Source: Ptychodera flava
Taxonomy: Eukaryota > Hemichordata > Enteropneusta > Ptychoderidae
Assembly: GCF_041260155.1 (NCBI RefSeq)
Contig: NC_091930.1
Location: 15,384,656-15,448,655, forward strand
Direction of reading: 5' to 3'
Length of the DNA stretch: 64,000 nt
The position numbers and the translations under genes are program-made. The notes under the pieces are model-generated. The model saw nothing but the letters and a program-made list of their open reading frames with translations. It searched no databases and had not been told where the DNA came from. Positions 1 through 64,000 of this stretch are shown here, piece after piece. Positions within the stretch are counted from its first letter, which is position 1. Every line of letters starts with the position of its first letter.

Positions 1-1552
1 AAATCGGGGAAAAAAGATCAGACCTCTAGCTGTATTGGCCAGCCAAGAAATACATATGTGCATAATAAATGAGGTACAAGATGTGACATCTTAAGGTCTA
101 CTATCCTATCAAAATTGAAGTGTAAAGAACTTGTGGTTACTGAGTTATGCATATATATGCATATTCAAGGTCAAAGGTCATCAAGGTCACGTGACATTTT
201 GAAAAAAAAAACATTGTATTGCTAATTAATCCATATATGCCAAAATCCAGACCTCTAGCTCTATGGCTTGCCCACAATTATATATGGGCATAATTAACGA
301 GGTAAAGCATGTATTGTCATAAGGTCTCCCATCCTACTAAATATAAAGGACATAGCACTTGTGGTTACTTATTTATTGACATAATCGTGTATTTTACATA
401 AAAGGTTATTGAGGTCACATGACATTTTGTCAAAAACTTTCTATCCTATAGTCTGTCCCTATATACTAAAAATCATGCATTTACCTCTATTGGCTTGCTC
501 AAAATTAGATATGCACATAGTTAATGAGGTATAATATGTGGCGTCATAAGGTTTCCCATCATACCAAATATGAAGGGTGTAGCACTTGTGGTTCCTGAGT
601 TATGGACAAATATGTATATTTGAGGTCAAAGGTCATTGAGGTCACGTGACATTTTTCAAAAAAATTGTATAGCTAAGTTATCCCTACATACCAAAAATCA
701 GACCTCTTGCTCTATTAGCTCGCTCGAAATTAGATATGTGCATAATTAATGAGGAACAATATGTGGCGTCATAAGGTGTCCCATCATACCAAATATGAAG
801 GGTGTAGCACTTGTGGTTACTGAGTTTGGACAAATATGTATATTTGAGGTCAAAGGTCCCGAGGTCACGTGACATTTTGTCAAAATAATTGTATTGCTAA
901 GTTATCCCTATATACCAAAAATCAGACCTCTAGCTCTATTGGCTCGCTCAAAATTAGATATGTGCATAATTAATGAGGTACAATATGTGGCGTCATAAGG
1001 TGTCCCATCATACCAAATATGAAGAGTGTAGCACTTGTGGTTACTGAGTTATGCACAAATATGTATATTTGAGGTCAAAGGTAATTGAGGTCACGTGACA
1101 TTTTGTCAAAAAAATAGCATTGCTAAGTTATCCGTACATACCAAAAATCAGACCTCTGGCTCTATTGGCTCGCTCAAAATTAGATATGCACATAATTAAT
1201 GAGGAACAATATGTGGCGTCATAAGGTGTCCCATCATACCAAATATGAAGGGTGTAGCATTAGTGATTACTGAGTTATGGACAAATATGTATATTTGAGG
1301 TCAAAGGTCACCAAGGTCACATGACATTTTGTCAAAAAAATTGTATTGCTAAGTTATCCATATATACCAAAAATCAGACCTCTAGCTCTATTGGCTTGCT
1401 CAAAATTAGATATGCACATAATTAATGAGGTACAATATGTGGCATCATAGGGTGTCCCATCATACCATATATGAAAGGTTTAGCACTTGTGGTTACCGAG
1501 TTATGGACAAATATGTATATTTGAGGTCAAAGGTCACGTGACATTTTGTCAA
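1..1552. repeat. ~225-bp tandem satellite, about 7 units
   Basis: The same phrase (gacctctagctctattggc, then a gcataattaatgaggtac-like stretch, then a ggtgtagcacttgtggttac-like stretch, then aggtcaaaggtca...cacgtgacatttt) returns about every 224-226 bases near 22, 248, 474, 698, 922, 1150 and 1374. The array is cut by the window start. Units in the middle are closest to one another; the first two are more diverged. Each unit ends in a block with AGGTCA half sites and a CACGTG E-box (or a CACATG variant). No open reading frame of note crosses it. It probably belongs to the same mobile or satellite unit as the repeats that follow up to about 2341. Confidence 0.93.
168..193 (+). promoter_or_regulatory. 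DR1-like AGGTCA repeat plus E-box inside the satellite
   Basis: A perfect AGGTCA-A-AGGTCA direct repeat with one-base spacing lies at 168-180, followed by a third AGGTCA at 184-189 overlapping CACGTG at 188-193. Further perfect DR1 copies lie at 623-635, 1298-1310 and 1524-1536; other units have one-base variants. DR1 is the known binding pattern of RXR, HNF4 and COUP-TF type nuclear receptors. Whether anything binds here is inference; the arrangement itself is plain in the sequence. Confidence 0.5.
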
Positions 1553-1721
1553 AGCGTCTGAGATGTCTGCGTGAACGGATGGACTCACATGGATGGACTG
1601 ACGGACTGACATGACCCAATCTATGAGCCCCCGGACTTTATCTGTGGGGACTAAAAACTGTGTCACTGCATCCTTTTTGCAATATGAATACGATGAGAAA
1701 CTAAATTTTTATTTTTCGTGG
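1553..1721. repeat. Linker between satellite and minisatellite
   Basis: Unique-looking segment starting gcgtctgagatgtctgcgtg. A close relative, gcgtctctgagatatctgcg, recurs at about 2071-2090 after the minisatellite, so the two tandem arrays are each followed by the same short module. This suggests that the whole 1-2341 block is one compound repeat or two related elements side by side. Confidence 0.5.
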
Positions 1722-1956
1722 CCTTATACATGGGAGTCTATGGATTGCCTTATACATGGGAGTCTATGGATTGCCTTATACATGGGAGTCTATGGACTGC
1801 CTTATACATGGGAGTCTATGGACTGCCTTATACATGGGAGTCTATGGACTGCCTTAAACATGGGAGTCTATGGATTGCCTTATACATGGGAGTCTATGGA
1901 TTGCCTTATACATGGGAGTCTATGGATTGCCTTATACATGGAGTCTATGGAGGCGA
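1722..1956 (+). repeat. 26-bp minisatellite, 9 copies
   Basis: Unit cttatacatgggagtctatg + gattgc (26 bp) repeated about nine times with very few changes (gatt/gact, tata/taaa). Because 26 is not a multiple of three, long apparent reading frames run through in two frames; these are repeat translations, not genes. High identity between copies suggests recent expansion. Confidence 0.95.
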
Positions 1957-2254
1957 AAACTAAAAAGTCCTCTAACACGGCCAAATTTGATCACATTGTG
2001 AAACAAATCAACGTGCATCTGTATGAGGTAGAGTACTATCCTTTTACCAAGTTTGAACGAAATCGCTCCAGGCGTCTCTGAGATATCTGCGTGAACGAAA
2101 AAAGTCATAAAATATGCAAATGAGCAATTAATTAATAAGCCACACCCACCAAAATCTAATCAGATCTAAGTCTCATCATGATAATACCAAATACCAAATT
2201 GCATGACATTGGACCTAAGGGTTCTTAAGTTATGAGTGGAACAAAATCTGTCTA

Positions 2255-2341
2255 CGGACGGACGGACGGACGGACGGACGGACACACACACAGACATTGT
2301 GGCGACATAGGACACCTTTGGTGCTTCGCACCACGGTGTCC
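2255..2341. repeat. GGAC microsatellite and terminal-looking hairpin
   Basis: Six GGAC units (about 2257-2281) run into a CA tract, then a hairpin at 2310-2341: ggacacc pairs with ggtgtcc, and tggtgc with gcacca, around a ttc loop. A tetranucleotide tract followed by a strong hairpin is a common end structure of non-autonomous mobile elements in invertebrates, so this may be the right end of the compound repeat that fills 1-2341. Confidence 0.55.
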
Positions 2342-3085
2342 AAAAATGGCATTAATGGATCTTTTATAGTTAGCCCATGAAGGACTATTCCAATGGCAGA
2401 CTGTCATTACAGTGGAGTAACATTGAATATCTTGGGTAGTCATAGAAAGGTAGACACTGGGTTGTGGAAAGTGCATTGAAATCACAATGGTCATGTTATA
2501 CACTTTTCGCCAACATCTTTGTACTTGGTATCTGCTTTTATGCTTCGTACATCTTCCAGATCATTCATGTTTATATTTGCTTTAGTGACAATTGTTGCTG
2601 TTTTTGTTCAAAGTGTGTTCTATTTTGATCTGCCTTGGAGTATGCATCATTTGGAAAGGTATTGAGGGTCAGTAACTGTACATAATTTGGCTATTTTTTA
2701 GTATTTTGTGATCTGTGTGTTTCACTTGAAGTTCTTATTTTACTCAGAGTATGATGAAATGCACAATATTGAGCTGTTAGACTAACTTGGAGATGTGCAG
2801 TGAACACTGTCATCATTAAAAATAATTCATGTCTAAATCAATGCTTCAACTATAACAGCACTGAATGAACTTGTAGATTGTTTATAAGGTTTTTGGTAAT
2901 TCATCATTCTTTGAGATTAAAATAGCACAAACACAATACTGAAAAGTTGCTGTAGGTGTTACAAGTAGGAAATCTTGAATATATGTTATTTTGTTTGTTT
3001 ATTATTTATATATTTATTTGTTTATTATTTTTTCAAGAATGCAAGAATGTTGTTTTCACTAATGCATATATTAAAAGTTAAAAGG

Positions 3086-3167
<82 letters not shown>

Positions 3168-4136
3168 TGTGTAAACTTTGTACCTATGTAATCTTTCTTT
3201 TTTGGGGAGGGGGGGCCACAAAAATTTTGTTGCCGGTGATGGGGGTGCCTGTAAAAATATATGCACCACATATTTTCTCTTCCAGCCCCCCCCCCTCCGT
3301 TAATTGTGCTCGTTCCCTTATCACTGTGAATATGATGTTTTAGAGACTACTTTGTTGGTGCTCACGAATATGGTGATGTTAATTTAGGAGACAAGTCACT
3401 AGAAGATGATATGGTCTTGAATTTTACGTGTTGAATTCTGGCTATGGTGAAATTATAGGGTTTTGTGCTGGCATAAATGTATGATCATCATGTTTGCTGT
3501 AAGATGGTACCAGAATAAGCTGGAAATTAATTCTGTAAATTGAACACAACCTATCTGTTTTTCAAAACTTCCCAGATTGTTGAAACAATCATTATGCCAA
3601 TGTAATGGGCAGCATTATGATAATATAACAATATCAGGTAAAGTAGGGCATAACATTCCCAAATCTTTGTGAAAAATTAGTAATCGCTCAAGGTCCATGC
3701 ATGAATATAATTCCACTGAAAGAGGAAAAATGTTTCCAAGGAATGTAAAGTTTCCCCAAAATGTATGAGCCAGTTGGGGCTTTTGCTTTTGTTTCGGCCC
3801 CACCATAATCCCTAAGATATAATTGGTTTCTGAAACATAAACCCTGGAAATTGCTTGTCGTCTCAAGAAACACACAAACTCTGATAACATATCACTGAAA
3901 CATATCTGTTTGATCCATTGTCGACATTCAAAGTTTATCTTATGTCTTTGATTCTATAAAATCAGTGAAAATGCAGAACAGAACTATCACTTCTACTGAA
4001 AACAGATGATGTGTACTACCGGTAGTATAGCCCTGATGCGAAGTCCATGCTGAAGAAATGTCACAATCATATCACATACAATTTTCTTGTTAATTTGTCA
4101 CAGATTCCATAGATACTCTAATGACAATATAAGGCA
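2342..4136. other. Gene-free AT-rich stretch with a TA/TG microsatellite
   Basis: No coding sequence recognised. A (TA)n(TG)n tract lies at about 3088-3173; the apparent reading frames over it on both strands are made of its dinucleotides. A G-run and a C-run flank it (3207-3216, 3285-3295). The frames at 3615-3890 show no known domain. Confidence 0.6.
3088..3173. repeat. (TA)n(TG)n compound microsatellite
   Basis: About 15 TA units followed by about 27 TG/GT units with one interruption. Such tracts mutate quickly. Confidence 0.97.
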
Positions 4137-5305
4137 TTAAAGCTGCAAGCAGCGTTGGCGGGGCCCAAGCGGTTAATCATTTGACCTATCGAAATGTCTT
4201 TTACAAACTTGAAAGACATAAGCCTAAGGATGACACAAGTAACATTTCAGCTGAACTGGTGTTTTACTTCTGGAGAAGAAACTTTTTAAAGAGTAAATTG
4301 GTATTTTTCGAAAATCCAATATGGCGGCCAAATCACGTGACGGATCCAAATATCTTTCGCAAACTTGAAAGATATCAGCTTAAGGATGACATGAGCAAAG
4401 TTTCAGCTCAATCGGTGTTTTAAGTTTTGAGAAGAAGATTTTTAATGAGTAAATTGGTATTTTTCGAAAATCCAATATGGCGGCCAAATCACGTGACCGA
4501 TCCAAATGTCTTTTGCAAACTTGAAAGGGATCACTCTGAGGATGACATGAGCAAAATTTCAGTTCAATCGCTGTTTTTATTCTGGAGAAGAAGATTTTTT
4601 AAAGATTAAATTGGTATTTTTCGAAAATCCAAGATGGCGGCCAAATCACGTGACCGATCCAAATGTCTTTTGCAAACTTGAAAGAGATCACTCTAAGGAT
4701 GACATGAGTAAAATTTCAGCTCAATCGGTGTTTTGGTTCTGGAGAAGAAGATTTTTGAAGATTAAATTGCGATTTTCGCAAAATCCAAGATGGCGGCCAA
4801 ATCACGTGACCGATCCAGATGTCTTTCGCAAACTTGAAAGAGATCCCTCTAAGGATGACATGAGCAAAATTTCAGCTCAATCGGTGTGTTGGTTCTGGAG
4901 AAGAAGATTTTTAAAGATTAATATGGTATTTTTCGAAAATCCAATATGGCGGCCAAGGTCACGTGACCGCATGCAATTTTATTTGCCAATTCTTTAGACC
5001 TTAGGTTATGCTTGCTATATAAAAAATTTCCAACTGACTAGACCCCTAGGTCAGCAGGAAATGCCATTTTTAGGTTTTCGGAAAATCCAATATGGCCGCC
5101 AGGTCACATGACCAATCAAAATTTTAAGGATAATATGCACGAGAACCCATAAGTAGCTATTAGCACTGCAAGTTTGAGAACTTTCTGTCTCTGAGATCAA
5201 CAGTGACAAAAAAGGGACAGTAGAAGAAGAAGATGAGGAAGAAGAAGAATATTGAACTCCAGTAAAACCAATAGGGGCCCACGCCGGTAGGCTTGGGCCT
5301 CTAAT
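4137..5305. mobile_element. Helitron-like or other non-autonomous element (candidate)
   Basis: The left end reads ttaaagctgcaagcagcg and the right end gcttgggcctctaataa. Near the left end lies ggcccaagc and near the right end its complement gcttgggcc. At the right end GGCCCA (about 5277-5282) pairs with TGGGCC (about 5294-5299) as a hairpin, followed two bases later by CTAA and then T, which is the layout of a Helitron 3' end. The left end does not begin with the classical TC, so a Helentron-type or unrelated element is possible. The inside is a ~157-bp tandem repeat plus an AGA-rich tract at 5222-5250. No transposase frame is present. Confidence 0.5.
4185..4975. repeat. ~157-bp tandem repeat, about 5 copies
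   Basis: A unit with the phrases gatgacatgagcaaaatttc, ggagaagaagatttttaaag, aatccaagatggcggccaaa and tcacgtgaccgatccaaatg recurs with starts near 4190, 4341, 4500, 4658 and 4815. Reading frames through it reach 128 codons only because the unit is poor in stops. It lies wholly inside the candidate element above. Confidence 0.9.
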
Positions 5306-7261
5306 AACATATAATGTGAATAACAGTAAAGGTTTACAACATATTCCTGATAGTAACAGGTATGCTCATGTGATATACTTACTGCTTTTTTTCATTTTTT
5401 TGGTTAAAATGACACCTTCGTAATGCAATAAAACGTTGAAATTTTAATTGATAATCCATTTTATGGTTAATTAAATTGGATATCTGTTGATATAAAATAC
5501 GTAACACTAGTCATTGGTGGAAGTGCGTATAAATGGTATTTGACCAGAGCAAGTTACCCTGTATATTGATAGAAATGGCCCTGTGCAGTTTCCAATAAAC
5601 ATGAGTGTATTTACTTTCACAGCCAAGAACATTTGAAGTCCCTAGTGCCAAAATGGCAAACATACTGCATTTTCTTGGCATATATGACTGGTTTTCAACA
5701 AATACAATATCTCTAAAATGCACCCCCTTCCTGGAAGTTTAACCGATGCTTACTCATACATTTACTGTATGGAGCCACCTTTGCTAGAATCTAATAAGAG
5801 CGTATCATTTCATACAAAATATAAGGAAATAAAGCTCTTCAGTGACAGAGAGTTTTGAGAAATGCAACACTGTAAACCAGTGGAGAGCGGGTACACTATG
5901 TTTCATTGCAGAAGTATGTCAAGTATCACTGAGTAAAATTTCAGGGGATTTTGAGCAACAGTGCCTCTCATGATTTTAGGTACCACTAAGCAATTGTTGA
6001 TCCAAGTGAATATTAGAGTAAAAATGACTGAATACTTTACTCTATATGATTGATCTCACCGAACTATTAATTTTCAAGTTCATATCCATAACGATAATCC
6101 TGTCGTATCATTGGAAAGAAGCTGGAACTGACCGCGAGTGATGGAACTTATTAATTGAATACGGAAGCATTGCTTGGCCTAACGGCCCAGCCGCTTATAC
6201 ATGAGTCTGCCGGTTGCTTTGTTAGTGTCTCTGCCTGAATTATTCCTGTCTCCTGTGTTGAGTCTTGGTCACTCAACAAAGGAGTGACCATGGTCCAAGT
6301 TGGTCTTTTGTGTCTGCGTCCATTTATAATCGTGGTTATGTCGGATACCGTCGCCATAAAGAATGCAATAAGATGATATACAATACTTTTGATTTCTCTC
6401 CCGACGTTAAAAAAGATAGAAAAGTACAACTTATCACTTGCCCGTGCATGGCATGCTACAAAATTCTTTTGTTTCAAACGGCTCAATATTATGATTGGTT
6501 GAAATACAATAGAACATTGTGATAGTACACAGAATACATCCATGACAAAGATAAGTTGCTGAGTGAATTTTAAATGTGCAAACTAGTAAGACAATGTTGT
6601 CGATACCGTACAGGTATTTCATAGCGCCAGTATTGTTAGAGTCCAAGTTGAGAGGAATTGCGAGAGTGCAAAATATTATGTTTCTTTGCGGCAATTTGGA
6701 AGATTATGACCAGGCGAGGTAATATCCGCTGGCTTTAAAGAAACATTGAAAACCAGGTGCATGCACGCTACGAGTACTACAAACATTGAATTTATTGTTT
6801 CTTCAACTGTTGTATGTAAATTCGTTTCTGTATTATACTTTGCTCTAGCATTGATTCGCGTATTATTTTGATCAGTCAAGCAAAGTTTGCATCGGAATGA
6901 GAGAATTTCGGCTGCTTGAAATTTCAAAACATTATAAGCTTTATCCATCAACCTATATCCTTCGATATTTAAGCTCGATTATTGCTGTCTATTGCCAACC
7001 GAGATTAGATTGTGCATTTTCACAGCAGAATACCAGCGGTGAAATGATGATTCATTCTGTTAGCATTTTGAAGTTTGTTGAAACACTCACAAACCGACAA
7101 ATTACGATATCGTTAATGCTGAATTCGATTTGCATAAAAATCATCATACTCATATTTCACATGATATCACCTGCAACTATGGCAGAGTTGGTAAGTTGAA
7201 GAATGGGTTTATCGTAGCATAAGCTTAACTGAACTAACCTAACTAGCTAAATTGAACTAAC
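5306..7261. other. Stretch without a supported gene; possible 3' part of the minus-strand gene
   Basis: Because the exon at 7262-7684 ends in a donor site, the minus-strand gene must continue at lower coordinates, so at least one more exon should lie here or beyond. A possible terminal coding piece is the minus-strand frame around 6172-6355, ending in a stop near 6172, with mixed polar composition; I found no convincing acceptor for it. On the plus strand, ATGGCAGAGTTG at 7180 is followed at once by a consensus donor gtaagt, which could be a tiny first coding exon of another gene, but nothing supports it further. Confidence 0.3.
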
Positions 7262-7684
7262 CTTCCTCAACTCGTCTCACATCCAGGTACACTTCTTTTG
7301 TTTCTTCGGGGATTTCTGCTTCACGGACGATATTATCTGCATACGCTGATAACTTGTCAGTTTTCTTCACCATTTCAGGATGATTGATTTCCAAGTTTCG
7401 GGCCTCCGTCTTCACACCTACAAACTTACTGAAGATAGTATTTAATTTAAGTTCCTCTACTCTGTCTCCCTCAACTATCACCGTTTGTAAATTTTTCCTT
7501 CTTCGACCCTTGTCTCTATTCTGTGATCTTGTCATCCAACCACTTATCGTAAGTTTGTTGACCTTTGCCTCCAGGTCTTCGTTCTTCTCTGTTATCTCGT
7601 CATCTGACAATAGATTTACATTTTCCACTTGTGTGAATTCAGAGTCATCTGCTGGTCTGATCTGCTGAAGCATCCTGATAGGAT
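7262..7684 (-). CDS. Internal exon, charged helical segment of the TRADD-N-like gene
   Basis: The exon starts after a good acceptor (ttgtttttaacag) and ends before the donor gttagt. Length 423 bases, phase 1 in and phase 1 out, open throughout. It encodes about 141 residues beginning DPIRMLQQIRPADD, with an acidic first third (EITEKNEDLEAKVNKL), a basic patch (RDKGRRRKN) that could act as a nuclear or nucleic-acid contact signal, and an EK-rich tail (EAEIPEETKEVYLDVRRVEE). I recognise no domain; short helical or coiled-coil stretches are likely. It joins in frame to the exon at 8215-8454. It is not the last exon. Confidence 0.65.
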
Positions 7685-8214
7685 CTGTTAAAAACAACGA
7701 TTTGAAAACAATAAATTGCTATATTATTCATGATGGTGATGTTTACAGACTTCATCTTTCACCCAATGTGCTAACTACGTTAAAAAGCGAATGAAAAAAT
7801 ATGGAAATGTGTATGGTATGCACAGGATCGATGAATTGGTGGATGCACATCAGTATAAAGCCGACAAATGCTGGTTATTTAAATACTGGCACATGTAAGT
7901 GAAGGCACTACCATAATTTGCGATGCTGATCCTGACCGAAATATCGATGATGCCCGAGCCACAAAAAAGTATCTTTACACTATGAAAATATATCGTGCAA
8001 GAGTTCCTGGCGACTGTACGATGCGTGTGCTCGCCTCGAACTTGCCTCTTAACGGCTAGCGCGTAGCGGGCAAGGGTCGAAGGCAATAGCAAATCGAACC
8101 ATTAATATCTCTTTTTTGGAATGTCATGTGGCGGAATTTTAGCCAATCACAAGATCAGTACTATAGGTGAGGTGTAATAAATATATTTGTTGTTCCAATT
8201 GTGGGGTAATATAC

Positions 8215-8454
8215 CTGTCGCCGACTCCTGTACGTGCCTTTGGTGTTCGATCTGTCGCCTGTCTTCCTTTTTTTTCAAAAGCTTGTCGAGCATGGCTATC
8301 TGGGCCTCAGTTACTGTGTCTCCCTCTCTTCTGAAAGATTGCAGGAGATATCTGGCCTTATTCACTCTTGTCGGTGAGCTCTCTGTCTCCTCTGTCTCTA
8401 TGTCCTGCGCTTGATCAGTATCTCGTTTTTGCTGAGTATCCTGCGAAGCTAGTC
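8215..8454 (-). CDS. Internal exon, helical linker of the TRADD-N-like gene
   Basis: Acceptor ctgtacatgtag and donor gtatat bound a 240-base exon, phase 1 at both ends, open throughout. It encodes about 80 residues, from LASQDTQQKRDTDQAQDIET to a helical stretch RYLLQSFRREGDTVTEAQIA and KLLKKKEDRRQIEHQRHVQE. The amino half is acidic and polar, the carboxy half strongly basic and probably a single long helix. It follows the TRADD-N-like exon directly and keeps its frame. No known domain was recognised. Confidence 0.65.
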
Positions 8455-8942
8455 CTACATGTACAGATAGAGGAAAGTATAATGTACTCAGTGCGGGGTC
8501 AGATTGATAAAGATTTAGGCAAATTAATGTTGGTAGATGTAAAATAGACATTTCGATATTCAGACAACAGCAGTACTTAAAGGCATGCTAGGTTTGGCAA
8601 ACATAAACCAAAAGACAGACTTGTTGAATCATGAAATAGTTTCTTTTCAGTTGCTGCAGAGTTTATCATGGGTAAAATTGATGTGCACTGTATTGTGGTT
8701 TCATTATCTACCATAGCTTTAGCTCCATATTTGACATCAAACAGTCACCATACGTTTTATTTCAGAATAATAAGAAATTTCATGTTACTCCATATTACCC
8801 CAAACAACGTGAAGATTTGAATGCATACAGCAGTCACAGCAATACAAAATGTAAAAATACGTCGAGGTATTAAATAACACCACAACCTACACAAAAAAAA
8901 GTGTAAAGAATGCAACAGATATTGCATAATGTGCATATTTAC

Positions 8943-9381
8943 CATATTTTTGGATCAGTTCCTGTCTACACAAGAAATACTCTTCATAGTCAATGGTTAC
9001 ATCAATTGCCAGATAAAATGCCCCTATTTTATCAAGGAGTTCATCAGACAGGAATTTTCTTTCCATTATGTCCTGGAGTGTACCATTCTCATATTTTCTC
9101 ATTAGGCATTCCAGGGCATCTAATGACTGACAAGACATTGTAAAGGAAATACTTCCCTGACCAGAACCCTTCACTTTGATCTCATCGTGTTGCCCATCAA
9201 GCGACTGACCAGCTTCTTCAGTCTTCTCCTTGACTTCATCACTTTCATAGAAACCTCTTTCAACTTCATTAACTGTTCTTCCTTGCTCAGGAACGACTTC
9301 GCTTACTCGAACCGTAACCTTTATGTCTCCTACAACAGCCAAGGGCACAATTTGTTTCAGCTCTTGTGACCCAAAATACAT
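8943..9381 (-). CDS. TRADD-N-like domain exon
   Basis: The exon encodes about 146 residues; its 3' end is a clear donor (aaatatg then gtaaat). Residues about 71-142 read GSGQGSISFTMSCQSLDALE, then a short helix, then FLSDELLDKIGAFYLAIDVT and IDYEEYFLCRQELI. The pattern beta strand with small polar residues, helix, 'LSDELL', beta strand 'LAIDVTIDYEEY', helix is that of the ferredoxin-like TRADD-N fold, known from the amino end of the animal adaptor TRADD and from expanded families in invertebrates and in prokaryotic conflict systems. Its role would be protein-protein contact in cytoplasmic death or immune signalling. The amino third is polar and acidic. The upstream border is uncertain: an acceptor tgtttag directly before ATG gives phase 0, while one ten or more bases downstream (cacaag) gives phase 1 and fits a fusion with the exons upstream. 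Confidence 0.65.
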
Positions 9382-9637
9382 CTAAACACTAATGGAAACA
9401 GAAGTCAATTGAACTTCTGATCTCAACACACTGGACAAAAATCTAGCGCGTTGATATCAAAAAATCAATTGACAATCAGCTACCAACACTGATGAATTTC
9501 AATGCGAAAAGGGAAACCGACAGTATTCACGGAAGCTGACTCTTAAGTAATATCAACGCCCTGCATTGTATGAAAATTTGATGCAGTTTACAATAGACAA
9601 TGTTATTTGTAAACAGATTAATGGAGACCATACAAAC

Positions 9638-9709
9638 CTGGTTCACGTTCCTGTGATTTGCTATTTCTGGATATTTTGTGAGAGTCTTGATTATGGCTGG
9701 TTTCACCAT
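9638..9709 (-). CDS. Small exon upstream of the TRADD-N-like exon
   Basis: A 72-base segment ends in a consensus donor (aaccag then gtttgt). Two readings are open. Read from ATG at 9709, with a good initiation context (aagATGg), it gives MVKPAIIKTLTKYPEIANHR plus four residues, ends in phase 0 and joins in frame to the ATG-beginning TRADD-N exon: this makes it the first coding exon of a separate gene. Read as an internal exon after the acceptor ttatcaag in phase 1, it gives a polar linker (GETSHNQDSHKISRNSKSQE) that would connect the glycosyltransferase-fold exon, which ends in phase 1, to TRADD-N. A transcript would decide. Confidence 0.5.
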
Positions 9710-9831
9710 CTTGATAACATGTAAATAAATAAATAGCTAAATATATAAAACAAATTTTTCCTTTTTACTAGGAAAATAAGAAAGCGATCATAATGTGCTA
9801 CACCAAGACTTCAAAAAAGCTAGTATATAAG

Positions 9832-9949
9832 GGAGTGGTCAGTTTCTTCGGCCTGGGGGGCGGTGGATTATTTTTTGCCCACGTCAAAAAGTGGCTGACC
9901 CCCTATTCCGAATGAAAAGAGGGTGACCCTTACTATTCCAAATTTCGAA

Positions 9950-9950
<1 letters not shown>
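9832..9950 (+). repeat. Dispersed repeat fragment, 'agggagtggtcag' family
   Basis: Begins aagggagtggtcagtttctt, followed by a G-rich stretch and ggtggattatttttt, then agaggGTGACCC-type phrases. Related pieces occur at 32117-32226 (plus), 20881-21014 (minus) and about 29960-30012 (minus). All share an AAGGGA start, a G-run, and repeated 'GGTCACCC/GGGTGACC' phrases, so this is a dispersed family. No coding capacity is visible. Confidence 0.6.

Positions 9951-9951
<1 letters not shown>

Positions 9952-10031
<80 letters not shown>
9952..10031. repeat. (AT)n microsatellite
   Basis: About 39 uninterrupted AT units lying in the intron or intergenic space between the glycosyltransferase-fold exon and the TRADD-N exons. 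Just before it (9823-9950) is a piece of a dispersed repeat beginning aagggagtggtcagtttctt. Confidence 0.97.
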
Positions 10032-10035
<4 letters not shown>

Positions 10036-10689
10036 TTTACATACATTTATATTTTAACAGTCATTCTGGGTTTTAATGAAATTGTTGACATGTCAGTTGT
10101 AAGATAGGAATTTCAAAGTGTCAATCTTGAACTTTGAATACAGTACATTTTTAATGAGTTGTGAATGTATTTCACATTTTCTATGCTTAACCAGATGTCC
10201 TGATAGAAATGGATGTCAATCATTAATATCAAAGAGGAAAAAGCACTGAGTAAATCAAAAATTTTGATGGGTGTTAAGACTTGCCAGCCATCCAATTAAA
10301 TCTCCTGAGGAGCCATAGAGAGGCATTTTAGCTAAATCTGATGTGTGCAGTGTCTGAGATGACCTTTTCTTGTAACATTGAAACCATAAAAGCAAAGCTA
10401 ATAATGACAATCTGCCTTTTAACTGTTATTTTAGTCATAAAAAAGCATCATTCAACAGAAAACCTGAGACACAAAGGAAAACAGTTGCATCAATGACAAT
10501 GAAAGATATCTTGTCATTTTTCTATCTCTAAAATAAGTCACTTTATCAAATATATATTGTGAAATATTTGTGCATGTTGCTTTCTCATACTGAATTCTCA
10601 TACAGAGAACAGAAAAGTATCAGGAATTTGTCATGCTTTTCATATGAAATGCAGATTTCATAACGGTACACTTTCACTTAGCAAAAATC

Positions 10690-10870
10690 AAGATATCTCT
10701 GGCATATATCTCTGATTTATTACAGTATGGCGCCCGAAGGGAGCGGAGAAAAATATGAAACATCCTGATACCTCTGATATATATTTCTCTTATATTAAAG
10801 TCATGCACAGGAAGGGCGTGCTGAAAAATGTCTGATATATATTAAAGTAATGTGCGGCGGGTTTTTAACG
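10690..10870. repeat. Degenerate tandem repeat, about 3 units
   Basis: The phrases 'ctctgatatat', 'ttaaagt(c)atg', 'gaagg(g)c/gagc' and 'gaaaaatatg/gaaaaatgtc' return two or three times with spacing near 55-70 bases. It lies in the 3' flank of the glycosyltransferase-fold exon. Confidence 0.45.
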
Positions 10871-11070
10871 TCGGTGCAGGTTGCTCTGAGCTGAGATATT
10901 TTAATAATTTTGTAATATGCATAGCTTGTCGGACTTTCCAAAGGGTCTGAACTTCACGCAACAATAACTAAACATAATTTGATAGGAACTGATGTGTTCT
11001 CGATTATACATGTAACATAACGACCATTGTAAAATTTTCAACTTAAAGTGAACAATTTTTTGCACAATAC

Positions 11071-12343
11071 CTTTTGTTTTGGTAAGAGGGGACTGTCTCT
11101 GTAAGGCAACTTTGTATTTCTGCTGTGCGTCACTTTGGACCACCTTCAAAAAGACGTTGTTAATATCTTCCAGCTCTTGTTGCACCTTGTTCTTCATTTC
11201 CTTCTTGATGTCCTCGGCCTGATTAAGGGCGATCTGAAAGTTGCACAGGAATTCCATGATACGCTTCTCCAAAACATCGGCATGGTTCATATCCACGACA
11301 AGCCGTTCTTCACGGTCAGGTAAATGTCCCTTGATCAGTTCATGACTTTGGGAGTCGCGAGGCACTATAATAGGAACGCCAGCACACATAGCGGCCAGTG
11401 TTAGGTTGACATAATGTACAGAAGATGGAGGAACAAGGACCAAATGGGATTGTCCAAGCTCATCGTTCAATTCTTCAGCTGATGGCATTCGACGCAGTAT
11501 GACCTTCAACTTCGAATGAGGATTCAGAGTCTTTATAAGATCGGAATCACCGCGCTTCGGTACTCCAAAAATTTTCCATTTAGGAGGTGATTTCCCATCC
11601 TTGTAGAACAGATCTGCAACAGAGTTCATGGCCTGGACGATAGCACTGTCACTTTTCAGATTTTCGAGTTCATCTTCTTGAAATAACGACAGGATTTGCA
11701 ATGTTGTACCTTTCTTGACAGGCCTTGGAGAAGGAATGTCGAAAAATTCATCATCTACCATTTGAGTTAATCTGTAGTGTGTTATCTTCGGAGGTTTTCG
11801 ATACATTGTCTCATACTGTTCGAAAATGCTACTCCCAACAGAAAAGACGGAGGTTGCCGCTTTGCTTTCTTTTGGTATGTTTTTGCGGCGAACCTCAAGC
11901 TCTGGGATGACGCAACTTGCAATCACTGGGGTAATGAGATCTTTATCATATAGATTTATCAAGTAGAATGCTGCTCTCGGAAAGACATCCTTTTCAATTT
12001 TGAATGCGGCGTCGGAATTGATCATTCCAAACCCGAAAACGAATCTAACATTTGCCAACTCTTTCAAATTAGGAAAGTAATCTTCATGGCGATACAGCCA
12101 ATCAGCATTCGGTATTTCACCTCTTGACTTGAACTTTGGTATTGGTGATGGTGCTATGAACTCAACACCATATTCTTTGGCTTCCTTGATTTCTGCTTCT
12201 GTAGCTGTGAGAGCGGTGCAATAGACGGACAACCCTAATTCACGGAGAAGACGGATTAATAGATGAACAGTATCTGTTACTCCTCCCTGGATTGGACCTC
12301 CCAAGTATGACTGAGGATCAAGGCCTTGTTTCCCATATGCTTC
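11071..12343 (-). CDS. Large exon encoding a GT-B glycosyltransferase-like domain lacking the catalytic glutamates
   Basis: The acceptor ttctttcttgccctcctacag and the donor aaaag/gtattg bound a 1273-base open exon (about 424 residues, phase 0 in, phase 1 out). Residues 14-160 form an amino Rossmann half with the glycine-rich GGPIQGGVTDTVHLLIRLL that GT4-type enzymes use near the acceptor site. Residues 212-350 form the carboxy half with ILSLFQEDELENL, IFGVPKRGDSDLI and VLVPPSSVHYVNLTLAAMCA followed by GVPIIVP and SHELI. In active GT4 enzymes this last motif carries two glutamates eight residues apart (EX7E). Here the aligned positions are Val and Ala, so catalysis is doubtful and a sensor or binding role is plausible. 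After it comes a basic and acidic helical tail. An ATG upstream exists only inside the intron-like pyrimidine tract, so earlier exons must lie at higher coordinates; none was found with confidence. Confidence 0.75.
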
Positions 12344-13544
12344 CTGTAGGAGGGCAAGAAAGAACACAAATGTTTGTACTTAACATTTTTGATGACATTG
12401 ACACGACTAGTAAAGTGACTAATGGTAAACAAACCATATTAATGTTCGGGAGATCTTCTGACACAAAAGTCTGTTCTGGGCAATATACAAGCCATAGGTA
12501 CAGTGTGAGCGGTTGTTTATTTTAATAACAGTCAATGTAGATGAATGGTAGCATATTATTCCGTGCATCTACGATTATAGATGGTTCGTTTATAAAACAA
12601 AGCATCCAAATGAATTTGAAAATGTACAGCTCCAAAATGGTAGTATTATCAACACATTTTACTCTATTATGTTAACATTTTTGTTCTTACTAAGTTTCAT
12701 AACCTGCCATGGATTTTCAGTATGCAAAGCGCAATTGAATCCCCACACACTTATTTCATTTTGAAAGTTAAATCATAAATAAAAATGCTAAAAAATACAG
12801 CTAGTGAGGATTTAACATAAAAAAGATACGTAAATACTGAGTATCTTTAAAACTATCCGACGGAAATCCAAGAAGTGAGCAGAACATTTTTCATGTGATC
12901 AAACGTCTACTGCTTTGACATATGTGGAAGTCCTAAAGTGAGGGATATTGCATTGCAAGTATTCAGTGTTCGAGGCTAGTTAAATATTTAATTGTTTAGG
13001 CAGAACCTTAAATAATTCCCGTAGATAGTGACTTGCAATTGGCGATGAGGATTGTGTCTTAAGGGAGTACAATGGTGGAGAATCCGCAATGGTATATGTC
13101 GAAAATGATAAATCCCCAGTATGAGTATAAAACTTTGCAATGCGGTTTTAAAAGATAATGATAAGTTTGGTTTCCACTGGTAAGAGTACTTTAAGTAGTT
13201 GTATGTTTGTAGTATGTGTCACTTGAAATACGAATGGATGGTCATATGAACACAACGTGCGCATACAAGCCTGATGAGTATACAAATACACAATATTACT
13301 AGCTACTATAATTTTTCTTAAAGATTTTAAGTGATTTTATAGCTGCAGTGTGGAAGAGAGGTCATCTTACATATTACGTATTTTCTAACTAATATTTTAT
13401 ACGTCAACGTGTGGAATAAACATAAAACTACGCGGTATTTTGATAGCTTATTCGAAAGGGATTACGTTGGCTTCTAAAAACACCGTTACAAGTAAAAATG
13501 GTGTCACATTTAGTGGTCCCTAAATCGCTGCAAGTCAACCACAA
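12344..13544. other. Gene-free stretch upstream of the GT-B exon
   Basis: No coding frame with support. It probably contains intron sequence of the minus-strand gene. Composition is AT-rich with no repeats seen. Confidence 0.5.
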
Positions 13545-13559
13545 TTATTGAGGCATATA

Positions 13560-13679
<120 letters not shown>

Positions 13680-13684
13680 ACCCA

Positions 13685-13806
13685 TTCGTCGAAAAATCGT
13701 ATATTCTGTTGCGCCTCGAGAACATATTTGAACTTTAAAACCTTTCAATGCTTTTTCTACCGCTTGCGGGGCTCCTTTGAAGCTGTTGACTCGGAAGGGC
13801 AAACTT
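13685..13806 (-). CDS. Possible small exon (weak)
   Basis: The minus-strand frame reads SLPFRVNSFKGAPQAVEKAL then KGFKVQICSRGATEYTIFRR and ends in a donor-like gtgagg right where the GA-rich face of the microsatellite begins. Composition looks protein-like. The acceptor (aaaaaataag) has no good pyrimidine tract. In phase it could follow the exon at 14672-14943. No domain recognised; it may be chance. Confidence 0.2.
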
Positions 13807-14671
13807 ATTTTTTGCAATAATGGGAAATTTTACTTTCAAGCCGGGATTAAAGCACCTACTTCCTGAAGGGACAAAGTCACTCTTTTTTAGCCTTTTTGTG
13901 ATGTTGTTTTATATCGAAAAACAGTTTCTGTTTTTTGACTTCTCGAAACACGCTAAAATAATGGTCAACTGCGCACAACCTCAACTTTGCTTGCAGCCGG
14001 ACAAATTTAACATTAAGATTTATTTTACGGTCTCTACTAAAAATTCAAGTTTCGTGCGAAACTGCCACGACCATGCACCGCAGAACATACACTGTTACAA
14101 ACGTTTGGACTTTATGCAAGGTTTTGTAATAAAATCTTAATTGGCAGTGCTTTTCATGTAGATAAGAATATCAGCTTATTTATATTGCGGCTATGTTAAT
14201 TTTTCATAGGAAGGCAAGTAGGAAATAGAAAATCCGTTTTGTTTAGAGATTACAAACAAAATCAACCGTCTGCATTCACCAATTGTGTAATATTTGACCC
14301 TTTTGCAGTTATGCACTACCACAAAGAGGTCAATAAAGGGACTTTGCCCCTACAAAGAAATTACGGCCGTAAACATAAACTGACCAGACTTGTCGGACAA
14401 TATACCTCAGGGCGCATTATTAATTCAGTGTCAATTTCCGAAAAAAACATTGTGATTCTGCCAGAAAGAATCATTCTAGTTTACGGCTACATAGCATAAG
14501 AAATACTCGAAAAACATCTGCATAGCTTGAAGGTATAGAAACACCCAAATATTTCGTATTTTGACACAATGATTACTATCAACATTGAAAACATTCCTAT
14601 GTAGTCATGATAAAACTCTCGATTTGATCTCTCGCGTGTCGTTGATGTCCTCAACATTTAAATTGGCTTAC

Positions 14672-14943
14672 TTTGGCTTTTGTTCCTCTTCTGTCTTCCT
14701 TCGTTTTCGTTTCGATGTACATGGACTTGAAGGAGGGCTGGTATCCTCACATTGTTTTTCTGGCTTGGCTTCAGTGCCCTTGTCGTCCTGCGGGTGACCT
14801 GTGGCAAATGCAGACGGCCCCATGGCGTTAACACGCGCAATGGCGGCGTCGGTGGCAGCCGCAATTCGCCTACGATCACGTTCACTGTACTCACGGCCAT
14901 CGTCATCGCCTCCCCTTTGACTATGACGTTGTGTACTTAACAT
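14672..14943 (-). CDS. Possible first coding exon, Arg/Ser/Lys-rich protein with nuclear signal
   Basis: From ATG at 14943 the frame gives MLSTQRHSQRGGDDDGREYS, then ERDRRRIAAATDAAIARVNA, and ends with a basic cluster SKRKRRKTEEEQKPK. It stops exactly at a strong donor (gtaagc at 14671), leaving phase 2. GC content and CpG density are above the surroundings, as is usual at 5' ends of genes. The basic cluster resembles a nuclear localisation signal. The frame is open further upstream to 15042, so the start may differ. A perfect CRE-type palindrome TGACGTCA lies about 560 bases upstream at 15501-15508. I do not recognise the family. It could be the start of the minus-strand gene that runs to 7262, but the phases do not fit directly. 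Confidence 0.4.
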
Positions 14944-15042
14944 GATGCTCGTGAATTCTGATAAATTCTCTGGAGAACGCAACACGCGAGTGCTTGTCCC
15001 GGCGTCAGTGTTCTGGGCTGTACATACGTTGGCGGATGTCAC

Positions 15043-16015
15043 TAACTCGTTTGAAGTTAATATTTATACAAAATTTATGACTCACTAAAATGCAACTTTT
15101 CAAAGGACCATGTTATGCGTCAGAGCGTCGAACTATCTCATTTGGCTTGTTCCCGTCATTGATGTGAAATTAAATTATCAATGCAGTATTAAAAGTATAC
15201 TTTCAGAAACGCAATAATGATGATTTCGTAGACTCACACCCATTTCGCGGTACCACCTGGCCATGTTGACGATTGATGATGATGATAGTGATTGTGACTG
15301 CTTTTGTTGTTGCTGCTGAATTTGTTTTGATTTTATGTAATCGGCGTTTTACCAAACTTTTAATTTGTCTTTGAAAATTTTCTATTACCTATCAGAAATA
15401 TCACAGTCGGAAGTCTCCATAAGTTTTGCCTTGGAAGCGTGATGTTTTCACAACATATACAGGCAACCTGTACGCAGTAGCAGTCGTGCCATATCGCCGA
15501 TGACGTCACACAGTAGCTCCCATGAGCCTTTTTGCGCTCTGCTCGGGACGTTTATGCGATTCAAGCCAGGATTTATTAAATACTTTTGGGAGTACGGAAA
15601 TCGAAAAATTGACTGGAATATTGTTTTTCCTTAATGTAGACTTTGCATAATGAATAATTATATTTCAATATACATTTCAGAAAGACAGTGAACAACGTAT
15701 TTCAAAAAAGAAGCTTGTTAAGCTGCAATATTTTCAAATTAGAATTAATTGGCAACATATGCATTGCCTTGAACCACATGGAAAATTTTCGAATATCAAT
15801 TCATAAACAGAGTAATGATGTGACAATATCATGTTTACTGCATTTAAACCTTGACACTGGTGAATTTGCGCTGGCCAATTCATTTGTTTATTTAAAACTC
15901 CATAAAGATATCACAGCAAATATATATCGAAGCAAATTCGATATACAAGCGCAGACTTTTATAAAGTAATTGAGAAATTTACATACACAGTCCTTTTTTC
16001 TACTGTTACGTTTGG
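15043..16015. other. Putative upstream region, no gene seen
   Basis: Contains the TGACGTCA palindrome at 15501-15508 and moderately CpG-rich sequence near 15440-15560. The plus-strand frame at 15688-15969 has no recognisable domain and AT-rich codons. Confidence 0.4.
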
Positions 16016-16077
16016 CGTAGCCCTGCTTACGATGCTGTGTCACGCCGTGAACACACAGTATCGTACGCAGGGCTACG
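16016..16077. repeat. Imperfect hairpin, ~25-bp arms
   Basis: The arms begin cgtagccctgc and end gcagggctacg, with about three mismatches over 25 bases and a loop of roughly 12. A single arm-like piece, tgtacgcagggcta, appears again at about 28456-28469, so this is probably the end of a dispersed foldback element. Confidence 0.7.
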
Positions 16078-16407
16078 TTAGGCGATGATTCTTGGCACCC
16101 TTTAAAGTTATTAACACTTTGTACAAATGAGTGTTTTGGTGCTCCAAGCATGTATTCACTTTGATGTTATGTGAGTGTTGCATGGTCGCGTTATACAGCT
16201 TCAACCAGCAGCAGTCATAACTGTGTTGGTCAGGAGTGGGATTGGTGACCTGTCGTAATTCTTGTACAAATACCGGAGAATGGTGCTCCAAACGATAAAC
16301 TCAGACTAGAAGTGAATTAGAAAATAGAGTCAACACACTGCAAAACTCGTAAAAAGTGTTTTTGGATTATTGCCAGTGATGAAAAGGGTAGCAATTGCAG
16401 TGCCAGT

Positions 16408-16570
16408 GCTAGCTGCAACAATTGTAGCCAATGGGCTGTGCGTCGGCCGGCTATTTCTGACGTTTTGGCTGTGCAGCGCCGTCCCGTGTCTACAGGCCGG
16501 CGCTGCACTAAGCCAGCACGTCAGAAAAAGCCGGCGCTCAGCCCGTGGACAGCCTATCATTATTACAGCT
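16408..16570. mobile_element. Foldback/MITE-like inverted repeat
   Basis: The segment 16433-16480 and the complement of 16498-16544 match closely (gggctg, ggctattt/gctttttctgacg, gtgcagcgccg), and the match continues more weakly outward to about 16408 and 16570 (tagctgcaacaat / complement of attattacagcta). Arms of about 70 bases meet around a ~16-base loop. No coding capacity. Target duplication not resolved. Confidence 0.7.
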
Positions 16571-18530
16571 ACATATGTCAGTGCGAAATACGAGCACTGT
16601 GAATCATTGACTCAAGTATAGGTTTGGTGGACAGCAATTTTCGTGTCCGCGCTGTGCCGACATAGGTTAATGACGACAAAGTCGAGGAACCCAACGATCT
16701 TATGATTAATATGGATTATAAGAGGCATTTTCGCCCATAAATATCTAAATTATTCAGAAGCAGTTTGAATTATGCCCGTCGACACAAGTTGGCATAACTC
16801 GTCGAAATGAGGAGACCCGGGGAGGAAACATAGAAAACAAACATCAGCCGTGAATGGTTATATGCAAATTATAGGCCCTGGTATCATCATAACTCTGTTG
16901 TTTAGTGAGAGAGGAATTCTTGGCTACAGTTTAATGCCTGTGTTATCAGTACCATGGACTGAGTGCTACAGGTCATGTGAGGTCATGAGACTGCGTATGT
17001 TTGCGTTGTCGTCAATATCACAGTGATAAATACTTCTGCTTTGCATTTGTATAGGTCAATACCTAGCTAGACGGGTACTTCAACAAATGTACGTCATTGG
17101 TGTTCCAGCCTGTTTGTAAAACACAGCTTCTTGCTCTACTTCGGAACAACATCGAGATGCCTAGTGTTGGACAAAACCTGTATGTCTGTATAGTGATATG
17201 GTATTGGCAAAAATGGAATTTCAGCCCAGATTTGAATACACTTTTCAACTGCAACACGGCATATTGTTGAAAGTGCGTTGTACTTCAAAGGCAACGAATT
17301 TTTATTTTGCAGCGGTTTATTTTATTTTTGACAAAGTTAAGGGAGAAGGGGAAGAAAATTTATTTATTTACAAAATGAATTAAAACATAATGTTTTCTGC
17401 ATTTAAATGTCTGTTTAAGGTAAAATACATCAGGGGTATGTAGGGGACTGATTTCTCCTGAAGTGTCTATCAGGAGCAAACAGCAAATCTTTTCCTGCAG
17501 AAGCTCTTCGTGATAAATTTTTTTTCGGCGGATGTACATTTTCCATCAACTAGCAGTAAATTGGCCAGGCGGGCAATTTTCTCTCATCATTAGCTGTCGA
17601 GAAAGATAATGTTCTTGGTCAACAGGCTACATGAACAAAGTCTCGGGCGTAATGAGCGACTTTGGAAGGTTTCAGCTGTTTTCAAGAGTTTTGCTAATTG
17701 GCGGCAAACAATTTTCATCTTCAACTTATGTTGTTAGGACATTTCTTTCCGAACTGGATCGCGGGACGGAGTTAAAAATAACGATGATCTTAGTCGTCCC
17801 AAATTTTAAAAAGTACATGGGAAAAGCGTGAGGAGGCATGTAGATCACAACAATGTTCATGATGTCACAGCAATTCCACTTCATCGAGACCTGAAAAAAA
17901 TAGTGGCGATTTAACTTCTACATTGCATTCACCAAAGTTGTTTTTTTTATTTACATGTTTATGTGATAATATCTTTGTTTCAGATCAAAGAAGTAACATA
18001 CAAATTTTAACGTACCATGTATGAAATAAATTATGCAACTTAGGTAGCATGCATCTCAAAAGTGAAAGATTTAAACTGTTGCTAAAATTTTCCTCAATGA
18101 ATCTTTCAAGCATTCTCTTTCAAAACCAAGAATAAAAATATGGGGGAAAGCGTGTAAATTTTGGTACTCAGGCAGCGAATTAAATGTACCGATAAAATTT
18201 AAATTAAAAATTGTCGCCATCCCTACGTTTACTCAATGGAGAAAAATTAATTTTGTATTTTCAATAGACTAAGGGCTTCAAAATGAGTCGACACAAATGA
18301 TAGATCAGAAAAGTATTGGAAAAGTTTGAGAGTCTGAATATCTGTCCCAGAGGCGTATCCGTAACACATCACGTATTAAAAACCTTGACGTTTTGCGCTC
18401 CAGCTCTCTGTAAAAAGTTCATTTTTGACACTATTGTGGATGGAAAAGAATACTTGTAGGTATTATACTTATACACTGCCCATTTTACAATTACAATTAT
18501 TATATTTACTGACAAGATGAAAATCTAGAT
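16571..18530. other. Gene-free AT-rich stretch
   Basis: Short frames only, none with a recognisable domain or splice support. No repeat structure seen. Confidence 0.5.
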
Positions 18531-18740
18531 TTATGCGCAGCATAAAGGTGACATAAAGTTGCATAAAGATAATCTGTAATCATTTTTATGCAGCATAAAG
18601 ATGGAACTTTATGCACCTTTATGCTTGTGCATAAAAGCGTTTAGTGGCTGACTAAATTTAATCACCTTTATGCAGGACATTACAGATGCATAAAGATTCA
18701 CATTTATGCATCAACCTGATACATCTTTATGCACAACATA
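18530..18740. repeat. TGCATAAAG-motif cluster, copy 1
   Basis: At least ten near-perfect copies of TGCATAAAG or its complement CTTTATGCA lie in both orientations within 210 bases, so the segment is an imperfect palindrome. The sequence around gtttagtggctgactaaat matches, inverted, the stretch near 36020-36050 in the second cluster. Probably a small non-autonomous mobile element. Confidence 0.7.
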
Positions 18741-18849
18741 AAGAAACATATTCAATCTTCTGTAATTTGGATCTTGTAGGTCCAAATATGAACCTGATTG
18801 TTCTGTTTTTGCACCTATTGTACTGTAGTTCTGCACTCATTAACTACAT

Positions 18850-19045
18850 TAATATCATTGTTGTATTAACTACTTTGCACATTTAACCCATCTAACATAC
18901 ACACATATCTACCAAAGCAAGATCATAGAAGAGGTATCGGTTTTAATTGTTTATTTAAAATAGTTAAATAGGAAATCACATGGGACAAAAAATACAGAAT
19001 AAATTCCTCAAAACTTCCTCAAAAATACAATATACTTCATGTGAA
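18850..19045 (+). repeat. Dispersed repeat, inverted partner of 31055-31265
   Basis: Complementary to 31055-31265: both contain agatcatagaagagg-like, tttaaaatagttaaatagga and gatcttgctttggtagatat-type phrases in opposite orientation, and both run through a gaggaagttttgagg/gaggacggttttgaag phrase. The copies differ by many substitutions and small gaps, so the duplication is old. Confidence 0.75.
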
Positions 19046-20354
19046 AAACAAAAAATACACTTATTGTTTTTTTCTCAGATGCAATATTGAAGTGTCAACC
19101 AAGTATCTGAGAACTGATTTAACTTGACTCACTTTACACAGCAATTATGGCTTTAGTTATAACAAATAAATAATAAATCTATTGTTCTCTAAGATTTAAA
19201 ATAAAATTGGATGTACCGGGTGTTTTGATGTCTAAGTAGAAAAGAGACTCCACATTTAGCTATGTTTTGTGTTGCATTGCTAGTATCTATTACAGATCAC
19301 ACATGATAATGAGTTCTGCCATATCATTGAAAATTGCCATACAAATATTTTGATTACAACCTAGACTCGAGCTAAGATTCAAGCACATTGCATGTACATA
19401 AAGCTACAGTGTTGCCAAAAATAATTGTAGTTGTAAGTTGGTGTACTTAATCTGTAAAATTTGTTTGCAAAGATGCACCTCATTTTTAACACATTGTTCA
19501 TGAAATATCAAATATGGCCACTGAAGAGACTAAGACAGAATTATTGGTCTTTTAACTCAGCCAGTAATCGGTCGAGTACAGTCCACATATTCACACATGT
19601 ACAGCTTTGGGTATTCAGCTTAAATCACTGATTATAACTCAGTTGGTGTAATAACATATGGAAAGTGTTCCCAGTTGGACTTTCATGAGTACAGCCTCTG
19701 TCTGGTTAACAAAATTCAAAAGTTGAGTGGTCTTTGTTCGAAACTAAAAATACATCACTAAGCCTTTGGCAGAATCAAGAAAATGTATAAAATATGCTTA
19801 TACATGTACATTAAACATTGTCCTGTATTGAGTTGTCAATGCTGCTGGTATTGTCATGTGTCTGTCAGGCTCTGATCTGATTGATACCAGGCCCTAAATG
19901 CAAGGTAGCCTCAATATGCATTTCCTTTGATGCATGTGTTTTTCCATATGCAGTTTCACTTCTTTCTCTATCCCATGGCAAGAGTCTCCGAATAAAGGCA
20001 CCACCGTTGCAACTTCTGTCATGTTCGCTATCCTCAGAAGAAACACACACAACTATCAAAATGTCTTCAGCTTGATGCTAGTCCTTGGATAGCCCAGATT
20101 GTATGTATTTCAGTTCCTGAAAATAATGATACACAGAATAAATCATCAGGACTGTACATCATCAATTTTGTTTGTTTTGTTTAAATCCGTGTATTTATAG
20201 ACATTTGATGATTCATTTTAAAGTACTTCACTAGACAAGAATGGTTAAAAGTTGATATGTATGCAAGAAATTTGATTTCTGAATTTCACTGAAATGTTGA
20301 TTCACTATACATTGGAGTCTATGAGAAAACTATGAATAATTCACAAACACAATT
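19046..20354. other. Gene-free stretch
   Basis: No supported gene. AT-rich; the overlapping frames at 19865-20075 on both strands have no recognisable domain. Confidence 0.5.
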
Positions 20355-20467
20355 AGACTGAAAGATTCCGTTGCATGCGAGCGTTCCGGTGCATTGCGAC
20401 CTACCTGGTAAAGGGTCGCAGGTCGCAGTGCGCCGGAGCGCCCGCACACGACGGAATCTTTTAGTCT
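20355..20467. mobile_element. Foldback element, 48-bp arms
   Basis: Left arm agactgaaagattccgttgc... and right arm ...cggaatcttttagtct are complementary over about 48 bases with roughly ten mismatches, separated by about 17 bases. The arms are GC-rich (gcgttccggtgcattgcgac) against AT-rich flanks, which marks an insertion. No coding capacity. Confidence 0.75.
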
Positions 20468-20880
20468 TAACACAATCGATGCTTTCTGAGGTGTTTGACA
20501 ATTGATACAAATGTATTTGATTAAATTACGGTGTTTGAAGGTTCAGATGTGGACAACACTTTTGATATTTGAATTTCAACTAAACCTATTTCACTTTTCA
20601 TGGTACTAGTGGTCTACAGGTCACTTAAATATTTCCCTGACAAAAGTTGCTATATCTCTAATACGTAAGTAATAGAAATTGTTCATTGCCCTCCATGAGC
20701 TCGATTTACAATAAGACAAGTCTCAGAGTTTCAACAGCAAGATGTTCATGTGACAGATAATTATACTTTGTTTAGATTTACAGTTAAATGACTACCAAGA
20801 GTGAAATCATGCGAATCATTTTATCTCCCAGAATATTTTTGAACACTAAAACTTCTTTTTAACAGGACAACTACTTATAA

Positions 20881-21014
20881 TAAAAAATTGACTGACCCCA
20901 ATGCTGTTTGAAAAATACATGACCTCCCCTTTGCAATTTTAATTTAAGGTGAACCGCATCCCCCTTCAAATTGTGCTGGCTTACCCCCGGCTGTAATAAC
21001 TGAATGCTCCCTTA
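20881..21014 (-). repeat. Dispersed repeat fragment, 'agggagcattcag' type
   Basis: Read on the minus strand it starts aagggagcattcagttatta followed by a G-rich run and 'ggtcatgta' phrases, resembling the pieces at 9832 and 32117. Confidence 0.55.
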
Positions 21015-23500
21015 TTGAATAAACTGGTCATCTATGTACTGTTGTACATCAAACTGACATGTTTATGCCTAAATATACAAATATGAAGACCAAAATGTTT
21101 TTTCACTGATTCATTGCCTATGTTATTGACTAAATATTCCTGTTTTTGTTAAGAGAGACTGTAAAATCATTGTACCTCCCAGACACATGGAGTATGGTCG
21201 TGCTTCCAATAATAATTTTGCAAAACATGTCATCAATTATGCGCTTTAGCGAATGGTCAATAATGCGCTTTAGCAAATGGACAAGTCTTTGTACGTTGGC
21301 CGAGAACTAATACAGTAGGATCTATAGGTTTAGAATATTACATCTGTCAATTTAGGATGGAATATTGAAGATAGAAATATTTTTGTATCATGCAGCCTTG
21401 ACCTACAGAGCCTTGTAACATATACATATATTGAACTAAAAAGGGCATGTTATGCTGGGGAATCACCCAGATCAAAGATTGAAGTGACTGTGTATGTGTG
21501 CCAGTAATAGTATGGATTAAAAGTTAATCTTTCGGTACTTGATCTAGAAGTCATCACTGATGACATACATGGAGTCCCCGCTGGATTATGTCATTTGAAT
21601 TACGGTGATTGAATAACAATAACATACTCTTGCTAGATTCATTACAGGGGAGAGCGGTGAATTTGTTAAATGTTTGGAAATCACATGCTAGTGATCTGTT
21701 GGGGGTCATGTTTGTGTATTTGGGACAGTACAATTGCGCAAAAATATATATTATGCTACAATTTTTGAAAAAAGCAATGGTTTTCTTGCACACTGTATGT
21801 TGTTCGGAAAAAAGTTTCGTTCAATTTTAGTAAAAGATAAAATATGGTTTTTGAGCATGTCTGGAACATGTTATCAGAACAGAAGCTTGTTTCATCTTTC
21901 ATTACACAATTTGCAACAGACTCTGCAACCTCAGTTTGTCTTGTGATATTGTTTCAAAGTTTTGTTTCCCAGACAAGGTTCATAAATTACACTTCATGGA
22001 TTCATTCAAGTATTTTGGCCAGTGTCGGGAGACAGTGTTAAAAAGAACATTTCCTTGGTTTGACTATGCAATTATTGTATGTCATGTACATTTGTGTTTT
22101 GGAACTCATGGAAGAGCCCCTGAAGTTGTTTCAACACTATGCTCTTCTATAATAATTTCCAGGGTTTTCATATTTTTATTGTGATTTCAAAATTTGACAT
22201 GGGCTAAGCTGCATCACTATCTATTACATTTGTATCTTCAAAAGAAGATTATAAAGGCAGATTTTGTCGCTTATGGCTGTTAGGTGACCTGCAAATATAA
22301 CCAAATATCAAAGTTCAGCTAAGTAAAATTGTCGTACATGTGTCATGATGGTTCTGCTTAACCATGTTCATGTACTATAATTCACCAACACTGGTGCTTT
22401 GGTTAACTTGCCCTTCAAAGTTCATTACTTTAGACTAAAAACTTATCAGTGCAGACTTTGTAGTACATACCTCTCATATTGTTCCCAGTTGTTGGCATGC
22501 CTTTTTGTGTGACTGTCATTCCTTTGGGCACTACACTTTCCCTATTTGTTCAACGCCTAATAAATACATGTACCTCCAGGGGACCTGCAACTTGCAGAAA
22601 TATAAAAAAAAAGAGTTAAAAATCCTACTGAGAAAAATCAAATTGTCTCAAACACAGATGATGAATCACATTTCAAGTCACGATAATGACGATGAATAAC
22701 CATATTAATCTGACAGTCCATCGACACATATTTGAATCAGAAATATATCAAGCATTTTCATGGCCTGAAAAGGCTCAACATAATTGGATTCACATGCACT
22801 ATGCATTCCTGCAGTATCTCAGAGCTTGTAGACTGTCAGACCATTGATGAAAAATTGACTCTTTTTTACATCGATGGTCATATAAATATCCAAAATGTGC
22901 ATCATAGCATGTTGAAAATAACACCACATTTCTATTTCAGCATAAATAGAAATAATTTAGAAAGTTAAAAATGAATTGAAATGATGCGAAATAAAATGAC
23001 ATATCATGTTTAGGTAAGATTAGAATTAATCTCATGTTCACTTAAAGCCCCGACTAGCTGTATCTTCTAGCATTGTTTTTTTTTTTATTTTATATTCAAG
23101 CCGAAATAAGTTTGTGAGAATGCACTGATTTTGGTGATGTATACACTTATTATTAACTACCCACTGGGACTGTACATGCAACTTTGGCCAAGATAAAGAT
23201 TGCGATGTGATTAAATATTTGCCCAAACATTAAATCCCACCGTGCATACGAGCAAAAACCCTGGATAATGTGCATATCTGCACTGAAATCATCACATAAA
23301 CTGCACAGAGCATTGTGCAATTCGTGCTATAAGATATTGAATGGCCCTTACTTCACTGTTTGATGCATCACTCAGGACGCAACATTCTCTGAATGGTTTG
23401 GTCACACAGAGTTCACGCAAATGCATGTAGTTCATTCATTCGCGCAGTGAAGTTGGGCTCCTCAAAGGTCATAACCTCACCTCAGTCATAGTGTGAAATG
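21015..23500. other. Gene-free stretch
   Basis: Several short overlapping frames near 21550-22200 and 22505-22970 but none with a domain, good codon bias or splice context. A duplicated phrase 'tatgcgctttagc(g/a)aatgg' occurs twice at about 21238-21282. Confidence 0.5.
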
Positions 23501-25900
23501 TTAAAGGGATAGCCCACCAAATTATCAACCTGCCTTTAAAAGTTGAAGTATATTATTTTTGTAACATTCATAATGAAGAGATGAGATATGTGCTAATGAT
23601 TCTCCTGGAAATTAATGTTTTATTAATTGATGTGTATGATGCCATTTTCGCCATATGGAAGCGCCACTTATCGGAATTCCTCAGAGAGGCTTGACCTAAG
23701 ATGACGTTAAGTTTTCGTGTTTGGTTGAGGAAGTTAGGGGTATCACTAGGGGTCTGCTCTACCAGCTTGAGCGGACGTATAGAAATTTGCATAATTCAAT
23801 AGGCTGCAGAGCCTCGTTCTGAATGTAAACAAGCAATATGTCGGAATACACGTCGTTCGAGCGACTTGGTCGTGAAAATGGGCTCGAAAGCTCACAAATA
23901 TGATTATTTAATGCGAAATTGAACATGCTATGAGGTAATGTACACTTTTGAGAGTAATTTCATCGTATCTATGCATGATAGAAATAAATACTAATGATAA
24001 TTGACAACTGAATTCGTACGTTGCAATGATGGTTTATACCTCTCAGCTGTGTGCTATTTTTAGACTGTGACCCGAAACACACTGATACAGGTCTTGAACA
24101 AAAATAATACTTGTTGTGTCAAACCACTTGCTATTGAACAACGCTTGTGACAAGTTTCGTGAATTTCTGACAGTGCGCCTATATTTGCGGCATGATTTCA
24201 TGATGCCATGTATGCGCCGTTAGTGTTACCGTACAAGGCCGATCGTACAGCCCAGTGTACGCGTGTACGGCGTACAACGCTATGGCACTGAAACTCGCCT
24301 TTATGCTATCGGACTTCAGTCAACATTGACGAGTTGAAACATGGTAACTGAACAGTGATATACTACCCGTTACCAGTGAAAAGGAAAACTGTGACAAATC
24401 ACGGTCACTCAAATCCACTCTTACAATGATATTATTATCTTGAAAGGCTGAGGGGTCAGTAAAATCAGGCGTGGGAATGTCCGACCACCACATCCTGCAT
24501 CGACTCCAAACAGACAGACACTGACAGTTGACAATGACCGAATACAAGAGAAGTCGGCCAGTACAGTATGCACCCTATTAGAATATATGCTCCATATTAG
24601 TGTTTCTTTTTTTGAAGTCTCACTTAAGTTATATACGAAAGCGATCTAAATGTCATTCATAAGATGAGCGTAATGTTTGCAAACTTCACAGATCACAGTT
24701 CAACGCACGTATGATATAAACACATTGGGTAAAATTAAAGATGGCGGTGTATCGCGATCGTGGTAGCGAGTTTTGCAGTCTTCGTCATAGTTACACTTGA
24801 AGTTCGTTAAAAAGTCATAGGAGATGGCGAAGCAACGTAGTTAAGAGTCATCAAGCCATGAATTTTACTGAAGAAATGGCATAATGTTTGCCTGAACTTT
24901 AATACGGTACGCACGCGATCTGCAGAAACACGGAGGCAGACCGTACATGTTTTGCAGGGTGGACGTGGGAGCTCTTCGACTTTGAGTTGTTTTCTGAATG
25001 TTCGTAGTACCCGGTAGTATTAAACCGACAAAATAACAAAAACTATGGTAGTAAAAAGTTAAAATTGTTTGGCATATTCAACTGTGAAGAGAATGCGTAT
25101 GCAATCATATTGCTTTGTTGCGAGTGGCAGACTTCTCCTGGCCGAGTCCCACTGCACTGGCCGAGTTGGTCGGCACCATCGGCGCTGGCGATGGCCGAGT
25201 TCGCAACTGCCCGACTTCTCTCCGGTTACCCAATGGAATATTGGTAGCCAATGCCTACGAGGACTACCGCGAAATTGTAACCCAAGCATCAAATATAAAT
25301 ATAACATAAGTTGGATTGACAACAGTAAAATATGTGATATTGTGCAATCTTTGGGCCTAAACAATTTGTAAACGTGAGCAAGGCGTCAGCGGAGTGCAAC
25401 ACGTTCCTCACTTTAAGCGGCCATCTTGTCTTCTGATGGCGGGACGGTGTGCGACCTACGAGGCCAAAGCAGTGATTTGCAGGGCATGAACAAGAATAAA
25501 ACTAAGTTAGGGGGCTTCAATAATGATTAGACTGTCTAACTATGTAAAAATATTCACAAGAATCAGCTGTGCATGTACTTGCGGCAGCCCAAAAGTAGGC
25601 CTATTTTTAGCGAGCCATAGATCGACAATACACACATAGCACCAAAAGTAAGCCGTAGAAGTTGATAAAAATTCATAGGCACAAACTTAACTGCTTTATA
25701 TGACCATAGAAACGTCTCTGACATCGTTTGTTGGGAAAAATGGGCTGAAATTGCCCCCAAAAAACAGGAAAAATCACACTAACGGTCAAGTAGAACAGCG
25801 CCCTCATCACTTCCATTTGAACGAAATTCCAATATAAATATGCAAATAGGGGTATCTCCGCTCAAGCTGCTACTGTGTGTTTGTATTGAGCTACTGCCCA
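23500..25900. other. Region with a CpG-richer core and a weak inverted pair; no gene assigned
   Basis: A segment near 23757-23800 (ccagcttgagcgga ... atttgcataa) has an inverted counterpart near 25838-25876 (atatgcaaat ... tccgctcaagctg), about 2.1 kb apart, which might be the degraded ends of one element. Between them, 24700-25460 is richer in CpG. The overlapping frames at 25059-25371 on both strands have protein-like composition, but no domain was recognised and no clear splice site delimits them. Confidence 0.35.
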
Positions 25901-25984
25901 ATGGACACACTTTGCCTTCAACCTTATAACTTTGAACCTGACTCTAAATGGAGTGTCCTTCATCCAACAAACAATAGTTGTGCA

Positions 25985-26065
25985 TACACACTTTCATGTT
26001 CTGAGGGGCACTAAATTAAACTTCAAACACACTTTCATGTTCTAGGGCACTAAATGAAATTTCAA
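25985..26065 (+). repeat. Short tandem duplication, ~46 bp
   Basis: The phrase cacactttcatgttct(ga)gg(g)gcactaaat...aaa(c)ttcaa occurs twice in a row, with small differences. Confidence 0.7.
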
Positions 26066-27050
26066 GTTATCATTTCAAAGTACAGTCATAAACTACACAC
26101 TACAATTTTCCTGTTCTCGCAACTCACTTTGAACTCTAATCGTGAGTTACCGGTAATTAGAAACCGCAATGGAAGTAGGAAGAGATTGCAAATCCAAGCA
26201 GCCGTTTTCTGCTGTCAATTGTGCAGTCTTGGGAAAATAATTGAGAATGGTTAAAATCTGAAAGCCACAACCTCACAACTAGTCATTGGGAAAAATGTCG
26301 GGAAAAATTCTTGGAAACGGTCTTTGCATACATAAAAACACACACTGTACTTACAATTTTGAAAACTCAAGTCGTGCCAATCTTTACCAGCAACATGTAT
26401 TTTTAGAGGCGGTGTTTTCACTTCAGGTTTCGAATCATGCAGAATGCCTTATTGAAATCTCGCGCACGATTATTAGTACATCTGTAATACTTACAGGCAG
26501 GCATAATATCTAAGCTGTTTATGAGACTCCCTAGATCAGACCCCCTAGTCAATGCACCAAAACCCGAAAACTTTACATCATCATCTGGGCATTTCTCCCG
26601 GCATGCTTTGTGGAGGCTAAAATGGTCTCCATATTGCCTGATTTTGATATTTATTTTCATGGATAACTTCAACAAATCACTGTTTCTGTGCAAAAAGTAA
26701 TGATAAATGCTTTTATGACATAAATATAAACCTGTACACAGCTGATTAAATTTTGGTGGATATAAGGTGCTGCAAAGGAATTTGGGTAGAAAGGACTGAT
26801 GTAAAGTCAACAGTGCATTGGAGCTGTATGCATGTGGCATTGCCGATGAATGTAAATGTTGGGTATGCCCTCAAATTGAAGAGTCTACAATGTCACAGTC
26901 CATACAAACGTTGAACACTGCAAGGAAAGCATCCATGCAGGTCAGTTATGCTCGTTTTGAACAGCATCATTTTCTGATTTTCAAGAGCAAAACCTTTTGG
27001 TCAGAACAAATGATCATAAATTTCCTAATACATACAAGTTACCCGTATGT
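26066..27050. other. Gene-free stretch
   Basis: The 140-codon minus-strand frame at 26418-26840 has no recognisable domain and no splice or promoter support; I treat it as chance. Confidence 0.5.
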
Positions 27051-27301
27051 TTAACCCTTTTCCTGGCAAGTCCATATTTCACCACCAGGTCAAGATGGTT
27101 AAAATTAATGAAACACAACATATTTCAAATGGTGTATTTTAACATAATACTGTACATTTGAAAGCTGTTCAAAACTGTAAACTTGATTCTTTTGGACTCA
27201 AGCCAAGTGGGTGAAAATATGTCATGTTTTGGCTCAATACCATTTTTTACTGACTTGGCTGATGGGGAAGTGATACTGTCTGGCAGGAAAAGGGTTTTAA
27301 T
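27051..27301. mobile_element. TTAA-flanked MITE (piggyBac-like candidate)
   Basis: The left end reads tttaacccttttcctggcaa and the right end ctggcaggaaaagggtttta. The arms are complementary over about 15-20 bases with TTAA next to each end (left TTTAA, right TTTTAA). TTAA at the borders is the known target of piggyBac and some Kolobok elements. About 250 bases, no coding frame. Confidence 0.6.
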
Positions 27302-28002
27302 AAAATTCGATATATTGATTACTTTATTTAGGTCGCATATTGATAGACTATAGTATTTTCCACCGAAAATTCAAGGGTTCCCCTTGGGACAGGAGTACGG
27401 GCCCACATTCATGATTGCCCCCCTGTTTTGACATCCAAGATTGAATGTTCACCCTAGAGGTGAATGTTTTCAACTGTGACATTGTATGTTCTCTCTCCTT
27501 GTTAATATTACCAATTTTTGAAAAGGGGCGATAATCAAAATGGCTGTTAAAATTTGAGTTTACTGTTTAAATGTTTCTCAGAGGAATATTCCTAATGCAG
27601 TAAAAGCCAATATCCCTTCAGAGGGTAGAATTCAGAGAAAACCACGACAAATGGGAACATATTCTGAGGTCAACAAATTTCACAAGTTACAGCTAGTGGG
27701 CATTAACTCACATGCTATGTCATGTTACTTTGCACTATTTATAACCTTCTAAATTAATAATATTATTGTGACAGAGGAAATAAATTGACAACATGGATAT
27801 AATGCCTCTATAGTAAAAAAAGATAAAAAAATATCAAGGGGCAGCCCCTTGATATTCTATTTTCTGTCATTGAGCCATAGAACATACATAAATTTGAGTG
27901 AAAAGAGTTAGGAGACTTGTGGGATTGAATTCAAAAATCTACCAACATATTCAACTTATTGCAATTTCAAAAAAAAGTATAGCAACACTTCATAATCTTA
28001 TT
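27302..28002. other. Gene-free stretch
   Basis: AT-rich with no supported gene. A small palindrome-like phrase atcaaggggcagccccttgat lies at about 27834-27854. Confidence 0.5.
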
Positions 28003-28419
28003 ACAACCTTTTCAGAATTAGAGCGCGAAGCCACTGCAGTGAACTGCAATAAAACTGCTTACACTAATTAGTTTCAGCTGTAGCCGTGGCCACTTTGGTG
28101 TTGAACAAGGCTACTTGATAAAGACCAAAAGTCTGCTTGTACAAAGGCAAAACTAGCACTGTCTGAGGCTCGAGTGATGTAAACTAAATGAGAGTTTACG
28201 ATTGGCACCCTGTGTTCAAGATTAAGATACAATGTACATTACCATGCACTGGTCCATGTACAAATCTTTTTTATTTCAACTTCCCCAGACAAACTGTCTG
28301 CATGGGACATACAATGTTGTCGACTTTGCCAGCTGGCTACAGCTGAAACTAATTAGTGTGAGCAGTTTTATTGCAGTTCACTGCAGTGGCTTCGTGCTCT
28401 AATTCTGAAAAGGGTTGTA
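28003..28419. mobile_element. 417-bp MITE with ~88-bp terminal inverted repeats
   Basis: Left arm 28003-28090 begins acaaccttttcagaattaga and right arm 28331-28419 ends ctaattctgaaaagggttgt; the two are complementary nearly throughout (gccactgcagtgaactgcaa, taattagtttcagctgtagc). Candidate target duplications are TA or ATT just outside. No transposase frame. High arm identity suggests moderate to recent age. Confidence 0.85.
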
Positions 28420-31054
28420 TTAACCTTCATGCACAGCCAGGGAACACACAGACCTGTACGCAGGGCTAACATTGAATTTGAAGGTTCATATCATACATCG
28501 GCTTCCCGTGTCTGGCAAGCATAAATGTCATCGTAAAAAGATTGGTCAGTGTCTGTCGCTGGTCGTCGTCATTCGGTTCACGCATTGCGAGTGCATGCGA
28601 TCGGGGTGTTGTCAAGTGAAACCGTATCGGGCTCAGCGGGACCCACAAAATTTCCACAATCAATGTCCCCGTCACGATCTCATCTGCGATGCTCCAAACA
28701 GTCCAAATGTGGTTGACTAAACTCGTGGGACCTTATGGATTCAACGGGAAACATTTGGCCATGGAGGTAGTCTCTTCCTACCTCCATGGTTTGGCAATGG
28801 TGGGTATTTGAGACACGACGTACAGAACATTTGGAACCGTCATATTACAACCAAGGCCACTGTGCTTTCCATTTCGGGAGATAACATCTACGGCTTTTTC
28901 CTCAGCATAACGCTTATGTTTAGATCTTTTGTCAGAAACATCGTTCTATTCATCACATCGAGTCGTCAATTCTCAGACGATCCCACTCACGCTGGCCCAC
29001 GTGGCACCATGGTAAATCATCACAACGTTGTTTCTCAGAGTTACACAATGCCCATCGTCGTAAACTACGTACCTCTTTACGGCAAAAGCCTTGCTTGATT
29101 TTTGCGTAGGTCTGCGGAGCGGAAATTACGCTCTGGCTCGTGAAAATGCACAATGCCTTGTTTGCGTTAGTGGAAATATTACCGTAAAATACTCATATTT
29201 ACAGCGATCACTCCACAAACTATCTGCCTACAATGTTCATCTACCTCGTGAGGCCGCATAAATGATTTTGAAGTACTGCAGGGTCGATCGCCGATAAGCA
29301 ATGTGATTAGGTTTTGCAATCTTTTACCTAATTTGTTGGGGCGGAGCAGTCAGCATTCAACAAAGAAATACTGTTTACGCCAAATTTTAAGCGACTTTTT
29401 TAATTGGACGATAAAACAATTTCAAGTTGATCATCAAAAAATTGCAACATTGTGTGAGTCGGCAAGTGAATCCCAGAAGAACGTCACAATTGTATCTAAA
29501 ATAAGTCAGTGATTGACATTTATTTTGTGTGAACGACAACACAAATTGGGCGACACGTACACAAACCGCAACTTAGGTTCGCGTTGATTGCGGCAGAAGT
29601 TGTTTAAACAACTTGTCCGGCGGGCAACCAGATTTTATTTTTGACTTGCCCGAATGGAAATTTCACTTGTCCCGGGCATAAGGCGATAGGAATTGTCAAG
29701 CCTGATCATTAATACAGACTGTGACTCACTGGTCATACAAAATTCGGGAGGGATAATCTTTTTCTTGCTAACACTTTTTGAAGGGTCATTATTTTCCATG
29801 GATTTAAAATGGCACTTTTGCTGATCCCTGGAATTACCTTTGTTCTAGTATGTAAGAGGACTATGGAGGGGTGATAGCTTGTTGTTTTCCATTGAAATTG
29901 TAATCTGGTGTGTAAATTTTCTGTTGAGACAATCTGGTGCCAACACAGGCCTTTAAAAACACCAACCAACCCAACCCCCCCCCCCGCCCTTAATTTTTGT
30001 CCGGTCCCTGACATGAATCAACAGTCATCCCGGGGTGCATACATGTACCACTAAAAGTCACATTTAGCATAAAGTGACCTTGAAATTCGATGTTCATTGA
30101 AATTATCAGGAATATCGATGATTTAAAACAAAACAAACGTTAAATACTTTGCCGGATACAGACATTGCTGAACACGTTTATAAAAGAAGGAGTAGACGTA
30201 TCTTAGAGTTGAAGTTAGACACAATTGGGCTGGTTAAAAATAAGACAGCAGCTATACATAAGCTTACCTGGTATAGAGCCGACTCAGCGACGATCGAGGG
30301 CTTGAAGTGTGTGTCGACCTGTCGCTGGTGCGGAAAAGAGGTACTCTCTTCCGTTTTGGCGAGTTTCGTCTAGCCGCTTGTCGGACCATGTCGTAACTGC
30401 ATGACACGGTTGTCGGCTACATGGACTGTGTGCCGCGGGTCGATGACACACTGGCACTAGATTCAAACGTACCGCATAGTCGTCGAGATGGTCCAGGAAT
30501 TCAAGGGTAGACTCTTTAGCAGACATTCCTAAACACCGACGGGACATGTCAGTAGAAGCTAAAATATCGACAACTGAAGATTCTTGACGGCACGATCACG
30601 GGGTAGGAATGGTACGATGTACAGATATATGTGAGCGACGCCACGCCACCCATTATCGTAACAATGGCATCTTCTGTGTATGACTCCTTAAGTGCTCAAA
30701 TATTCACGAAATGAACTTTGCAAAGAATTTGATTATAACTATCATTTTTACTCAATCTTGAAGAAAATGTTATTTTTTTGCTCTCGTTAGACAAAAATAT
30801 TGCTAACAGAACCATATTTTCGTGTTTCGCCAGATAAAGGTACATCATTGTACACATTGACCCCCTAGCATCAGGCTGCAGTCCAGCCTCTCTGCATGTA
30901 CAAAGGAGCTTACGCATTTTTTATCTTCATGAATATTCCGTGTTATATAACCAGTGCACTGAGCCGGATATTTGGCGAGATCTTTTTCAAGATGGTAAAA
31001 AATTGCAGCTATTTAGCCTAATTAAAACTTTGGGAAATAATCGTGTGTGAGGCA
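28420..31054. other. No supported gene; small hairpin and G-run repeat
   Basis: A 12-base-arm hairpin ccatggaggtag...ctacctccatgg lies at about 28760-28790. Around 29960-30012 on the minus strand is another piece of the 'agggaccgg...gggggg' repeat type. Frames at 28472-29153 and 30149-30547 are somewhat CpG-rich but show no domain. Confidence 0.4.
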
Positions 31055-31265
31055 TATGAAGTAGGCCTGAGGCCTAATGCTATTGCTTGTATTTTGAGGA
31101 CGGTTTTGAAGAATTCATTCATTTTTTGTTGCATGTGATTTCCTATTTAACTATTTTAAATAAACGATATCTCTTCTATGATCTTGCTTGGTAGATATGT
31201 GTTTGCGCGTGTATGTTAGACGGGTTGAACTGTGCAAAGTGGCTAGTATAACATTGATATTAAAA
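31055..31265 (-). repeat. Dispersed repeat, inverted partner of 18850-19045
   Basis: Complementary to the segment at 18850-19045 over about 200 bases. See that entry. Confidence 0.75.
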
Positions 31266-31500
31266 TTGATACTGCATCTGCAGATACAGCCAATCGTGCA
31301 TCTTGTAATGTAAACAATTTCTTTATTGTAGGGCCTACATACAACATTCCTACTGTTGCAATAGCCAGATTTGGATTCATGTCAACACCAACAATGTACA
31401 CGCCGGCTATGCTCAAAAGTAGTATGGAGGGAATTGAGAATAATACAGCACATGAAAGAAAAATAAATTGAAAGAAAGAACTGCAGTACAATATTTCATC
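31266..31500 (-). other. Hydrophobic minus-strand frame, possible membrane exon (weak)
   Basis: The minus-strand frame contains two hydrophobic stretches, FFQFIFLSCAVLFSIPSILL continuing into LLSIAGVYIVGVD, then NLAIATVGMLYVGPTI, which together look like two membrane helices. A long pyrimidine-rich run on the same strand could as well be an intron end, and such runs themselves translate to Phe, Ser and Leu. Not recognised. Confidence 0.2.
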
Positions 31501-32116
31501 CTCATTTGACCGATGTCGTATCCTATAACCTACTGAAATTAGTTTCTGACGAACATGCAAGGACGTGTATCATTCACGTGACCAAGGTGGTGCAATATGT
31601 TTTGCGACTTTGCAGAAATATTGTAGTTCTGACGATGTTCTCCATGTCAGCTTACGTATATAGGAGATATACCGGTATCTTTCCGAACGATAATGTGGAT
31701 ACACACAGCGAGGTCTACGAAAAAAGGTGATAGATCAATTGAATAAAAACGGTTTTTGAGATCATATCTGTTTATTTCATCAATTCTGAACATGGTTTGA
31801 AATCGGTCTCATACAATAACTACCAACCTGTACTGACGGGCCTGGAAAGCGAAATTCTAGCACTTTTTATGAAATCCATCATCGTATATCATCGGGTCAC
31901 GGTCGCAAAATTGAAGCTAGCAACAGTAGCAATGCCGGTAAACAGCCTTGACTCGCCCCGAGTCGATTTTTGATGTGGTTGAAGCACGGTCTGAAGAACG
32001 AGCACATTTTGCGAAAGATTATGATGGATTGTAAGGCTACCAAGTTGTTATAAAACGTGTCTGTCTTAGGAATTCTTTGGAAGTCATAGCTGCTAAAGTT
32101 GTACAATATTCATAAT

Positions 32117-32226
32117 AAGGGACTGGTCAGTTTATTCGGCGGGGGGGGCCAGTGGATTCATGAGGGTCACCCTGTTTTTGACTATGGTGAAAGAGGGGTC
32201 ACTATGTTTTTGAATGCCCAATTAGG
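32117..32226 (+). repeat. Dispersed repeat fragment, 'agggactggtcag' family
   Basis: Begins aagggactggtcagtttatt, G-run, then gagGGTCACCctgtttttga and a second ggGGTCACtatgtttttga. Best preserved of the four pieces in the window. It abuts the satellite array. Confidence 0.65.
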
Positions 32227-32329
32227 GAGGACACCGCGACATTGCACTTTTATATGATATCCGATATTAACGGCTACTAGACTCTACAATATCGAACTTA
32301 GATTGAACGATGAGGTGGTGAAATCTTTA

Positions 32330-33444
32330 CTTGGCTAGAACGGTGAGGCTGTGAAATCCCCGATATATATCGGATATTTACTTGCGATTTGACAGACTCT
32401 AGTATCGTCTAGTATCGATGCTAGAGTCAGTCCTTGGAAGTCGGGCTTGGCCAGAACGGTGAGGTTGTGAAATCTCCGATATATATCGGATATTTACTTG
32501 CGACTTGACAGACTCTAGTATCGTCTAGTATCGATGTTAGAGTCATTCCATGGAAGTCGGGCTTGGCCAGAACGGTGAGGTTGTGAAATCTCCGATATAT
32601 ATCGGATATTTACTTGCGATTTGACAGACTCTAGTATCGTCTAGTATCGATGCCAGAGTCAGTCCCTGGAAGTCGGGCTTGGCCAGAACGGTGAGGTTGT
32701 GAATCTCCGATATATATCGGATATTTACTTGCGACTTGACAGACGATAGTATCGTCTAGTATCGATGTTAGAGTCAGTCCATGGAAGTCGGGCTTGGCCA
32801 GAACTCTGAGGTTGTGAAATCTCCGATATATATCGGATATTTACTTGCGATTTGACAGACTCTATTATCGTCTAGTATCGATGCCAGAGTCAGTCCCTGG
32901 AAGTCGGGCTTGGCCAGAACGGTGAGGTTGTGAAATCTCCGATATATATCGGATATTTACTTGCGATTTGACAGACTCTAGTATCGTCTAGTATCGATGC
33001 TAGAGTCAGTCCATGGAAGTCGGGCTTGGCCAGAACGGTGAGGTTGTGAAATCTCCGATATATATCGGATATTTACTTGCGATTTGACAGACTCTAGTAT
33101 CGTCTAGTATCGATGCTAGAGTCAGTCCTTGGAAGTCGGGCTTGGCCAGAACTCTGAGGTTGTGAAATCTCCGATATATATCGGATATTTACTTGCGATT
33201 TGACAGACTCTAGTATCGTCTAGTATCGATGCTAGAGTCAGTCCCTGGAAGTCGGGCTTGGCCAGAACGGTGAGGTTGTGAAATCTCCGATATATATCGG
33301 ATAGTTACTTGCGATTTGACAGACTCTAGTATCGTCTAGTATCGATGCTAGAGTCAGTCCTCGGAAGTCGGGCTTGGCCAGAACGGTGAGGTTGTGAAAT
33401 CTCCGAGATATATCGGATATTTACTTGCGATTTGACAGACTCAA
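32330..33444. repeat. 117-bp satellite, about 10 copies, palindrome-rich
   Basis: Unit of 116-117 bases, best read as gaacggtgaggttgtgaaat, ctccgatatatatcggatat, ttacttgcgatttgacagac, tctagtatcgtctagtatcg, atgctagagtcagtcc..., ggaagtcgggcttggccaga. Starts near 32346, 32461, 32578, 32692, 32808, 32922, 33040, 33156, 33270 and 33388. Each unit holds the 14-base palindrome CCGATATATATCGG and the nested ctctagtatc...gatgctagag inverted pair. Copies are very similar. Confidence 0.95.
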
Positions 33445-33840
33445 ATATATTGATATATTGATATTAGAGTCCCCATATCGCCGATAAATATCGGGTAAAT
33501 ATCGGAGATTTCACAGATCCGGCGTGCCGAGGTACAAGGCAAGTATTCTAGTATCGTCTAGTATCGATATTAGAGTCCCCAAATCGCCGATAAATATCGG
33601 GTAAATATCGGAGATTTCACAGATCCGGCGTGCCGGGGCACGAGGCAAGTCATTCTAGTATCGTCTAGTATCGATATTAGAGTCCCCAGTCGCCGATAAA
33701 TATCTGGTAAATATCGGAGATTTCACAGATCCGGTGTGCCGAGGTACAAGGCTAGTCATCATAGTATCGTCTAGTATCGATATTAAAGTCCCCAACGGCT
33801 TCCCATGGAACGACGGCATTTCATTCTAGTATCGTCTTAA
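33445..33840. repeat. Second, ~106-bp satellite array sharing inverted modules
   Basis: Three to four units built of tctagtatcgtctagtatcg, atattagagtcccc, cgccgataaatatcgggtaa, atatcggagatttcacagat and ccggcgtgccg. The module atatcggagatttcac is the reverse complement of gtgaaatctccgatat in the first array, while tctagtatcgtctagtatcg keeps the same orientation. So the two arrays are related by partial inversion. Confidence 0.9.
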
Positions 33841-35179
33841 TTACCTACCAGAGCAAAATAATTTGACCTTAACAGCATTGATGTATCTTTTCACATTCAT
33901 GCTTACCGATGGCTGGCTGTAGCGATTTACTCATATGGATAAGTAGGTTCGCTTTGAGAGTATTTCAAATTACTTGTGCCATCAGCTACAGCAAAGTATT
34001 TTCAGTATTGTCGATTCTGTGTTCAGCATTTAATTTTACTCATCATTTTAAAATATTCCTTGTTCGATTTTGAAACATAGTCGATTCGCCAGATAATTGC
34101 TATGCACTCGCCAGGGCATGGGCGATTTGATAGTAACTATGCGAAACCCCTCGATGCAAATGAGAAGTTGTATCATAGAGTTTTCGTCAAGGCACAGACC
34201 CTCTGCACACAAAACGACGTTTGAAGCATTCGTGCACCAGAGTGTTCATAACATTATGCCATACACTTAATGTGGGAGGACATCAGGCAACCTCTCCACA
34301 TTCCGACATTGACCACGGTAATTAGGGAAGTCCCTGCCCTGACAATGCTTCTTGCACACACGAACAAATAATTCCCCTTGTCTGTGTTGCACACTTCACC
34401 CTGACTGTACTGCATATGCATTGTGACCACAGAGTGCATACCGGGGCCTTGGTTCGAACACTTAATATCGAAAGGACTGAATCATCTAGATAAAATGACC
34501 GATACATTCACAAATTTCAAATTTGATAATGGTCTTCCCATCTTCTGCAGTCTCCGACTTTTGCCATGGTAGTCGGCTGAGGTCGAGTAAGACAGCAAAC
34601 AAAGGCTGTTTCAATCACGGCTATCACGGTCATCTTTATTTCACGCAAAACTACTCAAGTTACTTTTTTGAGTGTAGACGTTCTTAAAAGTTGTAGAATG
34701 CACTAGAAGTGGAGTCTGTGCGGTCATGGATGTAAGGGTACAGGACGGCCTGATAATCCCTTTCACACCTATTATTTTATCTTTGTCGACGCTGGCCTTT
34801 TCAGCTGTGTCATGGCTGCCATTATCAGGACGGCCAAGACACTCCATGGACGTATCTGTGGTACGTCATGGGACACACACACACACACACAAACTTCACT
34901 GATAATTTTCTATGCATCACAAATATCTTTCAAATTTATGACATTCCTTTTTTCAATCCATAGTGCAGTAGGGCTGACAGCGATCCTGCAAATGTGATTT
35001 CGGGTGCAACTCCATGACAATGCGTTCAATCAACTTTTAAAAGAAAACAAGTTTACAAGAATTTGATGTAAATTGCAGACTTGAACAAAGTCTATTTTCA
35101 GTTAAACTTTCTAGCAACAGTGACTGAAGCAAAAAAACCGCTTTTGTTTATACATCCAAGGGGTTCCTCCTGATTGTTG
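33841..35179. other. Gene-free stretch
   Basis: No supported gene. A short (CA)n tract lies at about 34873-34891. Overlapping frames near 34254-34507 have no domain. Confidence 0.5.
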
Positions 35180-35279
35180 TTAATGACATATGGCTATTTA
35201 CACCTTGAGACAATGGAGCAATGAATCAGAGCCCTGCATGACTTGCCATTGCCTGACCTATCACTATTTTCTTCATGAT
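35180..35279 (+). repeat. 100-bp direct repeat, copy 1
   Basis: Starts ttaatgacatatggctattt and matches 35562-35661 with about six changes. See the second copy. Confidence 0.9.
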
Positions 35280-35561
35280 ATACCGTGCAAAATGTAATGC
35301 AGGTCTCCTGGTTATGTGTCAAATAAGCAATTTTGGTAGCAGGTCATATCTTTTTTTTCACAAAGTCGAACTCGCAAGAGGGCAGATCATCTGTGCAGCC
35401 GACACGAACACAAACTGTCTGATACTGGCTACCAAATACTATCACAAGATAGGCAGTCATCTACTGACTCCACACATTTTCATTTGAATGAACAATGACG
35501 AAAAGGGAAGAATCCCATGTGTAACTGCTGTGGCGATATCGATGGCAACCTTTCTGATATG

Positions 35562-35661
35562 TTAATGACATATGGCTATTTACACCTTGAGACAATGGAG
35601 CAATGAATCAGAGCCGTGCGTGACTTGCCATTGCCTGAACTATCACTATTTTCGTCATGAC
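35562..35661 (+). repeat. 100-bp direct repeat, copy 2
   Basis: Second copy, 382 bases after the first, near-identical (cctgcatgac vs cgtgcgtgac and a few more). The segment between could be an insertion or the pair could be a segmental duplication; both copies are too short to be sure of an element type. Confidence 0.9.
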
Positions 35662-35970
35662 TGCAACAACATATACTGTGGTATACAAAACGCAATCTTT
35701 ATTTCAGTTGAAAGATAAAGAGACAGTTGCAAAATGATAAGAATTAAAGGAGGGGATGTGTCTTCTACAGTGCGGGGACTCCAAAGTGCAAACCCTAAGC
35801 CCTTCAAGATGGTTTCCAGATGGGTAGAGTGAACGTTAGAAATGTGAGCTCAGGGAAGTGACTAGATGTTTCTCACTATACATCCAGCTATTCTTTAACA
35901 CATATAGTCCTTTCCAATTTGTAGAGACTGTAAATTGTCATCCTCAGTGTTGTTTTACAATCTTTACCTC
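35662..35970. other. Gene-free stretch
   Basis: No feature recognised. Confidence 0.5.
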
Positions 35971-36172
35971 ACACGTAAAATTATGCAACTTTATTGGATT
36001 GCATAAAGGTGCATAATTTTAGTGAGCCATTAAACCCTTTTATACAAGTGCATAAAGATGCATATAGGCACCACCACTGACACCATGTTTACACACCTTT
36101 ATGCACTGCATAAAGGTGCGTAAAGGAGCTGACCAACTTTATGCAAATTTATGCAATTGCATAAAGAATGTT
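35970..36172. repeat. TGCATAAAG-motif cluster, copy 2 (inverted)
   Basis: About ten copies of TGCATAAAG or its complement in both orientations. The stretch ttttagtgagccattaaacc is the inverted counterpart of the gtttagtggctgactaaat stretch in 18530-18740, so this is a second, opposite-facing copy of the same element. Confidence 0.7.
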
Positions 36173-37103
36173 AAATTTGGCTTTTGATCCTGTGAAAGTT
36201 TCGACACTTTCATCATCAGCTTGAACTCTGGTAACCCCAGTTTAGCTTTCGACAAATGGATTGAACAGTGAATTACTCTTCTGTGTTTGTAGATCAAATA
36301 CAATCTACAGCTGGTTTCACTGTGCAATATCTTTCTATTTTCACACGATCTGTGATTCGAAATATGTTCTAAATTCACACAACTGATGCTTATTTTTTCA
36401 ACTTAGCACTGGTGCTATGAAATTTGCAGAAAACAGTGCGAGAGTTGGACTTCTTCCCTATGATGTGTGACAAATGGGTTGTTTACACAAATAGTCGATT
36501 TTTTCAGCTCCAATTGGCAGAGTGTACTTTATTAAAATAAGTATAAGTCCGCGGCACATGTACAGGTTTGCCCTATTTTTCACCCCTGGATAGTTAAATA
36601 ATATAAATGAAAGTCAAATTTTCAGATTTCCAGTATAAGACCTGGAAGTGAAGATATCTCGACAAATGTGAACAAAGGACGATAATTTACGCAAAATCGT
36701 CAAGTTGACACTTTGAAGGCTCATTGTGCCAAAACAAAAGCGAATTTTAAAAATCAAAGTCATGTTTTTTTCGCCCAGTATACCTAGCTCTCGATTACCG
36801 TAAACAGATCACCAAGGTCGATTGTAGATTTGTATTTCGTGAGTAAAAAACTAAAAAAAAACCACGTGTTTCTGAGTAATACAACCGTATGCACACTGTT
36901 TAGGAAAACTAACAAATTCTCTTAACTCTTTGGTGACCGAGCTGATAAAGAAGTACCACATGTCGGGCGTGTGACCTCGTATAGACTTCTATGTGAAAAT
37001 GCGGACTAAAAATACATGCCAATGAACCAGAGTCGCATTCTCAAGTGCCCCTCAGAGACATTTTCACGAGTTTGTACTGTTGCATTGAACACCGTGTACT
37101 CAC
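36173..37103. other. Gene-free stretch
   Basis: No feature recognised. It may be the 3' flank or an intron of the decayed coiled-coil gene that follows on the minus strand. Confidence 0.5.
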
Positions 37104-39576
37104 CTTTTACTCTTTTGAAGGCTACTAAGGAGTTTTGCCACACTTAATACCAACTCTTTCCGCTCTGAATCTTCTAAGGCTTCGACAACGAACTTGAGAG
37201 CAGAAAAATAGTTTTGTGCACCTGGCTTTGAATCTTTAAACAAATCAGTTTTCACTTGCTTGGTCTTTCATGCGTTGGTTTTTTCGTTTTCACTTGTATA
37301 AATTTGTTGATCAATTTCTCTCTTTGTCTTCCAGTTGATTTATACGGTTGATGAAACACTTATTTTCTTCTTTCAGTAGTTTTACTTGGATGTTTATTTC
37401 CTCACTACTATCTTTCACTAGTTGACCGAGCTCCTTTTCCTTACTTATTTCTTTTTCTTTCAACAGCGTATTTTCTTCTTCAATTTGTTTTAATTGCTTG
37501 TAGAACTGAACTTGTTTAACGTCCATGTCTATAAAATAATCGCAATCATACCAATCCATAATCCAATAACACTAGGTCAGAATTCGTAAGACAATAGTTG
37601 TAAACATAGACACAAAACAGCACAGAACAGACAGTAAATAGACGGTACACAAACAGTCAAACTCATGAAAGAAAGATATATCGACCTCTGGCCAAAAAAC
37701 CAAGAAGTGATATCAGGTGTTTCGAAAAGAGTAAGCTCATCCTGCCCCACATGTGGCATATATCAGTCTGTAAGTCAGATAGGTAGAGGTCACTAACTAA
37801 TGCCCAATGTCACTGATGCCATCAGCGATCATTTGTCGAAGAGAGATATTGTATTTATCAATCTATTTATAACTTTGTCTTTTAATTGCTCTTTTTTGCC
37901 TTCAGCTTGTTGTAATTGGTCTTTTAATTTCTTTTTCCGTTTTGAGTTCTTTATTTTGTTTGTATAACTTCTTGTTTCCATTTTTCAGTTGCTTTTCTTG
38001 CTCGTTCCATTGCTTCTTTTCTTCCCTCATTTGTATAATGTTGTCGAGCAACTGTATCTTTTGTTCTTCGATTCGTTTCACTATTTCGAGTAACTGGGCA
38101 TTACTTTCCCCTCTCATGTGTTTTAATTGGTCCTTTCACAGCTCATTTTCCTCTAGGATTATTCGTCGTTTAACAACTTTGTCACTATGTTTTTGGTCTT
38201 GAATTCTTTTTTCTAGTGTTGTTGCATATCCTCAAGTTCTAAATTTTGAAGGGATAATGCATGTTCAATTTCAATGTTTTATTTCGCAGTTTTTAATAAT
38301 TAATGCAAATTATATCCTTGACATGAGTTCATTTTATTTGCTGACCGATTATGAACAGCGGTATACCACTGCTTCTTGTGATTGGCATCCCGTTAGACCG
38401 TAATACCACCAACTTTACATTCAGATGTATTAGTAGGAAATTTAACTAATGTAAATAAGATTTTCGTTTCGTGATTTACAATGAACAGAATTCAAACTGC
38501 GGTTTTGACAAATAACTGCATCTCTAAAGAATAATTTGCGAAGGCAAATTACATCTTTGCACAATAGCCATCTTCAGCTTTTATGTGACAGTCTGTGAGT
38601 ATTCCCAATAGAATTTGCGCTGATAATAATTGCTGTTACGGTTTCCGACAGTCAACTTCTCGAAGTAATCACTTCCTGTGAATTTCAAATGAATTTGCTT
38701 TCTAAACATTTCCTTTCATTACCAAATTTTGTTGCTTTACATTTTAAAGGTTATTCAAATAGGAGAAAACTGTCATTCGAGACCTGTCAGCTACATTTGT
38801 ATGAGGTTATGATTAACAAAATACAGGTTTACCTATTAACCTCTTTACTACATTGCAGTATAATGACTAGTGTTCGCGTTTCTTGAAAGTCATTAAAATG
38901 AGATGCTGCTCTAAGAAAAACCACTTGCATTTAGAGTAAGAGGAACGCGCGGGGAAGATTATTATAATAATGATTTCCTCCAAAAAAGGTTGTGATAATG
39001 TTGAAAGAAAGTTTTGAATGTCTACAAAAGCATTGAATCAAAAACTTAATGATATGATTGAAATTTAAATGACAATTGAACAAACTATAAATGGACTAAC
39101 AATAATCAATTAATGTTATTGGAGGACTGCGTTAAGAAAGCAAGGTCACTATATATTGTTAACGCGAGTTTCGATTATCGGGTGAATTGATCTTTGAAAG
39201 GAATTATCCACTAGAAGATCGTTATTTCAATAGGCAAAGTTTCAAGTGTTAATGTTGTGTGGCCCTTGCTAACGCGTTTCTGACAATCGTTTCCAAGACC
39301 AGCCCTAAGTGTCGTCTGAGATTGATCTGTTCTGCAACAGCAAAATCATACAGGTACAAGGTTCGAACAAAATATTAAGTGTACTTGTTTTACCTTTTTC
39401 ATATTTTTTGATAATGTTGGCTCGATTTTTCCATAGAATCTGTAAAAAATGAGATATAAACTCGTCATTATTCTGATGTAATTTTGAAACTTCTTTTCCA
39501 CGTCTACAAAATACTTCAGTGTTTCGTGGTAGGCAGTCCATGTTTTGAATGCTGATAAGGACTCCCCCCTTAACCT
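37104..39576 (-). pseudogene. Decayed coiled-coil protein gene, minus strand
   Basis: Three exon-like blocks in order on the minus strand. Block 1 (39576-39394, phase 1 at both ends, donor gtaaaa, acceptor after a T-rich tract) reads VKGGVLISIQNMDCLPRNTE to NRANIIKKYEKG. Block 2 (about 38260-37838) is a long coiled coil (KRIEEQKIQLLDNIIQMREE, KKQWNEQEKQLKNGNKKLYK). It has one in-frame TGA before KDQLKHMRGES and reading-frame shifts near 38220 and 37915. Block 3 (37528-37104, acceptor gattattttatag, donor gtgagt) reads QVQFYKQLKQIEEENTLLKE and, after a frame change near 37312 and a TGA near 37268, VKTDLFKDSKPGAQNYFSAL and EALEDSERKELVLSVAKLLS. The conserved splice signals with several disabling changes point to a fairly young host pseudogene, or to a poor-quality assembly. 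Family not recognised. Confidence 0.55.
38261..39393. other. Intron-like interval of the decayed gene
   Basis: Lies between blocks 1 and 2 of the coiled-coil locus. No other feature recognised. Confidence 0.4.
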
Positions 39577-40033
39577 CTAAGACATATCGAAAAAAAATTG
39601 TAAAAAAATTGTACGTCCTATTTCTTGTTTTATCCACACGTAGTTCTTAATTAAGCTGTATTTATAACTCTTTCGCGCAATAACAATGAAAATACTACTA
39701 AAATAGGTAGTTTCCGTTCATCATTTTATGCACTAGCGTTATAATCAATCACTTTTCCATCGTTCCCATCTCAGATTTAAGTATTGTTAGAAACTGAGAG
39801 ATTGGTAGCTTATTTTCATAATTCGACACATCCATCATTGGGGAATCTCGAGCTTTCACTTTTCTATTGGTCGGAATATTTGTATCAAAATAGATAAAAC
39901 GGGGTTATATTATGTTGACTCTGAGAAAGCTAGTTTATTTTGTCGATCCTTTTCTCTTCCGGGGTGGACATCATTCGATGGGGAGACATAAGACATTATA
40001 CACATTTCATGACAACTTTTCCCCACACAGACT
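39577..40033. other. Gene-free stretch
   Basis: No feature recognised apart from the hairpin that follows. Confidence 0.5.
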
Positions 40034-40089
40034 TAGACGGGGTGGCTGAGACCAATCTTGATTGAAATTGGTCTCAGCCACCCCGTCTA
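40034..40089. repeat. Perfect 23-bp-stem hairpin
   Basis: Bases 40034-40056 (tagacggggtggctgagacc + aat) pair without mismatch with 40067-40089 around a 10-base loop (cttgattgaa). GC-rich stem in AT-rich flanks. It could be a tiny foldback element or a structured RNA such as a microRNA-type hairpin, though the stem is short and too perfect for most microRNA precursors. Confidence 0.9.
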
Positions 40090-40648
40090 TTAAAATTCAT
40101 GAGTTTACTTTTTTGTGTACGTACATACTTATATTAGATGGAAATCTGAGGATTTGCGATTACATCAGGTTGACAACCCCCCACACAAGAGCAATGAATG
40201 TAAAAAGTGTGAAAGAGGCTCCCACCTAACTATCCAAAATGTTTTTGTGTCGAGTTGTGTTTGATTCGTTTCAAAAATGTGTTCCTACATTCTTATCCGA
40301 TTGTTTGTGTTAAAAAAATGTTTGTTTCGCCTCGGATATTTGTAGGGAAGTTTGGATCAGTGTGTACGGTAATGTTTCGTTTGTTGGGAAAGCTTATGGT
40401 GAGACGCAGCCGGGCCTATTGTGTTACAGAGTTGATAGAGTGGCCCTTTGACGCTTGCGTTTCGAAACCCGAGTGTGGTTTCTCATCAGTCGCAGTGTAG
40501 ATTCTTTCCTTAGTTTGTGTTTGTGAAAAATTATTTTAATGCATTTTAGTGGTCTTGCTCTTCGAGTAGCGAGGCAAGTATATTAATATTTGGGTGTCGT
40601 TGTGAGTCCGTTTGGTGGTTGAGTTTGTTTGTTCTATGTTTCTTTACT

Positions 40649-41085
40649 TCAGTAAATTTTGTTTTGAATAGTGTGTCTTTTAGAATTTTGCCGAGGTTTG
40701 TGTATTTTTAGGCAATAAGTACCACTGCGGGGTACGGATTTTATGTTTTCTGGATCAAGATACTTACAAGTATCATGATCGATGTGTTTGTTCTCGTACA
40801 TTTTGTTTAATAGTTCGTGTACTTTGTTTACTGTTTGTTCTGTGTCGTCACTGGCTAGTTGTGTATAATACTTAGTGTTGCGTAATTGCCTTTCGCATTC
40901 GTGTACGTAATCTTTTGTGTTGAAAAAGACAAAACCCGACCCTTGTCGAAGGGTTTTTATGGTAATTGGTCTACTGTTTGCAAGCTGGTTTATCGCGATT
41001 CTTTGGGCACGGGACATGTTTTGTTTCCTTGTTTGAAAGGGTATCTCTAGAAGTGCGAGTTTAGCAGCTTCAGATAGCTTTCAGG
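40649..41085 (-). mobile_element. Penelope-like element fragment (broken)
   Basis: Minus-strand protein similarity to the amino part of Penelope-like reverse transcriptases: the phrases RAQRIAINQLANSRPITIK, GFVFFNTKDYVHECERQLRN, YYTQLASDDTEQTVNKVHEL and, at the end, a YCLKIHKPR-type 'KIHK' motif. No endonuclease domain was seen next to it. It is a partial, old copy; about two or more breaks by eye. The inverted-repeat arm at 41162 lies directly upstream. Confidence 0.7.
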
Positions 41086-41161
41086 TTTTTGTATTTTGCT
41101 GTTCGTGGAGTCCAATTTGACTTTCTTTGAATTGGTGTTGTTGCGATTGTTCGTGTCTCAT

Positions 41162-41460
41162 CACAGGCGACCCAATAGGTTCTGAGTTTTTCACACTGTT
41201 TTCTCTATCATTTTCTCTTCTTTCTTCATGCTCTGAATGATCGGAATAAATAAAATAAATGGTTTATATAACCTAACCTAGCCTCTGTGACTCTTTATTT
41301 ATTTTACACTCCATTACAAGGATATATATCTCTCATACACACATGCTGTAATTAACTAGTCAACACAACTAATTATGCTAATCCGTGGACTTATCAGGGA
41401 TTTTACGGATTGGTCAACATCGCGAAAGATAGGAATGGTTACTAAACGGAAAGGGAAGAA
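41162..41460 (+). repeat. ~290-bp inverted repeat, arm 1
   Basis: Complementary to 43645-43935. Outer edge cacaggcgacccaataggtt; inner part ccgtggacttatcagg, ttggtcaacatcg. The two arms are close over about 230 bases and looser at the inner end. See arm 2. Confidence 0.88.
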
Positions 41461-41844
41461 GCTCTCCTGAAATGAGTCCAGAAATTACCAAATTGCGGCC
41501 AGTCATGACCATTTATCCACAATCTACTGCAGCCAATGTATTTCGATGGCCGAGGAGAGTCAGCTACTCTAATTTCAAACGTTTAAATGGTCGCGAACAG
41601 TGCAAACCCTGCCAGTGCCTTGCCTGCAGTTCATGGCATGAGGACGTCCGTAAAGCAGGAAGTCGGAAGTTGAAACCTTTGACCTTTACGTTGTTTATAT
41701 GTGGGGCAAACTTGTAAACATATTTCCCAGGGACAAGTCTGATTTTGAATAGGGTCAAAGTTCGTGTACGTGGTTCTCTCAATCGGGTGGTGTTGCTAAG
41801 GTTTTGTCTGCCCACCGTCCGTGGGTGGAGGGACGGTGGTCTGC

Positions 41845-42345
41845 CCGTAATAATAATTTTGCTGTATTTTTTCTCACAAACATTGGAAATTCGTTTAAGT
41901 TTTAACATGGTTTTAAGAAACATTAATTTTTATATGAGGAATATTCTAGCTCGTATCCTCGAATTAAATCAGCCGATTTTCTTTGATACAGTTTTTTATA
42001 TGGTTTGGAGAACTCTTTTGGGCGGCGTCAGATAACAAGTGGAATGAGACAACAACATTTCGTCCATGTAAGGAAATCATATAGCAAGTACTTCTTACGC
42101 TGGTGCAAACTCTACGAAATATTATGATATCAAAGATGTTTTCCATGATAGTTTACAAGGTTTCTTGTCTAAATTCGCGGAAATAATCAAGAATATCTAA
42201 AAAATACTACACGTAATTGTGACCACATTTTGTATGTGTAGAGGTGTTGTTTGCCGTTCCGAACGTATGTTCTACACGTACGCGACGTATGTTTATCACT
42301 GATCAGCTGATGATGGAACGTAATTACGTGTAACTAAACTTCTCC
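41845..42345 (-). mobile_element. MITE copy related to 48143-48740
   Basis: Inverted relative to the copy at 48143-48740. Shared phrases: ttttgctgtattttt, tagctcg.atcctc.aattaa, gcggcgtcagataac/gttatctaacgccgcc type, aagtggaatgagac, aatatctaaaaaatactacacg, and the end acgtgtaactaaac. The left end is degraded. It lies between the two arms of the 290-bp inverted repeat. Confidence 0.8.
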
Positions 42346-42348
42346 ATA

Positions 42349-42443
42349 ACGATATGTTACCGGCAGACATGGAGATAATAGCGAGTGAATAGAAATGACG
42401 GTGACTGGTTTAAAAAATTCACAGTGCTGCTAAAAATTCTCAC
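42349..42443 (+). repeat. ~95-bp direct repeat, copy 1
   Basis: Matches 43163-43253: gatgttaccggtagacatgg type start, aatagcgagtg, then gtgactggtttaaaaaattc and acagtgctg.caaaaattct. About eight differences by eye. Confidence 0.85.
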
Positions 42444-43162
42444 AGGCTTCTTAACGTAGTGGCCGACATCATCGGTGATGTCAGTTTGTGTTTCGATGTT
42501 GCGAGGTCACCGCTGACGTGACTTTAGTGACGGGCTGCACTGAGCCTCGTCAATCGCTTGTACGCCAGAAAAAGAACGGTCTGCGAGTAGTCATGTCGGA
42601 AAAAGCTGGAAACGGCGATAGTTTGGTGATTTTTGAGCGGATTTCTGATAGTGGCAGGCCCCTAATAACCATGTTGTCGATGAGTGTTGGCAGTATTTAA
42701 TTTGGGTGGAAAATTTTCGAAATATCGACAAACAAAGTTGCGACAAGCGTGCTGTCGGGCAGAACATGGACGTTCCCATGGCTGTGGTGGTGACGTTAAA
42801 GTCAAAACCAGCCGTAAATCCCTTCCGAAAACACCACAGCTATGGACCCAAAGCTAGCCTAACAGTACAAACGAAGTTTTATATCCCGTGCGCCGCTTCT
42901 TTCGGGAATTTTGTGCACTAACAGCATAAGGCGCGATTGAAAATCGATGAATTCCTTAGACTAGTAGCGACCATGGAGCTAGAAACTAGCTCCATGTAGC
43001 GACCGACTCTCTTTTATTAGGCGAAAAAAGTAACCGGCGAGATTAACTCTTTGACGCCGTAGAGTCATTCTAGTCATGAGCTTGGTTGCTACCGTATACC
43101 AGAAAACAACCGACTTTGACGTCAAAGGCCTGTTGCTGGTACGTACTTTGAGACAGAAAATA
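42444..43162. other. Segment between direct repeats, CpG-rich, possible exon
   Basis: A plus-strand frame at 42593-42700 (from ATG: MSEKAGNGDSLVIFERISDS) lies in CpG-rich sequence with protein-like composition but has no recognised domain. A hairpin with 11-base arms catggagctag...ctagctccatg lies at about 42972-42997. The near-identical repeats on either side may mean that this segment was inserted or duplicated as a block. Confidence 0.3.
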
Positions 43163-43253
43163 ACGATGTTACCGGTAGACATGGACTTAATAGCGAGTGC
43201 AGAGAAATGAAGGTGACTGGTTTAAAAAATTCACAGTGCTGGCAAAAATTCTC
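43163..43253 (+). repeat. ~95-bp direct repeat, copy 2
   Basis: Partner of 42349-42443. Confidence 0.85.
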
Positions 43254-43644
43254 CAGTGCGTGCTGTTGCTAATGTGTCACCATTGTGCCTTGAATCACGA
43301 CGCGGTTTGTAAATTATACTTGGTATATACACTCCCAGAAAACGACGACGTGAAACATACATCTATATAATTTTGTTGAAAAACTCATGAAACGGCCACT
43401 CCGGTGATCTTTTTCTGCTTGGTCGGTCGATACTTTCTGGGTGGCATTTGTTACATGGAGCAGGACCATAATTAGTTATGTTAGAATTTGGCGCTTGGCA
43501 ACGAAAAGCATGCGCGTTTCCAGCGTTCCTTTCAATCTAACTTCCCGTTTATTTTTGAATAATGAGCAGTGTTTGTTTGCGCATATCATGAATATATAGC
43601 GTCCACTAGGTTTACGGACGTCCTCGGGACATGTTTCCCAAGAT

Positions 43645-43935
43645 CTTCATACCTTCCCCTTTTTCATTAACATCACTATCTTTCCGATGTTGACCAACCT
43701 CTGATAAGTCCACGGATTAGCATAATTAGTTGTGTTGACTAATTAATTACAGCATGTGTGTATGAGAGATATACGTCCTTGTAATGGGGTGTAAAATAAA
43801 TAAAGAGTCACAGAGGCTAGGTTAGGTATATAAACCATTTATTTTATTTATTCCGATCATTCAGAGCATGAAGAAAGGAGAGAAAATGACAGAGAAAACA
43901 GTGTGAAAAACTCAGAACCTATTGGGTCGCCTGTG
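43645..43935 (-). repeat. ~290-bp inverted repeat, arm 2
   Basis: Complement of 41162-41460, 2.2 kb away; outer edge attgggtcgcctgtg. The pair may be the long inverted ends of a DNA transposon, or two opposite-facing copies of a Penelope-like element end, since the fragment at 40649-41085 abuts arm 1 and Penelope-like elements often carry inverted end copies. The sequence beyond the two outer edges is not shared. Confidence 0.88.
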
Positions 43936-46900
43936 GTCTCATGATGTCTCCGGTGTTTGGCTTAATTGCTAATGAAACTTTTAATGTTAATTGTTTTCCA
44001 AGTCACTATCCAAGCATTTTAAGAGGGGTGATCTAAAAGGCCAGAACAGCCAATTTTGACCAACCGGGTTCAAGAACCCGGGAAAGGTGTTTAAAGTGTG
44101 CGATAGATGTGTTTACGACATAAGCATTACGAACAGTAGGATTAAGATAGGTATGAATAATCCAAACTGCCCAGTTTCTGTGTGGGGAAAAGTTGGAATG
44201 TTTGGATATTAATATCAATTAATACAATTGAACAAACGACCAAATATCCTTTTAATATGATGAACAAAAGCCAAAAATATCATAATTGTCCAGAATATTT
44301 AAAATATATTCTTTGATAAATAAATAATTAGTTCCAATTATTTCTACCTGTATGAGGACGCATAATAGCCTGCGAAATTAGGTTTTGCCAGTTCGCCAGT
44401 GGGTCCCAAGCAAAGCCTGAATTAATATTGATTTCAGAGGGTCATCTGATAAATGCAATTGTCTCGCTGCTGCAAAGGGTAGCATTACTACACTACCATC
44501 GTCACACTTTACGTAAGTTTCTTTGTGAATACTATTTTCTGCTCCTTTTTTTGCTTTTTATGGCTGCATTCTTCCTTCCTCGGCAATGTAAATTTCTCCA
44601 TCTCCTTGTAGCCGTTCCAGTATACCCATCTACACCTATTCCGACCTCTTTTATTGCGTCATCAGGTATACCTCGTTGGCTGCCACGTCCATTTCCATCG
44701 ACTTTATTTAATATTCGATTCATATTAACAGATTTAATATCAACAAGACCAGAACTTGCCCTCTTGTAGACCATATGCTCTGTTACTACATATACTTGTG
44801 TCCCAACTAATTAAACAAAAACCACTTTGATATATCGTCAGTAATGAGATCACTTTGCCTTGATTTATATCAGAAAGGTTTTTTCATTTGTATTGTAATT
44901 CAAATGCGGAATTCGAGCAATGGTGTAGATCTTTCCCCAAAATATTATAAGTTAATAAAAAGTAATTATAAAAAGTAACGTTTGCCCCTTTTTAATCTTA
45001 AGGATGTGTTGATAGTGATAGGTGGTTTGAACCCAGAACCGATTCTTTTAAAATATCGTTCATCTTGTTTACGGTACTTTCAATCCTTAGTAAATGAAAT
45101 AAAGAGAATGTGTTCTGAAAATTGGTAGCAAAAGACTGACATTGTTTGTAGATCTCTAGCATCCATACTATACAGACATAGAAAATTAAAGTATCACTGC
45201 AGTAAGTCAAATGTCTTTGTAATCAAGTAAATTGGATTCTGCTCTAACTCCCCCGTGGGGTCCGGCTTCCCCAGGTTTCGTTTTTTGAAGCACTTGACTG
45301 CCGAAGTGCATAAAAGTATTAAAAGCAGCATTATAACAGATTTTCTGATAGATATCACTATGTTATATAGGTCAATTTCCTCGATGACTGTTTATTTAAT
45401 TAGCCTGCTTAGAAGCTTCTAGAAGGTCATGTTTACAACAAGTGAAGATATTTTAGAACAGTAATTAACACATGATATAAATTATACATTGTTCTCATAG
45501 TTTTCTGGATAGAATCGCTCTAGTATAAATACAGGACGGCACAGATTATAGTTAAACTGTCAGGGTTCACGTCAGTGTTTACTTGAAGACATTTGGGATT
45601 TTTCAAGACCTTCACACTCACGCTGGATTTTCTCTGTGGACTCTGCAGGGTTGAGACCTATATCAAGCCTGCAGCCAGAGAAGACCCACGTTTTTTCTGC
45701 TGCATGATGTGCAACACTGCAAAGCAGATAATATTTTGATAAAAAACAAATGGCAGAATAACAAGGAATTTATGAAATAGGATTTCCGCGAGTTGTGTAC
45801 GCAATCCAGAAAACCCACTGTTGAAATACGGTACCGTAGCAAACATTGGCACAGGAAATGTGTTTTAAAATGGTACAGATATTGAATGGGAACACCAAAT
45901 TGGCTGATACATCTGTGTAAGAAAATTATATTTGAATAAAAATTTGTAATCTGAAAATAGTTTGTCTAACACATTGTTGAACTTTCAAAATATTTTCAAA
46001 TATAAAGTCTTTTTCCAAATTATTGTTTAATATATTGGTAAAGACTGAAATAGGTATGCTTATATATTGCTGACTAATTATATTATCCAATTTATTGAGA
46101 CATGTACAAATATCGTGACATGAATTTGAAAACAACAAAAATTTGGCAAAGTTATTTGCCAAACAGCGAATTTTAATCTGACCTAATCTTTAAACTGAAA
46201 GTGTCATTTGAAAGTTTAGGTCTTCTTTTATATGTCCACAGTGAGGAGAAAATGTATGTAAACTTGAACAGTCAGAGAAATGTACTTTTTCGAAACGCAA
46301 TAGAAATTCTGAAATTAATCCGGAACCTTTTAAGGTTGTTTTTGCACTCAGCTCTCTTGATACTAATTTAGGAGTTTTGTGCCGTACAAGCTGAGAAAAC
46401 TAGTTAGTGCTCTGCATTGTAATTTGCATTTGAATTACACCCTAAATTTAGCTATTAGTTTTAATAAGTCTTTTTTTTTAGAAAATCGCTGACTTCATCG
46501 CGTATTCTGTCGTAAAAGAAATTATGGGCTCATCCTCGAATGAACATTTCCTGAGCAATTTCGTTTGGTTTGAAATTATTTTGCTAGACTAAACCAAATT
46601 ACTGTAAATTTATTGCCTCAGTGCATTTTGAACTAAGCAATTTTTCATCAAGGCAGAATTCAAGCCAAGGGAATCTATAGAAGACCTTGATCAGGACACA
46701 TTTAATTCGCTCAGAAAAGACGACCTAATTACATTGCCAATTTTCTTATAGTAGAGTTAAGAAATCTGTAAGGAAGAGGGAAATCCAATAAAATATTGTA
46801 TCACATTAAGTAAGTTTTAAACAATTTTGGTTGTCTGCCTTTAACATTTACTATGTACTAAATGACAGTTCTTCACCTTCTTAACTTAAGGTAGATAAAT

Positions 46901-48140
46901 ACCAAATTGTTCTTTTTTCTGTCAAATTTTCAAAATTCTCTGAGAATACGCCTTGAATCAGGCCCATCATTGAGATGTGTCGCTAATTCATAATAAGTAA
47001 TGGTTTCCGTGTAATTCACGATTTTTAAAAATCAAAACAAATGCACGTGGCTATCCCGGTCAAATCGGGGAGCTTTTGTAAACATTGTGGACACATTTGC
47101 ATTGCTATTTGCATAATTCCCCTTGAGTGACACAGCGTTGCGTAATTTACATAGTGAGGTTGTTGGGCTGCTCCAAAATCCAGGATTACTCCCGCCTGTC
47201 AACAATAAACCGTAACAATAATGTTTGTTGAAGCCTAGCCCAATAAGTCAGTTTTCGACATACAGAAGTGTTTTCGCATACAGAAGTATTCCGCTAAACC
47301 CTACGGCTCAAACCTATGTGTTTTACCAGTATGTTTCACGTCTAAGCTTATCCATACCCAATAGAAATAAGACAACCAAAACTGTTCTCCATCCAACTTA
47401 CTATTACGACCTCAAACCCAAAAATACGTCCAATTCTGTTAACATTTTACATGTGAGTCGACACGCCACAAAGTTCAACACTCAAAATTCTTCGATCCTG
47501 CTCTGAATGAGACTTTTTCTGGTATATAATGTCGGTCAATACAATGTCTGACATTCAAAAACTGTTCCCAGAATCCCAACCTATGATGCCGAACACCAAA
47601 TTATTATGCCCGTTTCTGATTTTATTTTGCATACCTGCTAAAGTCCGACATCCAAAATTGTACCTGCTCCGAACTATTAATTGGAGCCGAAAAAACGAAC
47701 ATTCTGTTTTCTGATGCAGTGATTGTGTTTTACACATCGGTCAACCATGGTCAAACTCGGTAAAGTTCGCGTTGTAAGCTTATTATGCACCTTCCTCAAT
47801 GCATCTGAACGTAATCACAGTGAATAAAGATTACGTCCACGTACCTCACCAAGGTTTCAGTGTCGTGCTATTTCTGAAGTGGTGCGATGTCATACAATTT
47901 GACAGTATATCGGGCGACATCCCCCACGAACTCTTTTGAATTCCCCCGAATTGTGCGCGAAAAAATATGCCGACCTCTGCTCGGACCCGATCGGCAAACG
48001 TTGCCCGGGTAACACACGTCGATTTTTTTCTACATTACGTTCGAATGACCTTGCTTTGGTTTGGAATCTCCACCCACTGACCGGAGCTCAGAGCAATTCA
48101 AAAACCAGACCACGCTGAGAAGTGACGCTGGCCTATCCAC
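43936..48140. other. Long AT-rich stretch without a supported gene
   Basis: Frames at 44428-44774 (both strands), 44998-45210, 45658-45852, 45926-46162 and 47225-47714 have no recognisable domain and no convincing splice context. No repeat array seen. It may hold introns of an unseen gene. Confidence 0.45.
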
Positions 48141-48142
48141 TA

Positions 48143-48740
48143 GGGAGGTTTAGTTACACGAAATTACGTTCGATCAGTACGCGTAGCGTCTTTATCACGT
48201 GACAACCAGACGTCGCGTACGTGTAGAACAGACGTTCAGAACGTCAAACGACACTTCTACACGTAGTCATGAGTACGTGTAGTATTTTTTTAGATATTCT
48301 TGATGATTTCGCTAATTTAGACAAGAAACCTTGTAAAGTATTATTGCAAATTGGCAAACATCTTTGACATCATAATATTTTGAAGAGTTTGCACCAGCAC
48401 AAGAAGTACTTGCTTTGATTTCCTGACGTTAACGAACTGTTGAAGTCTCATTCCACTTTTTATCTAACGCCGCCACAAAGATTTCGATAAACCACATAAA
48501 TAACTAAATCAAAGAGAATTGGCCGCTTTAATTTGAGGATACAACGAGCTAAAATATTACTCTTGTAGAGAAATTAACGTTTCTTAAAACTTACACGAAT
48601 TTAGCATGTTTCTGAAAAAAAATACAGCAAAACTATCGGGAAGGCACAACTAAACTAAAAAATTCACACGTGAGCACGGATACGCGTACGTCATCGCGCG
48701 CCGTCAGACGTACACGTAATTACGTGTAACTAAACCTCTC
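48143..48740. mobile_element. 598-bp MITE with TA target duplication
   Basis: Left end gggaggtttagttacacg, right end cgtgtaactaaacctctc; the arms pair over about 26 bases (continuing into aattacg) and TA flanks both ends (48141-48142, 48741-48742), the target known for Tc1/mariner-type elements. The ends are GC-richer with several 'tacacgta' and 'cgtacgtg' palindromes (48206-48290, 48670-48725); the middle is AT-rich. No transposase frame. An older copy lies at 41845-42345. Confidence 0.85.
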
Positions 48741-48742
48741 TA

Positions 48743-50190
48743 GTGACTGCTCTCGTTATTCCGTACCTCAACGCAACGGGCAGCAGTCAAGAACGAACGA
48801 TGCCATTTTTGGTTTCAACATCATGGCGATATTTTATTTAGTGTTGAACCGAAGTACACGACCCGTATTTCATTATTTGTACAAAAACTAACGTTGTGGG
48901 TTTTTAAGAATAATGCATTCTGTTAATATCCCCGTGGTCACGGATTCCCAATCAACTTTCAGAACAAGTTGCCTTCGTAACTTTCCGAGGCTCGCGATCA
49001 AATTGTTGTTTGACCAAATGCGAAATGTCGGCGAATAAATTTTACGAGCCAAAAACAGACAGATAAATTTACGCGAGCCACACAACAAAATGGCTTTCAT
49101 CCTGCTGCTCCAGACAAGGCCACGGTCAGTGATCGTTGTCTGGCTCAGAACACACTTACAAAGCCAGAAAAATCGGAGAATATTACCGACTCATGTTTTT
49201 AACGGCACCGTTAGGTTCAGACTGTTTGCTTGAAAGTGGTTCGGAGATGTGACCCTTCAACAAAGTGGGTCACAAGCTTTCCTTTGATGCGAAGGTGCGT
49301 AGAGATTTACATGCATGAATAAATGACACCTCTGGTGAGACAAATTTTTGGCCTGTCTACAGCCTGGAAATTACATGGCCGAAAAGTTAGGTTGTGTGGC
49401 TGGGACAGCTATCGCTACATAATTTAAATTTACATGTATAATGAACTGTTTGTTGATGGCAGGATAAAGTTACTCCGCTACTCGTCAAAATACGGAAACA
49501 TTTTTCGGTACCCACCAAACTTCGTATGATAACCCTAATTATACAAGTAAGCTTACGCTATATCTCGAAAATACCCATAGTTATGGTTGGAGGATGAACT
49601 AGCCGCCTTGCGGTGCTTGACGTCTTTTTAGTCATTTATTAGATTACTTCTCACAACTTGTGAACAATAAACAATTAGTCCGATAGTATCATGTCTATAG
49701 CGTTGCAGTCTTTATCTGGGGAACGCAGGCAAGCTTATTTACATATGAATTTAGGACACGCCCGATATCAGTAATGACTGCTGACGTCATTGTTTTTGCC
49801 CGGTGAAGCCATTCGCTGTGGCGACGTGCCGAAACGAAGGCTCCAAAAATCGGTAGTTTTCCGCGATTTATTTTATTTTCCTCGGAAGTTTTCTTTGAAC
49901 AACTGTCATTCCCGATCGAAATTATCACTAGGTAACAAAATATGCCTGCGTTTAGGTTAATGCACGTTTAATTATCAAATGCCGTGGCGTCGAAGTAACA
50001 AAACAGGTTTTTTGCGTTTTTCTCGAATTCAATGTGTGAATGAGGTAGCCTTCTTTGGCACCTCGTCAATTCACCAGCTGCTTGAAATTCACACAGTCGA
50101 TCGGAAACATAATGAACTCAAAATCCATGTCTGGGATTTCCTTTATATGCCTTTGTTTTTTGTTATGGTCTCTTGAAGGTGTTAGACTAG
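48743..50190. other. Gene-free stretch before the LTR element
   Basis: The minus-strand frame at 49695-49928 is protein-like in part (MIISIGNDSCSKKTSEENKI, then FGAFVSARRHSEWLHRAKTM) and CpG-richer, but has no recognised domain. Nothing else seen. Confidence 0.4.
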
Positions 50191-50196
50191 GGTGCT

Positions 50197-51438
50197 TGTT
50201 GAGGCCAAATTTCTAAGTAAAGTTTTGTAGTATAGCGCCCTCTTTTCTCTATAACTTTCAATGCTCTTTGGTTTGTGCTGACCTTTGACCCCTGGTCAGC
50301 ACGCCATGCTTTTCTTTGTTTTTGTGTGAAGTGAAACAGATTTGTTTCTTCGACTTGTAAACTTGATGGTTTGATGCATCAAGTTAAAGGTTTCAAGATA
50401 CAGTAATGGTATGTAGTAGTCTAATATCGACGATGTTTACTACGATGTGTTTTTGAGAGTACATCTGACGATACTGAGTAATTCTGGGCGATTTTTTCTG
50501 TGTATTGGGTCCGGCCATGTGACTAGCTCCGGTCAGCTCATGGCAGTTTCACGGATGGTTTATGTGTTTACATTCTACGCTAAAAAGACATTCAAAATTA
50601 CGTATTTGAGTATGGGTTTCGCGTTGTGCAACCCATCAGGCATTTTAGTACAAGTATGTGCGGCAAATTTGTTACTGTGTATGTATTACCCAGCTCTGCT
50701 TGAAAGTTTCACATGCTGAAAAATGGTATATTTGCCATATGTAAATGCCTTGACACTACTTGTGTGTATCTGATTTATAAGCCACTTTTTTATTATTTTA
50801 CTTTTCCAGTGTGTATCTGATTTATAAGCCACTTTTTGATTATTTTACTTTTCCAGTGTGTATAAGACGGTCAAGATACTTTGGCAGAGTATAGATGTTA
50901 GTCCCTTTGATTGGTGGTGTTGGGAATTGTTTCGGTGAGAATTAGTTTATTCTTATGTCATTTGTTATACATATATCACTCTGTTTCATAGTATAGTCTC
51001 AGGACGCTGCTTTACAAGTTAAACAGGGTCATGCTTAATCAGTTCAGAAGACGACCCAGTAAGAACGCATTATGAAAGCACCAGATTTAATGTATTTTAC
51101 TATTTTCAATGCAAAGAAAGCCATAGACAGTAAACTATGGGGATGATGTCATACTGGTGTATGAAGTAAATTGAAGTTTTGATTTATTTCGATATGAGGT
51201 ACTTCAAGCGGACCACCCTGTGTGGTTGTTGTAGAGGATTCATTTTGATGGGTATTTCTTTGATATTGGCATAACAGTCAGGTACACATACTTAGTAATT
51301 TTCCTTTGTGTATTTTTTTCAGTAAATCTTATCGTACTGTATTGTGACGTATTGTGTTATTTGGTCAATGTGCATCAAAGACAATGTATCCCTGAAGTTT
51401 GAGCTTCCATGTTTTCATTGTGGTGAAAGGGGCGTACA
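50197..51438 (+). repeat. 5' LTR of the BEL/Pao element
   Basis: Matches 57247-58489 nearly end to end. It contains a ~50-bp internal tandem duplication (gtgtatctgatttataagcc twice, at about 50762-50862), present in both LTRs. Confidence 0.95.
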
Positions 51439-51487
51439 TCTTCATCTTCATTAATGAAACAATTCTGTTGGAGGGATATTCTTCAAA

Positions 51488-53200
51488 ATGGAAGAGGAGA
51501 AAAGATCTAGGACGCTAACTCCCAAGGGGCAAGAGTATGCCAAAGAGGTAAAGTACAAGGCTCTTGGAGAAGCATGGAGAAGTCTGAAGTCTGTATCAGA
51601 GGAGATAAAATCTCTGATAGCAGAAAATCCGCCGATAGAAAGTGCCAAGGACTCTTACACTAAGTGGATGGATAAATATGAGCAATTTTTGAATGCCAAT
51701 GATAAGTATTGTGCGTTATTGCAGAAGATGCTCGTGCTGAACACTTTGAACGTTGGTATGAAGAAAAGGATGTTTGGATAACAAATGTGAAATCCAAAAT
51801 AGAGAACTGGTTTTCAAGTAAGTCAGAGGAGCAACAAGCTATCAGACCAGCAGGGTCCTCAGTCACCAAGGCAGGATCTTTGGCAAATTCTAAAACATCA
51901 ATGAAAAGCAAGATGTCTTCAGTGAAATTAGCAGAAAAGGCTAAAGAATTGGAGTTACAAGAAATAGAGAAATTAATAAAAGATAAGCAAGCTCTTGAAA
52001 AGAAGTTGAAATTGTTGGAAATAGAACTACAGCACCAAGCAGAGTCACATGAGGTTCAGACAAAGTTAGCAGTGTCTAGAGCTAAAAGTCAGCTGCTAGA
52101 CGAAATTGAAAGTGATATTGACAGCCAGTCTGTTGGCAGTGAAAACAGTGAGAACAATGTTACAAGTGAAAAGCATGAGCCTTCAAACCAGCGTCATCAG
52201 AATGACCGTATGGAAAATAAGACAATGTCAAAGGTTGAAGTGATGCCTAAGAAATCAAAGGTCCCTGACAAGGTGCTCAGCGATGTTTTGATTGAAATAC
52301 AGAAGCCGAAACTTGAAATAACAAAGTTTGATGGTGACTGTTTAACCTACAACAAGTTCATGCGTCAATTTAAATTTAGGATAGAGGGACTATGCTCGAA
52401 TGATTAGAAGATAGCTTATCTAGAGCAATTCACTACAGGTGAAGCTCATTGTATTGTGGTTGGTTTCTCATACCTTGATGCTGATATCGGCTACCCAGCT
52501 GCAATGAAAGAGCTGAATAGAAGATATGGTGATCCTGAGGTAATTGCTAATTCATATGTGAAGAAGGTGTTATCCTGGCCACCTATTCGAGCAGACGATC
52601 CAAAAGCCCTTGATGAGTTTACAGTGTTTTTGAAAGAATGTGAAGCTGCTACCCGTTGTGTTGGTAGTTTTGGTGTGCTTGACTATTCAGAGAACTTGAA
52701 GCACATTGTTCAAAATTGCCTATCCACATGCATGATCGGTGGAGAAGTGTTGTCCACAGTCTCCGTGAGAAGCAAAAGAGAATTGGTTTCAATGACCTTG
52801 TAAAGTTCTTCCAGTTAGAAGCAACCAAGCTTAATGATCCAATTTATGGGAGAGATAACTTGGTTTCGGACAAAAGACAGAAAAGGGACCGCACACAGCG
52901 CAAGGTTGTTGCTGCAACAAATGTTGAGAATGGTGGTCTGAAGTGTTGGTGTTGTGATGGACCACATTGCCTAGCCAGCTGTTCAAAACTTGAGACGATG
53001 ACCCTGAAAGACAGGAGAGACCTGGTGAGAAAATTGAAAGTGTGTTTCAAGTGTTTCAGAAAGGGACATGTTGCAACTAGATGCAAATCAAAGATAACTT
53101 GTGATGTGTGTAATGGTAATCACCACAAAGTTTTACATGACTTCAATCAACAAAAGGAGCAGAAGAGTGACAACCAACCTACCAAAAGTGCAATGACTGC
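51488..53200 (+). pseudogene. BEL/Pao Gag region
   Basis: Contains a Glu/Lys-rich coiled coil (about 51900-52080), a DUF1759-type Gag core (about 52270-52800) and cysteine-rich zinc knuckles (about 52940-53140). Part of a decayed element. Confidence 0.85.
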
Positions 53201-53239
53201 TGATCAGCCAATGAGTGCTCATGCTGCAAGTGGTGCTGG

Positions 53240-53690
53240 TTGTACTATGCCAATTGTTCCAGTGAAGGTGATTTTAGGGTCTAAGACAGAAAGATGTAAT
53301 GCATTTTTAGATCCTGGGAGTAATGTATCGTTCTGCACTGAAGGTTTAGCGCAGAAGTTGCAGGCAGCTGGTAACAGGATGACTCTTACCATGAGGACAT
53401 TGGGTGCTCCATGTGAAATTCCGACACGAGTGATATCTGGTATGAAGATAGAGGCCATCAATGGTGAAGGGGTTCCAGTGCAACTGCCTCCTATATTTAC
53501 AAAGGCAAGTTTACCTGTTGAGGAGTGGCACATACCTTCACAGAGGGATATTTCTGCCTGGGAACACCTCAGCAATATTGACCTCCCTAGACTGAAGATC
53601 AACAGCAGTATTGATCTGCTTATTGGCAACAATGTTCCAGCAGCCTATGCACCTATAGATATGAAGACAGGCCCACCAGGAAGTCCTTAT
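53240..53690 (+). pseudogene. BEL/Pao aspartic protease region
   Basis: Retropepsin-like region with a CNAFLDPGSNVSFC signature, placed between the zinc knuckles and the reverse transcriptase as in the family. Part of a decayed element. Confidence 0.75.
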
Positions 53691-53949
53691 GCTACAAAGA
53701 CTCCTCTAGGATGGGTTGCATGGGGTGTTAAGAAGACTGGAAAGGGGAAGAATTGTAGCAATTTTGTCATTGCTGACAGTAGTCTGGAGAAGTTGTATAA
53801 ACAAAGTCTGAACTATGACTTCCCAGAGAGAAGAGTAGATGATAGAAGAGAGATGTCCTGGGCGGACAAGCGTTTTATGGAGGTGATGGATAGTTCTTGC
53901 AAGATGGTTAATGGTCATCACCAGGTGGATCTTCCTCTCAGAGATCAAA

Positions 53950-54800
53950 ATGTGAGATTACCCAATAACCGACAGAAGGCAGAACAACGCTTGAAAGGTC
54001 TGCAAGTGAAAATGGGTAAGAATCCCCAATTCAAAGTAGATTATATAGACTTCATGGAGAAAGTAATTGCCAGTGGATATGCAGAAGAAGTATCAGATGG
54101 AGAGAAACCAACGTAGGGAAGAGAGTGGTATATACCACATCATGGGGTGTACCACCCAAGAAAGCCAGATAAGATCAGAGTGGTGTTTGATTGTGCGGCA
54201 AAGTGCGGTGGGATATCCCTGAATGATGTTCTGCTTCCTGGTCCAAATCTGATGAATGATTTTCAGGGAGTGCTGATGAGGTTTAGAGAGTATCCAGTAG
54301 CCTTCTCGAGTGACATTGAGTGCATGTTCTATCAAGTGAAAGTGCCTGAGAGTCAACGAGACCTGCTGAGATTTTTGTGGTGGCCAAAGGGCGATATGAG
54401 TCAGAAGCCTAAGGTGTACCGTATGGGTGTGCATCTGTTTGGAGCGGTATCTGCACCATCATGCTGTAATTATAGCCTCAGAAGAACTGGTACAGACAAC
54501 AAATGTAATGCCAGTCAAGAGGCAGTCAACACTCTACATAATAATTTCTACATGGATGATGGACTTAAGTCAGTTGCAGATGTTGAAAGAGCCATTCACT
54601 TGGTAAGTGAACTGAAGACTTTGTGCAAGGAAGGCGGCTTTAACCTAACCAAGTGGTCGAGTAATGAGAGAGAGGTGTTGAAGGAAATCCCAGTGATGGA
54701 TCGAGCTAAAGAGCTGATGGACCTAGACCTGGAATCATCGCAGCTTCCTATAGAGAGAACACTTGGGGTGTTATGGAATGCAGAGACGGATGAGTTCCAA
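53950..54800 (+). pseudogene. BEL/Pao reverse transcriptase region
   Basis: Palm motif FYMDDGLKS and the surrounding pattern ([32 protein letters not shown]) are those of BEL/Pao reverse transcriptases. Part of a decayed element. Confidence 0.92.
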
Positions 54801-55049
54801 TTTAGGTGCCAAATAAAGAAGACAGAGGGGACAAGAAGGGCCATGCTGTCTGTATTAAGCTCGATCTATGATCCTTTGGGGTTTATAGCACCCCTTCTCA
54901 TTCCTGCAAAGACTGTACTTCAAGAGATGTGCAAACAAGAAGCTGGATGGGATGACGAACCAAGTGATGATATATTTAGAAAGTGGCAGACCTGGAAAAC
55001 GAGCATCCAAGACTTGGAAGAAGTAAAGATTCCTCGATGCTATGTGCCA

Positions 55050-55535
55050 GCAGAATTCGGAAAGGTGACACACAGGGAGTTGCATGCCTTTGCTGATGCC
55101 AGCGAAATCGGATATGGTTGTGTTATCTACTTAAGACAGGTCAATGCAAATGGAGACATACATTGTTCATTTGTCTTTGCCAAGGCAAGAGTGACTCCTT
55201 TGAAGAAGGTCACTATACCACGATTGGAACTTACGGCTGCGACATTAGCGGTGAGAACGGTCGCTATAGTTCAAAGAGAGTTAGACTTTAAGATTGACAA
55301 GACTCTGTACTGGACAGACAGCACAGCAGTTCTGAAATATATCATGAATGATAAAGCAAGATACCACACCTTTGTTGCAAACCGTGTGCAGATCATCAGA
55401 GAAGCTTCAGTTCCTGAGCAGTGGCACTACGTGGATACCAAGGTGAATCCTGCGGACTTGGCATCAAGAGGTGTTAAGACGACCAGAGAGCTGAATGACA
55501 GTGATTGGCTTTGCGGACCAGACTTTCTGTGACAG
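55050..55535 (+). pseudogene. BEL/Pao RNase H region
   Basis: Phrases [35 protein letters not shown] and [12 protein letters not shown] are typical of the family's RNase H. Part of a decayed element. Confidence 0.9.
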
Positions 55536-55899
55536 AAGGAAGATGAATGGCCGGAGCAAGTGATTTCCATGCAGATGGAGGAGAATGATCCAGAAGTGAA
55601 GACTAGCTGTGTGACCATTCAGTCTGATGATACTTCAGTCATTGATTCTTTGGTGACAAGAATCTCTGGTTGGTGGAAGTTAAAGAGAGTGGTGTCCTGG
55701 GTCATCTTGGCTAAGGAAAGTTTTTGAAGTTGGAAGATTAGAAAAGAAAGTGGAAGAATCTGTTCTGAGCCTGACTCTAAAGATGTTAAATGAGAGTAAT
55801 GTAGCAATAGTGAAGGCCATTCAAAATGAGGCATATACTGAAGAGATGGAAGCTTTGTCCAAGGGCAAGACAGTCTGTAAAAGAAGTCAGCTTTTCAAA

Positions 55900-57140
55900 T
55901 ACCATCCAATGTTGACTGATGAGGGTCTTATCCATGTTGGTGGCAGACTTAATTAAGCAGACCTACCCTATGAAACAAAGCATCCATTATAGTATTACCA
56001 AAGTACGCAAAGGTATCAGTCATGATTGTCAAAGATGTCCATTCCACTGTTGGCCATTTGGGAAGAAATGCCATATTGTCAAAAGTGAGGGAGAGGTACA
56101 GGATTCATGGAGCGAGCCAGTTGGCGAAGAGAGTTGTTAGGAATTGTGTCACATGCTGGCGATATCAAGCAGTGCCTTGTGAACAGATGATGGCCGACTA
56201 GCCAGCAGATAGAGTTGAGGCGGAGGTATCAGCATTTATGTTCTGTGGTATGGACTATTTTGGTCCTATGATGGTGCGCAGAGGAAGATCTGAGGTGAAG
56301 CAGTATGGTGTTATATTTACCTGCTTATCTTCAAGAGCTGTACACTTAGAAGTTGCAGATTCATTGGAGACTGATGCATGCATTAATGCCAATTGTAGAT
56401 TTGTGGCAAGAAGAGGTCCTGTCAGGAGTATCCGTTCTGACAATGGCACAAATTTAGTAGGGTCAGAGAAGGAGCTGAGACAGATGCTTGAAAGGTTAGA
56501 CCAGTCTAAGATGAATGATGTGTTGTGCGTAGAAGGAGTTGAGTGGCATTTCAACCCCCCTACAGCCTCGCACTTTGGTGGAGTGTGGGAGAGGATGATC
56601 CGCACGACCAGGAAGATCTTGTTCAGTCTGTTTAGAGAACAGCCCCGTATAGTAGATGATGAGACGCTCAGTACTGTATTCTGTGAGGCTGAGAACATAA
56701 TCAACAATAGACCATTGACTACAACATCATCAGATCCTAATGATTTGTTGCCGCTGACACCTAACATGTTAATACACCCACAAGCGAAAGTACTTAGTTC
56801 GCCGGGAGTGTTTGAGAAGAATGACATTTATGCAAGGAAACGTTGGCGTCAAGCTCAATACTTGGTCGATGTATTTTGGTTCCGCTGGAGAAAGGAGTAT
56901 TTGGTTACCCTACAGCAGAGATCCAAGTGGCAAAAACAAAGACGCAATGTGGAAGTTGGAGATATTGTGCTCATTGTTGACAAGTCCGTGCCCCGAAATA
57001 GTTGGCTGATGGGAGTAGTTGAGATGACTTTCAAAGACAAGAAAGGAGATGTGAGGTCATGCAGAGTGAAGACAAAGACATCAACTCTAGAAAGACCAGT
57101 CGCAAAATTGTGCATTCTCGTCGAGGCAGAGATGAAATAA
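55900..57140 (+). pseudogene. BEL/Pao integrase region and carboxy domain
   Basis: Integrase core phrases (DYFGPMMVRRGRSEVKQYGV; FTCLSSRAVHLEVADSLETD; SDNGTNLVGSEKELR; HFGGVWERMIRTTRKIL) are followed by a carboxy domain (GDIVLIVDKSVPRNSWLMGV) of the DUF5641 type. Part of a decayed element. Confidence 0.92.
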
Positions 57141-57246
57141 ATACCTTCGGATTGTGTGATATATTTGAACATCTGACTATTGACAGCCAAAAATTTGGTC
57201 TCTTTGTATATTTGGAATTGCTAGAGTCGCAATTCAGGGGCGGGAG

Positions 57247-58489
57247 TGTTGAGGCCAAATTTCTAAGTAAAGTTTTGCAGTATAGCGCCCTCTTTTCTCT
57301 ATAACTTTCAATGCTCTTTGGTTTGTGCTGACCTTTGACCCTGGTCAGCGCGCCATGCTTTTCTTTGTTTTTGTGTGAAGTGAAACAGATGTGTTTCTTC
57401 GACTTGTAAACTGGATGGTTTGATGCATCAAGTTAAAGGTTTCAAGATACAGTAATGGCATGTAGTAGTCTAATATTCGACGGTGTTTACTACGATGTGT
57501 TTTTGAGAGTACATGTGACGATACTGTCTCTGGGCGATTTTTTCTGTGTATTGGGTCCGGCCATGTGACTAGCTCCGGTCAGCTCATGGCAGTTTCACGG
57601 ATGGTTTATGTGTTTTCATTCTACGCTAAAAGACATTCAAAATTACGTATTTGAGTATGGGTTTCGCGTTGTGCAACCCATCAGGCATTTTAGTACAAGT
57701 ATGTGCGGCAAATTTGTTACTGTGTATGTATTACCCAGCTCTGCTTGAAAGTTTCACATGCTGAAAAATGGTATATTTGCCGTATGTAAATGCCTTGACA
57801 CTACTTGTGTGTATTTGATTTATAAGCCACTTTTTTGATTATTTTACTTTTCCAGTGTGTATCTGATTTATAAGCCACTTTTTTGATTATTTTACTTTTC
57901 CAGTGTGTATAAGACGGTCGAGATACTTTGGCAGAGTATAGATGTTAGTCCCTTTGATTGGTGGTGTTGGGAAATTGTTTCGGTGAGAATTAGTTTATTC
58001 TTATGTCATTTGTTATACATATATCACTCTGTTTCATAGTATAGTCTGAGGACACTGCTTTACAAGTTAAACAGGGTCATGCTTAATCAGTTCAGAGGAC
58101 GAGTAGACCCAGTAAGAACGCATTATGAAAGCACCAGATTTAATGTATTTTACTATTTTCAATGCAAAGAAAGCCATAGACAGTAAACTATGGGGATGAT
58201 GTCATACTGGTGTATGAAGTAAATTGAAGTTTTGATTTATTTCGATATGAGGTACTTCAAGCGGACCACCCTGTGTGGTTGTTGTAGAGGCTACTTTTTG
58301 ATGGGTATTTCTATGATATTGGTATAACAGTCAGGTACACATACTTAGTGATTTTTCTTTTGTGTATTTTTCAGTTAATCGTATCGTACTGTATCGTGAC
58401 GTATTGTGTTAGATGGTCGATGCGCATTAAAGACAATATATCCCTGACGTTGAGCCTCCATGTTTTCATTGTGGTGAAAGGGGCGTACA
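57247..58489 (+). repeat. 3' LTR of the BEL/Pao element
   Basis: Partner of the 5' LTR. The flank then reads (a)gtgct, the second copy of the target duplication. Confidence 0.95.
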
Positions 58490-58790
58490 AGTGCTTTTTA
58501 ACGAATTGTAATTGTCACGCCATATAATTTGAATGGAGACGCCGAGAAAAAATCGCAGACACGGATTTGAAGGGTATTGTCAAGGCTTGTCAATGAGGAA
58601 ATTTCAACCGGAAATCTTGCAGCGTGCTCGCTAAAGGGAGGGAAAACCGTTTTTGGAAGGTTCAGTAAAACGCTTGTCACGTGACTCTTATGCAAATAAT
58701 GAACGTGTATTGTGCTTGGTCGGATAGCTCTATATCAGGGCTTTCAGAAAATATATACTTTATTGGGGTTTGGGACTTCTTCAATTGAGA
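58490..58790. other. Unassigned segment between LTR element and LINE
   Basis: About 300 bases with no recognised feature. It may be the 5' untranslated part of the LINE or host sequence. Confidence 0.4.
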
Positions 58791-58799
58791 AAAAAATAA

Positions 58800-61700
58800 A
58801 AATCTGAAAGTGTCTAAAAGGTATTTATCATCCTTAAATGTAAGAGGTTTATGAAATCAACAGAAAAGACAACAAATCTTTAAATGGTGTAATTATCAAA
58901 GAGCTGATATTGTAGTCCTACAGGAAACCTATTAGGACGATACAATTTTTAGACAACATGGGGGGAAAGAGTGGTTTGGTCAAATGTATTGTTCATACAG
59001 AACAAACCATAACAAAGGTGTTAGTATTTTGATCAGCAAAAATATCGACCTTGTGGTGCTAAATGTTAAACAATGTGAAGATGGCAGAAATCATTATTAT
59101 TATATGTTGAATATGAAGGTATGCCTTTCAAAACAGTAAATGTTTAGTCACCCAACGAGGAGAAAAACAGAGAAAATTTTTTTTGCTAAATTTAAAACTC
59201 GGGTGAGACGTAATGTGGAAGCGGAAGAAAATCTTTTGATTGAAGGAGATTTCAACTCTGTATTTAATCCGAAGATTTACATGGAGACAAATATCTAGCG
59301 GTATTGCAAGTAGACTTGACTATTGTTTTATTTCATAAGACTTACTGCCAGACGTAACGTCATCAGATATACGCCCTGCTGTCAGATCAGATCATAATGC
59401 CGTGTCCCTAAAACTCTGCCTTTACAAGTGTTTAAAAGGGCTCGGATATTTGAAATTAAATACAGAGTGGCTAAAGGAAAAGACTACCTTATGTGTAGAA
59501 AAAGGTTATCGAACAAACGATTAAAGAATGTCAAAATCTAAAGGATAGTGATAAGACTCTAGACCTGATTAAAATTCGTGTTAGAGAAGAGACATTTAAT
59601 TTTGCAAGAATGAGATCAGTAAAACAAAAACAAAAAAATAATTATTCAAAACGAAATCTTAGAGGTATAACACAAATTAGCGAAATGCATGGAACTAAAT
59701 TAATTAACACCTTAAAATTCAAATATACTGAATTAAAAAAGAGAATTAGACCAAATTTATGTAAGAAAATTACGAGGGTCCAAAATAAGATCTAGGGTGG
59801 GATATTATGAAGAAGGTGAAAGAAATAGTATTTTTTAGGGTTAGAAAAGAAAAATTATAGAAGAAAGCGAATAAATAAATTGAAAGTAGATGATAAAATT
59901 ATAGTCAAACAGATAGAAATTATACAAACAGAAAGACAATTTTATCAATCTCTATATGCCTCACGAAAAATTGAAAAGTCACAAATATTCACGTATTTGA
60001 ACGAGATTAATTTAGAGGCACAAAAGTGTAATGGACCTATTTAAGAGGATGAATGCATTAAAGCTATTAAAAAGATGAAAAATAATAAGTCTCCAGGACT
60101 CGACGGTTTACCTGTTGAAATCTATCCAACATTCTGGCAAGATCTTAAAGATATAATAGTTAAATCATTTAATGAAAGCTACGATGAATGTCTTTCGGAT
60201 TCACAAATAAAAGTGCAATATGCCTACTGTATAAAAGAGTCCACCACTAGACTTACACAATTGGCGTCCAATTTCACTTCTAAATCATGACTATAAAATA
60301 CTATCCACAGTACTAGCAAAGAGATTGAAAACTATTATACCCTTAAAAATAGACAGAGATCAAGTTATATACATAAAAGGCAGATTTATCGGGAAAAATA
60401 TACGTATAATACAGGATGTGATTACACATATAAATAAGAAAAACCCTGGTGGTGCAATTCTGTTTCTTGATTTCTTGAAAGCATTTTATTTGGTAGAACA
60501 CTCATTCTTATTCGCTATTATGCAAAAATTTGGATTTGGAAATTATTTTGTTAGATGGATAAAAACTATATATAATAATCCCATTGGTTTCACCGCATGA
60601 AAACCCAATGATACTTACTGTATTTGCATGGATTATTACCTGTATGTTAGCTGAATAGTGCTTACAGATGAATACAGTCAATAATCCATTGTTTGTATTC
60701 AGCAAGCTTGTATTCATGTAGATTCATGTGAATTCATGCGTATTATTTTTATACAGTCAACTCATTAGTGTGAATTTATCTGTATTATTGCGTGTAAATG
60801 CAGTGTTTCGTTAAAAATAATGGATGGATGTCAAGTAATATCTGTATTGAAAGAGGTGTACGACAGGGAGGCCCTTTATCAGCACTGTTATTTTTATTGG
60901 TTGTGGAAATTATAGCTTCTAAATTAGGCAAGATAAAGAAATACATGTGTTAAAGGAAAACAGCTGATGAGAAAAAAAGAAATCAAGATAACACAACTGG
61001 CAGATGACATGCAAATTTACATAACAAAAGAAGAGTCATTAAAGATACTGTTAAATCTAATCGATGGGTATTGTAAATTCTCTGGGCTAAGACTAAATAG
61101 AAATAAAACAGAAGGATTAAAATAAGGTAGTTTGAAAAAGAAGAATCTACATCATATGTCATGGCCGAATAAATCAATTAAAGCATTAGGAATATATTTT
61201 TGGAACTGTAAGAATGAAGTAAACAAATTAAATTGGGATACTGTAATTGAAAAATTGATTATATTCTGAATTCGTGGAAACGCAGAAGAAAGTCACTCTT
61301 CGGAAAAATAACTGTAATAAAAAGTCTTGCACTGTCATAGATTTCTTATATTGCTGCCAGTGTTGATACTCCTGATAACATAATAAATAAATTCAATTCA
61401 ATTTTTTATAGTTTTTATGGGATTGAAAAATGGGAAAAGTAAGAAGAGATATTGTAATAAGCAGTTTTTACAAAGGAGGATTAGAAATGATTGATATGGC
61501 TTCACACATTAAAGCTTTGGAATGTTCTTGTGTATCTGGCTTATGCGACGACACATTTGCTTCTTGGAAAGTACTACCGTGTTATTGGTTTAATAAAATC
61601 GGTAATTTTCAACTTGTATTTCTATTAATGTGAACAAAAGGGTTTTAAAGCAACTGGTAGTATCTGTACCCTCTTTTTATAGAGAAATTACAATGTATTA

Positions 61701-62640
61701 GTATGAAATAAATGTGTGTAATGATCCCGGTGTAAATCTCTATAAGATTGGAAACCAAATTTATTTCAGACAAAGAAAAACTGTATTTTCAAGAATGGAT
61801 CGAGTCTTGAATTATCCATGTGGCTGATTTATTTCTTAATGTAAATTTTATATCTGAACGACAATTCTAGATAAACTAAGAAATAAGAGAAACTGGGTAG
61901 TACAGTATAAAGTATTAAAAGAAGCAATTCCAAAGGAGTAGGCCAAAATAATGATGAATGATAAAACATAACTGATGGTTAACAAATTGAGACCAGTAAT
62001 AGTAAAATCAGACAAAAATGGAATATACAAAAATTTATTTAACTTTAATTGTTCAGATTTTTATTGGACATTATTAGAAAAGAAAATCACAAAATCCTAC
62101 GCCCCATCAATTTGGAAAAATATATGTCACCAGAAAATAACCTGGAAGAAATTACGGAAAAAGAAAGTAAAGAATACAAAGCCTTGTAAAAATTGCACAA
62201 TTTAATTACCTATTGCTGTATAAAAAGATACCTCATAAGTGTAATTTATTTAAATAGAAAGTATTAGACACTTATTTATGTAACCACCGTAAAGTAACTG
62301 ACGACTGCAAACATTTTCTATTTGAATGTGCAGACGTTGTTCCTTTTCGGAAGCAGTTTAATAATGCAGTCACTAAGGCTTTCAATATTAATATTGTATT
62401 ACATTGGAGTAACATCATTGTAGGATATCAGATATTTTATCAGTGCTTCATGATTATTAATGTTTTTGATCATTGTGGCAACTTTTGCTGTGGATAAAGC
62501 AAGATGGACAAACATGAAGCTCATAAATAGGTATTTAACTGAAGAGCTTTCGATTTTGAAAATATTGTACAAATACAGACTCTGAGATATTTTAGAAATT
62601 CTTCATTTAATGTAAATAAGCAAATGATAATATAAATTAA
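58800..62640 (+). mobile_element. Tx1/L1-type LINE, ORF2 relic, heavily decayed
   Basis: Pieces of one ORF2 appear in order on the plus strand. Endonuclease (58820-59410): SSLNVRGL, ADIVVLQETY, IEGDFNSVFN, SRLDYCFIS and AVRSDHNAVSL. Reverse transcriptase (60045-61120): KNNKSPGLDGLPVEIYPTFW, VIYIKGRFIGKNIRIIQDVI, ILFLDFLKAFYLVEHSFLFA, ERGVRQGGPLSALLFLL and ITQLADDMQIYI. Carboxy part (61140-62400): KSIKALGIYF, FYKGGLEMIDM and a Cys/His-type end, CKHFLFECADVVPF. Many stops and frame changes exist (for example the TGA after NVRGL, TAG after QETY, TAA after NKTEGLK), so it is dead. LKAFYLVEHS has Tyr where active elements have Asp (AFD), consistent with decay. It ends in an AT-rich tail near 62640. 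The clade is judged from motif style; L1 proper is the alternative. Confidence 0.85.
60592..60804. mobile_element. 213-bp MITE-like insertion inside the LINE
   Basis: Flanked by the 5-base direct repeat gtttc (60587-60591 and 60805-60809). Left end accgcatgaaaac and right end gtgtaaatgcagt form imperfect inverted ends (AC[C/T]GCAT....AC). Leaving out the insert and one copy of gtttc, the LINE reading runs on as PIGFVKNNGWMS, so this is a clean insertion. The inside carries repeated tgaatacagt / gtattca / attcatg motifs. No coding frame. Confidence 0.8.
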
Positions 62641-64000
62641 ATAAATAGATGAAGATTCAATTATTTCAAATTAGTTTCAATCGTGTTCTTTACAGATTAT
62701 GTGCCATAGTCTGCCTCGAACTCAAAAAATGTGAAACGCTGGCAGATTTTGAGTGAAGAAATTTGCATTAGAAAATGAAAAAATTACAAATGGGATTAGA
62801 AATGGAAGAAAGATAGAAAGAAAAAAGACAGGAAAGATTAGGAATGGAAAAAGACAGAGAGAAAGAAAGCATTACAACTTCGCCGATGCTAACATGTACA
62901 CCCATTAACGCCTGTTATTGGTTGCGAAAAGCGCCACCTGTATGCTTTTTGCGTCGAAGTGTAAAGTTTGCACACAGTATTCGGTAATGAAGGGATTATT
63001 GACGATCAAATTTCTGGCCACATTATGGCAATGCGGACCATGATATGCCCACTCTCAATTCCTCAACACGAAACGGACTGTGGTCGACCCTTACCTCTAT
63101 GGGTTGACCAATGAAGCTAGAAAAGGACGTCTCTTATTTGGAGGGGGGACTGCCACAGTGATCAATCGATACCGGTTTTGGCCCTGCAATGCAAGAGTAC
63201 ATTGGCACTTGACAATGTGTACCTAGACGTGTATAGATAATCAGCGACATATACAGTGGTACAACGTATCGGTGTAAACATAAATCCAGATCCGTTTCTA
63301 GCGCCATGGTGTAAGACTACGACTTTATTTTGACTGCCTGCACCAGCGATAGTCCGCATCAAACAGTACAACAGGAGAAGTTTCCACGACTTTTTCCATT
63401 TGTTTGAAATCACATTATACATTCACTTATCGTGAAGGCATATTTCCCAGCCGTAAAACATTAGTAAAAGCTAGGTTTTCATACCACTGACGTGTGCATG
63501 TGCGCATTTGACTGTTGCTAAAGAGCGTCGATCGATCTTTTTCTGCTGTTAATGCTAAAACACTTCTCCGAGCCCAGCATCAATGACTTGCAATTTTGTG
63601 AAGTAACATTATTTTCTAATATTTTGATACTGTATACCCTCTGCTTTTAAAAACTTAAACATCTGTCTGGTATCAATGGTCAATAGGCACGGTTTTTTCA
63701 ACGTTTTTACTTCAGCGTCGGTTACGCCATGGCAGATTATTTGCAGCGTTGAGGATTGCAAGCGATGGAGCGAACGCTCGTCGCTTGCTGTTCACCATTT
63801 CCTTGCCCCACAAACGACTCATTGGTGGCTTATTTCAACTTTTCAAATTTCCATGGGATTACGAGAAAGTGGATGTAATCAGATAATTTTCTGGAACTGC
63901 CATGCTATGATCACCTAATCCAATCATTACCCGTTTTCTGAATGATCTCTTGGTATTATTGTAGTGTGCCATGATCAAGTTTCACTTTATTATAATGTTG
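62641..64000. other. Right edge, no gene assigned
   Basis: AT-rich with an A/G-rich tract (62770-62870, aagaaagatagaaagaaaaa type). On the minus strand ATGGCGCTAGAAACGG near 63308 and ATGGAAAAAGTCGTGG near 63401 begin short frames with protein-like composition but no recognised domain. The plus-strand frame 63676-63918 has no domain either. Confidence 0.4.

Follow-up and report, generated by a model that had tools for sequence, protein, structure and literature searches.

The window, a 64,000-nucleotide stretch of the Ptychodera flava genome, carries on its minus strand what we read as an immune-type animal gene that combines a non-catalytic GT4-conflict glycosyltransferase (GT) domain with a TRADD-N-like adaptor, the dead GT domain providing a binding surface. 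We assign this reading as a whole a probability of roughly 55%. The GT domain belongs to the GT4-conflict family, is akin to bacterial conflict-type enzymes and lacks the conserved catalytic residues in a frame that is open, and an in-frame path leads from its exon to the TRADD-N-like exon. The product would comprise, in order, a basic low-complexity N-terminus (tentative), the dead GT4-conflict domain, the TRADD-N-like domain and a C-terminus that is charged and probably helical. The features of the gene are collected in Table 1.

Table 1. Features of the proposed gene, in the order in which they would be transcribed.
Feature	Position	Strand	Evidence
Candidate for the first coding exon, 90 aa from the ATG at 14943, phase 2 at its end	14943-14672	-	Coding score, 0/229; donor 7.0 bits
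Bridging exon of 52 bases, tentative; entered in phase 2, left in phase 0	14457-14406	-	Acceptor 8.3, donor 5.0 bits
GT-B exon, GT4-conflict domain, phase 0-1	12343-11071	-	PF20706; acceptor 12.6, donor 4.3 bits
Doubtful cassette exon of 72 bases, optional	9709-9638	-	Acceptor 2.0, donor 6.1 bits
TRADD-N-like exon, phase 1-1	9329-8943	-	PF20694, 18.9 bits; acceptor 8.4, donor 5.9 bits; coding score
Gly-Ser of the conserved TRADD-N beta2-beta3 turn	9156-9151	-	Within GQGSISF, 9162-9142
Charged, probably helical exon, phase 1-1	8454-8215 (240 bases)	-	Length, frame, coding score
Charged, probably helical exon, phase 1-1 if spliced at 7262	7684-7262 (423 bases); last exon 7684-7257 if the TAG is used	-	Coding score; acceptor 7.9, donor-like site 8.1 bits
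AATAAA, possible polyadenylation signal	6796-6791	-	Pattern search

The glycosyltransferase domain and its catalytic positions

The GT-B exon matches the Pfam GT4-conflict family (PF20706) with an E value of 7.8e-27 and 94.7 bits over profile positions 11-376 of 385, against a lax cut-off of 26 bits that is passed in 14 of 14 control genomes; the general GT4 models of Pfam reach only E values of 0.067-0.074. For comparison, GT4 sequences were separated by a division of our own into 25 conflict rows, which score above 280 bits with PF20706 and all come from one bacterial phylum, and 47 other GT4 rows, which are the open reading frames (ORFs) with a family-profile match at 1e-4 in 46 loci (L118-L168 minus five) whose PF20706 matches stay below 106 bits. 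The family alignment excludes the GT4-conflict copy of genome G002 (L117, L126), which is split across frames in its assembly, and the comparison set excludes L128, identical to L120 in length and ORFs; phylum names follow record titles. An HMM of the conflict type scores 62.4 bits on the window GT, whereas one built from 40 other GT4 rows reports no match. In a tree that took 40 of the 47 other rows (those with a stretch of at least 250), the window GT grouped with the conflict set at 100/100. By both measures it stands closer to the conflict-type GT4 of bacteria than to the remaining GT4. Its branch is very long (4.81), so that the alignment of any single column carries some risk.

Five positions that are nearly invariant among the conflict homologues are lost from the window GT: His105, His130, Arg222 and Glu317 (each present in 25 of 25) and Glu309 (24 of 25). 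The E-x7-E pair and the donor-site arginine, whose catalytic and donor roles in GT4 enzymes we take as given, are replaced by Val309, Ala317 and Gln222. Among the other GT4 rows both glutamates occur in 47/47 and the arginine in 43/47; His130 marks the conflict family alone. With the E-x7-E pair and the arginine gone although they are near-invariant in relatives, a pseudoenzyme is the probable state of the window copy. It does retain Lys230 and the GG loop, through which some binding of nucleotide or phosphate may persist.

These retained elements bear on the published view of such proteins, in which the GT4 domain of metazoan GT4-TRADD-N proteins is predicted to be an active effector (Kaur et al. 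2021, PMC8195603). Applied here, the altered GT4 would still transfer sugar and, once released by TRADD-N, modify molecules of the invader or host. That the window GT keeps the GG loop and Lys230 agrees with this prediction, but it has lost Arg222, His105 and the two acidic residues of catalysis, where every other GT4 row has both glutamates, and we regard an active enzyme as unlikely.

The divergence of the window GT is general. The 25 relatives share 26 invariant columns, of which it keeps 11 and changes 15, including the catalytic ones; the catalytic losses are embedded in this wider divergence, an observation that counts against the pseudoenzyme reading.

Exon structure and reading frame

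Splice sites were scored in bits with a matrix of general splice-site frequencies. By this measure the GT-B acceptor is the top-scoring one across 12500-7200. The exon stays open through 424 codons with one base left over, which gives the phase 1 end first described. The TRADD frame is open only from 9381 onward. The initial annotation had begun the TRADD exon at that base, where the acceptor scores 4.3 bits in phase 0; a start at 9329 (8.4 bits, phase 1) is more likely. Inside the open frame the other acceptor above 5.5 bits, at 8961 (8.0 bits), falls within the domain. Five acceptor-like sites further upstream in the intron outscore 9329 (8.8-11.8 bits) but are located upstream of the stop at which the TRADD frame closes. 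Splicing from 11071 to 9329 joins the two exons directly, in frame and in phase 1.

Between them lies the 72-base exon, whose proposed 1-1 phase holds by length, since that length makes any phase symmetric; its inclusion preserves the frame, but its acceptor is weak and its coding score indeterminate. The suggestion that the gene is assembled from symmetric phase-1 exons fits the TRADD exon and the next two, both of which are 1-1 as first described, but not the GT exon.

The same region could be divided between two genes, a GT4 gene that ends after 11071 or is spliced elsewhere and a separate TRADD-N gene that starts near 9709 or 9381. An ATG at each of these positions permits reading in phase 0, the donor of the GT exon is only moderate and, as noted, several intron sites outscore 9329. 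Nevertheless, the GT exon joins in phase 1 to the best usable acceptor, the domain order agrees with published fusions (PMC8195603), and no clear coding signal marks the 72-base exon; two genes seem to us an improbable arrangement.

The coding score was set against a background of 229 non-gene ORFs, each 60 aa or longer. None of these reaches the score of the TRADD exon or that of the 7684 exon, and six score as high as the 8454 exon, for which one wrong frame slightly exceeds its own. The score is blunt: the BEL pol ORF, a known coding control, has 0.034 and the best non-gene ORF 0.11. The minus-strand exons look real. The label helical for exon 8454-8215 was read from the sequence itself. 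Reading on past 7262 gives GGT TAG, with the TAG at 7259-7257; together with the AATAAA this makes a gene end at 7257 possible, and base 7262 may not be a donor. A single reading frame of 883 aa, ending EG stop, can be written across the full exon model. These features weigh on the possibility that the locus is a relic, a decaying and functionless paralogue of an expanded family, transcribed or not. The long GT branch and the 15 changed positions, catalytic ones included, would suit such a relic; it sits poorly with exons that are open, with TRADD and last exons whose coding scores no background ORF matches and with the single frame, and we hold it to be very unlikely.

Upstream of the GT exon the model is tentative. 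The product of the candidate first exon is basic and of low complexity and contains KRKRRK, which we take to resemble a nuclear localization signal; this exon is tied to the GT gene through the reading frame only. The 52-base bridging exon preserves the single frame down to the stop but brings no gain in GT profile score, where 183 of the 813 upstream exons considered as candidates beat it; homology lends it no support. It was rejected as the source of the first GT strand (62.2 with it, 62.4 without). No Pfam domain exceeds its own cut-off on the minus strand of 12344-22300.

Identity of the TRADD-N-like exon

The assignment of exon 9329-8943 to TRADD-N is probable only, and we call it TRADD-N-like. 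Three versions of the sequence score 19.1, 18.9 and 15.9 bits with PF20694 against a cut-off of 23.7 (E 0.0011-0.011; 0.0014 for the exon itself). A profile of 10 cyanobacterial TRADD-N sequences matches the exon at E 8.4e-5 when it is searched alone, but leaves it unmatched among 1260 window ORFs under default filters; among 985 unfiltered ORFs it ranks second, after a coiled-coil-like ORF, and its score is reached or exceeded by 6 of 5000 shuffles. This bacterial profile test is only suggestive, and hhalign gives a probability of 1.7%. The Gly-Ser of GQGSISF aligns with the GS/GSI of the 10 cyanobacterial rows; a uS motif of TRADD-N is described in PMC8195603. An AlphaFold model of the exon alone, checked for an RRM-like alpha+beta fold, has a pLDDT of 38.9, too poor for a fold search. 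The proposed fusion of a pseudo-glycosyltransferase to TRADD-N fits the missing catalytic residues and the possible in-frame join, and is weakened by a TRADD-N score below the cut-off.

A match to CARD in exon 8454-8215 (E 0.048, below the CARD cut-off) was too weak to use. Sequence searches of the PDB with the exons returned weak, unrelated matches only, and NCBIfam nothing above a cut-off.

Relatives and proposed role

The layout itself was put forward as new, but GT4 ahead of TRADD-N, with LRRs after it, is already reported from cephalochordates, hemichordates and cnidarians (Kaur et al. 2021, eLife, PMC8195603). As modelled here, the window gene would resemble the DEDD2-clade GT4-TRADD-N(-LRR) proteins of metazoans in placing a bacterial conflict-type GT4 ahead of a TRADD-N-type domain in one animal protein. 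It differs in that its GT4 is without catalytic residues, a loss we did not find described in the passages of that article consulted, and in that its tail is charged: the 7.2 kb downstream (1-7262, three minus-strand frames, E up to 1) hold no LRR or any other Pfam family match, in a search that short LRR exons could escape and that stops at the window's end. With vertebrate TRADD and DEDD2, as described there, it shares a probable TRADD-N-type adaptor and the Gly-Ser turn, whereas their partner is a Death or DED domain, neither of which is significant in the window gene. Bacterial GT4-conflict proteins (for example L137 and L179) share with it the PF20706 profile, the GG loop and Lys230; unlike it, the members compared retain both histidines, the arginine and E-x7-E.

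Searches for further relatives gave no match for the GT exon among plasmids (tblastn, 1e-2), genome contigs or 244 genomes of the phylum of a Calothrix (1e-5), and none for the GT, last-exon or TRADD queries among viral contigs. GT4-conflict at 1e-35 in 247 genomes of the phylum of an Arenibacter, and TRADD-like_N at 1e-4 in 251 genomes of the phylum of a Thermoflexus, were likewise without hits, which does not show absence. Within the window, the GT, TRADD and two following exons match only themselves.

TRADD-N is described as a bridge between flanking domains (PMC8195603). On the non-catalytic reading, one transcript would carry the GT and TRADD-N-like exons, and the dead GT would be retained for binding a ligand, an invader protein or a glycan; alternatively, it would act as a decoy for a factor whose target is active GT4. 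Binding would move the TRADD-N interface and so allow the tail to recruit or oligomerise partners as part of a cell-death or inflammatory response. We infer for the GT domain a role as sensor, decoy or scaffold rather than in attack. The sensor-adaptor role first suggested is plausible, and the loss of catalysis strengthens it.

Integrated decoys of plant NLRs follow a comparable logic. We tentatively propose, as a generalization we consider rather unlikely, that GT4 domains devoid of catalysis may serve animal TRADD-N proteins as integrated decoys or receptors, so that what was once an effector in bacteria has become the sensing arm of a cell-death adaptor. Should animal GT4-TRADD-N proteins be pseudoenzymes, a bacterial conflict enzyme would have been reused in animals to bind rather than to catalyse, such proteins would be candidate intracellular receptors whose ligand could be searched for directly, and the published effector prediction would need revision for at least some of them.

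Conflict-type affiliation and catalytic residues of the GT domain

The minus-strand open reading frame (ORF) at 10901-12379 matches the Pfam family GT4-conflict (PF20706; positions 11-376 of 385) with an E-value of 7.8e-27 and 94.7 bits. PF20706 was searched against 296 genomes from the phylum to which a Streptacidiphilus belongs, of which 32 matched at 1e-25, and 293 genomes from the order of one such relative, of which 21 matched at 1e-45; the 25 bacterial proteins above 280 bits constitute the conflict set. The GT-B domain of the window scores 62.4 bits against the profile of these 25 proteins, with no hit reported for a profile built from 40 other GT4 rows, and groups with the conflict set in the tree with a support of 100/100. 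On these sequence comparisons, its affiliation to the conflict-type GT4 is well supported; its exact placement within the tree is not, with a branch length of 4.81 changes per column and an unusual letter make-up.

In GT4 enzymes, a pair of glutamates, an arginine and a lysine bind the sugar-nucleotide and serve catalysis. His105, His130, Arg222, Lys230 and Glu317 are found in 25/25 proteins of the conflict set, and Glu309 in 24/25, with Asp in the remaining row. The window domain carries Phe at His105, Asn at His130, Gln at Arg222, Val in place of Glu309 and Ala in place of Glu317; it keeps Lys230 and the GG loop, the latter present in 25/25 of the conflict set. Among 47 other GT4 rows, both Glu are invariant, Arg occurs in 43 and Lys in 45 (two gaps each), the His105 column comprises 32 His, 3 Asn and 12 gaps, and His130 is unconserved. 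The GT domain thus appears catalytically dead. The losses accompany a broad divergence, since only 11 of the 26 columns invariant across the conflict set are retained, and the gene is possibly a relic. That the acidic pair and the Arg are lost while the frame is intact nevertheless favours a pseudoenzyme over a pseudogene, and points to the former. The passages of PMC8195603 on GT4 predict an effector that modifies invader molecules, and an active effector is a possible alternative to the pseudoenzyme.

Gene model and coding evidence

Splice sites were scored with a matrix of metazoan splice-site frequencies, which gave 12.6 bits for the acceptor of the GT exon at 12343 and 4.3 bits for the donor after 11071. 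The TRADD exon, which contains the TRADD-N-like domain, has a phase 1 acceptor at 9329 (8.4 bits), with weaker alternatives at 9381 (4.3 bits) and 9362 (0.9). Five acceptor-like sites in the upstream intron score higher (8.8-11.8), but are unable to begin this exon because a stop just before 9381 closes its frame. The acceptor of the 72-base exon scores 2.0; owing to the exon lengths and phases, the GT exon can be joined to the TRADD exon in frame with the 72-base exon in or out. The initial annotation had proposed a fusion through phase-1 exons. The GT exon indeed ends in phase 1, and the TRADD exon and the two exons after it are all 1-1, but the GT exon itself is 0-1.

With the candidate first exon and the 52-base exon, the model forms a single frame of 883 amino acids with its stop at 7257, beyond which AATAAA occurs at 6796; alternatively, the GT and TRADD-N parts may possibly be two separate genes. 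The 52-base exon is tentative: the GT score gains nothing from its inclusion, and among 813 candidate upstream exons, 183 do better.

A codon score was trained on the GT exon (424 codons, a small set); 229 non-gene ORFs, none shorter than 60 amino acids, served for comparison. None of these matched the TRADD, 7684 or candidate first exons, and six matched the 8454 exon; one wrong frame of that exon was slightly higher than its own (0.04 vs 0.017). The score gave no clear signal either way for the 72-base exon. The coding control was weak: the pol ORF of the BEL mobile element reached 0.034 vs 0.11 for the best non-gene ORF.

The TRADD-N-like exon, published layout and proposed mechanism

The Pfam family TRADD-like_N (PF20694) matches the minus-strand ORF 8887-9381 with an E-value of 0.0011 (19.1 bits), and none of three sequence versions (19.1, 18.9 and 15.9 bits) reaches the cut-off of 23.7. 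A profile from 10 cyanobacterial TRADD-N sequences gave 8.4 bits (E 8.4e-5) for the TRADD exon alone and, with default filters, found nothing among 1260 window ORFs. Unfiltered, its TRADD score was equalled or exceeded by 6 of 5000 shuffles, and the TRADD ORF ranked second among 985 ORFs scored. The hhalign probability for the exon is 1.7% and the AlphaFold model of the exon alone is poor (pLDDT 38.9); the Gly-Ser turn conserved in TRADD-N is present and aligned. The prior for this identity is higher because a GT4 and TRADD-N partnership is already published, but the exon is filed only as TRADD-N-like. The Pfam search of the remaining exons gave no match above any cut-off. The exon that follows (8215-8454, minus strand) shows a CARD-like match (PF00619, E 0.048) that is weak and spans positions 35-66 of 85.

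The GT-B/TRADD-N layout, initially regarded as new, was already described: according to the relevant passages of Kaur et al. 2021 (PMC8195603), proteins of cephalochordates, hemichordates and cnidarians carry GT4 ahead of TRADD-N and LRRs behind it, and Acropora digitifera has more than 500 GT4 paralogues separate from TRADD-N. Its section 15 and a sample of 12 of its 24 passages that use 'inactive' or 'catalytic' do not mention an inactive GT4. Beyond this paper and the earlier PMC7159879, no paper listed in the literature searches pointed to the pairing by its title or start of abstract; PMC12419801 has one mention of 'TRADD-N' and eight of 'glycosyltransferase'. What is new in this member is the eroded catalytic site. 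Following the bridge model for TRADD-N outlined in PMC8195603, a non-catalytic GT domain would do the sensing or docking, TRADD-N would act as the switch, and recruitment would fall to the charged tail.

Repeats and other elements of the window

The window has a GC content of 38.1% and contains introns and BEL/Pao-type retroelements. The 143-aa ORF may represent part of a Penelope-type element.

Features of the gene model and of the remaining window
Feature	Position	Strand	Remarks
Candidate first exon	14943-14672	-	frame continuity in full model
Tentative exon, 52 bases	14457-14406	-	frame continuity in full model
GT exon	12343-11071	-	1273 bases
72-base exon	9709-9638	-	
TRADD exon	9329-8943	-	387 bases
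8454 exon	8454-8215	-	240 bases
7684 exon	7684-7262/7257	-	423 bases to 7262
BEL/Pao retrotransposon remnants	52408-57140	+	DUF1759, Peptidase_A17 (E 1.4e-50), DUF5641; over several separate ORFs
Reverse transcriptase fragment, probably LINE	60235-60600	+	RVT_1, E 6.3e-16
143-aa ORF	40649-41080	-	no Pfam match at 0.01
Tandem array, 226-base unit	13-1536		
Tandem array, 26-base unit	1721-1951		yields long repetitive ORFs
Tandem array, 156-base unit	4175-4969		yields long repetitive ORFs

Short-unit runs are located inside the GT-TRADD intron (AT, 9953-10035) and in the intron preceding the GT exon (TCTC with a TGTC-like end, 13563-13676). Two coiled-coil-like ORFs on the minus strand, at 37314-37571 and 37905-38135, have the top codon scores among the 229 non-gene ORFs, and against the profile of bacterial TRADD-N the former also scores above the TRADD ORF.
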